This document shows positions 1 to 52,196 of a stretch of DNA of 52,196 nucleotides, piece by piece. Made by a program: the position numbers and the translations under genes. The notes beneath the pieces were generated by a model that was not told the origin of the DNA, did no database searches, and worked only from the letters and a program-made list of their open reading frames with translations. Source of the stretch: Chlorogloea sp. CCALA 695 (GTDB taxonomy: Bacteria > Cyanobacteriota > Cyanobacteriia > Cyanobacteriales > Chroococcidiopsidaceae); NCBI RefSeq assembly GCF_003003885.1, contig NZ_PVWN01000027.1, forward strand, positions 1 through 52,196. Reading direction: 5' to 3'. The number at the start of each line of letters is the position of its first letter. Within the stretch, counting starts at the first letter, position 1.

Positions 1-2
1 CT

Positions 3-122
3 TTTGAAACCTTGGATGATTTAGAGGAGGTTTTATTTCACCGATGCCAATCTCTACTTCAGCAGCAAGATTTGATTCAAGGACTAACTGGTTTTCATTG
101 GTGGACTAGAATTGGAGCTTAA
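3..122 (+). pseudogene. C-terminal tail of an IS630-like transposase (cut by the window edge)
   Basis: An open frame enters from the left edge and stops at 120-122, giving 39 residues that end in GLTGFHWWTRIGA. A helical LEEVLF stretch followed by a Q-rich QQQDLI and a terminal HWW motif is what I associate with the C-terminus of cyanobacterial IS630/Tc1-type DDE transposases. No catalytic residue is visible because only the tail is present, so I cannot tell whether the full gene, which lies outside the window, is intact. The assignment rests on pattern recognition of a short piece. Confidence 0.55.
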
Positions 123-582
123 CTATAAGTCATTTAACGGACTTGATATTACTTACCCTCCACAGGTTTTGCTATGACTTGCGCCACGCACTTACTGCTA
201 CAACCCATCATTGAGTTGACCTGGCAGCCTCCCCACTTCCTGAGGCGGTTTGATTTTTCTATGTACAACACTTCATGGATTTACTCTATAGATACCAGCG
301 AGAAGTATTCCTTTATCAATTCTGATGTTTCTACGGCAAGTATATAACTACTACTTTGAAGTTAGCCCTTATGTTCCATACAGTTGAGAGGTCACCGACC
401 TTGTATTAATTATAACATAGAATTAGCAACGTAATCATCCATCTATTCCCCCGTTTTGCTATTGCAAAACGGGGGAATAGATGTAATCGTCATTGCCCGC
501 CTTATATCCCGACGCTCATCTGAGTACAGATAGAGCGCGGGACTTACGGCGAAGAAGTTAAAAGCAGTTTTAAAAAACTACT
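123..582. other. Intergenic region with transposon-like remnants
   Basis: No convincing gene lies here. On the minus strand a short frame at about 200-275 reads PPQEVGRLPGQLNDGL and ends in a stop; it resembles the end of a degraded TnpB-like protein, but I am not sure. Around 490-560 is a GC-rich, partly self-complementary stretch. Together with the perfect hairpin at 440-483 this could be the end of an IS200/IS605-type element, whose ends carry hairpins. This is an inference only. Confidence 0.35.
440..483. repeat. 20-bp perfect inverted repeat with 4-nt loop
   Basis: Bases 440-459 are the exact reverse complement of 464-483, with loop TATT; the arms include CTATTCCCCCGTTTTGC. The stem lies about 100 bp downstream of the stop codon of the minus-strand di-haem peroxidase gene. 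It could act as a bidirectional terminator or be a subterminal hairpin of a transposon. There is no strong T-run next to it. Confidence 0.7.
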
Positions 583-2610
583 CTACGAATTACTTGCCAA
601 GAAATTAGTTAACGGTATACCACCATTACGCCCAACGGCGGGAATTTCTCGCATTTCTACCGTTGCTTTACCAGTGCTGTCTTTAGTAATAGCTGTTCCT
701 GTACCGGGATGCCCATTACTAACAAACAATTGGGGATGATCGAAGGGTGCTTTTTGGTAGCGGACGCGCTCGTCAGTTAATCCTTTCATAAAGGCAACAA
801 GGGCATCTTTTTCCTCATTACTCAATCCTAAATTCTCAATATCTGGATCGAGATTGTCAATATTCTGCTCGTGGAAGTCGCCACCACGATTATAAAAATC
901 AACTACTTGACGTAGAGTTAATTGTCCGCCGTTATGAAAGTAAGGGGCTGTAAGTTCTACATTTCTTAGTCCTGGAGTTTTAAAGGCTCCATCAGCCGCT
1001 ACACGCTCGTTAGGGCTTACTGGCGGTTCGAGGTTAGGATCGTTAAACTTTCCTTGTTGGGCTAGGCGTGACTCAGATAAAGGATTGCCAAAGGGATCTT
1101 TGTCACCTACTCCTAAATCTTCTTTAGTTGGTCTTACGCCGATGTTGTAAAAACCGTTGTCATAAACTGCAACTTCATTGTTGCCCATGACCATGCGCTC
1201 TAGTCTTTCTTTTTTAACATTTTTGACGGAAGCATTAGTAAATTCTGCGCCCCCATGACAGTTAATACACTTAGCCTTACCAACAAATAGCTCTTTTCCT
1301 CGCTTTTGTTGGCTAGTTAAAGCATTAGAATTGCCCTCTAAGTATTGGTCAATCGGTGCATCGTTGGAAACTAACGTTGATTCGTACATTTGTACCGCCA
1401 GTCCAAAAAATAAGGGAAAGTTGTACTCCATTAATGAAAACTGCGTAGCCGAATTAGGATCGGATGCTCCTACTAGCCCAGTAAACGTTGGTTTACCATT
1501 AGCATCAATAGTAATTATGCGATCACTATTCCACCACTGGGGTTTAAAAGCAGCTTGCACCAAGGTTTTATACTTCGATCTAACCCCTGGCATAGGGAAT
1601 TTGCTATAAGTACCTAGTACGCTGTCTTCTAGGTGTACTTTCTGCTTGTTCAAAGGAATCAAAGGCAGCATTTTTTTACCAAGTAAACTAAATGGTTTAC
1701 CTTTGTAAGACATTTCAACTTCACTTACAGGTGGCCCTACAGCTTGCGATGCAAGACTTGCATTATCTAAACTAATTTTTACTTCTTTTAAGTCTCCTAA
1801 AGCTTCGGCTTTAATAACTTTAGCGTTGACATCCCTAGAGCCGAAAGGATTAACACCGTTAAAATCATTTTGCGCTCTACCATCCCAAAAGTTACGGAAG
1901 TTAAAGACAGCATTAATTGCACTAGGCGAATTGCGTGCGGTGACTCGGAGTAAGTTTGTGTTGTCAACGTTGAATACTGGATCTATTACTGGAACGCCTA
2001 CTTCTTGGGCTTTACGGAGAAAAATGTTGGAAAACAAAAAGCCAAATACTCCTTGGGAGCCTGTAACATCGTTGCTATCAGCTATTACTTGTGACTTACG
2101 ATTGTTGATGTCTGCAAGTTTGTGAAAGGGGTAGTCGTTGGCTTTAAGTTGGTAATTTAGTCCGCCAGTATTAAATGTAGTGTCTGGGTTGGGACTACCA
2201 TCAGCATTTACTCGTAGCAACCCAGGACTGAGTTGATGTTTGGAACGGTTATCTGCTCCGGCGCTAAAGTGGCAACTGGCGCACGATTGAATGTTATCGC
2301 TCCCGGTTTGCATATCCCAAAATAGCGACTTTCCCAGTACCAAAGCTGCGGTTTTATCGTTAACAAATTCTGCCAGGTTTGATGGTTCGGGAATCGATAC
2401 AGTTTTTAGGGATGTTAAGGGCTGCGATGGGTCTACAGTAGGAACTTCTTGCGCTTGCAATGTTGATGACATACTTTGTCCCACGATCGCGGCGATCGCA
2501 AACAGCACCACAATCTTCAGTCTTTTCTTGAGTAAATTTGATACCTTTACTTTTAACCAGTCGAAGATTGAAGTACCTTTAGGAGGTCTTCTTTTTGTAT
2601 ATCTATTCAT
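583..2610 (-). CDS. Di-haem cytochrome c peroxidase / MauG-family protein
   Basis: The 675-residue protein has two CxxCH haem-binding motifs, CASCH (residues 110-114) and CINCH (448-452). It carries the family hallmarks of two cytochrome c domains: an early segment with GKSLFWD before the first haem site and a late TPGLRNVELTAPYFHNG segment, with a FNFRNFWDGRA motif in between. A hydrophobic stretch at about 31-46, after a basic N-terminus, looks like a signal anchor, placing the enzyme on the periplasmic side. Such enzymes reduce hydrogen peroxide using cytochrome c, or oxidise other substrates in the MauG manner; the substrate here is unknown. The ATG follows a good AGGAG site. The protein is longer than classic bacterial CcpA (about 330 residues) and belongs to the long cyanobacterial form. 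The gene stands alone. Confidence 0.85.
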   Translation of the reverse strand: MNRYTKRRPPKGTSIFDWLKVKVSNLLKKRLKIVVLFAIAAIVGQSMSSTLQAQEVPTVDPSQPLTSLKTVSIPEPSNLAEFVNDKTAALVLGKSLFWDMQTGSDNIQSCASCHFSAGADNRSKHQLSPGLLRVNADGSPNPDTTFNTGGLNYQLKANDYPFHKLADINNRKSQVIADSNDVTGSQGVFGFLFSNIFLRKAQEVGVPVIDPVFNVDNTNLLRVTARNSPSAINAVFNFRNFWDGRAQNDFNGVNPFGSRDVNAKVIKAEALGDLKEVKISLDNASLASQAVGPPVSEVEMSYKGKPFSLLGKKMLPLIPLNKQKVHLEDSVLGTYSKFPMPGVRSKYKTLVQAAFKPQWWNSDRIITIDANGKPTFTGLVGASDPNSATQFSLMEYNFPLFFGLAVQMYESTLVSNDAPIDQYLEGNSNALTSQQKRGKELFVGKAKCINCHGGAEFTNASVKNVKKERLERMVMGNNEVAVYDNGFYNIGVRPTKEDLGVGDKDPFGNPLSESRLAQQGKFNDPNLEPPVSPNERVAADGAFKTPGLRNVELTAPYFHNGGQLTLRQVVDFYNRGGDFHEQNIDNLDPDIENLGLSNEEKDALVAFMKGLTDERVRYQKAPFDHPQLFVSNGHPGTGTAITKDSTGKATVEMREIPAVGRNGGIPLTNFLASNS

Positions 2611-3242
2611 GGATTATTTCTACTCCTAGCTGATTGGCAGGGTTTTGTTACTTGTGCTGTTTTTTACTTACAACAGTTAAAAATCGTTTTGGGTGCAAAC
2701 CCTGATAAATCACTTTGAGCAGCAATTTACCAGGGTTTACATTTAATACGTAAAGATACGGAGGAAAATGTTTGTGTACTTGAAATTCCGCAGCGATCGC
2801 TATTTAACCTAAAACTAGGTTTAGCTAAGTTGTTTGTATAAATTTAACAGTAAATTTCTGATAGTTTCAGTAAAAACACTAGGCTAACAGACTGAATATA
2901 GCATCAACTTTTAGTGCTTGAAGGCGGTCTTTACGAAAACTTGTTACAAAAAACACATTTTATTTATTTAGTAAAATTTTTATCTTAGTCAATTCAAGGC
3001 TTATTTGAGCTAAGTAGCTTTAGGGCAAGCTTTTCTAGCTAAAATTGAGTGTTGGTATTACCAATAAAAATTTTAAATGCAGTAAAAATCTATACTTATC
3101 TTCAAATTATCTTTATTAATCTTACTTAGGAATCTCAGTATATTTTTTACTTAAAATCTAAGCCCCGCCAACAGTATTGATTAAAAGTTGGTGTGATTTT
3201 ATTAATTAAATATATATTTCTTCAGTGAACTTACATAGAAAC
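2611..3242. other. AT-rich intergenic region between divergent genes
   Basis: This region separates the minus-strand di-haem peroxidase from the plus-strand PEP-CTERM gene. It is AT-rich with stops in all frames and a GCGATCGC site near 2793. It should contain the peroxidase promoter, but I see no confident -35/-10 pair, and no gene or RNA I can name. Confidence 0.4.
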
Positions 3243-3345
3243 AGTGGCGGAACAATATAGTCCGTGCCAAGCTGCTAAACAGGTGAGAGTCAAAGGCACA
3301 AGCCCAATAATTTCCGCACTTTCAAAGTAATTAATAATACTTTGA
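3243..3345 (+). ncRNA. Candidate structured leader RNA of the PEP-CTERM gene
   Basis: An outer stem pairs 3243-3252 (AGTGGCGGAA) with 3312-3320 (TTCCGCACT), nine base pairs with one bulged G. Inside it GTGCC (3264-3268) pairs with GGCAC (3295-3299), enclosing a loop with AAACAGGTGAGAGTC. A second hairpin follows at once: TCAAAGTA (3322-3329) with TACTTTGA (3338-3345). The arrangement lies 63 nt ahead of the ATG at 3408, as a cis-acting leader would. It does not fit the cyclic-di-GMP, cobalamin, TPP or glycine riboswitch consensus as I know them. The function is unknown, and pairing by eye is the only evidence. Confidence 0.35.
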
Positions 3346-3407
3346 GCTTTGCGCAACACCAACTATTTTGTATCCAACATACACCTAAAAATTAGGGGAA
3401 CTTTTGT

Positions 3408-4196
3408 ATGCTTACTTTTAAATCTGTCCAAAATTCAGCAGTAGCAAGTGCTATTGGTTTGCTAAGTCTACTCAATGCTCATAGTTCGCAAGCGGCGGTT
3501 ATCAACGGTGATTTTGAAGATGGGTTTAGGGGGTACACCACTATAGGGGATACCTTTGTTAATACAGACTCTTTTAAGAGTAACTTGGGTGAAGGAGCCA
3601 CAGCAGTAATGTCGAACACCCCAGGAGCCGAAGTTGATTTTACTTTTTCTGGTAATCCTTCCGTAGCTACTGCCAACCTAGAGATATTTTTAGGATTAAC
3701 TATAGGCAGTTTAAATGCGATCGCAACCAGTAACGTAATTGAGGGTTCAGCGATTAAACAAACCTTTTACGGCAATGCCAACGACATTTTATCCTTTGAT
3801 TTCCAGTTTCTTACTGATGAAGATGTGTCTTCAGATTTTAACAGTCCACGTTTAGGGTTTAACGATTTTTCCTTCTATACATTGCAATTTAGCAACTCGC
3901 CATCCAACATATTTCAATTAGCTGACACATTTTCTAATTTCAACGATTCTCGTACACCTTTTATCTCTGAAACTAATGCTCAAAACCGCTCCTTTTCTCT
4001 GGCGGAAACTGGATATTATACAATTGGGTTTGGCGTTGTAGATGTAGGTGACGAAAGTTTTGACTCTAGCTTGTTAGTTGATAATGTAGGACTTGTATCT
4101 AGTGAACCCGTCCCAGAACCCGCAAGCCTCTTAGGTTTAACCGCTTTTAGCTTCGGTGCATTTATGAAGCGCCGCCACTGGAAAAAGGCTAAATAG
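3408..4196 (+). CDS. PEP-CTERM sorting-domain protein
   Basis: This 262-residue exported protein has an N-terminal signal peptide (hydrophobic AIGLLSLLNAHSSQA, cleavage probable near residue 30). Its C-terminal sorting signal has VPEPASLLGL, a hydrophobic segment and the basic tail MKRRHWKKAK. PEP-CTERM proteins are exported by Sec, then cleaved by an exosortase and released or anchored at the surface. The mature part begins VINGDFEDGF and is rich in Asn, Ser, Phe and Asp, suggesting a beta-sandwich of the carbohydrate-binding type, but I recognise no specific domain. The start codon follows TAGGGGAAC, a usable ribosome binding site. The gene is solitary and may be controlled by the structured leader at 3243-3345. 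Confidence 0.8.
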   Translation: MLTFKSVQNSAVASAIGLLSLLNAHSSQAAVINGDFEDGFRGYTTIGDTFVNTDSFKSNLGEGATAVMSNTPGAEVDFTFSGNPSVATANLEIFLGLTIGSLNAIATSNVIEGSAIKQTFYGNANDILSFDFQFLTDEDVSSDFNSPRLGFNDFSFYTLQFSNSPSNIFQLADTFSNFNDSRTPFISETNAQNRSFSLAETGYYTIGFGVVDVGDESFDSSLLVDNVGLVSSEPVPEPASLLGLTAFSFGAFMKRRHWKKAK

Positions 4197-4332
4197 CAAG
4201 ACGCAAAATACAGCCAGGGCGATCGCATTTATCAAAAAATCATCACTCTTGCGGCTATGGAGGGAAATCTACAATTTTTTTCTTCAATCTCAAAAGTAAT
4301 CGCCACAAATTAATACCTACACCCTACCAAAA

Positions 4333-5982
4333 TTACTTGCTGCTTGGTTTTAAAGCTAATAACATTTCAAACTGGCTAGTAGAAGCGTTAGGACTACTAT
4401 TGCTCATGCTCACACCACGAATAGAGGCTAAAATAGCTTGGGTTTCTGGGGGGATAGTACCCGGCTGGGCGTTAGCGTTTATTAGTGCTACCGTCTTATC
4501 CATATCTAAATAAAAGTATCCAGCATTCGATTTAGGCAAAGAACTTATAGCCGCCTTAAAAGTATCGCTGTTAGTTAATAATTGACTTGGTTTAGTTGCG
4601 ACGATATCAGCGATGGGCCCGCCAAAAGCAATAAACACTGTGTCTTTATCTAACCATCCATGCCCTAATAATGCCCCTTGACCAGGAATTTGCCATTCCG
4701 TTACTGCCGTAGCCCCAATATTTCGAGGTGCTACGCCCACAAAAGAGCTTTTAGCAATGCCATCTAATTTACTTAAAGTAGCTTCGGCGGCGGGACGATT
4801 TGTTGTATCAATTACTAACGCGCCCCCAAATCCAATCGGTGCGAGTAGTCCTTGTTTAGAAGCAATTGCCGCAAAAGCAAATTCGCCATCCATCCAGCCA
4901 AAAACATCTTTGTCTAAGTCTAAGTTGTAGTTTTGCAGTTGGACTCTAGCTAAATCTAAGCCTAAACTTACTTGGGGAATATTTTTTGCTTGTTTGCTAA
5001 AAGCCGTCCAACTTTTGCCAATTCCCGCCCCAGTAATCAAAGCAATAGTTTCGGCGGGTAATATTTCTACTAATTTGCCTGAAGATGCTTGATATTGATT
5101 TTTTATTAGTTGCTCATCAACATCAGCGAGGGCTTTTAGTCGCAACCCATCGTTATCTACCCCTATCCCGGCAATTACAGATTTGATTTGTTTTAACTGC
5201 GCCAAAGTTTCGGGGGGAATTTGGGAAGCATTGGGGCTACTTGCAATTAGTTGTTCTACTACAGTGCCATAATCGGGAAGATAAATTTGCGCGATCGGGT
5301 TACTTAAATCTATACCTTTTGCTAACAGGCTATTTGCACCTTCTTTAGTAGCAAAAGATGGTTCGCCCTTAAAAGTATCAATGGCTTTTTGTACGCCAAT
5401 TTTTTCTGGAGCAACTACTACATATTCGTTGTTTAGGACGCTGCTGTAAACTGGGTTGCTTTGAAGATCAATACTTTCAGTAATCTTTTGTCCTTTGTAG
5501 TCGGTTTCAGTATTTTTAACGTTTTGGCGCGCTTTTAGCTTATTTGCAAAATTTAAGGCACTTACTTTGTCTTTGATTTTTACAACCATCAGCACGTTAA
5601 AGGATTCTGGAGTAGTCTGAGTTTGCTTAGTTGAATTTGGGGGCAAAACTGCAATCATTACCCCACCAACCCAAGGTTTTAAGTCTTTTTCGTAATCGAT
5701 ATTAGATTTAGCTAAAGTTTGGTTGTCAAAGTCTTGTAAGCCTTGGTTTACTAAGTTTCGGGCTTCAGAAGTCCCAAACTTTTGCAATTGCTCCCATGCT
5801 TGAGAATTGGGAGAGATAAAACTTGCAATCAGTGCTTCATCAGGGATAATTTTGGCACTAGCCAGAGGAGTTGTGCTGTCTCCAACCCCGCCGCGAAAAT
5901 AAACGTAAGCACCTACGCCACTGGCAACGACTACCGCCGTAGCTAGTAGTGGAAATAAAAGATTAGATTTTTTTGCGGACAT
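4333..5982 (-). CDS. DUF3352-like membrane-anchored protein
   Basis: A 549-residue protein that starts MSAKKSNLLF with a single N-terminal membrane anchor (about residues 6-28) and a large extracytoplasmic part. The mature region opens with IIPDEALIASFISPN, typical of the cyanobacterial DUF3352 family, where this pattern marks an envelope protein of unknown function. Later parts contain repeated amphipathic alpha/beta units such as KDLKPWVGGVMIAVLP and DVFGWMDGEFAFAA. An in-frame TTG at 5994 would add four residues; I prefer the ATG at 5982, although neither has a clear Shine-Dalgarno site. It is followed on the same strand only by short intergenic DNA. No catalytic motif is visible. Confidence 0.75.
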   Translation of the reverse strand: MSAKKSNLLFPLLATAVVVASGVGAYVYFRGGVGDSTTPLASAKIIPDEALIASFISPNSQAWEQLQKFGTSEARNLVNQGLQDFDNQTLAKSNIDYEKDLKPWVGGVMIAVLPPNSTKQTQTTPESFNVLMVVKIKDKVSALNFANKLKARQNVKNTETDYKGQKITESIDLQSNPVYSSVLNNEYVVVAPEKIGVQKAIDTFKGEPSFATKEGANSLLAKGIDLSNPIAQIYLPDYGTVVEQLIASSPNASQIPPETLAQLKQIKSVIAGIGVDNDGLRLKALADVDEQLIKNQYQASSGKLVEILPAETIALITGAGIGKSWTAFSKQAKNIPQVSLGLDLARVQLQNYNLDLDKDVFGWMDGEFAFAAIASKQGLLAPIGFGGALVIDTTNRPAAEATLSKLDGIAKSSFVGVAPRNIGATAVTEWQIPGQGALLGHGWLDKDTVFIAFGGPIADIVATKPSQLLTNSDTFKAAISSLPKSNAGYFYLDMDKTVALINANAQPGTIPPETQAILASIRGVSMSNSSPNASTSQFEMLLALKPSSK

Positions 5983-6211
5983 TTTATTAACCAATTAAAG
6001 TAGTGACTACGTGACTATATCTTTACTTCACAAGCATTAGCAAAAAATCCGCAAACCTTAGATTATTAATCATGTATTATAGCGATCGCATTAATAGTAC
6101 AACTTTTCTTTTTGCTCTTAGCACGGTTTAATCAAGGAACAAAAATTAATTTAAGGTCAGCAACTCCAATCAATGCAATAAATCTTTGAGCAGAAAGCTT
6201 ATCTAGGTTAG

Positions 6212-6403
6212 TTAAAATTGGGCTGTAGCTTTTTTGTATTCTTGAATTAATAGCTGACAATTTTTAGAGGCGGCTACAGCTTGAGCCATAAATTGTTGCC
6301 CTTGAGAAAACTTTTGCTCCTTGAAAGCTGTGGTGGCTTTTTGACTAAGTTCCGCAGCTTGAGCAGATAATAATTTAATTTGAATTTTAGGATGATTCAT
6401 CAA
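6212..6403 (-). CDS. Small helical hypothetical protein
   Basis: The 63-residue product, MMNHPKIQIKLLSAQAAELS onward, is rich in Ala, Gln and Lys. It looks like two amphipathic helices joined by a short turn (KEQKFSQGQQF), a helix-turn-helix hairpin of the kind seen in TPR or four-helix proteins. There is no signal peptide or membrane segment. I do not recognise a family. Codon use resembles its neighbours, which supports it being real. A second small ORF (6442-6567) lies just upstream on the same strand. Confidence 0.5.
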   Translation of the reverse strand: MMNHPKIQIKLLSAQAAELSQKATTAFKEQKFSQGQQFMAQAVAASKNCQLLIQEYKKATAQF

Positions 6404-6441
6404 CTAGCCTCGGCGATTAAAAATCCTAAATTTTCAGCTAC

Positions 6442-6567
6442 TTAATAAAATTTATCAGCCTGACTTTGAAGCAAACTAGCATCTTCATAGTTATCATCAA
6501 TAATAGCTCGATCTGCCTCAGCATAAAGAGCGGCAACAATTTCTTGAAAAGCAAGGTAAGTTCGCAC
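6442..6567 (-). CDS. Possible very small protein or gene remnant
   Basis: A 41-residue open frame with a GTG start and TAA stop encodes VRTYLAFQEIVAALYAEADR followed by AIIDDNYEDASLLQSQADKFY. The composition is protein-like and helical, and it ends 38 nt before the next small gene on the same strand. In frame upstream a TAG follows shortly before the GTG, and there is no clear ribosome binding site, so it may be the tail of a decayed gene rather than a functional one. Confidence 0.3.
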   Translation of the reverse strand: MRTYLAFQEIVAALYAEADRAIIDDNYEDASLLQSQADKFY

Positions 6568-6615
6568 TTTGGGCTAATCTTGTTCGTGTCTCGATAGTAT
6601 TACCTGATTAATAAA

Positions 6616-7404
6616 TCAAACCCAACCGCGCAAGCGATAGATAATTAACCCCACGTACTCTTTTAAAGCGCGAGTAAAATTATGCAAAGAGCCGCTATCA
6701 GGCAGTAAAGTCAGTAACTTAGCTTCAAAACTACTTTGAATTTCTTGAAATTCGTTCGTGCTAACCAGAAAATCAGTAGGCGCAGCGATCGCCTTAATTT
6801 GTTGACGCTTAAATATTGCCAAACTGCGCGGCATATGCATTGCCGAAGTTACAAGTAAAATATTTTTAATTCCCCGCGTTTGGAGTATTTGTTTGACGTT
6901 TACTGCATTATCGTGAGTATTGTAAGAATTGGATTCTTCAATAATCGCACTACTCGGAACTCCCACTTGGGTTAAAATCTCCGCCATATCCTTTGATTCT
7001 GGGGAACCACTACCCCGCCACGCAATGCGCCCACCACTAACAATAATTATTGGTGCTAAACCTTGCTTGTATAGCTCTGCGCCATAAAGAACGCGATCGC
7101 CTTCTTCACTTAAATCTACTCCTGGACGGGGGAAAAACTGCGATCTTGTCGAGCCACCCAACACAACAATCGCCTCGGCTTGGGGGATGTAATTGGGGGT
7201 ATTTTGCCATTCTAAAGAGCGCATTAACAACAAAGCAACCCAACTATTACTTGTTACTAGCAAGATAACCAAAGCTGAGGCGATGGGAATTGCTGCAAAG
7301 CGCGGCTTTTTCCACAACATTACCAATGCTACTACTAGCAAAATACACGACAGCCCCAAAGGATAAATAAATAAAGGCAGTAGTTTAGATAGAAATAGAA
7401 ACAT
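6616..7404 (-). CDS. YdcF/ElyC/SanA family (DUF218) membrane protein
   Basis: This 262-residue protein has two N-terminal membrane helices (about 7-30 and 35-57) followed by a DUF218 domain. The domain shows the family pattern: AEAIVVLGGS, RVLYGAELYKQG, IIVSGGR, a DMAEILTQVGVP acidic turn, EESNSYNTHDNA and LLVTSAMHMPRSL. ElyC/SanA members act in envelope and peptidoglycan homeostasis in enterobacteria; the chemistry of the family is uncertain. It lies on the minus strand with the WecG-type glycosyltransferase 161 bp upstream, so an envelope polysaccharide context is plausible. The start ATG is well placed before the first hydrophobic helix. Confidence 0.85.
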   Translation of the reverse strand: MFLFLSKLLPLFIYPLGLSCILLVVALVMLWKKPRFAAIPIASALVILLVTSNSWVALLLMRSLEWQNTPNYIPQAEAIVVLGGSTRSQFFPRPGVDLSEEGDRVLYGAELYKQGLAPIIIVSGGRIAWRGSGSPESKDMAEILTQVGVPSSAIIEESNSYNTHDNAVNVKQILQTRGIKNILLVTSAMHMPRSLAIFKRQQIKAIAAPTDFLVSTNEFQEIQSSFEAKLLTLLPDSGSLHNFTRALKEYVGLIIYRLRGWV

Positions 7405-7565
7405 TGGTAATATTGAATTGATTAGTACAAGCTACTTTTAGGTAGAACTTGTCATTAAGTAAAAAACCTTTATTAAAAATGCCGCAGATAACATCTTTAG
7501 CTGCTAGAATCACAGGCTATTTTTTAAATGTGGTTAAATCCCAGTAATGGATTAGCTACGCAGAC

Positions 7566-8345
7566 TTATTTCGGCGGCGCTTCATTTACAGGCAATGATG
7601 CGCTCAAAGGATTCGTTTGAGTAAACCTTTGTACTATTGCTTTATAAACAAATACTGGTAAAGCCAGCATTCTTCGCCAGCGCCAAGGCTCTTGATACAA
7701 CCTGTACAGCCATTCTAAGTGGTTGTTTGCCATGATTGCTGGCGCTCTAAATTTGATCCCCGACCATATATCTAAACTGCCACCTATACCAATCCAAGTA
7801 GCTTGAGGACACAGGGAACGATTTTCGGCAATCCATAATTCTTGACGCGGTACTCCCAATCCTACAAAAATTAATTGTGGTTGCAGGGCAATTAGACTTT
7901 TTTGTAATTCCTCTATCTCTGCGCCACTAATAAAGCCGTGTTGAGTCCCGACAATGTTAATAGCCTTGTGTTGAGTCCTAATTGCTTGAGCGGCGGCTTC
8001 GGCAACTCTTGGAGCGCCACCATAGAAGAAAACTCGCTCCTTACCTTGTCCTGCTTTTTTTAGTAAGGCTTCTGCTAGTTCAATTCCAGGCAATCGGCGA
8101 ATTTTTTTTCCATACAATCGGAGATAAAAAACTATCCCTGAACCGTCAGGAATTGTCAAATCTGCTTGCTTAATGATCGCTCTTAAAATCTCATCAGTTT
8201 CGCAAAGCATTGTCATTTCAGCATTGAGCGTCACTACATGAGTGCCAATACCTGATTGCAGGCGAGTTGTAAGCCAGCCGACATAATCATTCATTAAATG
8301 AATCGGTAGCCCCAGTATCGAAAATTTCTGAGGTGCTTCAACCAT
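7566..8345 (-). CDS. WecG/TagA/CpsF family glycosyltransferase
   Basis: The 259-residue protein matches GT26 throughout: VTLNAEMTMLCETDEILRAI, LTIPDGSGIVFYLRLYG, RLPGIELAEALLKKA, VFFYGGAPRVAEAAA, QLIFVGLGVPRQELWI and WIGIGGSLDIWSG. Members transfer N-acetylmannosamine-type sugars from UDP-donors to lipid-linked acceptors in the synthesis of surface polysaccharide, acting at the inner face of the membrane. The conserved Asp of the IPDG motif and the GVPRQE signature are present, and length is normal for the family. It is divergent from the histidine kinase at 8479. The exact sugar and polymer cannot be told from sequence. Confidence 0.9.
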   Translation of the reverse strand: MVEAPQKFSILGLPIHLMNDYVGWLTTRLQSGIGTHVVTLNAEMTMLCETDEILRAIIKQADLTIPDGSGIVFYLRLYGKKIRRLPGIELAEALLKKAGQGKERVFFYGGAPRVAEAAAQAIRTQHKAINIVGTQHGFISGAEIEELQKSLIALQPQLIFVGLGVPRQELWIAENRSLCPQATWIGIGGSLDIWSGIKFRAPAIMANNHLEWLYRLYQEPWRWRRMLALPVFVYKAIVQRFTQTNPLSASLPVNEAPPK

Positions 8346-8478
8346 AATTAATTTATAGCTAACCTTAAATTACACAGTTATCAACGGGTTAGCCCAAACT
8401 AATATTATCCTAATCCGAGTAGGTTAGTTAGTTGGGCATTCTTGACGTTATCGCATTTTTGGAAAAAATACTGGCAAA

Positions 8479-9885
8479 ATGTTTCATGCTACCCGTCGTC
8501 GTCTGGCTATTTGGTATACCACAGTAACCGCCGTGTTGCTATTGGTGTTCGCCAGTGGCGTATATTTCTATGTCCGTAGTACCTTGATTGAACGAGTTGA
8601 TGATACTTTGCTTCACGTGGTAGAAATAGTCGAACGGAATTTAGTCATTGAGCCATACTACCCTGATGTAAAAAAGTTACACGTTAATGTAGAAGCTAGT
8701 TTTAGAAACAACGCTGATACGGTAGAAGATGATCGCATCGATTTGGAGTGGTTTAACTCTACTGGTGAGTTGCTGTGGTCAACTTTCTCTGAACCATTAA
8801 ATATTCCCATTCATTTCAATTCTACGGGTGAAACTGTCCAAGTTCTCAAGCCAGCAGAATATAACAACAATTCTCGCAATTATTCCCCTTTATTATTGCG
8901 GCAAGTAACCCAGAAAATGCAAGTAGGACAGGAGGTACTAGGATATTTGCGCGTTAGTCATCCTTGGTTTGAAGTTAGTAAACCCGCTCAACAGCTTGCT
9001 ATCGATCTTAGTGTAGGTACGGGCTTGATGGTATTTTCGGTTGCTTTATGCGGCTGGTTTCTTTCGGGGAAAGCAATGGAACCTGTGTTGCTATCTTACC
9101 AACGCCTCAAACAGTTTACCGCCGATGCTTCTCACGAACTAAGAAGCCCGATTACTCTAATTCAAACTAATATCCAAGTTGCCCTAGCAGAGCCAGAACT
9201 AAGCAATTCGTCAAATTCTACTTCTTTGCAGTACAGCCAAAACTTAAAGGTTTTAGAGCGGTTGACTAAGCGCTTAGGTCGATTGGTGGACGATTTGCTG
9301 TTTTTAGCCCGACAAGATAGTGGATTAGTACAACCGCAATTTGCTACTTGTCCCTTAGATGCGTTGCTAGTAGAAGTTGTGGAAGAACAACAGTTACTAG
9401 CAAAAGAAAAAAATATTACCCTGTCTTTAGAACTAATTGAACCCCAAGAAGCAGTGCCAACACCAGAACAACTAGATAGCTGGTTTACACTTTCTGGAGA
9501 TTGGGATCAGTTGGCGCGATTGTTTACTAATTTAATTGAGAATGCAATAAATTATAGTTCCAAGGGCGATCGCGTCCAACTACAGTTACAAAGAATTGCC
9601 ACTACTAGCGAATTAACCCCACTGGCTATGCCTCCTGGGGCGATGCAAGTCAAAATTATTGACAAAGGAGTGGGTATTGCCAGCGCCGATTTACCACGTC
9701 TTTTTGACCGCTTTTATCGCGTAGATCCTGCTCGCAGCCATACTAACTGTAGCGGTTCGGGCTTGGGTTTAGCGATTTCTTCTGCGATCGTCCTCAACCA
9801 TTTTGGTCAAATCAAAGCTACAAGCGTCCTCCACCAAGGTACAACTTTTATTGTGACTTTACCTATACTTTTAGAACCTGCTTAA
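8479..9885 (+). CDS. Sensor histidine kinase (orphan)
   Basis: A 468-residue kinase with an N-terminal membrane helix (about 12-31), a periplasmic domain of about 140 residues, a second helix (about 175-195), a HisKA domain with phosphoacceptor His219 in DASHELRSP, and a HATPase domain with N (NLIENAINYS), G1 (DKGVGIASADLPRLFDRFYR) and G2 (GSGLGLAIS) boxes. It is a standard membrane-bound EnvZ/PhoR-like sensor. No response regulator gene lies beside it, so the partner must be encoded elsewhere. The signal is unknown. The start ATG follows a short leader shared with the divergent glycosyltransferase. Confidence 0.9.
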   Translation: MFHATRRRLAIWYTTVTAVLLLVFASGVYFYVRSTLIERVDDTLLHVVEIVERNLVIEPYYPDVKKLHVNVEASFRNNADTVEDDRIDLEWFNSTGELLWSTFSEPLNIPIHFNSTGETVQVLKPAEYNNNSRNYSPLLLRQVTQKMQVGQEVLGYLRVSHPWFEVSKPAQQLAIDLSVGTGLMVFSVALCGWFLSGKAMEPVLLSYQRLKQFTADASHELRSPITLIQTNIQVALAEPELSNSSNSTSLQYSQNLKVLERLTKRLGRLVDDLLFLARQDSGLVQPQFATCPLDALLVEVVEEQQLLAKEKNITLSLELIEPQEAVPTPEQLDSWFTLSGDWDQLARLFTNLIENAINYSSKGDRVQLQLQRIATTSELTPLAMPPGAMQVKIIDKGVGIASADLPRLFDRFYRVDPARSHTNCSGSGLGLAISSAIVLNHFGQIKATSVLHQGTTFIVTLPILLEPA

Positions 9886-10225
9886 TCGCCACAATCTATT
9901 TAGGTTGGTGGATGGGTAATTGGTAATGGGTAATGGGTAATTGGTAATTGGTAATGGGGAGGAGACAGAATTGCAAAAAGAAAAATCATCACACTTTCGG
10001 CAACGCCTAAATATATTCTATTTAACAAACTTATACGTAGAACAAATGCTTCCTGTGACAGATGCAAGCTGGTAAGATTTTCTCATATTTTAGAATTCGG
10101 CGGTCATATCAATCGTTAATTAATTGACCAGTACATAGTTATATAGCGCTAAACGCCAAAACTTTGAGGGCAATTAACTAAACGATAACTACCGCAAACC
10201 TTTGATAAAGAATTAGGAGAAGTTA
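9886..10225. other. Intergenic region with dispersed repeat
   Basis: No gene is visible. The left part is the tandem heptamer and dispersed repeat at 9914-10006. The remainder is AT-rich leader of the DUF2267 gene, with a good AGGAG site at about 10216-10220. Confidence 0.5.
9914..10006 (+). repeat. Dispersed cyanobacterial repeat, copy 1, with six GGGTAAT/TGGTAAT heptamers
   Basis: Six tandem heptamers (GGGTAAT or TGGTAAT) occupy 9914-9955. They are followed by GGAGACAGAATTGCAAAAAG and then a segment ending CACTTTCGGCAACGC. Much of this block is present in reverse orientation at 36287-36384. Heptamer repeats of this kind are known from filamentous cyanobacteria (short tandemly repeated repetitive sequences). 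Confidence 0.8.
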
Positions 10226-11074
10226 ATGCCAATTCCATTAAGAGAAGATGTTGCCTACATTATTTTAAAAAAGATTAACGAAAGTGGGCAAAAAATGCAC
10301 GAAGTTGGCTTCGATGCTAAAGATTTTATCGGTCGAAGCTTGACTCAAGCTGAACTTTTGGGGCATTTAGATTACTTGAATCAGATGCAATTTATCAAAG
10401 CTGAATTTACTGGTAATGCTTACGCGAACCAAGAAGATGTTCCTGACGCGGTGGATGCTAAAGAATTTGATTTAAGAATCGCTAATTCCTTTGGTGCGCC
10501 AGACGGCCCATTGCCTCATTTGATTACTTTTAAAGCCGCAGAGCTTACTGAAAAAGGACGCAAAATTTTAGAAAGAATGGAGGCAAACCCTCCCGAAGCT
10601 CTCAATGAAGGGCCTGCGGTAGCAATTGCAACCGATGATATGCCTTTTTTAGAAAAAGTAACAATTCGGGGAAATTTAGAAGATATTTTTGATGCTAGAG
10701 ACATTACAGAAGTAGTGTTTCGCACCATGCGAGATATGATGACAAAAGAAGCTTCTGACCGCGTTGCTAGCGAACTCCACGAAATGGTCGAACCCACAGA
10801 AGATAAAGCATTGCAAAATGAAATCGCTGATTTGTGGAACGATACTAACCCCATTACTCGGTTTTTGAGTAGAGTTAGACCACCCTTAAAAATTAAGTCT
10901 GGTACTTTCTTATTTAGGATTAATCAAGAAGCAGGTTTACCTAGAGCGGTAGAGGCAGAAACCATAGTAAAAGCAGTATTTTGGGCAACCAAAGATGAGT
11001 TGTCTGAAGCCCGAATTAAAGAAGTTGCTAGCTTCTTGCCCGATGAAATTCGCCAGTTGTGGAATGAAGCTTAA
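10226..11074 (+). CDS. Two-domain protein with C-terminal DUF2267-like region
   Basis: The 282-residue soluble protein has an N-terminal part (about 1-120) like a small winged-helix or YjcQ-type domain: REDVAYIILKKINESGQ, GHLDYLNQMQFIKAEF and a TEKGRKIL end typical of winged helices. The C-terminal part (about 140-282) carries two DUF2267-like repeats, seen as ITEVVFRTMRDMMTKEASDR and IVKAVFWATKDELSEARIKE, each ending near LPxExxxLWNxx. DUF2267 proteins are common in cyanobacteria and their function is unknown. A strong AGGAG site precedes the ATG. A long hairpin terminator follows, so the gene is probably monocistronic. Confidence 0.75.
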   Translation: MPIPLREDVAYIILKKINESGQKMHEVGFDAKDFIGRSLTQAELLGHLDYLNQMQFIKAEFTGNAYANQEDVPDAVDAKEFDLRIANSFGAPDGPLPHLITFKAAELTEKGRKILERMEANPPEALNEGPAVAIATDDMPFLEKVTIRGNLEDIFDARDITEVVFRTMRDMMTKEASDRVASELHEMVEPTEDKALQNEIADLWNDTNPITRFLSRVRPPLKIKSGTFLFRINQEAGLPRAVEAETIVKAVFWATKDELSEARIKEVASFLPDEIRQLWNEA

Positions 11075-11081
11075 CTAAAAA

Positions 11082-11156
11082 GAAGCATTTATACAAAAAT
11101 AATTTTGCAGGGGTGTAATTATTTTAAGTATGAATGCTTCAGATTATATTTTTTTT
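11082..11156 (+). terminator. Long hairpin with T-run after the DUF2267 gene
   Basis: Bases 11082-11094 pair with 11128-11140 (13 bp with one G-T), then after a small internal loop 11096-11104 pairs with 11117-11125 (9 bp), closed by a 12-nt loop. Eight T residues follow at 11149-11156. This is a strong intrinsic terminator for the preceding gene; the stem is unusually long. Confidence 0.75.
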
Positions 11157-11193
11157 AGTTGGTAACGACAAATAAAAAATCCGAGAGAAAAGA

Positions 11194-11832
11194 ATGATTA
11201 CTGCAAAAATAGTTAGCCTAGTTGCGAAGACTGTATTAATTGGGCTACCGTTAGTAGCGATCGCTCCTAGCGTCAGTGCTAATCCTAAAATGGCAAGTAA
11301 ATTAAAACTTTTGCCTACTACTACCAATCAGCGCCAAACTTCTGCACTCAATCCCCATCCTAGTATTTTCGCCCAAGCTCCCTACAATCGTTCGCAACTA
11401 ATGCTTAGAGAGAGTTTGAGACTAGCAAAACAAGTCCAAAAACCAGCGAATAGCGATGCTGAAAACTCAACACCTAGCCAAAGCGAAGTAAAACCTTGGT
11501 CTGAATCTCAAGAAAATAGAAAAGCTTTAGTTAAAGCTATTAATGGACAATTTAACATCCGGCTGAGAAACCTAACTAATACAGAAGTTACTTACGAATT
11601 AGTAGGTCATACCAATCAGCGCCAATTGACAGGAAATAACAACTTTATGCTAGAAGACTTAGCAATGCCTGTCACTGTAACAGTTTTACGCGAAGATGGC
11701 GGATTAATTAGAGTTACGCCTAAACCTGTCGCACCGGGAATATTAGAATTAAGGTTAGACGAAGCATTAAACCTCGACCAAGACAGGCGCGCTGTGAGAG
11801 TTCGAGAAGGTGGATCGCTGTTGATTTATTAA
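11194..11832 (+). CDS. Exported hypothetical protein
   Basis: The 212-residue protein has a clear signal peptide (basic start, hydrophobic LVAKTVLIGLPLVAIAPSVSA, cleavage near residue 30). A low-complexity linker to about residue 95 leads to a C-terminal domain with alternating polar and hydrophobic strands: FNIRLRNLTNTEVTYELVG, FMLEDLAMPVTVTVLRED, ILELRLDEALN. It is probably a small beta-sandwich acting in the periplasm or outside. I know similar conserved cyanobacterial secreted proteins but no function. The start is supported by a GAGAGAAAAG stretch upstream. Confidence 0.65.
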   Translation: MITAKIVSLVAKTVLIGLPLVAIAPSVSANPKMASKLKLLPTTTNQRQTSALNPHPSIFAQAPYNRSQLMLRESLRLAKQVQKPANSDAENSTPSQSEVKPWSESQENRKALVKAINGQFNIRLRNLTNTEVTYELVGHTNQRQLTGNNNFMLEDLAMPVTVTVLREDGGLIRVTPKPVAPGILELRLDEALNLDQDRRAVRVREGGSLLIY

Positions 11833-12050
11833 GACTATCTTAGCGGGTGCTGCGATCGCTTTAAAGAAATTTTTAGATACTTTAAGGCGATTTTTATATT
11901 GAGGCGTGCTAAACAAGAATTTTGTATAGTTTTGATACACTAAAATTACTAACTAAATTTTTATCATTTGCTATGGTATTAGTTCATTCCACTACTTTAG
12001 GCGCATTTTTCTCTTTACCCCTTGATAGTCTGCTTTCTACTCAAGGTATA

Positions 12051-12545
12051 ATGGTCATGCTCTTAGCAGCCTACGCTGGGGCAATGTGGATGTTTCTTAC
12101 TAGCGCCCCCAAAGTCCACACCATTATGGTGTCAGATATGGAAATTGCTAGGCAATTCTATGAAGGGCTACTAGATTTGCCCGTAGCCGATATACCTCTG
12201 CATTATTACTATAACTACGAGCAATCTTTGGGAGTAACTGCCGGGATTGACCCCTTATATATGTCTGCAAGCCCAGGAGTGTCTAGCGGCAGAAATCTTA
12301 ACGCCCCGGACGGTTTGTGGTATCAGTTGAAAAAAAACAACCAACTGCACGTAATTTCTGGTGCTAATTTGGGCAAAAAAAATCAACAGCGCCATGTATG
12401 TTTTGATAGAGATTGTTTAGAGCAAGTATTGATGCGCGTAGAAGTGCGGGGATTAAAGCACAAAATTCGCAACCAAAAACCCCTGAATTTTTTAGTCAAA
12501 GACTTAGAAGAAAGAGTTATTGAAATGGCGGAAGTGTCAAATTAA
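12051..12545 (+). CDS. Glyoxalase/bleomycin-resistance-like (VOC) protein
   Basis: From the ATG at 12051 the protein has 164 residues. A short hydrophobic N-terminus (MVMLLAAYAGAMWMF) leads into HTIMVSDMEIARQFYEGLLD, the beta-alpha opening of a vicinal oxygen chelate domain, and a later QQRHVCFDRDCLEQVLMRVE segment with the second half of the fold. VOC enzymes bind a divalent metal, but the substrate cannot be told. The ATG at 12051 has an AAGG site six bases upstream. The frame is open back to a TTG at 11922 with another ATG at 11973, so a longer hydrophobic N-terminus is possible. It stands alone. Confidence 0.65.
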   Translation: MVMLLAAYAGAMWMFLTSAPKVHTIMVSDMEIARQFYEGLLDLPVADIPLHYYYNYEQSLGVTAGIDPLYMSASPGVSSGRNLNAPDGLWYQLKKNNQLHVISGANLGKKNQQRHVCFDRDCLEQVLMRVEVRGLKHKIRNQKPLNFLVKDLEERVIEMAEVSN

Positions 12546-12692
12546 ACTGATAAATTGTTGGGCGTTGCTGATTAGATGTATAAACCTTGATGTAGAGATG
12601 TTGCAATGCAACATCTCTTGATTATTTTTGCCCCATGTAGCGCTAAAAGTAATTGCCCAGGTAAAAGGAAACAATTAATTTAGCAATAACCT

Positions 12693-13201
12693 ATGTCCGC
12701 TCATCACCACGAACACAGCCACGCGCCCAAAAATTATAACCGTGCCTTTATTATCGGGATTATTCTTAATGGCGGGTTTGTAGCTATTGAAGCTACCTAT
12801 GGGATTTTTGCAAATTCTCTCGCTCTTTTGGCGGATGCAGGTCACAATTTAAGCGATGTTCTCGGCTTAATTTTAGCTTGGGGGCAAGTATTCTCTGGTA
12901 TCAGAAGTCCACGACTTGCATATTTGGGCAATGAGTACCACTGAAACCGCCCTGACTGTACATTTAGTTATGCCTACGGGGTGTCCTAATGATGGCTTTT
13001 TGACGCAGCTATGCAGCGAACTCCACAACTTGTTTGCTATCGACCATGGGACAATTCAAGTTGAGACAGGCGAATGATGGCTTTTTGACGCAGCTATGCA
13101 GCGAACTCCACAACTTGTTTGCTATCGACCATAGGACAATTCAAGTTGAGACAGGCGATCGCTATTATCCTTGTAGTTTAGCGCCCCATCACCAGGTTTA
13201 A
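12693..13201 (+). pseudogene. Cation diffusion facilitator (CzcD/ZitB-like) gene, internally deleted and duplicated
   Basis: The N-terminus is intact: MSAHHHEHSHAP (His-rich), then FIIGIILNGGFVAIEATYGI and LALLADAGHNLSDVLGL, the first two helices of a CDF Zn/Co/Cd exporter with the HxxxD metal site. At about 12885-12893 the sequence jumps to the C-terminal cytoplasmic domain in another frame (VHDLHIWAMSTTETALTVHL), so roughly half of the usual 300 residues is lost. The end (TIQVETGDRYYPCSLAPHHQ) is genuine CDF, but an 85-bp tandem duplication at 12988-13157 breaks the frame again. As it stands only an 83-residue fragment would be made (12693-12944). The real stop overlaps the neighbouring minus-strand gene by 4 bp. 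Confidence 0.85.
12988..13157 (+). repeat. 85-bp tandem direct duplication inside the broken CDF gene
   Basis: Copy 1 is 12988-13072 and copy 2 is 13073-13157; they differ at one position (CCATGGG against CCATAGG). Since 85 is not a multiple of three, the duplication shifts the reading frame. The low divergence shows it is recent. Confidence 0.9.
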
Positions 13202-14211
13202 GCTTGCAATAACCCTGTCAAAATTGCGGCTGGGCGATCGCTATGGGGCCAAGCAAAGGCATGGGCAAAGGCGGCATCTTGACAAGCTTTGAGTTGTTCA
13301 AAGTCAATGATGTTATGAGTTAGCAAGTTTTCGTACTCAAAGGGCAACCGGACGTTATGCAGCCCTGCGTTGTCGGTACAAATGGCAATATCTACCCCCG
13401 CCTCAAAACAACGGTCAAATACTACTTTTAATTGTTCCATTTGGGACAAAGTTCCGGTTTTAAAGTAGGTAGTTGGACAAACTTCTAAGCACTGCTTACT
13501 TCTTGCTACTTCCTTTAATAACTCTGGATACAATAAAGGGATTTGAATCCCATGCCCGATCCGCATCAAGTAAGGTAATAGTTGAGGGTAGCAGCCGGAA
13601 GAAGTTTCATAAAGATGTCCTGTAGTTTTTACGCCATGCGATCGCGCGTATTCGTATAAACTAATAAATTCTTCTAATCTTTCGCTATAAAGACTGTCTC
13701 CCCCCGCTACATCTATACCGCAGACATACTGTTTGTTGCTAATTGCCAAGTCGGCGATCGCTTTATTTACTTCGTAAGGTAGCTTGGAGTGCATACAAAG
13801 GATTTGGCTTGTAACAATCGGGTACTCTGGAACGCGGCTGGCGATGCCTACAACCTCAACAATCTCAGCCATTTTATCGATTCGCTCCGATTGACTTAAA
13901 TGCTCTGGTGTCCGCAAATAAGGGGTATAGCGTAGTTCTAAATAAGCTAAGTTTTCAAATATATACGCGCCGCGTATTAAACGGTAAATGAAGTAAGGCA
14001 GAGTTTGTACTGTTTGCACGCTTTCTACTAAAGTGTGCAGTTCTAAATACTCCTCTAAAGTATTGCGCGATCGCGTGTAAAATTCCTCAAATCCTGGATA
14101 GTCGGGAAATCTCTCTACTAATTCTGTAGAATGACGCTGAAAGTAACGCCATAAAACTCGAGGTACTACCGAACCGCCTAGGTGACGGTGCAATTCAGCA
14201 TATAAAGTCAC
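13198..14211 (-). CDS. Adenosine deaminase-family protein
   Basis: The 337-residue protein shows the metal-dependent deaminase barrel: AELHRHLGGS (first His pair, as in ADA HxHLxG), GIDVAGGDSLYS, a TTGHLYETSSG segment in the place of the HAGE motif (with the catalytic Glu in HLYE), GHGIQIPLL, and CTDNAGLHN in the place of the SxDDP motif. ADA members hydrolyse adenosine or adenine to inosine or hypoxanthine; the changes around HAGE and DDP mean the true substrate may differ. I place the start at GTG 14211, just before TLYAELHRH; an ATG at 14250 would add a hydrophobic extension. It follows MurT on the same strand with about 80 nt between and may be cotranscribed. Confidence 0.75.
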   Translation of the reverse strand: MTLYAELHRHLGGSVVPRVLWRYFQRHSTELVERFPDYPGFEEFYTRSRNTLEEYLELHTLVESVQTVQTLPYFIYRLIRGAYIFENLAYLELRYTPYLRTPEHLSQSERIDKMAEIVEVVGIASRVPEYPIVTSQILCMHSKLPYEVNKAIADLAISNKQYVCGIDVAGGDSLYSERLEEFISLYEYARSHGVKTTGHLYETSSGCYPQLLPYLMRIGHGIQIPLLYPELLKEVARSKQCLEVCPTTYFKTGTLSQMEQLKVVFDRCFEAGVDIAICTDNAGLHNVRLPFEYENLLTHNIIDFEQLKACQDAAFAHAFAWPHSDRPAAILTGLLQA

Positions 14212-14291
14212 AACAGTTAGCCTAATATTAATTATAATTAATATTAACAAATACCACTTGACAAATTACAGACTATTTATATATTTTTGCG

Positions 14292-15632
14292 TTAAAGGAT
14301 TTTTCGTCCAGTCAATACTTCTCGCACTTCTAACATGGCGGAATAGGTGGGTAAAATGTGCAGAGTTTCATCGGCGGGGGTATGTTCTAAGGCAATAGAA
14401 ATCGCTTTAGGTAAATCTTCTTCGATAATTAGCTGCATATTACCATTGTTAAATTCTGGCTGACTGTAGCGCAAACGCAAAGCTAAATCGTAAACGCGAT
14501 CGCCACTAATGACTAAAATACCGCCTTTTTCAACCAAAGTTTCGGTGTCTACATCCCAAATCCAAGATACATCAGTGCCATCGGGTGTGCGATCGTTTAA
14601 GACTAAAAGTTTAGTTTTTCCCCCAGCGTGGATTACAGCGCGGATAGTTTCATTCATACCTACAGGGTTTTTGGATAAAAGAATTAGTACCCGTTTACCT
14701 CCAACGTTTAGCACCTCAGCGCGTCCAAAAGCGGCTTTGAAGTTATTTATACTATCTGCGATCGTTGCCTGATCTACTCCTAATTCTTGGGCAGCAAGGA
14801 CGGCAGCGACGGTATTGTATTTGTTATACACGCCAATCAATATTTGTTGCCATTGGCTGCTGTCAATGTCTAATTTTGGTTTTGTAAAGTCGCAACTGGG
14901 ACATTTATAATCGCCCAAATGAGACAAGTAAACTCCAGCGTAGTCAAGTAAATGACCGCATTTGGGGCAGTAAATAGAGTCTACAGCATGGGGAATTTTG
15001 TCTAAATACTCTTTGGGTTCCTTTAAACCAAAATACCGGACTTGCTGCGGCAATTGTTGCCCCATAGAGGCAAGAGTGGGATCATCTGCATTGGCAATTA
15101 CTACGGTTTGATTGGGCAATAGTGCGATCGCCTCTCCCCATCGTTTGCTAATTGTATCTACTTCTCCGTACCTATCTAGCTGATCTCGAAATAAATTCAA
15201 GCACATAATTAGGCGCGGTTGGATTGGCTGCAATACTCGGCGTAAAATGTTTTCGTCTACTTCCAAAATTGCGAAGTCTGCGTTTAAAGTGCCTATTAAG
15301 TTGGTATCTTCTAGTAACGCTGTCATTAAGCCATTTTCTAAGTTTGCACCCGCCGTATTGTGGGTTACTCGCCATCCTTGGCGCTCTAACATTGTTTTTA
15401 GCAGCAGCGATGTGGTAGTTTTGCCGTTTGTACCTGCAACTAAAATTACGCCTTGTTTTACCTGACAACTTAGTAATTGTAAGAGGTTGGGTTGAATCCG
15501 CCTAGAAATTTCCCCTGGTAATACACTAGCTGCGCCCAATCGCAAAAGTCGCACGCCAAAGGTTACGGTTTTGGCTATAGATACTGCAAGCCCTAGTTTT
15601 AGCCTATCTACCAGTTTAATTTTTTTGCTCAC
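14292..15632 (-). CDS. murT: MurT-like Mur ligase (lipid II isoglutaminyl synthase subunit)
   Basis: The protein of about 446 residues has a Mur-ligase ATP loop (VAGTNGKTTTSLLL), the NTAGANLENGLMTALL segment and the acidic ILEVDE motif. A four-cysteine zinc ribbon (CPKCGHLLDYAG, then YKCPSCDF), diagnostic for MurT, sits at about 225-260, and a DUF1727 C-terminal domain follows (LLSKNPVGMNETIR, NDRTPDGTDVSWIWDVD). With GatD, MurT amidates the second glutamate of lipid II to isoglutamine; the complex is cytoplasmic. No gatD lies next to it here. I prefer GTG 15632, which has AAGG at good spacing, over GTG 15641. It diverges from the esterase gene at 15734. Confidence 0.9.
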   Translation of the reverse strand: MSKKIKLVDRLKLGLAVSIAKTVTFGVRLLRLGAASVLPGEISRRIQPNLLQLLSCQVKQGVILVAGTNGKTTTSLLLKTMLERQGWRVTHNTAGANLENGLMTALLEDTNLIGTLNADFAILEVDENILRRVLQPIQPRLIMCLNLFRDQLDRYGEVDTISKRWGEAIALLPNQTVVIANADDPTLASMGQQLPQQVRYFGLKEPKEYLDKIPHAVDSIYCPKCGHLLDYAGVYLSHLGDYKCPSCDFTKPKLDIDSSQWQQILIGVYNKYNTVAAVLAAQELGVDQATIADSINNFKAAFGRAEVLNVGGKRVLILLSKNPVGMNETIRAVIHAGGKTKLLVLNDRTPDGTDVSWIWDVDTETLVEKGGILVISGDRVYDLALRLRYSQPEFNNGNMQLIIEEDLPKAISIALEHTPADETLHILPTYSAMLEVREVLTGRKIL

Positions 15633-15733
15633 TGCTTGCACCCTTACTTTTATCTACCGAGGAGTTTCTAGTCTCGCAAAACTTACGCTGCGTCAAGATG
15701 TTATTTTATTGCACATAGACACTAATTTAATTT

Positions 15734-16738
15734 ATGCAGGCATTACAATCTTGGACAAACCATTATCAAGGCTTATTTGATAATGACGCGATTCGATCCG
15801 GGAATTATCCCGAAATTATGTATCATGGGAAACCTAAGCAAAATGCGATCGTTTTGGTACATGGTTTAACCGATTCGCCTTATTTTATGAAAGCGATCGC
15901 TAAAAGGTTTCATGCTATGGGTTTTAATGTTTTATTACCTTTGTTACCTGGGCATGGTTTAAAAATTCCTGATAGTGAAATAGATACAGTAACCTTTACC
16001 CAATGGCAAGATGAAGTCAATTTTGCTGTAGATTGTGCTACAGGTTTAGGTAAACAAGTTTCTATTGGTGGTTTATCTGCGGGAGGAAATCTTGCTACTT
16101 ATAAAGCTATTACAGATTCGCAACATATAAATGGAGCATTATTTTTGTTTGCGGCTGCTTTAGATATCCACAATCCCATTGAAACAGTTTTAAGATTTGA
16201 TAGTTTTTTAAAAGTTGCCTCTTATATTCAAGTCAATAGAAATAAAGATGTAATCGATTTATTTAAAGATGCCTTTAACAAAGAAAATACTGCTAAAAAA
16301 GAGCCTAAGAAAGTTAAAATTCCTCCAAATTTACAAAAGCAATCTAAAGATATTTGGGCAATAGGGAATAATCCTTATCGTTATGTTGAAATGACTTTAA
16401 ATGGTGCGGGACAATTAGCCGATTTGATTAAACAAACTGAAGATTTATATATAGGTAGAGATAAGTACAGCGATATTACTCAGCCTGTGTTTGCGGCTCA
16501 TTCGGAGGCAGATATAGCCGCAGGTATAGAAGAAATTGAGCTATTAATTAAAAATCATCCTTATCCGGGGGAGAAAACAGAATTATTCCGCATTGATAAA
16601 AGCTTAAATGTCGCCCATCCAAGTATTGTGTTAGAAAAAGACATCAAAGTTGATAATGAGATTTTAGAAAAACGTAATCCAGTTTTTAACGAAATGATGG
16701 ATTGTGTGGAAACTTTTATAAATAAGCATTTAATATAG
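15734..16738 (+). CDS. Alpha/beta hydrolase (carboxylesterase / lipase-like)
   Basis: The 334-residue soluble protein has AIVLVHGLTDSPYFM (oxyanion loop), LPLLPGHGLKIPDSE, and a GLSAGG nucleophile elbow (Ser about 120). The acid is probably the Asp of AAHSEAD (about 260) and the His that of NVAHPSIV (about 295). It resembles monoacylglycerol lipase or carboxylesterase of the Est30 type, with a lid insertion of about 60 Lys-rich residues (NTAKKEPKKVKIPPNLQ). The natural substrate is unknown. It is followed after 26 nt by the oxidoreductase gene on the same strand. Confidence 0.8.
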   Translation: MQALQSWTNHYQGLFDNDAIRSGNYPEIMYHGKPKQNAIVLVHGLTDSPYFMKAIAKRFHAMGFNVLLPLLPGHGLKIPDSEIDTVTFTQWQDEVNFAVDCATGLGKQVSIGGLSAGGNLATYKAITDSQHINGALFLFAAALDIHNPIETVLRFDSFLKVASYIQVNRNKDVIDLFKDAFNKENTAKKEPKKVKIPPNLQKQSKDIWAIGNNPYRYVEMTLNGAGQLADLIKQTEDLYIGRDKYSDITQPVFAAHSEADIAAGIEEIELLIKNHPYPGEKTELFRIDKSLNVAHPSIVLEKDIKVDNEILEKRNPVFNEMMDCVETFINKHLI

Positions 16739-16764
16739 TAAACATTTTCAGAAGTTAAAAACAA

Positions 16765-17763
16765 ATGAAAGCAATTTTAATGACCGCAACGGGCAAACCA
16801 GAAGTTTTAGAAATTCGAGAAATACCAGAGCCAGCTATAGAAAAACCTACAGAAATATTAGTGCATCTTAAAGCGGCGGGTGTTAATCCTGTAGATACAA
16901 AACTAAGGAGTAAAGGCACTTTTTATCCAGAAAATCAGCAAGCTATTTTAGGTTGCGATGGTGCGGGAATAATAGAAGCTATTGGTACAAATGTCAGCAA
17001 GTTTAAAGTCGGAGATGAAGTTTATTTTTGTGACGGTGGATTGGGAGGTAAAAAAGGCAATTATGCTCAAAAAACTGTAGTAGATGAAAAGTTTGTAGCA
17101 CATAAACCTAAATCAATTTCCTTTGCAGAAGCGGCGGCTGCTCCCTTAGTATTAATTACAGCCTGGGAAGCCTTGTGCGATCGCGCTTTATTGCAATCAG
17201 AACAAAAAGTGTTAATTCATGCTGGCGCGGGTGGTGTTGGTCATGTAGCGATTCAATTAGCAAAGCTACGTCAAGCTAAAGTATGTACGACGGTGGGGAG
17301 TGAAGAAAAAGGTAGTTTTACTCAGCAATTGGGCGCAGATCAGGCTATTTTGTACAAAGAAACCGATTTTGTTCAAGCTACTCTAGATTGGACAGACGGC
17401 GCAGGAGTAGATATTGGGTTTGATACGGTAGGAGGAGAAATTTTTGGACGTACTTTCGCCGCTACAAAAATCTATGGGGATGTAGTGACAATATTAGAAG
17501 CCGATGCTAGTACAGATTGGAAAGTAGCGCGCTCGCGTAACCTCAGAATTAGCTACGAATTGATGCTAATACCAATGTTACAAGGGCTAGTGGCGGCGCA
17601 ACAACACCAAGCAAGTATTTTGACTCAATGCGGCGAATTAATTGATACAGGAAAGCTCAAAATCCATGTAAGCAAGGTGTTTCCACTATCTGAAGCCGTT
17701 GCAGCGCATCGGTTATTAGAAACGGGATCTGTTACTGGGAAAATTGTCTTGCAATGCGATTAA
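16765..17763 (+). CDS. Zinc-free medium-chain dehydrogenase (quinone oxidoreductase-like)
   Basis: The 332-residue protein is a member of the MDR superfamily: AGVNPVDTKLRSKG, ILGCDGAGIIEAIGTNV and the nucleotide-binding HAGAGGVGHVAIQLAK, ending SVTGKIVLQ. The zinc-ligand cysteines of alcohol dehydrogenases are missing, so it is of the quinone oxidoreductase/enoyl reductase class, using NADPH on quinones or reactive alkenes. Length is normal. It is in a likely operon with the esterase upstream, and its last 10 bases overlap the start of the next gene (17754), suggesting translational coupling. Confidence 0.85.
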   Translation: MKAILMTATGKPEVLEIREIPEPAIEKPTEILVHLKAAGVNPVDTKLRSKGTFYPENQQAILGCDGAGIIEAIGTNVSKFKVGDEVYFCDGGLGGKKGNYAQKTVVDEKFVAHKPKSISFAEAAAAPLVLITAWEALCDRALLQSEQKVLIHAGAGGVGHVAIQLAKLRQAKVCTTVGSEEKGSFTQQLGADQAILYKETDFVQATLDWTDGAGVDIGFDTVGGEIFGRTFAATKIYGDVVTILEADASTDWKVARSRNLRISYELMLIPMLQGLVAAQQHQASILTQCGELIDTGKLKIHVSKVFPLSEAVAAHRLLETGSVTGKIVLQCD

Positions 17764-19910
17764 TCAAGCAAGTAGCGATCGCACTATTAATCTTGTTACT
17801 AATCTTCCCTCAACCAGTATGGGGAGCTTTAGCGCAATTAGATCGAACAGTTTTAACTTTAGAATTGCTGAATGCGAGAGTAAAAACGCCGAAACTAAGC
17901 GGCGGTATCCCCACCATTGATTTACAGCACTTTATTATTGATTTACGCCCGGAAAATACTGGTTTTCGCGCCAATTTTGAGCAAGTTTTACAAGCGGGGT
18001 TGCAAAGAGCGGGATCTAGTCCTTTGGGTTTAGATTTGAGTTATTCTCTGATTCAAGGGGATTTTGTCGGGAATAATTTGGGACTAAAATCGCCCTTATA
18101 TGGACAAGCTTTAGCACCAATATTTACACCCATTGAACAAACACAATTGCAACGCGATCGCCGTCGTTACGCTCAATTAAGCCAACTCTCTATGTCTCTA
18201 TTGGGTTCAAAAACTGCTACACCTGCCCAAATTAGTGTATTTCGCGGCGGTTTGAAGCTAGTACAAACTCGTTTTAGTGGCGAGGCAAATTTTACTAATA
18301 CATTTTTTCTGCAACCAGTGGATGCTTCTGGGGCGATATTTACCCAAAACGCCAATTGGACAGAAACGCGATTTAGTCGCAATGTTAGCTTTGCGGGGGC
18401 GAGTTTTCGCAAACAGGGAATTTTTCGGGGGAGTATTTTCTTTACTCCGGCGGGTTTTAATCAAGCTCAATTTCTGGAAACGGCGATTTTTAGCGGTGCT
18501 ACTTTTGAAGATACGGGCAACTTTAATCAAGCAAGTTTTAATGGACAAGCTAGATTTAACCGGATGCAGTGGCGGGGAAATGCCGATTTTTCTCAAGTTA
18601 ACTTTGCAAATAGAGCATTATTTACACAAAATCGCTTCTATAAATCTTTGTTTCTTACCGATGCAACTTTTAATCAAGCTGTGACGTTTCGAGAAACGCA
18701 ATTTGATCAGGCGGTAAACTTGCGCGGTGCTAGTATTCTTAATCAAGCAGATTTTAGCGATGCAGCTTTTGCTAATTCTTCAGCTTATTTAAACGTATCC
18801 GATCTTATTTTTGATGCGGAATCAGCCAAAATTATCGGCAATCCAGGACAAATTGGCAGCGCGATTCAAGTACCAATATTGCAAGGTAATGAAAATGTAT
18901 TGCGAAATCTAATTCAAAACTTCAGGCAATTGCAGCAAATAGGCGATGCCAATCAGTTAGATTACACTACTCAAAAGTTGCGCCGCGATGAATTATTGCG
19001 GAGGTTGTCGGGGATCAATATTAATACGGCAAGTTCCGAAACCTTACTGAAACTAGGGTTTTCGCCTATTCAAGTTGAAGCGATCACTCAGTATCGACAA
19101 GAGCAACCTTTTCGCAATCTGGGCGAAGTTTTGAGCCTAGATCAAATCGATCTCAATACTTATATTAAAGTCCGCGATCGCCTAGTGGCAACTTCTCCAA
19201 TCTCTTATACAGAATCGCTATTACTCGCATGGCAATGGTTAACTTTAGGTTTATTACTGCTACTTAGTCGTTACGGTACGAGTTTTTGGTTAGTGTTTGG
19301 GGTGGGGACAATTGCGATCGCGCATTTTGGGTTAATATTTTGGCTAATTGACCGTTGGCGACGACTGCACCCCCAAAAGATTTTACCCACCGTTTACGAA
19401 ACTAGCTGTGTACTCAGTAGTTTTTGCTTATTAGTGCTGTTTGGTTTAATTGCTATTTTTCGCACCTCAACCCAACCATTTTTGACTTTAGGTTGCGTGG
19501 AGGCGATCGTTTTACCACTTCCGCTAGTTTTAGTTGCTAGGCTTTACCAAAAAGGACGTTATCACGACTTGATGAATAGCAGCTACTTTGTAGAAGATGG
19601 TAGTATGCGGCAATTGAGATTATTAATTGGTAGATTGCCAGTTATGCCGCGCTTCCCGCTATTTCGAGAACGTTATATGCCTGTATTGTGGGAAAATCGC
19701 TGGAATTGGCTAAATTACTACGATTTTAGTTTAAATAACCTATTGAAATTAGGTTTTAACGATATCCGGCTGCGGGATGAACATTTACCAGGAATTGTGA
19801 CTACTCTTGCTTGGTATCAGTGGGTAATTGGTTTGCTTTATTTAACGTTGTTGCTATGGACTTTATCGCGCACGATTCCAGGATTGAATTTGCTGATTTA
19901 TCTAAAGTAG
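17754..19910 (+). CDS. Large pentapeptide-repeat/helix-hairpin-helix membrane protein
   Basis: The 718-residue protein has an N-terminal signal anchor (about 6-25). A long region of degenerate pentapeptide repeats runs from about 165 to 345 (many A/F-x-F units such as ANFTNT, VSFAGASF, AIFSGATF, ADFSDAAF), which should form a right-handed beta-helix. A ComEA-like helix-hairpin-helix follows at about 420-475 (NINTASSETLLKLGFS, FRNLGEVLSL). Two to three membrane helices (about 485-595) come next, and the C-terminus ends in another hydrophobic segment. It is not a family I can name. Its start overlaps the oxidoreductase gene by 10 bp. A decayed copy of its last 70 bases recurs at 20911-20978. 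Confidence 0.75.
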   Translation: MRLIKQVAIALLILLLIFPQPVWGALAQLDRTVLTLELLNARVKTPKLSGGIPTIDLQHFIIDLRPENTGFRANFEQVLQAGLQRAGSSPLGLDLSYSLIQGDFVGNNLGLKSPLYGQALAPIFTPIEQTQLQRDRRRYAQLSQLSMSLLGSKTATPAQISVFRGGLKLVQTRFSGEANFTNTFFLQPVDASGAIFTQNANWTETRFSRNVSFAGASFRKQGIFRGSIFFTPAGFNQAQFLETAIFSGATFEDTGNFNQASFNGQARFNRMQWRGNADFSQVNFANRALFTQNRFYKSLFLTDATFNQAVTFRETQFDQAVNLRGASILNQADFSDAAFANSSAYLNVSDLIFDAESAKIIGNPGQIGSAIQVPILQGNENVLRNLIQNFRQLQQIGDANQLDYTTQKLRRDELLRRLSGININTASSETLLKLGFSPIQVEAITQYRQEQPFRNLGEVLSLDQIDLNTYIKVRDRLVATSPISYTESLLLAWQWLTLGLLLLLSRYGTSFWLVFGVGTIAIAHFGLIFWLIDRWRRLHPQKILPTVYETSCVLSSFCLLVLFGLIAIFRTSTQPFLTLGCVEAIVLPLPLVLVARLYQKGRYHDLMNSSYFVEDGSMRQLRLLIGRLPVMPRFPLFRERYMPVLWENRWNWLNYYDFSLNNLLKLGFNDIRLRDEHLPGIVTTLAWYQWVIGLLYLTLLLWTLSRTIPGLNLLIYLK

Positions 19911-19986
19911 GTTAATGGAATTATACAAGTTGCCTGGAGACACAGGATAATATTACTACGTAAGTTTAAAGGAGATTAGCTGAGAA

Positions 19987-20166
19987 ATGGAACTGACAGA
20001 AATTGAAACCAGTTTGAGATTAATCTTACAAATCTGCGAGAAAAATACGACAGACATTTCTAAGCTAATTCGTACTGTAGACAGAATTGCTCAAATTCAA
20101 CTGGCGCAGTCGAGAGATATCGCGCACTTAACAGATTACATTGAGCGCGAAAATAATGAAAGTTAA
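19987..20166 (+). CDS. Small hypothetical protein upstream of the VapBC-like pair
   Basis: A 59-residue ORF (MELTEIETSLRLILQICEKN to YIERENNES), predominantly helical. GGAG lies about 10 bases ahead of the ATG. Its stop region overlaps the ATG of the antitoxin gene by 11 nt, so the three small genes look like one operon. It was too short to stand out as a long ORF, but codon use and spacing support it. I do not recognise a family; it may be an accessory part of the toxin-antitoxin module. Confidence 0.55.
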   Translation: MELTEIETSLRLILQICEKNTTDISKLIRTVDRIAQIQLAQSRDIAHLTDYIERENNES

Positions 20167-20452
20167 GTTATCATTGATGATTGAATTGAAACCAGAAATA
20201 GAAGCCCGACTGCTGGCTCAGGCAATCGCTCAACGTGTTTCTGTAGAAAATTTGCTAGAGATGCTGATTGAAAACTACTGTGTTGTCTTGTTGAACCAAC
20301 AACAGAGCGATCGCCTAGTAGATCCTCACGATAGATTAGCCGTACTTAAAGCGTTGGGAAAAAGCCCATCGTTGGCTCAAGCCCCCTCACTGTCAGAAGA
20401 TGCGATCGCGCGTGAAAGCATTTACCGCGAACGAGAAGATGCTCAGTTATGA
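20156..20452 (+). CDS. VapB-like antitoxin
   Basis: The 98-residue product has an N-terminal part MKVKLSLMIELKPEIEARLL that fits a ribbon-helix-helix DNA-binding fold (strand then helix A, with QAIAQRVSVENLLEMLIENY as helix B). The C-terminal, acidic, unstructured part ending SIYREREDAQL would cover the toxin. It overlaps the next gene, a PIN toxin, by four bases (ATGA), the classic coupled arrangement. An alternative start at 20174 (MIELKPEI) is possible. Confidence 0.75.
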   Translation: MKVKLSLMIELKPEIEARLLAQAIAQRVSVENLLEMLIENYCVVLLNQQQSDRLVDPHDRLAVLKALGKSPSLAQAPSLSEDAIARESIYREREDAQL

Positions 20453-20887
20453 GTTATCTTGTGGATACAAATGTTTTGTTACGATTAATTAACTCCCATA
20501 ACTCTCAATACGCCCAAGCTCAGAATGCGATTAACAAGCTGCTACAGCAAGATGTTGAGCTAAACATAGTGCCGCAGAATCTATTTGAGTTTTGGGTTGT
20601 GGCTACCCGTCCAGCCAATGTCAATGGGCTAGGATTGACTGTAGAGGAAGCAACTCAAGAAATGGCTCTTTTGGAAGCAACTGTTCGCAATCAAGGCTAG
20701 TACCCCTTCAGTTTTGACAGTATGGAAAGATTTAGTAATCAAGTATCAAGTTAAAGGCAAACAAGGTCATGATGCCCGATTGGTTGCGGCGATGATTACT
20801 CATGAAATATCTCATATATTGACTTTTAATGTTGAAGACTTTACCCGTTTTTCAGAAATTGTAGCGGTTTCTCCTCAAACAATTTAG
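20449..20887 (+). pseudogene. VapC-like PIN-domain toxin, frameshifted
   Basis: The first 83 residues are a typical PIN N-terminal half: SYLVDTNVLLRLI (first catalytic Asp), NLFEFWVVATRP (acidic Glu) and a TVEEATQEMALLEAT helix. The frame ends at 20700, but the following base-shifted frame carries the missing half: VWKDLVIKYQVKGKQGHDAR, then LVAAMITHEISHILTFN and the stop at 20885-20887. The conserved third Asp lies in GHDARL, in the second part. So one base has been lost or gained at about 20685-20705 and the full toxin is not made. This is a recent mutation or a sequencing error, since both halves are otherwise intact. Confidence 0.8.
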
Positions 20888-20910
20888 CTTTAAGTAATTT
20901 TTCCCTGATA

Positions 20911-20978
20911 TTTAACGCTGCTGTTGTGGACATTATCGCGCGCAATCCAGGGTTGATTTGCTGATTTATCTGAAGTAG
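20911..20978 (+). repeat. Decayed copy of the 3' end of the pentapeptide gene
   Basis: The sequence TTTAACGCTGCTGTTGTGGA up to TTTATCTGAAGTAG matches 19841-19910 (the last 70 bases of the gene at 17754) with a few changes and two small gaps. The copies are direct repeats flanking the TA module. Confidence 0.8.
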
Positions 20979-20980
20979 AT

Positions 20981-21000
20981 AGGCGAACTCTTGTTCGCCT
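20981..21000. terminator. Short hairpin between VapC-like pseudogene and ilvN
   Basis: AGGCGAAC pairs with GTTCGCCT across loop TCTT, an eight-base-pair stem placed between two convergent genes. There is no good T-run on either side, so termination strength is uncertain. Confidence 0.5.
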
Positions 21001-21011
21001 CAAAGCAATTT

Positions 21012-21530
21012 TCACACTCTCGTTTGCAAAGATTTTAACAACTCTGTATTCACTCCCGACTCGCGGGTAAGGGCAATTTTGCCAGTCCGGGCAATTTCTT
21101 GTAACCCAAACTTTTCTAATACTTGCACGATCGCTACCATTTTACCCGGATCGCCTACAACTTCTAATGTCAGCGAGTCTTCGGCTACATCTACTACTCG
21201 CGCCCGAAATATTTGGGCTAATCCGACAATTTCTGAACGGTTGGCGCTACTTGCGTTTACCTTCAGTAGCATCAATTCTCGCTCTACACACGGAATTTCG
21301 GTAATATCTTGAACTTTTAGCACGTTTACGAGCTTATATAGTTGTTTTGTCAACTGCTCAATAACCTGCTCGTCACCCGGTACAACCATTGTAATTCGAG
21401 ACATTCCCCCTTGCTCGGCGGCTCCTACAGCGAGGCTTTCAATATTGAAGCCGCGACGGGCAAATAAACCAGCAATGCGGGAAAGAACCCCGGATTCATC
21501 TTCTACTAAAACTGATAATGTATGTTTCAC
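21012..21530 (-). CDS. ilvN: Acetolactate synthase small (regulatory) subunit
   Basis: The 172-residue protein is a textbook IlvN/IlvH: an N-terminal ACT domain ([41 protein letters not shown]) followed by the C-terminal ALS-ss domain ([33 protein letters not shown]). It binds valine and activates and feedback-regulates the large subunit in branched-chain amino acid synthesis. Its large-subunit partner is not in the window; ScyA at 25920 is a homologue but has another task. The gene is single. Confidence 0.95.
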
Positions 21531-21724
21531 GGCTATTAAGGCTTGATAGATGGGCGATCGCGTACCGCTAACTTCAGTTCAAGCAGCACCGTTTTAGCCC
21601 TTTATTCTAGCTCGATTGCGTCACAAAGGGCAGAAAAAATCAAGCTTATCTCTTGATAGATAGATGTAAAAACAGCATAAATTATGCTTATTTAAAGTTG
21701 TGTATATAAAAGAGAAAAATAAAT

Positions 21725-22081
21725 ATGGGTTGGTTAAAACGTCTGTTTGGCATGGAAAAACCATCTGCTGCTCCGTCCTACGCCCCGCAATCACAAGCAC
21801 CATCCGCTCAAGCTCAAGCGCCTACAGAGTCGGTTCCTCCCGAACGGATGGGACTTAGCGGCGAATACGACCAAAGCGGACTAGCTAAAAGAGTGGCTTT
21901 AGAGTTTGATGAGGAGCCAGATTTAGAGGATATTGATACTATTTATGTAGCTCAAACTGGTAGCGTTGTTGTTTTAAAAGGCAAAGCGCCTAGTCAACAA
22001 CTTCTCAATAAAATGGTTTCTGTGGCTCAAAGAGTCAATGGTGCAACAGAAGTAAATAGCGACCAAGTAGAGATTGCTTAA
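21725..22081 (+). CDS. BON-like domain protein
   Basis: The 118-residue protein starts with MGWLKRLFGMEKPS (short amphipathic basic start), has a Pro/Ala/Gln-rich linker (about 15-40), and a C-terminal domain (about 65-118), DTIYVAQTGSVVVLKGKAPS with the VAQRVNGATEVNSDQVEI end. That looks like half of a BON (osmotically inducible, phospholipid-binding) domain, as in small cyanobacterial proteins of unknown function. It converges on the response regulator gene, with a shared palindromic terminator. Confidence 0.6.
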   Translation: MGWLKRLFGMEKPSAAPSYAPQSQAPSAQAQAPTESVPPERMGLSGEYDQSGLAKRVALEFDEEPDLEDIDTIYVAQTGSVVVLKGKAPSQQLLNKMVSVAQRVNGATEVNSDQVEIA

Positions 22082-22089
22082 AATTATCC

Positions 22090-22111
22090 GTAGCGGTTAG
22101 CTAACCGCTAC
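22090..22111. terminator. 22-bp perfect palindrome at the end of two convergent genes
   Basis: GTAGCGGTTAG is followed directly by its reverse complement CTAACCGCTAC. It lies after the BON gene stop (22081) and overlaps the end of the minus-strand response regulator gene (22097). A shared bidirectional terminator is likely. Confidence 0.65.
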
Positions 22112-22939
22112 CTCAACACTTGCTTGGGCAATGCTCAACGCTGGTACAGAACGTTGTGAAGCTTTGCGCCATGCTTGGGGTGGTGCGCCGTGATGTTGGC
22201 GAAATTGGCGGGAAAAATGGCAAGTGTTTTGATAACCCAAAGCGTTAGCGATTTGTTCTACCGATTGGTCGGTACTTTGTAGTAAAGAACGCGCTGCTAC
22301 CATGCGGCGCTCGACAATCCACCGATTTACTGTATATCCTGTCTGGCTACCTACTCGGTTAGTTAAGTACGCTGGTGAATAACCAACTGCTTGAGCCACA
22401 TCGCATAAAGTAATTGGTTGATGATAGTTGGCTTCGATAAACTTAAAGACTTCTTGCAGTTCCGGCGCAATGGGAAAAATTGACTGATTGACGATTATTT
22501 CTTTTACCTTTTCCCCTACTGGTGCAGACTTAGTTGCATACCACGAATGCAGACTTGCTCGTTTTTCTAATCGAGTGGCGATCGCTTTTAATAGTTCTTC
22601 TACCGTAGTTGGCTTAGTTAAATAATCATCAGCGCCTAATTCCATCCCTCTACGCCAGTCAGCTTTAGTTACACTTGCAGTCAAAAAAATAAATGCAGTA
22701 ATGCCTGTAAGCGGATTTTGACGCAGAGTTTTTAGCACTCCATAACCATCAAGCTTAGGCATAGTCACATCGCAAATTACTAAGTCGGGGGAGTGGTTTT
22801 GAATTTTTGCCACCCCCTCTAAGCCGTCTTCTGCTCCGATTGTGCAATAACCTTCGGCGTTTAAGCAGTCCATAAAGATGTTGCGGGTACGTGCATCATC
22901 TTCAATTAATAAAATTTTTGCAGCCGTTTGTGGACTCAT
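22097..22939 (-). CDS. AraC-type response regulator, likely regulator of scytonemin genes
   Basis: The 280-residue protein has an N-terminal receiver domain (ILLIEDDARTRN acid pair, phosphoacceptor Asp57 in VICDVTMPKLDG, FLTAS and LTKP) and a C-terminal AraC double helix-turn-helix domain (TLCDVAQAVGYSPAYLTNRV and VEQIANALGYQNTCHFSRQF). It sits 2 nt downstream of the sensor kinase gene, forming an operon. A two-component pair next to scyA was described in Nostoc punctiforme (as I recall NpF1277/NpF1278) and linked to UV induction of the scy operon. By position this is the equivalent; the target promoter is inferred. Confidence 0.85.
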   Translation of the reverse strand: MSPQTAAKILLIEDDARTRNIFMDCLNAEGYCTIGAEDGLEGVAKIQNHSPDLVICDVTMPKLDGYGVLKTLRQNPLTGITAFIFLTASVTKADWRRGMELGADDYLTKPTTVEELLKAIATRLEKRASLHSWYATKSAPVGEKVKEIIVNQSIFPIAPELQEVFKFIEANYHQPITLCDVAQAVGYSPAYLTNRVGSQTGYTVNRWIVERRMVAARSLLQSTDQSVEQIANALGYQNTCHFSRQFRQHHGAPPQAWRKASQRSVPALSIAQASVEVAVS

Positions 22940-22941
22940 GT

Positions 22942-24906
22942 TTAATTACTCCAATTATTTAATGTCTTTTTTTCTGAAGGTAATACAAAAGTAAAGGTGC
23001 TACCTTTGCCTACGCTAACTACAGAGATGCTGCCGCCATGCACTTCTACAAGCATTTTCACCATTGATAGCCCTAAACCCGTACCAGGTAAATCGCCGAC
23101 ATTGCTACAGCGATAAAATGGCTCGAATAGTTGGGGGAGATCGCGTTCTGGGATACCAATTCCGCGATCGCTAATTTGAAAACTTATCTCTGCATCCTGA
23201 CAAGCAATCTCAAAAGTTACGGTGCTATTTGCTGGTGAATACTTAATCGCGTTTGAGAGTAAGTTATTTAAAATTGGCTCCAATAATTGTTTGTCTAGGT
23301 AAACTTGGCGATCGCATTTATTTACAAAAACAATCTGCGTTTGATTGCTACAAGCTAACTGCATCTGTACAACTATATCGGTGCAAAATTGGTCTAGATC
23401 GAACTCCCTAGGCTCACATATTAATTTTCCTGCTCTTAACTTACTAAAGCTCATGATTTCTTCTAATACCTGCCCAATTTGTTCTACCGCTACTTGAATG
23501 TGTGCTAAATATGGTAGTTGTTTGTCTTCATTCCATTGGTGAACGTGACGTTTGAGCAAGTCTGCGGAAAAAGAAACCACATTCAGGGGTGTACGAAACT
23601 GGTGACACAACATGGAAACGAAACGCTCTTTTAGTTCGCTTAGTTGTTTTGCTTGTTCTAGTGCTTGTCTTACTTCTGCTTCTGCATTTTTGCTAGCGGT
23701 AATATCAATGAAGGCGAAAAGTTCGGCGGGTTTATCATCAAAATCAATTAAGTCAATAGAGCCAGCCAAAGTGTGCCTATCGCCGTTTTTAGTGACAATT
23801 TCTATTTCTTGGTGCTGCGGATTGCCGTTTGGCTGAGTGGGTGTTTGGCGAACAATTAGCTGCGATAAGTTAAAGTTTTCATTTAATAACTCCTCTTTGG
23901 TATAACCTGCGACTTCCGAAGTTGCCGAATTAACATATTGCAGCCGCTTCGAGCGAACTATGAACATAATTGCTTCGGTTGTCTCTGCTAAAGTAACAAA
24001 GCCATTTTCACCTTGTTCTAACACCTCTTTTGTTGACTTAAATTCGCTTATATCCCAAACACTCCAAACTCTACCGATAATTGCTCCGTCTAATAAGTGC
24101 GCTTTGGAGTGATGAGCAAAAGTTCTGCCATCAATTAGTTCCAAAATCTCGTAATGATCGCTCTCAGATTGAATTGATTCTGACCATACTGCTTTACGAA
24201 ATGCTTCTGGATCTTTGACTTTGTTTTCAAAAAACTTTTGGCTATGGGAGCATTTTTTAGAAAGCATTATCCCCTTTGGAACCTGCCACATATCTATAAA
24301 TTTTTGATTGTAGCTGAGAATTTCTCCGCTAAAACTCAAAGCAACAATGCCGTTTGCTGTAGATTCTAAAGTAGATTGCAATACTGAAAGAGAAGTTGCA
24401 AGTTGTATTTCTGTTTGTTTTAGTCGAGTAACTTCTTGGCTTAAATGTTGGTTTGTCTCAATAAATTTATTTGTGCATTCTTCTACTTTCGATGCAAAAG
24501 CTGCATTAGCTTTTTCTTTGACGAATATACAGCAAAATTCTTTACTCTCTTCTATATAGTTAATTACAAGTTCTACAACAACTGTTCGCCCGCTTTTAGT
24601 TTCGAGCTTTGATGTCAAGTTTAGGCTACCTTTTTTCGTTAATATGCGCCAATATTCTGCCCATTGAGCCGCATCTATTTCTAGTTCTATATCTACTAAA
24701 TTCTTTAACAGCAGTTCTCGGCGAGAATACTCTGTTAATTTGCAAGTTACATCATTTGCATAAAAAATTTGTCCATCTGCTTCAACACAAAAAATAGCAT
24801 CGGGCGCACGATCTACAATAACTTTTGTCAGTTGCAATTGCGTTATTTCTGGTGGTACAGAAAACTTTTTTGAGTTGGATTGAACTGAAATATAATTGTT
24901 GCTCAC
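22942..24906 (-). CDS. Multi-PAS sensor histidine kinase, likely scytonemin regulator
   Basis: The 654-residue kinase carries three PAS-like domains (about 30-140, 170-290 and 300-410: IFCVEADGQIFYANDVTC, GIVALSFSGEILSYNQKF and IMFIVRSKRLQYVNSATS). A HisKA domain follows with MLCHQFRTPLNVVSFSADLL (phosphoacceptor His in CHQFRTP), then a HATPase domain (NLLSNAIKYSPANS, DRGIGIPERDLPQLFEPFYR and TGLGLSMVKMLVEVHGG). There are no membrane helices, so it is a cytoplasmic sensor. Start is a GTG behind a strong GGAGGG site. It is divergent from scyA across a 1-kb region and pairs with the AraC-type regulator downstream. Confidence 0.88.
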   Translation of the reverse strand: MSNNYISVQSNSKKFSVPPEITQLQLTKVIVDRAPDAIFCVEADGQIFYANDVTCKLTEYSRRELLLKNLVDIELEIDAAQWAEYWRILTKKGSLNLTSKLETKSGRTVVVELVINYIEESKEFCCIFVKEKANAAFASKVEECTNKFIETNQHLSQEVTRLKQTEIQLATSLSVLQSTLESTANGIVALSFSGEILSYNQKFIDMWQVPKGIMLSKKCSHSQKFFENKVKDPEAFRKAVWSESIQSESDHYEILELIDGRTFAHHSKAHLLDGAIIGRVWSVWDISEFKSTKEVLEQGENGFVTLAETTEAIMFIVRSKRLQYVNSATSEVAGYTKEELLNENFNLSQLIVRQTPTQPNGNPQHQEIEIVTKNGDRHTLAGSIDLIDFDDKPAELFAFIDITASKNAEAEVRQALEQAKQLSELKERFVSMLCHQFRTPLNVVSFSADLLKRHVHQWNEDKQLPYLAHIQVAVEQIGQVLEEIMSFSKLRAGKLICEPREFDLDQFCTDIVVQMQLACSNQTQIVFVNKCDRQVYLDKQLLEPILNNLLSNAIKYSPANSTVTFEIACQDAEISFQISDRGIGIPERDLPQLFEPFYRCSNVGDLPGTGLGLSMVKMLVEVHGGSISVVSVGKGSTFTFVLPSEKKTLNNWSN

Positions 24907-25919
24907 AGTTCTTTTCCCTCCTTTTTATTACTTCAATGGACGATTAATGCTTTTTTGATTCATAATTTGCCAATCTTAACTAGAATTATTTTTTGCTCAA
25001 CTCTTAAAGAAGCTTAACAAAACTTTATGGTACTTGTTACTTCTGTTAAGTGTAATATGTGTGTAAGATGTGTCTAAGATATGTGTAACTTAAAATCTTT
25101 TTAACTTGAGTGCTAATTTTGACAACACAACTTAAGCTGATAGTCAAGACTTTTGCTAAAGGTTATCTGCCATTGTTTAAGCTTATTAAAGTGCGTGCTT
25201 GGTGTATATGAGGACTCTAGGTCTTTGTAGGTGCGATTGGTTTGAGGCAGGGTTTCAGATGAAAAATACCTTTGACCCTGTTTAATACATTTATACTAAT
25301 CTTTTTTTAATAACCCAGCGATTGCAGAGTGCGCTGAGTTAGCGTCTATGCCATAAGCAACTTAATTTTTCTTAACAAAGCCTTCACTAAGTTAGCTAGC
25401 TTGAATCCTACCTAACTTCTCTCGAAAGACACAACTTATGTTAACTAATCAAGTATTCAGTAATACAACTTTTAAAAGTTAGGTATACCACCTAGCAAAG
25501 TTAGAGAGTTAGATTTACTTTCGGGTTATGTAGTAAAAAATACAAATATATTTAAAGTTGAAATTACTTACTTATACCCTGTACCTATCAAAGGGAATAT
25601 ATTTTTAAATTGAATAAAGGCAAGCTTTTCAGCCTTAAAGGAATCAAAAGAATTGACATAGCAATCGAAAAATTATTCATTGAGATACCTGTTGGTATCC
25701 CCTACATTTGTTACTTGAAGCACCTCGTTAGGTTTGCATATATCGTAAAAATTCTTGGGTTGAAATTGGTGATATTTATTCTCCTGTTTTGCTTTGGCAG
25801 AACTACAAACCAGTCTTAACTTCAAACCGAGTATTTGATATTACTTATTGTCGATTCTAGTAAATACTACTAGCTTCTGCGCTAAATCCGGCAGCAAATT
25901 TTATGAGTAATTAAAAGCA
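24907..25919. promoter_or_regulatory. 1-kb regulatory intergenic region upstream of scyA
   Basis: This region between the divergent sensor kinase and scyA contains no gene I believe in; the 69-codon frame at 25610-25819 has a TTG start and no ribosome binding site. It does contain an 11-bp tandem repeat (25050-25091), several AAGTTAG motifs (25389-25512) and a 14-bp palindrome AACTTTTAAAAGTT (25467-25480). I expect the promoters of both divergent units here, but I cannot fix -35/-10 boxes with confidence. Confidence 0.6.
25050..25091 (+). promoter_or_regulatory. Tandem 11-bp repeats, candidate regulator binding site
   Basis: GTGTGTAAGAT (25059-25069) and GTGTCTAAGAT (25070-25080) are adjacent near-identical units. 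They are flanked by related GTGTAATAT (25050-25058) and ATGTGTAACTT (25081-25091). The 11-bp period puts the units on one face of the helix, as AraC-type regulators often require. Confidence 0.45.
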
Positions 25920-27764
25920 ATGACTGAAAACTATACTCGTGCAACACCAATGGAACTTGAATCTTATCAAAGATTTGAACCTGTTGAATCCATTGAATCG
26001 CTACAATCCGATGCCACCTATGCTTATATCCAACCTATCGAAGCAAGGGAATTAGCACAACCTGACGCAAATATTACCGTCGCTGCGGCGGTAGTTGAGA
26101 TGTTGGAACAACTGGGGATAGAGTGCGCCTTTGGGGTTGCTGGGGGAGCAATGGCAACGCTTTGGGGTTCTTTGTCAAACAGCCTGATGAAAGTATTAAA
26201 CTTTCGCCATGAAGGAGGCGCAGCCTTTGCAGCCGTTGAAGCGTACTTTGCAACCAATCGTCCGACAATAGTTTTTACTACCGCCGGGCCAGGAATTACA
26301 AATGCAATCACCGGACTATTTGCGGCGCGTGGAGAAGGAGCTAAGGTAATATTTTTATCGGCTTGCACTTCCGCACCTCAACGGGGGAAATGGGCAATTC
26401 AAGAAACTACAGCTTATACCTTGCCTAGTGAAGGAATCTTTACATCGGGAGCGTTGTTTAACTACGCAACTACTGTAGAGTGTGCGGCGCAATTACCGCA
26501 AATTTTTAAGAGGATTGCTTTAGGGTTGGCGCAACCAGGAGGCTTTGTCGCCCATTTGAGCATACCTACGGCTGTGCAAACAAGTTTAGTTGAGCAGGAG
26601 TTGCCAAGATTAGACTTAGAAGGCGATCGCTCTATTCCCAGCAAAGAAACAATTGCTAAATGCGTCAGCAAGCTAACAGAAGGGAACTTTGCAATTTGGG
26701 TAGGTTTTGGAGCTAGGGGAGCCGCCGAGGAAATTCGCACTCTTGCGGAAAGAACCGGAGCCGCCGTGATGTGTTCGCCGCGTGCTAAGGGGATTTTTCC
26801 TGAAGATCATCCGCAATTTATCGGGGTGACAGGCTTAGGTGGGCATTCGTCGGTAATGACTTATATGCAAACCCAAATGCCTTTAAGGATATTGGTACTA
26901 GGGACGCGCTTAGGGGAACCAACTTCATTTTGGAGTCAATCAATGGTTCCTAGAGGTGGATTTATCCATGTAGACATCGATCCCCAAGTTCCAGGGGTAG
27001 CTTATCCTCACGCGGAAACTTTGCCTATACAGTCAGACATTGAGGTATTTGTGCAAGAGTTATTAACGCAAATGCCCCAAGTAGAGCAAACAAATACCTT
27101 ACCGCACCCAGAAATTGAAGCGATTTCACCGGGTACAGATAACTTAGTCCGTCCTGAAGTGCTGATGTCAGCAATCCAAAAAGTCATAGTTGAAGGCACT
27201 GATGCTGTAGTTATGGCAGAGTCGGGCAACTCTTTTACTTGGTCAACTAACCTGTTGAGATTTAATCAAGCAGGGCGTTACCGGGTGAGTACGGGAGTAG
27301 GGGCGATGGGTCATACGGTAACGGGAGTTGTCGGGGCAGCGATCGCGCGCCAGGGTATTGCGGTGGCGATTGTCGGCGATGGGGCAATGCTGATGAATAA
27401 CGAAATTAGCACCGCCGTTAAGTATCAAGTTCCGGCAATTTGGATTGTGCTAAATGACGCTCGATACAATATGTGCTTTCAAGGAATGAAACTACTAGGA
27501 CTTACAGGAGCCGATGCGTTAATTCCGGAAACAGATTTTGTTACCGTAGCGCGGGGTATGGGCGCTGATGGGGTGCGCGTTACAACCGAAAGCGATTTGA
27601 CTGCGGCGTTGGAAAAGGCGATCGCGCACAATAGCCCCTTTGTAATTGATGTCCTGATCGATCCTAGTCGCCCCGCACCTTCTAAAGGACGCAATCAAGG
27701 GCTAGCCGCGCTCGGAGTCAAAGCGACTGGTACACCCAAACAAGTTTCCTTTCCCTTGGTTTAA
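25920..27764 (+). CDS. scyA: ScyA, ThDP-dependent scytonemin acyloin synthase
   Basis: The 614-residue protein is an acetolactate-synthase-like ThDP enzyme with an N-terminal extension of about 50 residues. It has the catalytic-type Glu98 in FRHEGGAAFAAVEAYFA, PYR-domain VFTTAGPGITNAI, and a ThDP/Mg motif GDGAMLMNNEIST (GDG at 486-488). Where most relatives have NN it has ND (LNDARYN, 512-513). In Nostoc punctiforme ScyA was shown to couple indole-3-pyruvate with p-hydroxyphenylpyruvate to give a beta-ketoacid. It is the first gene of the scy operon and is followed by scyB after 22 nt. There is no strong Shine-Dalgarno before the ATG. Confidence 0.95.
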   Translation: MTENYTRATPMELESYQRFEPVESIESLQSDATYAYIQPIEARELAQPDANITVAAAVVEMLEQLGIECAFGVAGGAMATLWGSLSNSLMKVLNFRHEGGAAFAAVEAYFATNRPTIVFTTAGPGITNAITGLFAARGEGAKVIFLSACTSAPQRGKWAIQETTAYTLPSEGIFTSGALFNYATTVECAAQLPQIFKRIALGLAQPGGFVAHLSIPTAVQTSLVEQELPRLDLEGDRSIPSKETIAKCVSKLTEGNFAIWVGFGARGAAEEIRTLAERTGAAVMCSPRAKGIFPEDHPQFIGVTGLGGHSSVMTYMQTQMPLRILVLGTRLGEPTSFWSQSMVPRGGFIHVDIDPQVPGVAYPHAETLPIQSDIEVFVQELLTQMPQVEQTNTLPHPEIEAISPGTDNLVRPEVLMSAIQKVIVEGTDAVVMAESGNSFTWSTNLLRFNQAGRYRVSTGVGAMGHTVTGVVGAAIARQGIAVAIVGDGAMLMNNEISTAVKYQVPAIWIVLNDARYNMCFQGMKLLGLTGADALIPETDFVTVARGMGADGVRVTTESDLTAALEKAIAHNSPFVIDVLIDPSRPAPSKGRNQGLAALGVKATGTPKQVSFPLV

Positions 27765-27786
27765 CTGCTTTTAACAGGATAGTTAC

Positions 27787-28839
27787 GTGAAAATTTTTGA
27801 AACTATCGAAGAAATGGGTCACGAGCAAGTGCTTTTTTGCCACGGACAAAATCCAAACATCAAAGCAATTATTGCAATTCACGATACGGGTTTAGGTCCA
27901 GCCATGGGAGCAACTCGAATGCTTCCTTACGTGAATGAGGCCGCCGCCCTCAAAGACGTTTTGCGTCTCAGTCGTGGGATGACCTACAAAGCTGCTTGCG
28001 CCAATATTCCTGTAGGCGGCGGTAAAGCGGTAATTATTGCCAATCCCGAAGAAAAATCTGACGAGCTATTTGAGGCTTACGGGCGGTTTATTGAAAGCTT
28101 GAACGGGCGGTTTATTACCGGACAAGATGTAAACATTACACCGCAAGATGTCTGCACAATTCGCCGTCAAACAAGCCACGTAGTTGGTACTTCCGAAAAG
28201 TCTGGAGGTCCTGCGCCAATTACGGCTAAAGGTGTACTTTTGGGGATCAAAGCCGCCGTCAATTTTCGCCTGCAAAATCAAGGACTGGATGGTTTAAAAG
28301 TTGCCGTCCAGGGCTTGGGAAATGTGGGAGGTAATTTGTGTAAGTACCTGCACGAGCATGGGGTTGACTTATACGTTACCGATGTTAGCAGCGAAAAAGC
28401 AGAACTTGTTGCTTCGTTGTACGGAGCTAAAGTTGTCGCCCCCGATGAAATTTATGGTTTAGATGTTGATGTGTTTGCCCCTTGTGCTTTGGGGGGAATT
28501 TTAAACAGCGACACTATTCCACTAATTAAAGCGCCTATTGTGGCTGGGGCGGCAAATAACCAGCTAGAAAGCGAGCAACTACACAGCCAAGCATTGAAAT
28601 CAAAGGGGATTTTATATTGCCCGGATTATGTGATTAATGGCGGCGGACTTATAAACGTTTACAACGAAATGATTGGTTATGACGAAACCAAAGCATTTCA
28701 ACAATTAAACAACATTTACGACACACTTTTAGAGATTTTTGCGATCGCCCAAAGTGCAGAAATTACTACCTATGAAGCTTCTCGGCATTTAGCCCAAGAG
28801 CGGATTAATAAAGCTAAAAGTCTAAAAACAAAGGAGTAA
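27787..28839 (+). CDS. scyB: ScyB, leucine-dehydrogenase-like tryptophan dehydrogenase
   Basis: The 350-residue protein matches amino acid dehydrogenases of the Leu/Phe/Val type. Substrate-binding Lys68 and catalytic Lys80 lie in GMTYKAACANIPVGGGK, at the positions seen in leucine dehydrogenase. Asp114 is in ITGQDVNI, and the Rossmann motif GLGNVGG is at 176-182. ScyB deaminates L-tryptophan to indole-3-pyruvate with NAD+, supplying ScyA. The start is GTG with an AGGA site. It ends 3 nt before scyC. Confidence 0.95.
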   Translation: MKIFETIEEMGHEQVLFCHGQNPNIKAIIAIHDTGLGPAMGATRMLPYVNEAAALKDVLRLSRGMTYKAACANIPVGGGKAVIIANPEEKSDELFEAYGRFIESLNGRFITGQDVNITPQDVCTIRRQTSHVVGTSEKSGGPAPITAKGVLLGIKAAVNFRLQNQGLDGLKVAVQGLGNVGGNLCKYLHEHGVDLYVTDVSSEKAELVASLYGAKVVAPDEIYGLDVDVFAPCALGGILNSDTIPLIKAPIVAGAANNQLESEQLHSQALKSKGILYCPDYVINGGGLINVYNEMIGYDETKAFQQLNNIYDTLLEIFAIAQSAEITTYEASRHLAQERINKAKSLKTKE

Positions 28840-28842
28840 TCA

Positions 28843-29805
28843 GTGGAAAAAAATACCTTCGCTACATCGGCTTTTATTGCCACTTCCCCCGAAACCGCCT
28901 TTGACTATCTCTGCGAGTTGCAGAATTTAGACGAGTGGACGTTGTTTAGCCGGATGATCGAACAAATTGATGATGATACTTGGCTAGGTACAGCTTCTGG
29001 GTATCAAAACAATTTGTACTATCACATTAAAAAACTCCAACATCCACTTTTTTACGGCATTGAGTGGCATTGTGGCGTTGAGTACAACCAGTATTTTCAA
29101 ATTTACCCCGTATTGCTTTTTCCTACCGACTATATAGAACCGGGAACAGACGAGAAGGGAGTTTACTTTCACTGGTTGAGCTTTATCGATCCAATTCGTC
29201 GTCCGCCGATGATTATGGAGGGAATTCATACAGTACATAGTTCTGAATGCCGATCTTTGAAAGGTAATTTGGAGCGTAAAGCCGGACTTACCCAAGCAGC
29301 CAAAGGGCGCTACTACATTGATGTAGACACCATGTACATTGATGCACCAGTAGAAATGGGTGCGGAGTATTTGCAAGATGTCCGCAATCTAGATGAGTGG
29401 GCGCACTTATTGCATCCCAGTGGCGAAATTACTCCCGAATCTGGTGAATTTATCGATGAGTACGGGCAAAAAGTACAAGTCAAGTTTCGCCTTAACAATT
29501 TGAGTAAGTATTATTTGCTGGAACAGGAATATTTCTATCCTGACTACAACTATTACCAACGTTCGCCAGCAGTTTTGATTCCTTGCTCTTACGCTTTCAA
29601 CGATCCAGCCGCATCGGGATTTATTCAGCACCGAATTACTTTTTGGAAAGTCGGCGAAACTCTGCCTCATGGCAAGCTACAAATTGAAGACTACGGCGCT
29701 GAGAGTATGAATATCAAACGTACTCTAGAAGCTAAAGCTGGGAATACTGAAACCTTTGCGCGGGGAATGAGCTATATTCCTCGTTCTTTGGTGGGTGCGA
29801 AGTAG
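28843..29805 (+). CDS. scyC: ScyC, scytonemin cyclase/decarboxylase
   Basis: The 320-residue protein is the ScyC family enzyme that cyclises and decarboxylates the ScyA product to the tricyclic ketone precursor of scytonemin. It is built of two similar halves: ELQNLDEW (residues 25-32) recurs as DVRNLDEW (179-186), and both halves end with LExKAG-T followed by a G-x-x-YI pattern. The halves look like polyketide-cyclase or SRPBCC-type folds, which is an inference. Start is GTG with AAGGAG. No signal peptide is present, so it acts in the cytoplasm. Confidence 0.93.
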   Translation: MEKNTFATSAFIATSPETAFDYLCELQNLDEWTLFSRMIEQIDDDTWLGTASGYQNNLYYHIKKLQHPLFYGIEWHCGVEYNQYFQIYPVLLFPTDYIEPGTDEKGVYFHWLSFIDPIRRPPMIMEGIHTVHSSECRSLKGNLERKAGLTQAAKGRYYIDVDTMYIDAPVEMGAEYLQDVRNLDEWAHLLHPSGEITPESGEFIDEYGQKVQVKFRLNNLSKYYLLEQEYFYPDYNYYQRSPAVLIPCSYAFNDPAASGFIQHRITFWKVGETLPHGKLQIEDYGAESMNIKRTLEAKAGNTETFARGMSYIPRSLVGAK

Positions 29806-29809
29806 CGTC

Positions 29810-31036
29810 ATGAAACTGAGATTGCTCATTTTAGCTATTCTTGCGGTATTAGCTCCGCAAGCCGCCGAAGCTGCAACTTTTTCAATAGTTGCAGATGGTT
29901 TAGATAATGCTAGAGGACTGAGTTTTGCTCCTGATGGCACTATTTATGTTACCGAAGCCGGCTCGGGGGGTACGGGGGCTTGCGTTCCTTCACCGACGGG
30001 TGGCAACTTGTGTTATGGAACTAGCGGCGCTGTAACAAAAATTGGCAATGGTACAAAGGAGCGGGTTTTAACCAACTTACCATCGATCGCCGCGAGCGAT
30101 GGTACTAGCTCCTTTGGCGCTCAAGATATCAAGTTTGATACTGCGAGTAATCCTTACGTGCTAATGGGCTACGCCGCCGATCCAGCCTTGAGAGATACAG
30201 CTTTAAATAGTCCTGACTTGGGCAAGCTACTTTTAGCAGACTTTGCTACTAATTCGTGGAGCGTCGTTGCTGATTTCTCTAACTACGAATTAGCTAATAA
30301 TCCCGACGGGGCAGATATAGGTAGCAATCCGACGGCTTTTATTCTTGATGGGAATCGCGCGATCGCTATTGATGCGGGAGCAAATGCCCTATTGAGTGTA
30401 GGAATCGACGGCAGCAACTTACAAGCAATTGCTAGTTTTCCTCAAGAAGTTTTAACTAATCCCATCTTTCCCCCAACCGACTCTGTACCTTTCGATCCTA
30501 CTCAAGTGCCATCGGGAGAAATACCACCAGGATTTGCCATAAATGCGACACCTACAGGAGTAGCTGTAGGTGCAGACGGTGCTTACTATGTCAGTCAATT
30601 TACGGGTTTTCCTTTTCCCGAAGGTGAAGCCAAAATTTACCGAATTGGTACTGATGGGGAAACCAGCATTTACGCTGATGGGTTTACGCAACTGACAGAC
30701 TTGGAATTTGATGCCCAAGGCAATTTGTACGCCTTGCAGTATGCCAACGAGTCAGCCTGGAAAGGGAATTTTGATGGCTCTGTAATTCAAATTGCCCCCG
30801 ACGGAACGCAAACAACGCTCCTGAGTGGAGACGGGCTAATTGCCCCCTCTAGCTTGGCAGTTAGCCCCGATGGTCAAGTTTACGTTACCAATCAAAGCGA
30901 TCGCCCAGGCGCAAGTCAAGTTCTGAGAATTGACAATAGTGAACCCGTTCCCGAACCTACTTCTGTTCTTGGCGTACTAGCTTTTGGGGCTTTAGGACTC
31001 AAACAGTGGCGCAAAAAGCGATTCCTTAATCGCTAA
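29810..31036 (+). CDS. scyD: ScyD, exported ScyD/ScyE family protein with PEP-CTERM
   Basis: The 408-residue protein starts at ATG 29810, 4 nt after scyC (a GTG at 29795 would be inside scyC). It has a signal peptide (LRLLILAILAVLAPQAAEA), a beta-propeller-like domain with repeated G-x-D/A-G-A-Y/I-Y-V-S/T blades (FAPDGTIYVTEAG, GADGAYYVSQFTG, SPDGQVYVTNQSD), and a C-terminal PVPEPTSVLGVLAFGALGL sorting signal with basic tail. It is one of the periplasmic proteins of the scytonemin cluster; its exact step is not known. It is a paralogue of ScyE. Confidence 0.9.
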   Translation: MKLRLLILAILAVLAPQAAEAATFSIVADGLDNARGLSFAPDGTIYVTEAGSGGTGACVPSPTGGNLCYGTSGAVTKIGNGTKERVLTNLPSIAASDGTSSFGAQDIKFDTASNPYVLMGYAADPALRDTALNSPDLGKLLLADFATNSWSVVADFSNYELANNPDGADIGSNPTAFILDGNRAIAIDAGANALLSVGIDGSNLQAIASFPQEVLTNPIFPPTDSVPFDPTQVPSGEIPPGFAINATPTGVAVGADGAYYVSQFTGFPFPEGEAKIYRIGTDGETSIYADGFTQLTDLEFDAQGNLYALQYANESAWKGNFDGSVIQIAPDGTQTTLLSGDGLIAPSSLAVSPDGQVYVTNQSDRPGASQVLRIDNSEPVPEPTSVLGVLAFGALGLKQWRKKRFLNR

Positions 31037-31118
31037 CGGTGAATATAGCTTTGTAAAGAGCTTAATCCCACAAGTCCCATTTCCCAATTAACCAAATTTC
31101 CCAAAATACTACCAGTAA

Positions 31119-32510
31119 ATGTCGAAAAATATGAACTTCAAGTTATCTGCTTTTACCTTTATTTCTTTTTGTTTTGCAGCGATCGTCAGTGTACCTGCCG
31201 CTCAAGCTGTTTCTCTAACTACAATTGTTGAGGGAATTAGTAACGCACGGGGTGTTAGCTTTGGTCCTGATGGGACAATGTACGTTGCAGAGCCAGGTGT
31301 TGGCGGCGATGGTGCTTGCCAACCTTCTCCAAGTACGCTATTTCAGCCGATTTGTGCGGGTAATTCTGGCTCTATTGTTAGAGTCAAAACTGACGGTCAG
31401 ACTGATCGCATATTTACTGGTTTTCAATCTTTAGCCGAACAACCTTCGGGTAACCAGGCTGCTGGTCCTGCCGACTTGCAGTTTGATTCAGTAGGTAATG
31501 CTTACTTGCTAACTGGCTATGCTGGCTACCCAGGAAATCGTGACGCGGAAACCCTTGAATTGGGTAGCAATTATGCACTTCCACCCCAGCAACTTGCTGT
31601 GTTTCCACCATCCGCACCGGAGGATGTTTTAAATACTTCTAACTTGGCGAAACTGTTTAAAGCAGATTTGAACACCGGAGGATTAACAGAGATTTTTGAC
31701 TTTGCCAAGTATGAAATTGCCAATAATCCAGATGGTGGAGACCAAGTTACAAACCCCTACGACTTAACTATTAGTGGCGATACGGCTTATGTCGTTGACG
31801 GCGGCGGAAATGCAACATATAGCATCAAGCTTGATGGTAGTGAAGCAAAAGCAACAGCACTCCCACTAAACATTATTACTAACCCACAACTTCCAGAGCT
31901 TCCACCAGGAGCAGAATTGCCACCAGGATTGATTAACTTTTTAGAGCCAGACGAAAACGGCGATCCTCGGATATCAATTCAATCAGTACCTACGGGTGGT
32001 GCAGTTGGTCCTGATGGTGCTTTGTATGTTGGGGAATATTCAGGTTTTCCTTATCCACAAGATGAGGCGCGGATCTTCCGCATTGGCGAAGACGGTGTAC
32101 CAACAGTTTTTGCTGAAGGGTTCAACGCAATTACTGAACTAACTTTTGACAAAGAAGGCAACTTGCTAGTTCTACAATTTACCGACACTTCACAGATAAC
32201 AAGTCAAGATATCAGTAGTTTACCAGGATCTCTAATTCGACTAGCCGCCGATGGTACGCGCACCACTCTTGTTGGCGCAGGTGAAGGGCTAGAATCGGCC
32301 GATGGTCTGACTATTGGTCCTGATAACCAAATCTATGTAACAAATCGAGGCGTAGGCCCAGGCAACGGCAGTGTTGTCAGAGTAAATACAGGCGCGGAAC
32401 CCGTACCCGAACCTGCTTCTGTCTTAGGAATATTAGCTTTGAGCGCTGCGGGTGTTGGCTCTAAGTTTAAGGGCAAGTTAAAGCAGTTGACACACAAATT
32501 CAAAGCTTAA
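31119..32510 (+). CDS. scyE: ScyE, exported ScyD/ScyE family protein with PEP-CTERM
   Basis: The 463-residue protein has a signal peptide (LSAFTFISFCFAAIVSVPAA), the same blade pattern as ScyD (GPDGTMYVAEPG, GPDGALYVGEYSG, GPDNQIYVTNRG) and a PVPEPASVLGILALSAAG sorting signal before a Lys-rich tail. It is homologous to ScyD over the whole length, with an insertion near residues 140-180. Genetic work in Nostoc showed ScyE is needed for scytonemin, and ScyD and ScyE are thought to act on the monomer in the periplasm. A second ATG at 31131 is possible. It is separated from scyF by 87 nt with two GCGATCGC sites. Confidence 0.9.
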   Translation: MSKNMNFKLSAFTFISFCFAAIVSVPAAQAVSLTTIVEGISNARGVSFGPDGTMYVAEPGVGGDGACQPSPSTLFQPICAGNSGSIVRVKTDGQTDRIFTGFQSLAEQPSGNQAAGPADLQFDSVGNAYLLTGYAGYPGNRDAETLELGSNYALPPQQLAVFPPSAPEDVLNTSNLAKLFKADLNTGGLTEIFDFAKYEIANNPDGGDQVTNPYDLTISGDTAYVVDGGGNATYSIKLDGSEAKATALPLNIITNPQLPELPPGAELPPGLINFLEPDENGDPRISIQSVPTGGAVGPDGALYVGEYSGFPYPQDEARIFRIGEDGVPTVFAEGFNAITELTFDKEGNLLVLQFTDTSQITSQDISSLPGSLIRLAADGTRTTLVGAGEGLESADGLTIGPDNQIYVTNRGVGPGNGSVVRVNTGAEPVPEPASVLGILALSAAGVGSKFKGKLKQLTHKFKA

Positions 32511-32597
32511 GTAACAAAGTGCGATCGCACCTTACTGGCATTAGGGCGATCGCTTTGCTTGGTTGCACAAATTATACACGAATAGGAGTCGAACATC

Positions 32598-33752
32598 ATG
32601 GGATTAGTAAAAAATCTCTCATTAGTCGTTGCAACAAGTGGCTTGATGCTAGCGGTAACAACCGAAGCCCAAGCAGTTAGTCTCAGCTACGATAGTTCCA
32701 TCGGCAGACCAGCTAACTTCGCCGCAGGAGAAACTCCGTTTACTCCAGGTACGATTGCCATTCCCCAAGGCATTGCGGTACAGAAAGAAACAGGGAACGT
32801 CTTCGTGGCTAATGACGTAACCGATCAAATCCAGGTGTTCAGTTCTGAGGGTAATTTTCTTCAAGCCTTTGGCGGTAAGGGTAGCGGGCCTGGGCAATTT
32901 GACGGGCAATCAGCGCTCGCATTTGAACCGAATACGGGAAATTTATATGCGGGTGATGTTGTCAACAACCGGATTAACGTATTCGATCCCCAAGGTAACT
33001 ATCTCAACTCCATTGCTCAAGGTCAATTTAGCGGACTAGTTGAAGGCAGACCTTTCTTCGGTCCATCGGGGATTGTATTTGACAATAACGGCAATGGATT
33101 CGTGGGTGACTATAGTAGCGATCGCATCTTGAAATTTAATTCAGATGGCGAAATAACTGGTTCTATTGGCAGCAACGGCACTGCGCCAGGACAATTTCAA
33201 GGTCCATCAGGCATAGCAACTACGCCAGAGGGAAATTTAGTTGTGACTGACCAGTTCAACAACCGCATTCAAGTGATCGACCAAGAAGGCAATGCGCTGC
33301 TAAATTTTGGCACACAAGGCACTGGAGAGGGAGAGTTCAATCAGCCTATTGATGCTGAGGTGGACGAGAAAGGTAATATCTACGTGACGGATTCTATCAA
33401 TAGCCGCGTCCAAATATTCGATAAAAGTGGTAACTTTCTGAGTACCTATGGCGAACCTGCCCTTGATGCAGAAGGCAATGTCGTACCACCTTTAGCGTTG
33501 GGCGCACCCTCTCCCTATGGCGATCCCCTAGACCTCGAACCAGGTAAGTTTAATTGGACGGCGGGTTCAGACCTAAAAGATGGCAAGCTTTATGTCGGTG
33601 ACTTCTTCCAAGGTCGCGTCCAAGTAATGAATGTCAACAACTCAGAACCAGTCCCTGAGCCTTCCTCAATGTTAGGTTTAGCGGTTTTGGGTGGTGGTGC
33701 GTTAACTCTCAAATTAAAGCAACGCCAAAAGCAAAAAGCATTTAAAGCATAA
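32598..33752 (+). CDS. scyF: ScyF, NHL-repeat PEP-CTERM protein
   Basis: The 384-residue exported protein has a signal peptide (LVVATSGLMLAVTTEAQA) and five to six NHL beta-propeller blades, for instance VFVANDVTDQIQVFSSEGNF, LVVTDQFNNRIQVIDQEGN and IYVTDSINSRVQIFDKSGNF. It ends with PVPEPSSMLGLAVLGGGAL and a basic KQRQKQKAF tail. ScyF is the fourth exported-type scy gene and is assumed to act in the periplasm or at the surface. AGGAG precedes the ATG. Confidence 0.93.
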   Translation: MGLVKNLSLVVATSGLMLAVTTEAQAVSLSYDSSIGRPANFAAGETPFTPGTIAIPQGIAVQKETGNVFVANDVTDQIQVFSSEGNFLQAFGGKGSGPGQFDGQSALAFEPNTGNLYAGDVVNNRINVFDPQGNYLNSIAQGQFSGLVEGRPFFGPSGIVFDNNGNGFVGDYSSDRILKFNSDGEITGSIGSNGTAPGQFQGPSGIATTPEGNLVVTDQFNNRIQVIDQEGNALLNFGTQGTGEGEFNQPIDAEVDEKGNIYVTDSINSRVQIFDKSGNFLSTYGEPALDAEGNVVPPLALGAPSPYGDPLDLEPGKFNWTAGSDLKDGKLYVGDFFQGRVQVMNVNNSEPVPEPSSMLGLAVLGGGALTLKLKQRQKQKAFKA

Positions 33753-33840
33753 AAGCTTAACCAAAGGAGCATACCCAAGCGTGTCTTGTCGCTAGGCTTC
33801 TTTGTCGAAGGTTTCTTTCAAAGCAGATTTACCGCTTACA

Positions 33841-33874
33841 AGTCAACTTGCAAACCTGGGATTGCAAGTTGACT
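33841..33874 (+). repeat. 13-bp perfect hairpin between scyF and the first small PEP-CTERM gene
   Basis: AGTCAACTTGCAA (33841-33853) pairs with TTGCAAGTTGACT (33862-33874) around an 8-nt loop. It lies 44 nt upstream of the ATG at 33918. A weak T-rich stretch follows. It may attenuate, terminate or stabilise the transcript end of the scyABCDEF unit. Confidence 0.65.
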
Positions 33875-33917
33875 GCATACACAAATTTTGAAATTAAACC
33901 TCATAGGAGTCAAACAA

Positions 33918-34337
33918 ATGGCTGATACTCAAACCACTAGCAGCACTACTCAAGACTTAAATGAATTACTAAAACAATCACCCTTTGGGCCGTTGTTGGA
34001 TATTAAAGGTGCTGACGGGAATAACCTAACAGTAGAGGATATTTTCGGTAAGGTTGATTTCGCAAGCGGAGGCATTCCTTTAGGTAGTAGTGGCGATCCT
34101 TTCGCTGATGACAACTTCTGGGATATTTTTGCTGGCGGTGTGAACCCTACAGAATTTTCTAGTAGCAGTATACCCGCTTTTACTGGTAATATTCCTCAAG
34201 GATTGCCAACTGGTGGTTCGAGTACCCCAGTGCCAGAGCCTTCTTCTGTATTAGGTCTAGCTGTAATAGGTTTAGGCATTGCAGCAGCTAAATTTAAGCA
34301 ACACGGGCGACGGACAGCAAAAGTTTTTAACAAATAA
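33918..34337 (+). CDS. PEP-CTERM protein without signal peptide, between scyF and eboA (1)
   Basis: The start at 33918 has a strong TAGGAG site; a TTG at 33888 is less likely. The 139-residue product begins MADTQTTSSTTQDLNELLKQ, which is polar and lacks any signal peptide. Its middle is rich in Asp, Gly, Phe and Pro (DPFADDNFWDIFAGG), and it ends with a perfect sorting signal: VPEPSSVLGLAVIGLGIAAA and the basic KFKQHGRRTAK tail. PEP-CTERM proteins normally need a Sec signal to reach the exosortase; its absence here is odd. I do not recognise this as a described scytonemin gene. It shares the NPF/DPF-A-type motif with the next gene. Confidence 0.7.
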   Translation: MADTQTTSSTTQDLNELLKQSPFGPLLDIKGADGNNLTVEDIFGKVDFASGGIPLGSSGDPFADDNFWDIFAGGVNPTEFSSSSIPAFTGNIPQGLPTGGSSTPVPEPSSVLGLAVIGLGIAAAKFKQHGRRTAKVFNK

Positions 34338-34454
34338 ACGCGATCGCACTCAGGATTAAAAGGCAAATAGTAACTTTTCCAAATATTTATACTTTGTCCT
34401 TCTAATCCTGGCTTTATAAAAATCTCCATATTACAAATAAGCGAACTATTACTT

Positions 34455-35504
34455 ATGGCAACTAATGAACCCAGTATTAGCAACTTTTTTGTTGGTAATG
34501 GTAGCAATAACTCTTATACTAACGGCGGCGGTAGTAGCAATCCGTTCGATGGCGGCGGTAGTCCTCTAACTACTGGTGATATTTCTAATTTCTTTGCTGA
34601 TGGTAAAAACCCTTTTGCCAATAGTGATATTTCTAATCTCTTTGCTGATGGTAAAAACCCTTTTGCTAATGGTGAAAACCCCTTCGCAGAAAATCAAAAC
34701 TTTGGTAGTAGCAACGCCACCATCGGTACAGGCAATTGGGACTTGAGTAGTAACAACGCTACTATCGGTAATGGTAATTGGAATATAGACTCAGCAAGTT
34801 ACAACGCTACTATTGGTAATGGCAACTGGCTTCGAGAGGAGGCAAGTTACAACTCAACCGTTGGTAACGGTAATTGGTACTGGGACTCTAGCAGCAATAA
34901 TTCTACCCTTGGTAATGGTAATTGGAGCTTTGGTAGCGATAATTCCACCCTTGGTAATGGTAATTGGGATTTTGGCAACAATAATGTAGTCATCGGTAAC
35001 GGAAATTGGCTATTTACCGACAATAACGTAATTATTGGTAATGGCAATTGGTTTATAAGCAACGATCCTACAGCGAGCAAGCCAAGTCAAAATATTGCTA
35101 CTTTAGAAGCAATATTTCCAGAGTTGAAGCCAGACATTGATAACTTAGTTAGTTCGCTCGTCGGTGGCTTTGGCAAAGAATTTACTGGATTAACTAGCGG
35201 TTTTGATGCCGCAAGTAGCCAAACTTTTGAGCAACTCATCCTTTCTCAAGGTAATGGTGCGGATCTAAGCACTTTGTCTGATAGCGATTTGACACAATTT
35301 TTTGCTTCTTTAAGCGGAATGTCCGGTACGGACGGCACAACGGGTAACTCTGGCTGCTTTTTTGGGTGTAATGGTGTTGGCAATATACCCAGCGAACCCG
35401 TCCCAGAACCCGGTTCGGCGCTGTCGCTATTAGCGGTGGGATTAATTTATTTTGTGTGGTCAAAGAAATTTAAGGCAAAAGGCAAGCTTAGTTTGAAAAA
35501 CTAG
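34455..35504 (+). CDS. PEP-CTERM protein without signal peptide and with NxTIGNGNW repeats (2)
   Basis: The 349-residue protein starts MATNEPSISNFFVGNGSNNS, polar and without a signal peptide. A short direct duplication (DISNFFADGKNPFAN then DISNLFADGKNPFAN, residues 42-71) leads into eight repeats of the type N-x-T/V-I/L-G-N/T-G-N-W at about residues 87-199. The spacing is mostly 13-17 residues, which should stack as a beta-solenoid. A helical region (about 215-290), a CFFGC motif (301-305) and the sorting signal PVPEPGSALSLLAVGL with a Lys tail follow. It is in the same direction between scyF and eboA. I know no family for it. Confidence 0.7.
   Translation: MATNEPSISNFFVGNGSNNSYTNGGGSSNPFDGGGSPLTTGDISNFFADGKNPFANSDISNLFADGKNPFANGENPFAENQNFGSSNATIGTGNWDLSSNNATIGNGNWNIDSASYNATIGNGNWLREEASYNSTVGNGNWYWDSSSNNSTLGNGNWSFGSDNSTLGNGNWDFGNNNVVIGNGNWLFTDNNVIIGNGNWFISNDPTASKPSQNIATLEAIFPELKPDIDNLVSSLVGGFGKEFTGLTSGFDAASSQTFEQLILSQGNGADLSTLSDSDLTQFFASLSGMSGTDGTTGNSGCFFGCNGVGNIPSEPVPEPGSALSLLAVGLIYFVWSKKFKAKGKLSLKN
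34710..35060 (+). repeat. Eight-fold protein-coding repeat with GGTAATGGTAATTGG core
   Basis: The units contain the core GGTAATGGTAATTGG or close variants coding for GNGNW, separated by variable serine, asparagine and aspartate codons. The codon-level differences between units (GGC/GGT, AAC/AAT) show an old, selected repeat rather than a fresh expansion. Confidence 0.7.
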
Positions 35505-35588
35505 GAATTAAGATTTTGTCAATAAAAATTAGTGTTTTAACTTAGATGCACTGAAACAGTGACTATTTTAGAAAGGCAAGATACTTTA

Positions 35589-36287
35589 ATGAAAACTGCG
35601 ACTTCTTGCACGTCCGATTTACTCCGTCAGTGGGTGGCACAACATACCACTACTGAGGGTTTGGCTTGGTTAGATAACAAATGTAAGCTTATTGCTGATG
35701 GTGCAGAAGTGCGAGTATTTTTTACGTCTTTTAGCGCTGTACCTCGCTATGTAGGCAAAGAAAAGTTATCGCTAACAATGGAACAATTGCAAGCCGCCCA
35801 ATTAATGCGATCGCATTGGCAGCCTCAATTTTGGAACAGCGACGCAACTGCTCGTACTTTATTATTATTGGCGCTTCCTCACAACAGGGCTGAAGAATAT
35901 TTACAAAAATTAGAGCAACTTTTTAATACCGCCGACATGGGGGAATTGGTCGCTCTTTATCAAGCTTTGCCACTGTTACCATACCCCGAACAGTATCGCT
36001 TGAGGGCGGCAGAAGGATTAAGGAGTAATATGATTCCCGTCTTTAATGCGATCGCGTTGTACAATCCCTATCCGCAAGAGTATTTCGACGAATTGGCGTG
36101 GAATCAAATGGTACTCAAGGCGCTATTTGTAGGTAGTCCTCTGCGGCTAATTCAAGGCTTAGAACTTCGCGCTAATCTAACTTTAGCCCAAATGTTAACC
36201 GACTACGCCAACGAACGATTGGCAGCTAATCGCACTGTTTCGCCGGAACTTTGGCAATTAGTAGAACATATTAATTCAAAAAAATAG
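35589..36287 (+). CDS. eboA: EboA
   Basis: The 232-residue protein begins MKTATSCTSDLLRQWVAQHT; a GTG at 35559 would add ten residues. It is a soluble, helical protein with LLLALPHNRAEEYLQKLEQL, ALPLLPYPEQYRLRAAEGLR and NAIALYNPYPQEYFDELAWN, which fits the EboA family. The ebo genes are needed in cyanobacteria to move the scytonemin monomer to the periplasm; in Pseudomonas the same set (edb) acts on other metabolites. EboA's chemistry is unknown. It is followed by the dispersed repeat and eboB. Confidence 0.85.
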   Translation: MKTATSCTSDLLRQWVAQHTTTEGLAWLDNKCKLIADGAEVRVFFTSFSAVPRYVGKEKLSLTMEQLQAAQLMRSHWQPQFWNSDATARTLLLLALPHNRAEEYLQKLEQLFNTADMGELVALYQALPLLPYPEQYRLRAAEGLRSNMIPVFNAIALYNPYPQEYFDELAWNQMVLKALFVGSPLRLIQGLELRANLTLAQMLTDYANERLAANRTVSPELWQLVEHINSKK

Positions 36288-36384
36288 CGTTGCTGAAAGT
36301 GTGATAATTTTTCCTTTTTGCAATCCTGTCTCCTTGGGAATTGTTCATTAAAATCACCAATTACCCATTACCAATTACCAATTC
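36287..36384 (-). repeat. Dispersed repeat, copy 2, inverted with respect to 9914-10006
   Basis: GCGTTGCTGAAAGTGTGATA is followed by a T-rich run, CAATCCTGTCTCC and ATTACCC/ATTACCA heptamers (36360-36380). In reverse complement this aligns along most of its length with 9914-10006. It fills the eboA-eboB gap and gives the fake N-terminus ITNYPLPITN if translation is started too early. Confidence 0.8.
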
Positions 36385-36388
36385 AACT

Positions 36389-37294
36389 ATGTTTATAGAT
36401 CCTCATATTCACATGACCGCGCGGACAACTTACGATTATCTGATTATGCGCGAATCAGGCATTGTTGCTGTAATTGAGCCTGCTTTTTGGCTAGGACAAC
36501 CCCGAACTAATGCTGGATCGTTTCAAGACTATTTTAGTAGCTTAGTCGGCTGGGAGCGCTTTCGCTCGGCTCAATTTGGAATCGCCCATTACTGCACGAT
36601 TGGCTTAAATCCTAAAGAAGCAAATAACGAAGCTTTGGCGGCGGAAGTTATGGAATTATTACCTCTATTTGCTTGCAAAGAAGGAGTAGTTGCGATCGGC
36701 GAAATTGGTTATGATGACATGACCCAAGCTGAAGATAAATGTTTTCGAGCGCAGCTAGAACTTGCCAAAGAGTTAGATATGGTGGTGCTAATTCATACTC
36801 CCCATCGCAACAAAAAAGCTGGAACAAGCCGGAGTATGGATGTGGCAATCGAACATGGGATAGATCCGACTAAAGTAATTATTGACCACAATAATGAGGA
36901 AACTGTCAAGGAAGTTTTAGATCGGGGTTTTTGGGCAGCTTTTACAATTTACCCTCATACAAAGATGGGTAATGCGCGGATGGTGGAGGTTGTGCGTCAG
37001 TATGGGTGCGATCGCATTATTGTTGATAGCAGCGCCGATTGGGGTATCAGCGACCCCTTAGCAGTGCCAAAAACAGCGCAACTAATGTTAGATCGGGGCA
37101 TTTCTGCTGATCATGTCAATACTGTTTGCTATCAAAATGCTTTAACAGCTTATAGTCAAAGCGGACAAATGAAAGAGTCTGACTGGTTAAATCCTCAACC
37201 TATCGATCAACGGCAATCATTTAATGATAATTCTGTCTTGCGTGGACAAGAGCCAATAGTAGAAGGGGCGAGTAATTACGCCCTAATTGAGTAG
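36389..37294 (+). CDS. eboB: EboB, TatD-like metal-dependent hydrolase
   Basis: The true start is ATG 36389, MFIDPHIHMTARTTYDY; the open frame goes back through the dispersed repeat but that part is not coding. The 301-residue protein is an amidohydrolase of the TatD kind with the HxH metal motif at residues 6-8, GEIGYDDMT, LIHTPHRNK, IDHNNEETV and VDSSADWGISDP. EboB is part of the ebo export set. Its substrate is unknown. It is followed by eboC after 8 nt. Confidence 0.9.
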   Translation: MFIDPHIHMTARTTYDYLIMRESGIVAVIEPAFWLGQPRTNAGSFQDYFSSLVGWERFRSAQFGIAHYCTIGLNPKEANNEALAAEVMELLPLFACKEGVVAIGEIGYDDMTQAEDKCFRAQLELAKELDMVVLIHTPHRNKKAGTSRSMDVAIEHGIDPTKVIIDHNNEETVKEVLDRGFWAAFTIYPHTKMGNARMVEVVRQYGCDRIIVDSSADWGISDPLAVPKTAQLMLDRGISADHVNTVCYQNALTAYSQSGQMKESDWLNPQPIDQRQSFNDNSVLRGQEPIVEGASNYALIE

Positions 37295-37302
37295 AGGTAT
37301 AC

Positions 37303-38205
37303 ATGACTACTGTATTAAAGTCTAATTACAGCTTATCTACTCGTTTTTGGGCATATTTGCAACTAATGCGCCCTGCAAATATTGTTACGGCTTGGGCAGA
37401 TATCCTAACAGGTTTTGCCGCTTCCGGCGCAGAATTAGGAGTTCCTTTAGCTTGGCTACTCTTAGCTACAACGGGGCTTTATGGCGGCGGGGTAGTGTTT
37501 AATGATGTTTTTGATGCCGAGTTAGATGCCATAGAGCGTCCCGAAAGACCAATCCCAACAGGTAAAGCATCGATTTTTGGCGCAACTAGCTTAGGAATTG
37601 TACTTTTAACGATAGGCGTAGTAGCGGCGGCTCAAGTTTCGTTACTAAGTGCTGTGATTGCGGTATTTGTGGCAATAGGGGCATTAATTTACGATGCCTG
37701 GAACAAACACAATGCCTTATTAAGTCCTATAAATATGGGTCTTTGTCGTGGTGGCAATTTACTTTTGGGCGTGAGTGCAATACCTGCAATGGTTACAGAG
37801 CGCTGGTTTTTAGCACTCATTCCCATTTTTTATATAGCCGCAGTTACAGCCATTAGTCGCGGGGAAGTACACGGCGGTAAAAGTAGTACAGGAAAACTAG
37901 CTTTATTGTTACTTGCGATCGCCCTAGGTGGAGTATTAGCTTTAGGATTATTGCCAAATTACTCTATTTTCGCAGCTTTACCATTTTTAGCTTTATTAAC
38001 GGCGCAAGTATTTCCACCTTTTATTGCTGCAACTAAAGAGCCTAATGCCGATATTATCCGTAAAGCTGTAAAAGCTGGGGTTTTATCGCTAATTATTTTA
38101 GACGCGAGTATGGCGGCGGGTTTTGCTGGCGGGTTATACGGCTTACTTGTTTTAGGGTTGTTATTTGTGTCTATAACTCTAGCAAAAGTCTTTGTAGTAA
38201 CTTAA
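37303..38205 (+). CDS. eboC: EboC, UbiA-family prenyltransferase-like protein
   Basis: The 300-residue membrane protein has about eight hydrophobic helices and the UbiA motif NDVFDAELDAIERPERPIPT (Asn67, Asp68, Asp71, Asp75), and a second motif region YDAWNKHN. UbiA enzymes attach prenyl chains to aromatic acceptors in the membrane; EboC was shown to be essential for export of the scytonemin monomer in Nostoc, perhaps by prenylating a carrier. It ends 3 nt before the dsbA gene. Confidence 0.92.
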   Translation: MTTVLKSNYSLSTRFWAYLQLMRPANIVTAWADILTGFAASGAELGVPLAWLLLATTGLYGGGVVFNDVFDAELDAIERPERPIPTGKASIFGATSLGIVLLTIGVVAAAQVSLLSAVIAVFVAIGALIYDAWNKHNALLSPINMGLCRGGNLLLGVSAIPAMVTERWFLALIPIFYIAAVTAISRGEVHGGKSSTGKLALLLLAIALGGVLALGLLPNYSIFAALPFLALLTAQVFPPFIAATKEPNADIIRKAVKAGVLSLIILDASMAAGFAGGLYGLLVLGLLFVSITLAKVFVVT

Positions 38206-38208
38206 ATT

Positions 38209-38832
38209 ATGTTAATTGACATTTTTCACGATACCGCTTGTCCTTGGTGTCGAATTGGTAAAAAACATCTCTTTGATGCGATCGCATTATTAGACCAAAA
38301 CCAGACAATAGAGATACGCTGGCATCCTTTTTTACTAGACGATTCAATTCCCGCTCAAGGGGTAGGGTTTCGCGCTTTTATGAAGATGCGAAAAGGGATA
38401 GGAGCAGATCAATTAACACAGCTATTTAGTTACGCCACTCAATCCGGTGCAAAAGCTGGAGTCAAGCTAGATTTTGAAAAGGTTTTTTTGGCTGTAAATA
38501 CAACGCTTTCTCATCGGCTAATTGCACTGACACCAAAAACCCATAAAAACGTCATTGTCGAAGCCGTATATAAAGCTTACTTTGAAGATGGACTAAATAT
38601 TGGCGATGTTGACACCCTAGCTTCTTTAGGTAAAGAATTTGGCTTTGACCAAAAGCAGTTAAAGCAGCAATTAAGTAGCGATGCGGCGTTAGCTGAAGTT
38701 GTAGAAGAAGCAAAAGCGGCAAGAAATCAAGGTATAAGTAGCGTACCGTTTTTTGTCATCAACAACAAAGTTAGCATCAGTGGTTCGCAGTCGGTAGAAG
38801 TATTTATCCAAGCAATACAAAAAGAACTTTAG
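38209..38832 (+). CDS. DsbA-family (FrnE-like) thiol oxidoreductase
   Basis: The 207-residue protein has the CPWC active site (Cys11, Cys14), a WHPFLLDDSIP segment, and the cis-Pro loop ISSVPFFVINNK. It has no signal peptide, so it should be cytoplasmic, as FrnE-like proteins (2-hydroxychromene-2-carboxylate isomerase/DSBA family) are. A dsbA gene next to an aroB gene occurs in the main scytonemin cluster of Nostoc punctiforme; here the pair lies between eboC and eboE. It may be a redox or isomerase step of the pathway. The next gene starts 16 nt later. Confidence 0.85.
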   Translation: MLIDIFHDTACPWCRIGKKHLFDAIALLDQNQTIEIRWHPFLLDDSIPAQGVGFRAFMKMRKGIGADQLTQLFSYATQSGAKAGVKLDFEKVFLAVNTTLSHRLIALTPKTHKNVIVEAVYKAYFEDGLNIGDVDTLASLGKEFGFDQKQLKQQLSSDAALAEVVEEAKAARNQGISSVPFFVINNKVSISGSQSVEVFIQAIQKEL

Positions 38833-38848
38833 GAATTATTTAATAACT

Positions 38849-40042
38849 ATGACAACTAATACTAAATCAAAAATTAGTTACAGTATACAACCAATTGAGC
38901 AATGCGTTCCAGTTAGTTTTCGCTATGACGTGCGATTTACTACAGGAATATTTAACGTAGGCAATCCCTTACTAGCGCAAACAATCGTTGCTGAAGGAGA
39001 AGGGACAAAAAGAGCGATCGCAATTGTCGATTCTGGTTTAATAGAACATTATCCGCATCTACTCGCCCAAATAACCGACTACATCGACTTTTACGGACAG
39101 GTGTTAACTTTAGCGGCAGATCCGATTGTAGTACCTGGGGGAGAAGCGGCTAAAAACGATCCACAATTATTAACTCAAATTCACGAAGTTATTAATAATG
39201 TCGGGTTGTGTCGTCATTCTTACGTTTTAGTAATTGGCGGTGGAGCGGTGTTAGATATGGTAGGCTACGCCGCCGCTACAGCACATCGGGGTGTAAGGTT
39301 AATTCGCATTCCGACTACTGCATTGGCGCAAAATGATTCGGCGGTGGGGGTAAAAAATGGGATTAATGCTTTTGGCAAGAAAAACTTTTTAGGTAGTTTT
39401 GCCACACCTTACGCTGTTTTAAATGATTTTGACTTTTTAACTACTTTAAGCGATCGCGACTGGCGAGCGGGCATTGCAGAAGCAATTAAGGTAGCTTTAA
39501 TCAAAGACTTGGACTTTTTTGAGTTTATCGTGTCTAATGCTAAAAAATTAGCGCGGCGAGACATGGAAGTTATGCAGCAGTTAATTTATCGTTGCGCTCA
39601 GTTGCATTTAGAACATATTGCTACTAGCGGCGATGCTTTTGAGTTGGGTTCTTCTCGTCCTTTAGATTTCGGTCATTGGGCGGCGCATAAGTTAGAGCAA
39701 TTGACTGATTTTCGCTTGCGACATGGGGAAGCGGTAGCAATTGGTATTGCGCTTGATAGCACTTATTCTTACTTGTCTGGGTTCCTATCTCGACCCCAAT
39801 GGCAACTCATTATTGATACACTTTTAGCTATTGGTTTTACTTTATCTGTACCAGAACTTGCTGAACAACTAAATTCTCCTCCTTCTTCTCGGTGTCTGCT
39901 GGCGGGGTTGACAGAGTTTAGAGAACACTTAGGGGGCGAATTGACTTTAATGTTATTGCAAGAAATTGGTCAAGGTTTTGAGGTGCATGAGGTTGATGTA
40001 CCTGTCTATAGGAAAGCTATTAAGGAACTGTTGGCAGTTTAA
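38849..40042 (+). CDS. eboD: EboD / AroB-like 3-dehydroquinate synthase
   Basis: The 397-residue protein is a 3-dehydroquinate synthase homologue: GGGAVLDMVGYAAATAHRG, IPTTALAQNDSAVGVKNGIN, KNFLGSFATPYAV. The three zinc ligands appear kept: Glu in GIAEAIKVALI, His in LDFGHWAAHK and His in RLRHGEAVAIG. It therefore could make dehydroquinate for aromatic supply, or act on a related sugar phosphate. In ebo operons this gene is eboD; in the Nostoc main cluster the equivalent is named aroB. Its start has AGGA. Confidence 0.85.
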   Translation: MTTNTKSKISYSIQPIEQCVPVSFRYDVRFTTGIFNVGNPLLAQTIVAEGEGTKRAIAIVDSGLIEHYPHLLAQITDYIDFYGQVLTLAADPIVVPGGEAAKNDPQLLTQIHEVINNVGLCRHSYVLVIGGGAVLDMVGYAAATAHRGVRLIRIPTTALAQNDSAVGVKNGINAFGKKNFLGSFATPYAVLNDFDFLTTLSDRDWRAGIAEAIKVALIKDLDFFEFIVSNAKKLARRDMEVMQQLIYRCAQLHLEHIATSGDAFELGSSRPLDFGHWAAHKLEQLTDFRLRHGEAVAIGIALDSTYSYLSGFLSRPQWQLIIDTLLAIGFTLSVPELAEQLNSPPSSRCLLAGLTEFREHLGGELTLMLLQEIGQGFEVHEVDVPVYRKAIKELLAV

Positions 40043-40490
40043 AACGCCCTCCTAAATTCTTAGGAAAAACCGAATATGGGGGGTCTGCCCCCCAAACCCC
40101 CTGCAAAAGTGCCTTGTCTTGGGGTACGGTAGGTTTCGGCAATCGGCTTCTTTTTCGGTTAATACACAAGTTTTTGGTAAGAATCGAATAGGTGTGTCTT
40201 TGTTCTACAAGGCTTGTCTTAAGAAAAACTGAGTATGGAGGGTCTGCCCCCAAACCCCCGTTGGGGAGCCAGTATGGGGATTACTTTGTCTTCCCCATAG
40301 CTGGCGTGGACGAGTTGCCTCCCAAGACATTTTTCGGGGGAGTCTCTCCTCAGATTCGATGCCGCCCAAACCCCCCGCAAACAATGTCATATCTGTGAGC
40401 GTTCAATCTCTGTGCGTTTAGCAGTGTTTCGGTGAGGGTTAAAGAAAGTTCAGCCCTCTAACTGACTTCACCAAAATACAAACAATAATT
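40043..40490. other. Intergenic region with GC-rich direct repeats
   Basis: No gene; small frames here are produced by the repeats. Two similar blocks occur: 40060-40103 and 40217-40263, each reading roughly CTTAGGAAAAACCGAATATG then GGGTCTGCCCC and AAACCCCC. The first contains GGGGGG-TCTG-CCCCCC (40078-40093), which could terminate the eboD transcript. A third piece (40302-40385) with GAGTTGCCTCCCAAGACATT resembles the window's right end in reverse. Confidence 0.6.
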
Positions 40491-41729
40491 ATGAAAATTG
40501 GTACAGATAATATTCATCTCACCTACTGCACTAATATTCATCCCGGCGAAAGCTGGAGCGACGTTTTTGCCAATTTACAACAATATATCCCTGTTCTTAA
40601 GTTGCGGTTGTCTCCAGAAAACCCTTTTGGTATTGGACTGCGTTTAGCAAATATTGCCGCTAAGGAGTTATTAGAAAAAGATAATTTAGCTCAGTTTCAA
40701 TCTTGGTTAACGGCTCAAAACTTGTATGTATTTACTCTAAATGGCTTTCCTTATGGGGAATTTCATCACCAAGTTGTCAAAGATGCCGTTTATTCGCCCG
40801 ATTGGTCTAAACTTGAACGCCTAAACTACACAATAAATTTAGCCAAAATTCTCGCTGCTTTATTGCCTCAAGGTATAGATGGAGGGATTTCTACTTTACC
40901 TATATCTTACAAGCCTTGGTGGAAAGGCGAAGTATCTGCTGAAAATCACATTTTCGACTCTAGTTGTCTTCACCTTGCATCCCTTACCGCCGAACTTATC
41001 AACCTTCGCCAGCAAACCGGGAAGTTCATCCATTTAGATATAGAACCCGAACCCGATGGATTGCTCGAAAATACGGCGGAAGTAATCGATTTTTTTACTA
41101 ATTGGTTACTCCCAGTTAGCGGCGCAATTCTTGCTGAATCTTTGAGTATCTCTCCCAAGTTAGCAGAAGCACAATTACTCGAACACATCCGTATTTGCTA
41201 CGATACTTGTCATTTTGCGGTGGAATACGAAGATCCGGCTACAGTTTTTGCACTTTTTCAGGAGTGTGGCATCAAAATCGGCAAAATACAGCTAAGTGCA
41301 GCTATTAAAGTAGCATTACCTGCCAATAGAGAGGTTTTATTATCACGATTGCGCCCCTTTGCTGAGTCTACTTACTTGCACCAAGTAATCGAACGTTACC
41401 CAGACGGTTCATTGCATCATTACCCCGATTTAGTTACAGCTTTACCATATCTAGAGCAGTCAAAAGCTCAAGAATGGCGCACACATTTTCACGTACCTAT
41501 TTTTATCCACGATTATCAAGTTTTGCAGTCTACCCAAGATGACATTGTGGCAGTTTTGCAATTACTACAAGCAAATCCTGTTTGTCAGCATTTAGAAATT
41601 GAAACCTATACTTGGGATGTTTTACCCCAAGAAATGAAAATCGATTTACTCGCATCTATCCAAAGAGAGTATGAGTGGGTACTACAAACAGGCTTGGCAA
41701 TTCAACCACAGCTTGCTTCCATCTCCTAA
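40491..41729 (+). CDS. eboE: EboE, sugar-phosphate isomerase/epimerase-like (xylose isomerase fold)
   Basis: The 412-residue protein is a TIM-barrel member of the xylose isomerase-like family: HLTYCTNIHPGESWSDVF, VFTLNGFPYGEFHH, GKFIHLDIEPEPDG, HIRICYDTCHFAVEYED and KIGKIQLSAAIKVALP. Conserved Glu, Asp and His residues for a metal site are visible (DIEPEPD, YDTCH). NCBI naming calls it metabolite traffic protein EboE. It is needed with the other ebo genes; its substrate is unknown. Confidence 0.9.
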   Translation: MKIGTDNIHLTYCTNIHPGESWSDVFANLQQYIPVLKLRLSPENPFGIGLRLANIAAKELLEKDNLAQFQSWLTAQNLYVFTLNGFPYGEFHHQVVKDAVYSPDWSKLERLNYTINLAKILAALLPQGIDGGISTLPISYKPWWKGEVSAENHIFDSSCLHLASLTAELINLRQQTGKFIHLDIEPEPDGLLENTAEVIDFFTNWLLPVSGAILAESLSISPKLAEAQLLEHIRICYDTCHFAVEYEDPATVFALFQECGIKIGKIQLSAAIKVALPANREVLLSRLRPFAESTYLHQVIERYPDGSLHHYPDLVTALPYLEQSKAQEWRTHFHVPIFIHDYQVLQSTQDDIVAVLQLLQANPVCQHLEIETYTWDVLPQEMKIDLLASIQREYEWVLQTGLAIQPQLASIS

Positions 41730-41760
41730 TAATTTTTCAAGCAGTATTGTTCCATATTTT

Positions 41761-41790
41761 CCCCCCTTTTGAAGGGGGGTTAGGGGGGAT
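41761..41790 (+). repeat. GC-rich hairpin between eboE and eboF
   Basis: CCCCCC pairs with GGGGGG across TTTTGAA (41761-41779), followed by TTAGGGGGGATC. Elements of this shape are frequent in cyanobacterial genomes. It lies between two genes of the operon and may slow or partly terminate transcription. Confidence 0.65.
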
Positions 41791-41827
41791 CTCCCCACAT
41801 CTTTTTAAATTAACCCCTATAAAAACC

Positions 41828-43198
41828 ATGCAAAAAACAGTTGTTCTAAATGTAGTCGGCTTAACCCCTAGCTTACTCAGTGAACACACCCCCTTTTTAT
41901 CTAATTGGGCAAAAAAGGGGCAACTAGCCAATATTAAACCCGTACTCCCGGCGGTAACTTGTACGGCGCAAGCTACTTACTTAACTGGCAAATTGCCTGA
42001 CGAACATGGCATTGTTGGTAACGGGTGGTACTTCCGCGATGAATGCGAAGTAAAATTCTGGAAACAATCTAATAAATTAGTGCGATCGCCTAAAATCTGG
42101 GATATGGCGCGATCGCTCGATTCGTCTTTTACCTGTGCTAATTTGTTCTGGTGGTACAATATGTACTCCTCAGTAGATTACGCTGTTACGCCGCGCCCCC
42201 TGTACCCCGCCGATGGGCGAAAAATTCCTGATATTTATACCCAACCTGCGGAAATGCGATCACATCTCACTAAGGATTTAGGTCAATTTCCCTTATTCAA
42301 CTTCTGGGGGCCCAATACAAACATCGCCTCTAGTCAGTGGATTGCAGACAGTGCTAAGTGGACAGAAGAACGTTACAATCCGACGCTAACTTTAGTTTAT
42401 TTACCTCACTTAGATTACGGATTGCAACGTCTTGGCACTAAAAACAGCCTTATTCACAAAGATTTGCAAGAAATTGATGCTATTTGTGGCGATTTGATTG
42501 CTTACTATGAGGCTCGAAATGCTCAAGTAGTTGTTTTATCAGAGTACGGTATAACTGATGTTTCGCGCCCAGTCCACTTAAATCGCGTGTTGCGAGAAAA
42601 TGGCTTATTAACAGTACGGGAAGAATTAGGGCGCGAATTGCTCGATCCTGGCGCAAGCAAGGCTTTCGCGGTTGCAGATCATCAAGTTGCTCATATATAT
42701 GTAAATGATCGCACTTATCTACCCAAAGTCCGCGATATTTTAGAATCAACCCCCGGTGTGGCGCAGGTATTAGAAGATGAAAAAGCAGCTTATCATCTCA
42801 ATCATTCCCGTTCTGGAGACTTAGTAGCGATCGCACAGCCAGATAGTTGGTTTACTTATTATTATTGGTTAGATGACGCTTGCGCTCCTGATTTTGCCTC
42901 TACTGTCGATATTCACCGCAAACCAGGTTACGATCCGGTGGAACTATTTATCGACCCGCAAATCAAAGTTCCTCAACTTAAAGTTGGTTTGAAACTATTA
43001 CAGAAAAAGTTAGGATTTCGCTACTTAATGGATGTTATCCCCACCGATGCTAATTTAGTACGTGGTTCTCATGGTGCTATTAATGTTTCGTCTCAAGATC
43101 AGCCAATATTTATTACTCAAAAACCTAACTCACTCAACGCAGATACTATTGCTGCCACTGATGTTTGTAAATTACTGATCCAACATCTTGTCGAATAA
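41828..43198 (+). CDS. eboF: EboF, alkaline phosphatase/nucleotide pyrophosphatase superfamily protein
   Basis: The 456-residue protein starts at ATG 41828 (MQKTVVLNVVGLTPSLLSEH). It has the NPP-type core: PAVTCTAQATYLTGKLPDEH with Thr44 at the nucleophile position, YLPHLDYGLQRLG and VVLSEYGITD. Several metal ligands are replaced: the first Asp of VxxDG is Val, HxxG is Gln, and SDHG is SEYG, so it may not work as an ordinary phosphodiesterase. It belongs to the ebo export set. Longer frames upstream run through the hairpin and are not coding. Confidence 0.9.
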   Translation: MQKTVVLNVVGLTPSLLSEHTPFLSNWAKKGQLANIKPVLPAVTCTAQATYLTGKLPDEHGIVGNGWYFRDECEVKFWKQSNKLVRSPKIWDMARSLDSSFTCANLFWWYNMYSSVDYAVTPRPLYPADGRKIPDIYTQPAEMRSHLTKDLGQFPLFNFWGPNTNIASSQWIADSAKWTEERYNPTLTLVYLPHLDYGLQRLGTKNSLIHKDLQEIDAICGDLIAYYEARNAQVVVLSEYGITDVSRPVHLNRVLRENGLLTVREELGRELLDPGASKAFAVADHQVAHIYVNDRTYLPKVRDILESTPGVAQVLEDEKAAYHLNHSRSGDLVAIAQPDSWFTYYYWLDDACAPDFASTVDIHRKPGYDPVELFIDPQIKVPQLKVGLKLLQKKLGFRYLMDVIPTDANLVRGSHGAINVSSQDQPIFITQKPNSLNADTIAATDVCKLLIQHLVE

Positions 43199-43584
43199 AT
43201 AATTGCGAAGCCCGTTACCGGGCGCGCTTGCGCTATCGCATCTTATCTAAAGTATCTCTTAAGTAAGATGTAAAAAATAAATTTGTATCCATTTTATCAA
43301 TAAACTTATAAATAAAAATAGTGAGTTTTATAATATCAAAATTATTGATAATTCAATCAAAAGAAAATTCATTGTAAACACTTATTAATAACAACTACTC
43401 TAGCAAAGAGAACCAGCATTTTATAGATGCTCTACTTCAAAAAGATTGCGAGACAAATTAGTCTTCGTCATTAAGTTTTAGTGGCGAACAAAATGTTTAT
43501 GTAAATTGAGTTTATTTTGTCAGCTTTCTTTATAAAAAAGTAATTGCAAACACCTTTAAGCAGTAGAACGGTGAGAAAATTTCC
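43199..43584. other. AT-rich intergenic region before trpE(G)
   Basis: No gene is visible. A short GC-rich hairpin, CCCGTTACCGGG (about 43211-43222), lies just after eboF and may end its transcript. The rest is AT-rich and should hold the promoter of the trp unit. The right edge includes the duplicated trpE start (see 43571-43673). Confidence 0.5.
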
Positions 43585-43673
43585 ATGATGTTTGACTCCC
43601 ACGCCGTTTTTGTAGTATTTTGTGTTACATAATTATTACCTATGAGAAAATTTCTATGATGTTTGACTCCCAC
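43571..43673 (+). repeat. Duplicated trpE translation start (two near-identical 32-bp copies)
   Basis: Bases 43571-43602 and 43642-43673 both read [GA]TGAGAAAATTTC[CT] then ATGATGTTTGACTCCCAC. They differ at two positions. The second is the real trpE(G) start; the first opens a 15-codon frame (43585-43632) reading MMFDSHAVFVVFCVT and stopping before trpE. Confidence 0.85.
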
Positions 43674-45884
43674 TGCTATACAACCAAAAGCGGCATTATT
43701 GTATCTCGTACTGTTACCGAAGTACCCCTTGAAACAGCCTTAGAAGACATTTTATGGAGTCTCAATTCGCAAAGAGGCGGGTTGTTGGGTAGTAGTTATG
43801 AATATCCAGGAAGATACAAAAGATGGGCAATGGGATTTGTCAACCCGCCATTAGAATTAAGCACGTGCGATCGCAATTTTACAATCAAAGCCTTAAACAA
43901 ACGCGGTACGATCCTAATTCCCTTTTTAGCCGAACGATTAACCAAAAAATCCCAAATCGAAAGCATCGAAGTAGACGAAACTTGTATTACTGGTTCGATT
44001 GTTCAAACAGCACAATTATTTACCGAAGAAGAACGCAGCAAACAACCTTCCGCTTTTAGCATCGTCCGCGAAATTCTCAATGCTTTTCATAGCAACGAAG
44101 ACGAACACTTGGGGTTATACGGCGCGTTTGGTTACGATTTGGTTTATCAATTTGAATCTGTCCCCAAAACCCAGATTAGACCAGAAGATCAGCGCGACTT
44201 AGTTTTGTATTTGCCCGATGAACTGGTTGTAGTTGACTACTATTTGCAAAGTGCTTTTCTATTGCAGTACGAACTTGAAACCCCCCAGGGAAATACAAAG
44301 GGATTGCCAAGAATAGGTGAAGCAATTGATTATAGAGGAAGTCGCGCAGTAGTTGAAAAAAGCGTCGATCACGCCCCTGGAGAATATGCCAGCAAAGTTC
44401 ATAAAGCCTTAGAATACTTCCGTCGGGGCGATTTATTTGAAGTTGTCCCCAGTCAAAACTTTTACTCGGCTTGCGAAGAAGCACCGAGTAAGTTATTTGA
44501 AACCTTGCAGCAAATCAATCCTAGTCCTTACGGATTCATCTTTAACTTGGGCGGCGAGTATTTAATCGGCGCATCGCCCGAAATGTTTGTCCGAGTAGAA
44601 GGAAAAAGGATTGAAACTTGTCCGATTAGTGGCACAATTAGTCGGGGACAAAATGCGATCGATGATGCCGATCAAATCTTACTATTGCTTAATTCTGGCA
44701 AAGATGCAGCCGAATTAACCATGTGTACCGACGTAGATCGCAACGATAAATCAAGAATTTGCGAACCCGGTTCGGTAAGAGTAATAGGGCGACGACAAAT
44801 TGAACTGTATAGCCACTTAATTCACACCGTAGACCACGTAGAAGGCTTACTAAGACCTCAATTTGATGCTTTAGATGCTTTTTTGACCCATACTTGGGCT
44901 GTAACCGTTACGGGCGCACCAAAACGGGCAGCAATGCAGTTTTTAGAACAGCACGAACATAGTGTAAGGCGTTGGTATGGTGGGGCGGTAGGTTGTTTGA
45001 CCTTCAACGGCGACTTGAATACAGGTTTAATTTTACGGACTATCAGACTAAAAGACTCCATCGCTGAAGTTCGCGCCGGTGCTACGGTGCTTTATGACTC
45101 CATCGCCGAAGCAGAGGAACAAGAAACCAGAACCAAAGCCGCCGCCCTATTTGAGACAATTAGCCGCGCTAAAATTACCGCAAATAACAACCTTTCTAAC
45201 AAAAGTAGCGATTATGCAGGTATTACTGAAGTAAAAAGCAGCAAAGTAAAAGTTTTACTCATCGACTACGAAGACTCTTTTGTTCACACTTTGGCTAATT
45301 ACATCCGTCAAACTGGCGCAACAGTAACTACCTTACGTCATGGCTTTGCTGAGTCAGTTTTGGACGAAGAAGATCCAGACTTAGTTGTATTATCTCCTGG
45401 CCCTGGTAGACCTCACGATTTTGGCGTACCAGATACAGTAAAAGCTTGCGTCCGCCTACAACTACCAATTTTTGGGGTTTGTCTAGGTTTGCAAGGTATT
45501 GTGGAAGCTTTTGGCGGGGAACTGGGAGTTTTAGATTATCCTCAGCATGGGAAATCATCACGGATTTTTGTTACTGACCAAAACTCTGGGGCTTTTCAAG
45601 GTTTACCAGAATCTTTTGAAGTGGGTAGATACCATTCTTTATTTGCTTTACCGCAAAAACTCCCCCCAGAACTAAAAGTAACAGCAATTTCTGATGATGA
45701 CGTAATTATGGGTATCGAACATCAAACTTTACCGATTGCGGCGGTGCAGTTTCATCCAGAATCAATTATGAGTTTGGCGGGAGAAGTTGGTTTAGCAATT
45801 ATTGCCAACGTGGTTTGTACTTTCGCCAAAAACCGATCCCAGCAAAGCCAAACATTAAATGGCGTAGTATTTTCAAATTCGTAA
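43656..45884 (+). CDS. trpE: TrpE(G), fused anthranilate synthase
   Basis: The 742-residue protein fuses both anthranilate synthase parts. The TrpE domain (about 1-515) has PSPYGFIFNLGGEYLIGASP, the TCPISGTISRG substrate loop and DVDRNDKSRICEPGSVRVIG; the last residues before the linker are GATVLYDSIAEAEEQETRTKA. The TrpG glutaminase (about 530-735) has DYEDSFVHTLANYIRQTG, SPGPGRPHDFG, Cys609 in IFGVCLGLQG, and VQFHPESIM. It turns chorismate and glutamine into anthranilate. In scytonemin clusters this is a second, pathway-linked copy. I start at ATG 43656 or 43659; upstream frames are unlikely. Confidence 0.93.
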   Translation: MMFDSHCYTTKSGIIVSRTVTEVPLETALEDILWSLNSQRGGLLGSSYEYPGRYKRWAMGFVNPPLELSTCDRNFTIKALNKRGTILIPFLAERLTKKSQIESIEVDETCITGSIVQTAQLFTEEERSKQPSAFSIVREILNAFHSNEDEHLGLYGAFGYDLVYQFESVPKTQIRPEDQRDLVLYLPDELVVVDYYLQSAFLLQYELETPQGNTKGLPRIGEAIDYRGSRAVVEKSVDHAPGEYASKVHKALEYFRRGDLFEVVPSQNFYSACEEAPSKLFETLQQINPSPYGFIFNLGGEYLIGASPEMFVRVEGKRIETCPISGTISRGQNAIDDADQILLLLNSGKDAAELTMCTDVDRNDKSRICEPGSVRVIGRRQIELYSHLIHTVDHVEGLLRPQFDALDAFLTHTWAVTVTGAPKRAAMQFLEQHEHSVRRWYGGAVGCLTFNGDLNTGLILRTIRLKDSIAEVRAGATVLYDSIAEAEEQETRTKAAALFETISRAKITANNNLSNKSSDYAGITEVKSSKVKVLLIDYEDSFVHTLANYIRQTGATVTTLRHGFAESVLDEEDPDLVVLSPGPGRPHDFGVPDTVKACVRLQLPIFGVCLGLQGIVEAFGGELGVLDYPQHGKSSRIFVTDQNSGAFQGLPESFEVGRYHSLFALPQKLPPELKVTAISDDDVIMGIEHQTLPIAAVQFHPESIMSLAGEVGLAIIANVVCTFAKNRSQQSQTLNGVVFSNS

Positions 45885-45899
45885 AACAGGAGTTATTAA

Positions 45900-46730
45900 G
45901 TGACGGCGACGCAGATAAATCCGCAACATATTCTTGCTCAAATTGTCCAGCACAAAGAGCAAGAAATAGCCCAAATGCGCCAGCAGTTACCGCTAGGAGA
46001 TTTGCAAAGTCAGTTAAAATCAGCGCCAATGGTGCGAGACTTTGTTGGCGCTTTGCAAAATAGTCCGCACTACCCTAGCTTAATTGCGGAAGTTAAAAAA
46101 GCATCTCCTAGCAAAGGGATAATTTGCCACAACTTCAACCCGGTAGAAATTGCCACTGCTTATGTTCGTGGTGGCGCAGCTTGTTTATCTGTGCTTACTG
46201 ACAGCAGATTTTTTCAAGGTAGCTTTGAAAATTTGCAAAACATTCGTCCCACTGTAGAAGTACCGTTATTGTGCAAAGAATTTGTTATTGATCCATACCA
46301 AATTTACAAAGCGCGGGTTGTGGGTGCAGATGCAGTGCTTTTGATTGCAGCTATTTTATCCGACCAAAACCTGCAAGATTTTTTGTACTTAATTCACTCG
46401 TTAGGGATGAACGCTTTAGTAGAAGTCCATACCCTAGCTGAACTTGATCGCGTTTTAAAACTTTCTGACTTACGTTTAGTTGGAATCAACAACCGAAATC
46501 TAGAAACTTTCAACGTTGATTTGGCAACTACTAGCCAGCTAATGCAGGAAAGATCCCAGCATTTGACAATGGGGATAACCGTTGTTAGCGAATCTGGTTT
46601 GTATTCGCCAACAGATTTATCCTTTGTTGCGGCGGCGGGGGTTCGGAGTGTATTAGTAGGCGAATCTTTAGTCAAACAAACCGATGTTGAACAAGCCGTG
46701 CTTACTTTATTGGACAATAAAGCAAGCTAG
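45900..46730 (+). CDS. trpC: TrpC, indole-3-glycerol phosphate synthase
   Basis: The 276-residue protein has the complete TIM-barrel signature: [86 protein letters not shown] and [12 protein letters not shown]. It converts CdRP to indole-3-glycerol phosphate. The start is GTG behind an AGGAG, 15 nt after trpE. Somewhat short at the N-terminus compared with the housekeeping cyanobacterial TrpC (near 295 residues). Confidence 0.95.
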
Positions 46731-46768
46731 CTACTAATTGCCAATTGGTGCTTATTTTTAGGTAAATT

Positions 46769-47593
46769 ATGACAATGAATGCTATTTCTCAACGCCTCAA
46801 ATCTTTACGCCAAGCCAAACAATGCGCTTTAATTCCCTTTATTACGGCGGGAGATCCAGACTTGGAAACTACCGCCGCAGCTTTAAAGGTGCTAGATCGT
46901 AACGGTGCAGACTTAATTGAATTAGGCGTTCCCTATTCCGATCCTCTAGCTGATGGTCCAGTAATTCAAGCCGCCGCAACTCGCGCCCTGCAAAAAAATA
47001 CAAAGTTAGAACAGGTGCTAGAAATAGTTGCCAAAGTCAGCCCCGAAATCAAAGCACCAATTATTTTATTTACTTACTACAACCCGATTTTGAACCGGGG
47101 AATTGAACCATTTTTAGAGCAAATCGCTAAAGTTGGGGTTAAAGGCTTAGTAGTCCCAGATTTACCTTTAGAAGAAGCAGACGAATTACTAGAAGCGGCG
47201 GCTAGAGTAGGCATTGAGCTAATTTTGTTAGTTGCGCCAACGAGTTCTGAGACTAGAATTAAAGCAATTTCTGCTAAGTCCCAAGGCTTTATTTATCTAG
47301 TTAGCGTTACGGGTGTAACGGGAATGCGATCGCAAATTCAAAGTAGAGTCAAAGATTTACTCGTGGAAATGCGCCAAATTACCGATAAACCGATTGGCGT
47401 AGGTTTTGGGATTTCTTCACCCGAACAAGCCCAGCAAGTCAAAGAATGGGGCGCTGACGCAGTAATTGTCGGTAGTGCCTTTGTCAGGGCGTTGGAAACT
47501 GGGACACCCGCCGAAGGACTGCAAGCAGTAGAGAAACTGTGTCAAGAATTAAAAAGTGCGATCGCGCCTAAACAACCAGTAGCATCACTTTAA
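46769..47593 (+). CDS. trpA: TrpA, tryptophan synthase alpha chain
   Basis: The 274-residue TIM-barrel protein has [33 protein letters not shown] (with catalytic Glu and Asp), [36 protein letters not shown]-type [11 protein letters not shown] and a [12 protein letters not shown] phosphate loop. It cleaves indole-3-glycerol phosphate to indole, which goes to TrpB. A second ATG is at 46775; AGGTAA favours the first. trpB follows after 24 nt, so the tyrosinase gene found between them in Nostoc is absent. Confidence 0.95.
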
Positions 47594-47617
47594 GTAAAAA
47601 TATAGAGGATTTATCTA

Positions 47618-48862
47618 ATGGTCAGCATTCAAGAAATCTACGATATCACAGCGTCCGACCCCAAAAGACCCGATGCCCTCGGTAGGTTTGGTAAGTTCGG
47701 CGGTAAGTATGTTCCCGAAACCCTAATGCCTGCTTTAGAGGAACTAGAAGCAGCTTTCGACAAGTATTGCAACGATTCGGGATTTCAGGAAGAATTACAA
47801 GGCTTGCTTAAAGATTATGTTGGTCGTCCTACACCTTTATACTTTGCCGAACGTCTCACCGCCCACTACGCCACAGCAAATAGCAACCCGTTAATTTACC
47901 TCAAGCGGGAAGACTTAAACCATACAGGCGCACACAAAATTAATAACGCTTTAGCGCAAGTATTATTAGCCAAGCGCATGGGCAAAAAGCGAATTATCGC
48001 CGAAACTGGAGCGGGACAACACGGAGTCGCTACAGCCACCGTATGCGCTCGGTTTGGCTTTGACTGCGTAATTTACATGGGCGTTCAAGATATGGAACGC
48101 CAAAGCCTAAACGTATTTCGGATGCGACTAATGGGCGCAGAAGTCCGCCCCGTATCGGCGGGAACAGGAACCCTTAAAGATGCAACTTCCGAAGCGATTC
48201 GGGACTGGGTAACAAATGTAGAAAATACTCACTATATATTAGGTTCTGTAGCTGGCCCTCATCCTTACCCGATGATAGTGCGCGATTTTCATGCTGTAAT
48301 TGGACAAGAAACTCGTTGGCAAGCTGAGGAGAAATGGGGCGGATTGCCGGACATTCTGCTTGCTTGTGTGGGCGGCGGTTCTAATGCAATGGGACTATTT
48401 CATGAATTTGTCAGCGACTCCAGTGTCAGAATGATTGGGGTTGAAGCCGCCGGAGAAGGTGTAGAAACAGACAAACACGCCGCTACTTTAACTAAAGGAC
48501 GCGTTGGCGTACTACATGGCGCAATGAGTTATTTGTTGCAAGACAATGATGGACAAGTAGTTGAAGCCCATTCAATTAGCGCCGGATTAGACTATCCCGG
48601 AGTCGGCCCAGAGCATAGTTACCTCAAAGAACTAGGACGCGCCGAATACTACAGCGTTACCGACCAGCAGGCATTGGACGCATTGCAATTACTATCGCAG
48701 CAAGAAGGGATTATTCCTGCATTAGAAACCGCTCATGCGATCGCCTATTTAGACACTCTTTGTCCTCAACTGACAGGTAGCCCCAGAATTGTAATCAACT
48801 GTTCCGGGCGTGGCGATAAAGATGTCCAAACAGTAGCAAAAGCATTGCACAAAGACGGTTAA
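47618..48862 (+). CDS. trpB: TrpB, tryptophan synthase beta chain
   Basis: The 414-residue protein has [40 protein letters not shown] with the PLP Lys in [38 protein letters not shown] and the [14 protein letters not shown] motif. It joins indole and serine into tryptophan with TrpA. Length is standard. It lies inside the trp operon, 24 nt after trpA and 21 nt before trpD. Confidence 0.97.
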
Positions 48863-48883
48863 TAAAATAAACAAAAAATCGCC

Positions 48884-49960
48884 ATGATAGCTGTAACCCA
48901 AGCAACCGTTGACAATATAATTGCACCGAGTGAGATTGAATGGCCCAAGTTATTAGAACAATTACTAGCAGGGCAAAGTCTCAGCATTCCGACGGCTGCT
49001 GATTTGATGCAAGGTTGGTTAACCGAGGCAATTCCGCCCGTACTATCGGGAGCAATTCTCGCCGCCATCCAAGCTAAAGGCGTAACCGCCACTGAATTAG
49101 TAGGAATGGCGCAAGTTCTGCACGCCCAATCCGCAATTAGTAAAGGCATCCCCAGTTCCACACCGTTGATTGACACCTGCGGGACGGGAGGAGACGGGGC
49201 ATCTACCTTTAATATTTCTACAGCAGTAGCCTTTGTAGCCGCCGCCGCCGGGGTGAAAGTTGCCAAGCACGGTAATCGTTCAGCTTCTAGTAAAACGGGT
49301 TCTGCCGACGTATTAGAGGCTTTAGGAATCAACCTTAATTCCGAAGTTGAAAAAGTAACCACCGCCGTTGAGGAAGTGGGAATTACATTTTTATTTGCTC
49401 CCGGTTGGCATCCGGCGCTAAAGGCTGTAGCCGGGTTACGCAAAACTTTAAAGGTGCGGACAGTTTTTAATCTATTAGGGCCATTAGTTAACCCGATGCA
49501 GCCTACTGGGCAAATTATCGGCGTTAGCGATCCTAGTTTAGTAGAAACAATTGCTCGTGCTTTATCGCAACTAGGAATAGAAAGAGCGATCGTTGTTCAT
49601 GGTAGAGAAAAGCTAGACGAAGCGGGGTTAGCAGATATTAACGATTTGGCGGTACTAGAAAACAATCAAGTCCGTTTAATGACGTTAGATGTTGAAGAAC
49701 TTGGTTTGCAAAAAGCCGCAACTGACGAGATTAGAGGGGGAGACGTAGAGGAAAATGCTCAAATTCTTAAAAACGTACTCCAAGGGAAAGGTACAGAGGC
49801 TCAACAAAATGTTGTAGCTTTAAACGCCGCCTTAGCGCTTTATGTCGGGAAAGCAATTACATCAGAGGAATATAGCAAAGGAATTGCGATCGCCCATGAC
49901 ATTCTCCGCAGTGGTGCAGCGTGGTCAAAATTAGAGCAATTAGTCCATTTTTTGCGCTGA
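48884..49960 (+). CDS. trpD: TrpD, anthranilate phosphoribosyltransferase
   Basis: The 358-residue protein has [17 protein letters not shown]-like [80 protein letters not shown] and [10 protein letters not shown]. It adds phosphoribose to anthranilate. The order trpE-C-A-B-D brings all but trpF together; trpF must be elsewhere. A strong intrinsic terminator follows. Confidence 0.95.
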
Positions 49961-49971
49961 CATCAAAAATT

Positions 49972-49996
49972 AGGGGATTAATTTCCCCTTTTTTTT
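49972..49996 (+). terminator. Intrinsic terminator after trpD
   Basis: AGGGGA (49972-49977) pairs with TCCCCT (49984-49989) over a TTAATT loop, followed by an eight-T run to 49996. It is placed between trpD and tyrA and should end most trp transcripts. Confidence 0.85.
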
Positions 49997-50024
49997 CAAT
50001 TCACCGTACCCCTGCAATCTCAAC

Positions 50025-51134
50025 ATGATACCTTTGAGTCTCAAGGAAATCGATCGGGAAATAATTAACTTACTCAGTAAAAGAATTGCGATTTTAAATG
50101 ATTCATTGCCTATACAAGCAGAATCCGGCGATATTACCCAACTATTAAATCAAGCTGGCGTGCCAGAATTTGTTTGGAAAAGCATTACAATTAGCTGCGC
50201 GGCGGCGATCGCTTCCTCTACTTCTTTTACCCCAGCCAAACCCCGAAAAGTTACTATAATCGGTGGTAATGGCAAACTAGGAAGTTTTTTTAGCCAACAA
50301 CTATCTCATGCTGGTCATAACGTTAGCATTCTCGAACATAATAACTGGGACGAAGCGGCACAACTATTAGGAAAAGCAGAATTAGTATTAGTTTGCGTTC
50401 CCATCGAATACACCATCAGCGTAATTCAACAAGCCGCGCCTTACCTCAAAGCAGATACAGCTTTAGCAGACATTACCAGCGTCAAAACTCCCATAGTCCA
50501 AGAACTACTCAAGCAGCACAAAGGGCCTGTTTTAAGCCTGCATCCCATGTTCGGGCCTGGAGTGCAATCATTTTTATCGCAAAACGTTATAGTTTGTCCA
50601 GGTCGTCAAGAGCAAGTCTTTAAATGGCTACTAGACTTAATTGAAAGTAGTGGCGGTAAACTAATCGCCTGTACGCCCGAAGAACACGATCGCATGATGA
50701 TAGCGATTCAGGCAATCAGGCACTTTACAACCTTTAGCCTAGGCGTATTTTTAGCCGAAGAAGGCATTGACATCAGCCGTAGCCTAGAATTTTCTAGCCC
50801 ACTTTACCGCTTAGAAATTGATATAGTTAGCCGTTTATTTGCTCAAGATCCGGCTTTATCTGTTGATATCATGTCCGCCGCCACAGAACGCCGTCAAGCC
50901 ATTACTAGGTTAGTAGAAACTTACAGCCGCCTCGCCCAATTAGTAGAAAACCAAGACGAAGCCGCCTTAAAGCGCGAATTTGCCGCTACTTCCAGCACCT
51001 TCGCCCAAGGAGCAAACCAAGCCGTAGCCGAAAGTAACCATATTATCGACAGCCTCAGCCTATTACTAGCTGCAAAGGTTACCCAAACTCAAAGAACCGC
51101 CCCCAGCCTTGCTAAAACCACTAATCCAGTCTAA
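50025..51134 (+). CDS. tyrA: TyrA, prephenate/arogenate dehydrogenase with chorismate-mutase-like N-terminus
   Basis: The 369-residue protein has a short N-terminal helix region LKEIDREIINLLSKRIAILN resembling the first helix of an AroQ chorismate mutase. The dehydrogenase follows: KVTIIGGNGKLGSFFSQQLS (NAD(P) loop), LVLVCVPIEYT, LADITSVKT, SLHPMFGPGV and IQAIRHFTTFSLG. It resembles the T-protein (chorismate mutase-prephenate dehydrogenase). In scytonemin clusters it supplies p-hydroxyphenylpyruvate for ScyA. It starts 64 nt after trpD, and its last 69 nt overlap the minus-strand hydrolase gene. Confidence 0.9.
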   Translation: MIPLSLKEIDREIINLLSKRIAILNDSLPIQAESGDITQLLNQAGVPEFVWKSITISCAAAIASSTSFTPAKPRKVTIIGGNGKLGSFFSQQLSHAGHNVSILEHNNWDEAAQLLGKAELVLVCVPIEYTISVIQQAAPYLKADTALADITSVKTPIVQELLKQHKGPVLSLHPMFGPGVQSFLSQNVIVCPGRQEQVFKWLLDLIESSGGKLIACTPEEHDRMMIAIQAIRHFTTFSLGVFLAEEGIDISRSLEFSSPLYRLEIDIVSRLFAQDPALSVDIMSAATERRQAITRLVETYSRLAQLVENQDEAALKREFAATSSTFAQGANQAVAESNHIIDSLSLLLAAKVTQTQRTAPSLAKTTNPV

Positions 51135-52007
51135 AAGGGCTTGATTTACAACATCAGGACATTCATCATGGGGACAATGCCCAACATTTTCTAAACTAAC
51201 TAGCTGGGCGTACTGGGGATTATAGTCAGCAAACTGACGGGCAAAACTGTGAGGAACCATGCGATCTTGCTGTCCCCAAATTAATAATATAGGTACTTTC
51301 AAGTTCGGCAACACATTTTGTACTTTTGGGGCAAAACCCGCACCAACCATTGCTTTTAGAATTCCGGCAAAAGCATTAGCACTACCTCGATCTTGCGCGG
51401 GAGCAAGGAGAATATCAACTAACTCATCCGTCACCGCCGCCGGATTAGAATAAGCCATAGCTGCCCACTTTTTGACAATTCCCGGTCTATTGACTACGCG
51501 AAAAACAGTTTTAAATAATAGCTTTGAAGCCACCAAACTTTCAAGATTGGAGACAATTGGGCGCAGAAATTTAGGTACAGCTTCTTCGCGGACAGACAAA
51601 TCGGGCAAACTCAGCATAGCGATACCTGCAACCATTTCCGGGTAAGTTGCAGCAAGAGTTAAAGTTACTAACGAACCTGTAGAATTACCCACTAATACGA
51701 CCGGAGTATTAATAAAAGTCCGCCAAAAATCATAAACTTGCTCAACCCAAAGCTCGACATTGTAATTAATCGCGGGTTTTTCCGAAGCGCCAAAACCCAG
51801 CATATCTAGAGCATAAACCGTATGAGACGCGCCCAAAACAGTTAAATTGTTGCGCCAGTGACCAATAGAAGTACCAAACCCGTGCAGTAAAATTAGTGGC
51901 GTACTTGTTTTTTGAGGCGATCGCACATAAGTATAACGAGTTTGCCAACCGCGCCAAACCCAATCTCGTTGAGAACCAACCCGTTGTTGCCAATGCTCAG
52001 AAATCAC
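51066..52007 (-). CDS. Alpha/beta hydrolase
   Basis: The 313-residue protein has TPLILLHGFGTSIGHWRNN (oxyanion loop), VYALDMLGFGASEKP, the nucleophile elbow VGNSTGSLVTL (Ser about 116), acid in LLIWGQQDRMVPHSF and His in NVGHCPHDECP. It is like cyanobacterial pheophytinase- or epoxide-hydrolase-type enzymes; the substrate is unknown. The start is a GTG at 52007. The 3' end overlaps tyrA by 69 nt, which is unusual, so one of the two stops may be longer than the conserved domain. Confidence 0.85.
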   Translation of the reverse strand: MISEHWQQRVGSQRDWVWRGWQTRYTYVRSPQKTSTPLILLHGFGTSIGHWRNNLTVLGASHTVYALDMLGFGASEKPAINYNVELWVEQVYDFWRTFINTPVVLVGNSTGSLVTLTLAATYPEMVAGIAMLSLPDLSVREEAVPKFLRPIVSNLESLVASKLLFKTVFRVVNRPGIVKKWAAMAYSNPAAVTDELVDILLAPAQDRGSANAFAGILKAMVGAGFAPKVQNVLPNLKVPILLIWGQQDRMVPHSFARQFADYNPQYAQLVSLENVGHCPHDECPDVVNQALLDWISGFSKAGGGSLSLGNLCS

Positions 52008-52152
52008 GTTTTACTTACACTACGATTATTTCTTTTATTTTAACGCCAGAGAAATAAGGATAGGGCGATCGCAGAGCTTCGCAACTTGTTAAAATAAAAA
52101 TAAAAACCAAAAATACAACTACCTCAAACCCTCTCCAACGCATCATTGAGAG

Positions 52153-52196
52153 ACATTTTGCAGGGGGTTTGGGGGAGGCAACTCGTCCCCCAATGG
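52153..52196 (+). repeat. GC-rich repeat at the window edge
   Basis: CATTTTGCAGGGGGTTTGGG then GGAGGCAACTCGTCCCCCAATGG resembles, on the opposite strand, parts of the repeats at 40092-40385 (AAACCCCCTGCAAAAG, CCCCCGTTGGGG, GACGAGTTGCCTCC). It is cut by the edge. Confidence 0.65.

Follow-up and report, generated by a model that had tools for sequence, protein, structure and literature searches.

Among the described systems close to the locus reported here is the scytonemin operon with its ebo cluster (PMC2726228, PMC6529634, PMC6282210). Among its products, ScyE and ScyF have been placed in the periplasm (PMC6282210), and a 2025 study reported that the exosortase CrtB is required for scytonemin in N. 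punctiforme, its loss abolishing the pigment (PMC12188702). The scytonemin PEP-CTERM proteins named in that study are ScyD, ScyE and ScyF only, of 35 in the genome, and the route of scytonemin across the outer membrane is called undefined there. For PEP-CTERM proteins in general, a re-analysis of start sites suggested that 97% have a signal peptide (Haft 2006, PMC1569441). A different kind of precedent is the water-stress protein WspA of Nostoc, which is reported to be secreted to the sheath while lacking a typical signal peptide (PMC8445988). WspA is described as a beta-galactosidase, the account of it in that paper mentions no scy linkage, and earlier work cited there reportedly found that it binds scytonemin in vitro.

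Here we describe two adjacent genes, gene 1 and gene 2, that lie between scyF and eboA in Chlorogloea sp. CCALA 695 (contig NZ_PVWN01000027.1; the window is the whole 52,196-nucleotide stretch analysed). The pair shares the neighbourhood of the described operon, but it is not among the conserved scytonemin genes in Table 1 of PMC2726228, nor is it part of the operon description in PMC6529634. For NpR1259, the last gene of PMC2726228, two membrane segments are predicted, and the strains of that comparison contain no homologue. The initial annotation knew of no such pair in described scytonemin clusters, and in the literature that we searched, which held few subscription papers and no supplementary files, we likewise found no description of it. 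We regard the pair as a deviant variant among PEP-CTERM proteins and, within scytonemin loci, as a conserved component for which we found no description; it is not a new class of system.

Two PEP-CTERM genes with polar N-termini

Both open reading frames are present on the + strand, and their coordinates were confirmed (Table 1). Gene 1 begins 165 nt after scyF, gene 2 follows it by 117 nt, and a further 84 nt lead to the eboA start used here (35589). By NCBIfam the neighbours are named ScyD/ScyE-family, ScyF, EboA and EboC; scyA-C are names that we presume from position and from homology in relatives, and the ebo genes other than eboA and eboC are likewise presumed from position.

Table 1. 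Features of the gene pair and of its neighbourhood (positions in the window)
Feature	Position	Strand	Description
Gene 1	33918..34337	+	139 aa; polar start, module A (QSPFG... NPFA..FW.IFAGGVNP), low-complexity body, PEP-CTERM
Gene 2	34455..35504	+	349 aa; disordered start, beta-roll, helical domain, PEP-CTERM
AGGAG ribosome-binding site of gene 1	33905..33909	+	8 nt 5' of ATG; within leader common to relatives
PEP-CTERM match, gene 1	34230..34298	+	TIGR02595
PEP-CTERM match, gene 2	35400..35471	+	TIGR02595
Beta-roll region, gene 2	34692..35054	+	about residues 80-200; eight G[N/T]GNW repeats, spacing 14 or 16 residues
Helical region (predicted), gene 2	35094..35315	+	residues 214-287
scyA-scyF, upstream operon	25920..33752	+	ScyD/E/F by NCBIfam; scyA-C, see text
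ebo genes, downstream	35589..43198	+	eboA and eboC by NCBIfam; others, see text
DsbA-like gene among ebo genes	38209-38832		

The initial annotation had described both C-termini as perfect PEP-CTERM signals. Both do carry VPEP, a hydrophobic segment and a basic tail, and both score above the TIGR02595 cut-off of 16 (gene 1, 20.1 bits; gene 2, 16.1 bits), but "perfect" is too strong a word, since their scores against Pfam PF07589 (18.4 and 19.3) fall under its cut-off of 20.7. That neither protein has a Sec signal was borne out, with N-terminal hydropathy, judged by cut-offs of our own, as a stand-in for signal peptide prediction: the top 12-residue value near the N-terminus is 0.57 in gene 1 and 0.37 in gene 2, versus 2.3-3.0 in ScyD, ScyE and ScyF. 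Upstream extension in frame, from a TTG at 33888 for gene 1 and over 27 open codons for gene 2, yields nothing signal-like. The AGGAG before gene 1, together with an AGGAGG-type leader at a fixed distance in relatives, of which gene 2 of the window has only a degenerate form, indicates that the start codons of both genes are probably correct. A missed signal peptide or a frameshift was rejected on the basis of the upstream frames, the N-termini of relatives and the conserved leaders.

Across the whole genome, 22 proteins match TIGR02595 above its cut-off (three of them only with neighbours in frame). Twenty have a 10-residue hydropathy maximum of at least 1.9 near the N-terminus, and the pair are the only two of the 22 without a hydrophobic N-terminal segment. 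Given this share and the published 97% after re-analysis of start sites (Haft 2006, PMC1569441), chance or an annotation artefact is unlikely to lie behind the signal-less pair. The genome holds two exosortase genes (PF09721, 154.9 and 74.2 bits). One of the 20 proteins, of 907 aa, with a hydrophobic N-terminus and a VPEP end, is encoded beside the second exosortase gene (L217:2895-5615, contig C57), and another PEP-CTERM gene with a hydrophobic N-terminus lies at 3408-4196 of the window.

The pair thus resembles the PEP-CTERM substrates of cyanoexosortase B (ScyD, ScyE and ScyF) in its C-terminal VPEP, helix and basic tail, in its place in the same gene row and in the presence of an exosortase in the genome. 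Unlike them, it has no Sec signal and its bodies are repetitive and of low complexity, and its relatives often have a decayed tail or none.

Co-occurrence with scytonemin genes

Family members were counted at E<=1e-10 in two overlapping samples of related genomes, a relatives sample (n=149) and a class sample (n=388). In the relatives sample, with a profile (A1) built from hits in that same sample, scyC was found in 15 of the 149 genomes, the family in 14 and both in 13; the family is thus present in 13/15 scyC-bearing and in 1/134 scyC-less genomes, and the one exception (G001) is 65% complete and has ebo genes. The class sample has scyC in 8 of 388 genomes and the family in five, all of them within the eight (0/380 scyC-less genomes). 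A second profile (A3), made from the window and 61 of the 77 gene-2 relatives available, with long sequences trimmed to roughly the final 440 residues, returned the same five genomes of the class sample at 1e-10. The window's own genome is in both samples, and without it the figures are 12/14 and 4/7. Fisher values of 8.7e-16 and 7.8e-10 overstate the evidence, because the samples overlap and the genomes are related. Weaker matches in four scyC-negative genomes (G019, G106, G122 and G311; 1e-8 to 1e-6) are short repeat matches, which we read as look-alikes.

We consider it very likely that the pair is linked to scytonemin. It is not special to this cluster; it is a widespread companion of scytonemin genes. 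One genome (G407) has scyA-C, scyE, scyF and ebo genes and lacks the pair, and two others (G108 and G345) have scyC, on short scy contigs, and gave no family match. In a further genome (G485:C3:4405325-4405609), a frame of 113 aa some 22 kb away from scyC matches the C-terminal part of gene 2 over a short stretch and is perhaps a remnant of the pair. Exosortase matches were found in all 18 scyC-bearing genomes searched. Seventeen have a shorter exosortase type scoring at least 142 bits, and G146 is the only one with just the type encoded in a frame of about 511 aa (75.9 bits). The family members of G146 are without PEP-CTERM.

Genomic positions of relatives

In three Aliterella relatives (G002, G003 and G004) both genes lie between scyF and eboA, as in the window. 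The contig of G001 begins at gene 1, followed by gene 2 and eboA, and G005 has the final 26 residues of gene 2 at a contig edge, beside eboA. Other genomes have a single fused gene, either after scyF (G096 and G029) or between scyF and eboA and without PEP-CTERM (G105). Two family genes lie 5' of scyA in G146 and five in tandem in G079, and three genomes (G006, G012 and G016) carry one long member about 1.6 kb 3' of the last trp gene.

A scan of named genomes gave 119 matches, of which the best 80, at 79 loci, were analysed further; they come mostly from heterocystous genera (Nostoc, Calothrix, Scytonema, Rivularia, Brasilonema and others). Context and pairing were counted at 77 of the 79 loci, leaving out two (L184 and L187) with fewer than five repeats by our own pattern. 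Among these best 80 of 119 matches, 38/77 loci lie beside scy or ebo genes or beside two or more same-strand trp genes, the latter being our criterion for a putative scytonemin-type trp neighbour. Hits are therefore not scattered without a link to scy or ebo genes, which the initial annotation had named as grounds for abandoning its idea; 29/77 loci have an adequate flank and no scy, ebo or trp neighbour. By class, 14/77 lie beside orthologues of window genes 16765-19910, 15/77 have no recognised neighbour and 10/77 have too short an upstream flank. A low-complexity partner stands within 2.5 kb upstream on the same strand at 66/77 of these best-match loci, 57 times with the module A motif; 8/77 have no tandem partner and 3/77 are too short.

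At four trp-linked loci printed in full (L125, L150, L174 and L161), the pair lies 3' of the trp genes on the same strand, and in three of them the gene between trp and the pair looks by eye like what we take to be aroG. The order given for scytonemin operons in PMC6529634 is trpECABD-aroG.

Window genes 16765-19910 encode a quinone-oxidoreductase-like protein and a pentapeptide-type membrane protein, and at the 14 loci with their orthologues (for example L139) the pair follows immediately. At L094 it lies between these orthologues and ilvN (21012-21530 in the window). These positions hint that the scy operon once stood at this site and later moved. A second, unlinked subfamily is encoded at six further loci (L074, L075, L077, L080, L096 and L097). 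Its members, of about 305-430 aa, carry the repeats of the family and lack PEP-CTERM, and at five of these loci kinase or regulator genes lie nearby; the host genomes are also scyC-bearing. In the scy rows of G010 and G146 (L104:7463-10696 and L109:4034-7219) we also noted proteins of 1062-1078 aa in which a ScyE-like propeller is fused with a GDSL lipase domain and which have no Sec signal at their start. In G146 no scyD, scyE or scyF lies beside this gene, and other ScyE-like frames of about 400 aa are found elsewhere in the genome.

A predicted beta-roll with one tryptophan per coil

Gene 2 contains eight GNGNW or GTGNW repeats, and among 517 GNGNW repeats across relatives a spacing of 14 residues occurs 279 times and one of 16 residues 133 times. 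AlphaFold2 models this region as a confident beta-roll (10-residue means 84-96 over residues 81-200), followed by helices between 214 and 287 (means 87-97 over 221-260 and 72-82 after) and by a C-terminal helix of low confidence (322-348); the N-terminus is disordered. The model of gene 1 is mostly disordered and of low confidence (mean 54). With the gene 2 model, Foldseek returned no match at E<=0.001; the best weak matches are acyltransferases (NeuO, LpxA), then the adhesin heads of AtaA and BoaA and LpIBP, with CbpF also among the best. A sequence search for solved homologues gave none at E<=1.

Gene 2 shares with left-handed beta-rolls (YadA-type adhesin heads, LpIBP/PF21300) a repeat unit about 14 residues long that follows the pattern N-x-T-I-G, and the weak fold matches. 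It differs from them in its GNGNW repeat, which places a Trp in each coil, and in the helical region and membrane tail that follow. PF21300, the grass antifreeze beta-roll, matches 5/62 members of our alignment (best 4.3e-9), which, with LpIBP among the fold matches and the loci without scy, ebo or trp neighbours, would fit a general cold, desiccation or ice-binding surface protein whose scytonemin link is incidental. We hold this to be improbable: the window protein itself has no PF21300 match, the family is nearly absent from scyC-negative genomes, and about half of the best-match loci lie in scy-ebo rows or by putative scytonemin-type trp genes.

Termini across relatives, topology and export

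Termini were compared among the best 80 of 119 matches, for which the gene-2 set numbers 78 without truncated frames and 80 with them. A hydrophobic N-terminus at the conserved start is found in 0/78 gene-2 and 0/66 gene-1 relatives of these named loci; one gene-1 frame (L127) is hydrophobic from an upstream ATG and not from the conserved one. The initial annotation would have given way to homologues with an upstream in-frame signal peptide; none was found among these relatives, and none of them has a convincing Sec-type N-terminus. The fast divergence of the pair (gene 2 is about 58% identical to its A. atlantica counterpart, versus 88% for ScyF) might suggest decayed relics, once-exported proteins that have lost their signal peptides. 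This already disfavoured explanation is most improbable, as the signal is also missing in relatives of many genera and both reading frames and leaders have been kept.

The C-terminus is less uniform. Among the same best matches, a C-terminal hydrophobic segment is present in 47/78 gene-2 relatives and missing in 31/78, and among gene-1 relatives it is present in 3/66, all of the window's genus, and missing in 63/66. PEP-CTERM is therefore a lineage-specific tail and not the defining feature of the pair, and the family as a whole has no common export element. A separate count of 47 C-terminal helices, made over other sequence windows and from another list (L113 is absent from it), has PEP kept in 29/47 and decayed, to PVPES, PVSEP and the like, in 18/47, again among the best 80 of 119 matches; 16 of the 18 are titled Nostoc. 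For ScyE and ScyF frames the motif is kept in 30/31, a figure from loci other than the 47 and with some genomes counted twice. Some members of the family thus keep the helix after the PEP motif has decayed, an argument against exosortase processing being the core function.

According to the positive-inside rule, the more positive side of a membrane helix tends to stay in the cytoplasm. In 45/45 relatives scored among the best 80 of 119 matches, the tail carries more positive charge than the flank that precedes the helix, an asymmetry that would place the body outside and favours an N-outside topology over a cytoplasmic tail anchor. In addition, a CFxxC cysteine pair directly precedes the PEP motif in 5/5 Aliterella gene-2 proteins and could form a disulphide outside the cytoplasm, and the ectodomains are poor in Lys and Arg (2-3%) and Cys-free over the lengths measured.

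These features bear on the possibility that gene 2 is tail-anchored with its body inside the cell, forming with gene 1 a membrane-tethered, condensate-like platform that gathers ScyABC and the Ebo proteins. Such a cytoplasmic scaffold would account for the lack of an export signal in every relative checked and of any membrane segment in many, for the retention of the helix where PEP has decayed, and for the low-complexity Gly/Phe repeats of gene 1. The tail charge, the Aliterella cysteine pair, the extracellular proteins among the beta-roll fold neighbours and the intact PEP of the remaining helices speak against it, and we think it rather unlikely.

A type I (ABC) or other one-step exporter reading a C-terminal signal, with PEP-CTERM a later addition in some lineages, would suit proteins that are signal-less, repetitive and poor in Lys and Arg, some of them without a membrane helix, and the ScyE-like/GDSL protein of two scy loci likewise has no Sec signal. 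At the locus of G079, five low-complexity genes stand in tandem just upstream of scyA (L078:9642-13369); EMTM or EMAM forms the C-terminus of three of the five and AMMM that of a fourth, possibly a short C-terminal signal. However, C-termini are not common to different lineages, no RTX repeat family is among the Pfam matches of 62 relatives, and no exporter gene was noticed in the ORF lists of the window, which leaves this route with a small probability.

A putative extracytoplasmic role in scytonemin deposition

Our preferred reading, to which we give roughly even chances, is that the pair is an extracytoplasmic structural accessory in scytonemin deposition, exported without a cleaved Sec signal. 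The presence of the pair, its linkage and its lack of Sec-type N-termini are shown above; the fold is a prediction, whereas topology, export route, processing and function are what we infer. Gene 2 would provide a beta-roll in which each coil carries one Trp, followed by a helical domain and, at the C-terminus, a membrane helix; gene 1 would provide a flexible protein rich in Gly, Asn and Phe. In this organism, both bodies may reach the outer side of the cytoplasmic membrane, N-outside with the basic tail inside, either because the C-terminal helix acts as a reverse signal-anchor or by way of a dedicated exporter, and the resident exosortase might then cut the exported proteins. Once outside, the beta-roll and the NPFA/Gly repeats could build, or attach to, the matrix of the sheath where scytonemin is deposited, a role comparable to that reported for WspA. 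That the bodies are located outside we judge probable; binding of pigment or matrix by the pair is a more tentative suggestion.

This reading is supported by the co-occurrence with scyC, the position in scy and ebo rows and the tandem arrangement at most of the best-match loci. It also draws on the beta-roll model, on the weak matches to extracellular beta-rolls (AtaA/BoaA heads, LpIBP, CbpF) and the few PF21300 matches, as well as on the composition of the ectodomains, the tail charge, CFxxC and the presence of exosortases. Against it stand the lack of a family-wide export element and the decay of PEP, the genome that has scytonemin genes without the pair and the two without a relative on short scy contigs, the best-match loci that have no recognised neighbour or stand elsewhere at a fixed place, and a fold search whose top weak matches are acyltransferases.

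A narrower proposal is that the two proteins, Trp-per-coil beta-roll and low-complexity partner, make up a matrix that fixes scytonemin in the sheath, with the PEP-CTERM helix as their sole targeting element, so that they would be exosortase substrates that never use a cleaved Sec signal; in this full form we regard it as unlikely. By analogy, WspA is the nearest functional precedent, as a sheath protein reported to lack a typical signal peptide and to bind scytonemin, but it is a reported beta-galactosidase with no scy linkage mentioned, and likeness and difference alike are drawn from its description in PMC8445988. The pair offers a direct genetic handle on the passage of scytonemin across the outer membrane and on its fixation in the sheath. 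It also provides a test case for Sec-signal-independent export of PEP-CTERM proteins, and it may matter for scytonemin production in other hosts.

Leader and non-coding elements

Scans for promoters and terminators were no richer than shuffles. A near-perfect 16-nt inverted repeat lies between scyF and gene 1 (33841-33874); by eye, the corresponding hairpin was not seen in the folds of three Aliterella relatives compared, and it was therefore dropped. Both genes are preceded, at a fixed distance, by a leader like AAAAATAGGAGGATTAATCCTAATG, which recurs over 132 distinct upstream stretches uncorrected for kinship, and 62 upstream stretches of trp, scy and ebo genes from the same loci have much lower column information. 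The leader is palindrome-like, but inspection by eye found the possible hairpin broken in several relatives. In the window it falls at 33890-33917 and 34427-34454; as a conserved leader around AATAGGAGGATTAATCCTAATG it stands 5' of the family genes (for example at L118, L120 and L124), both gene 1 and gene 2, and also of some distant paralogues.
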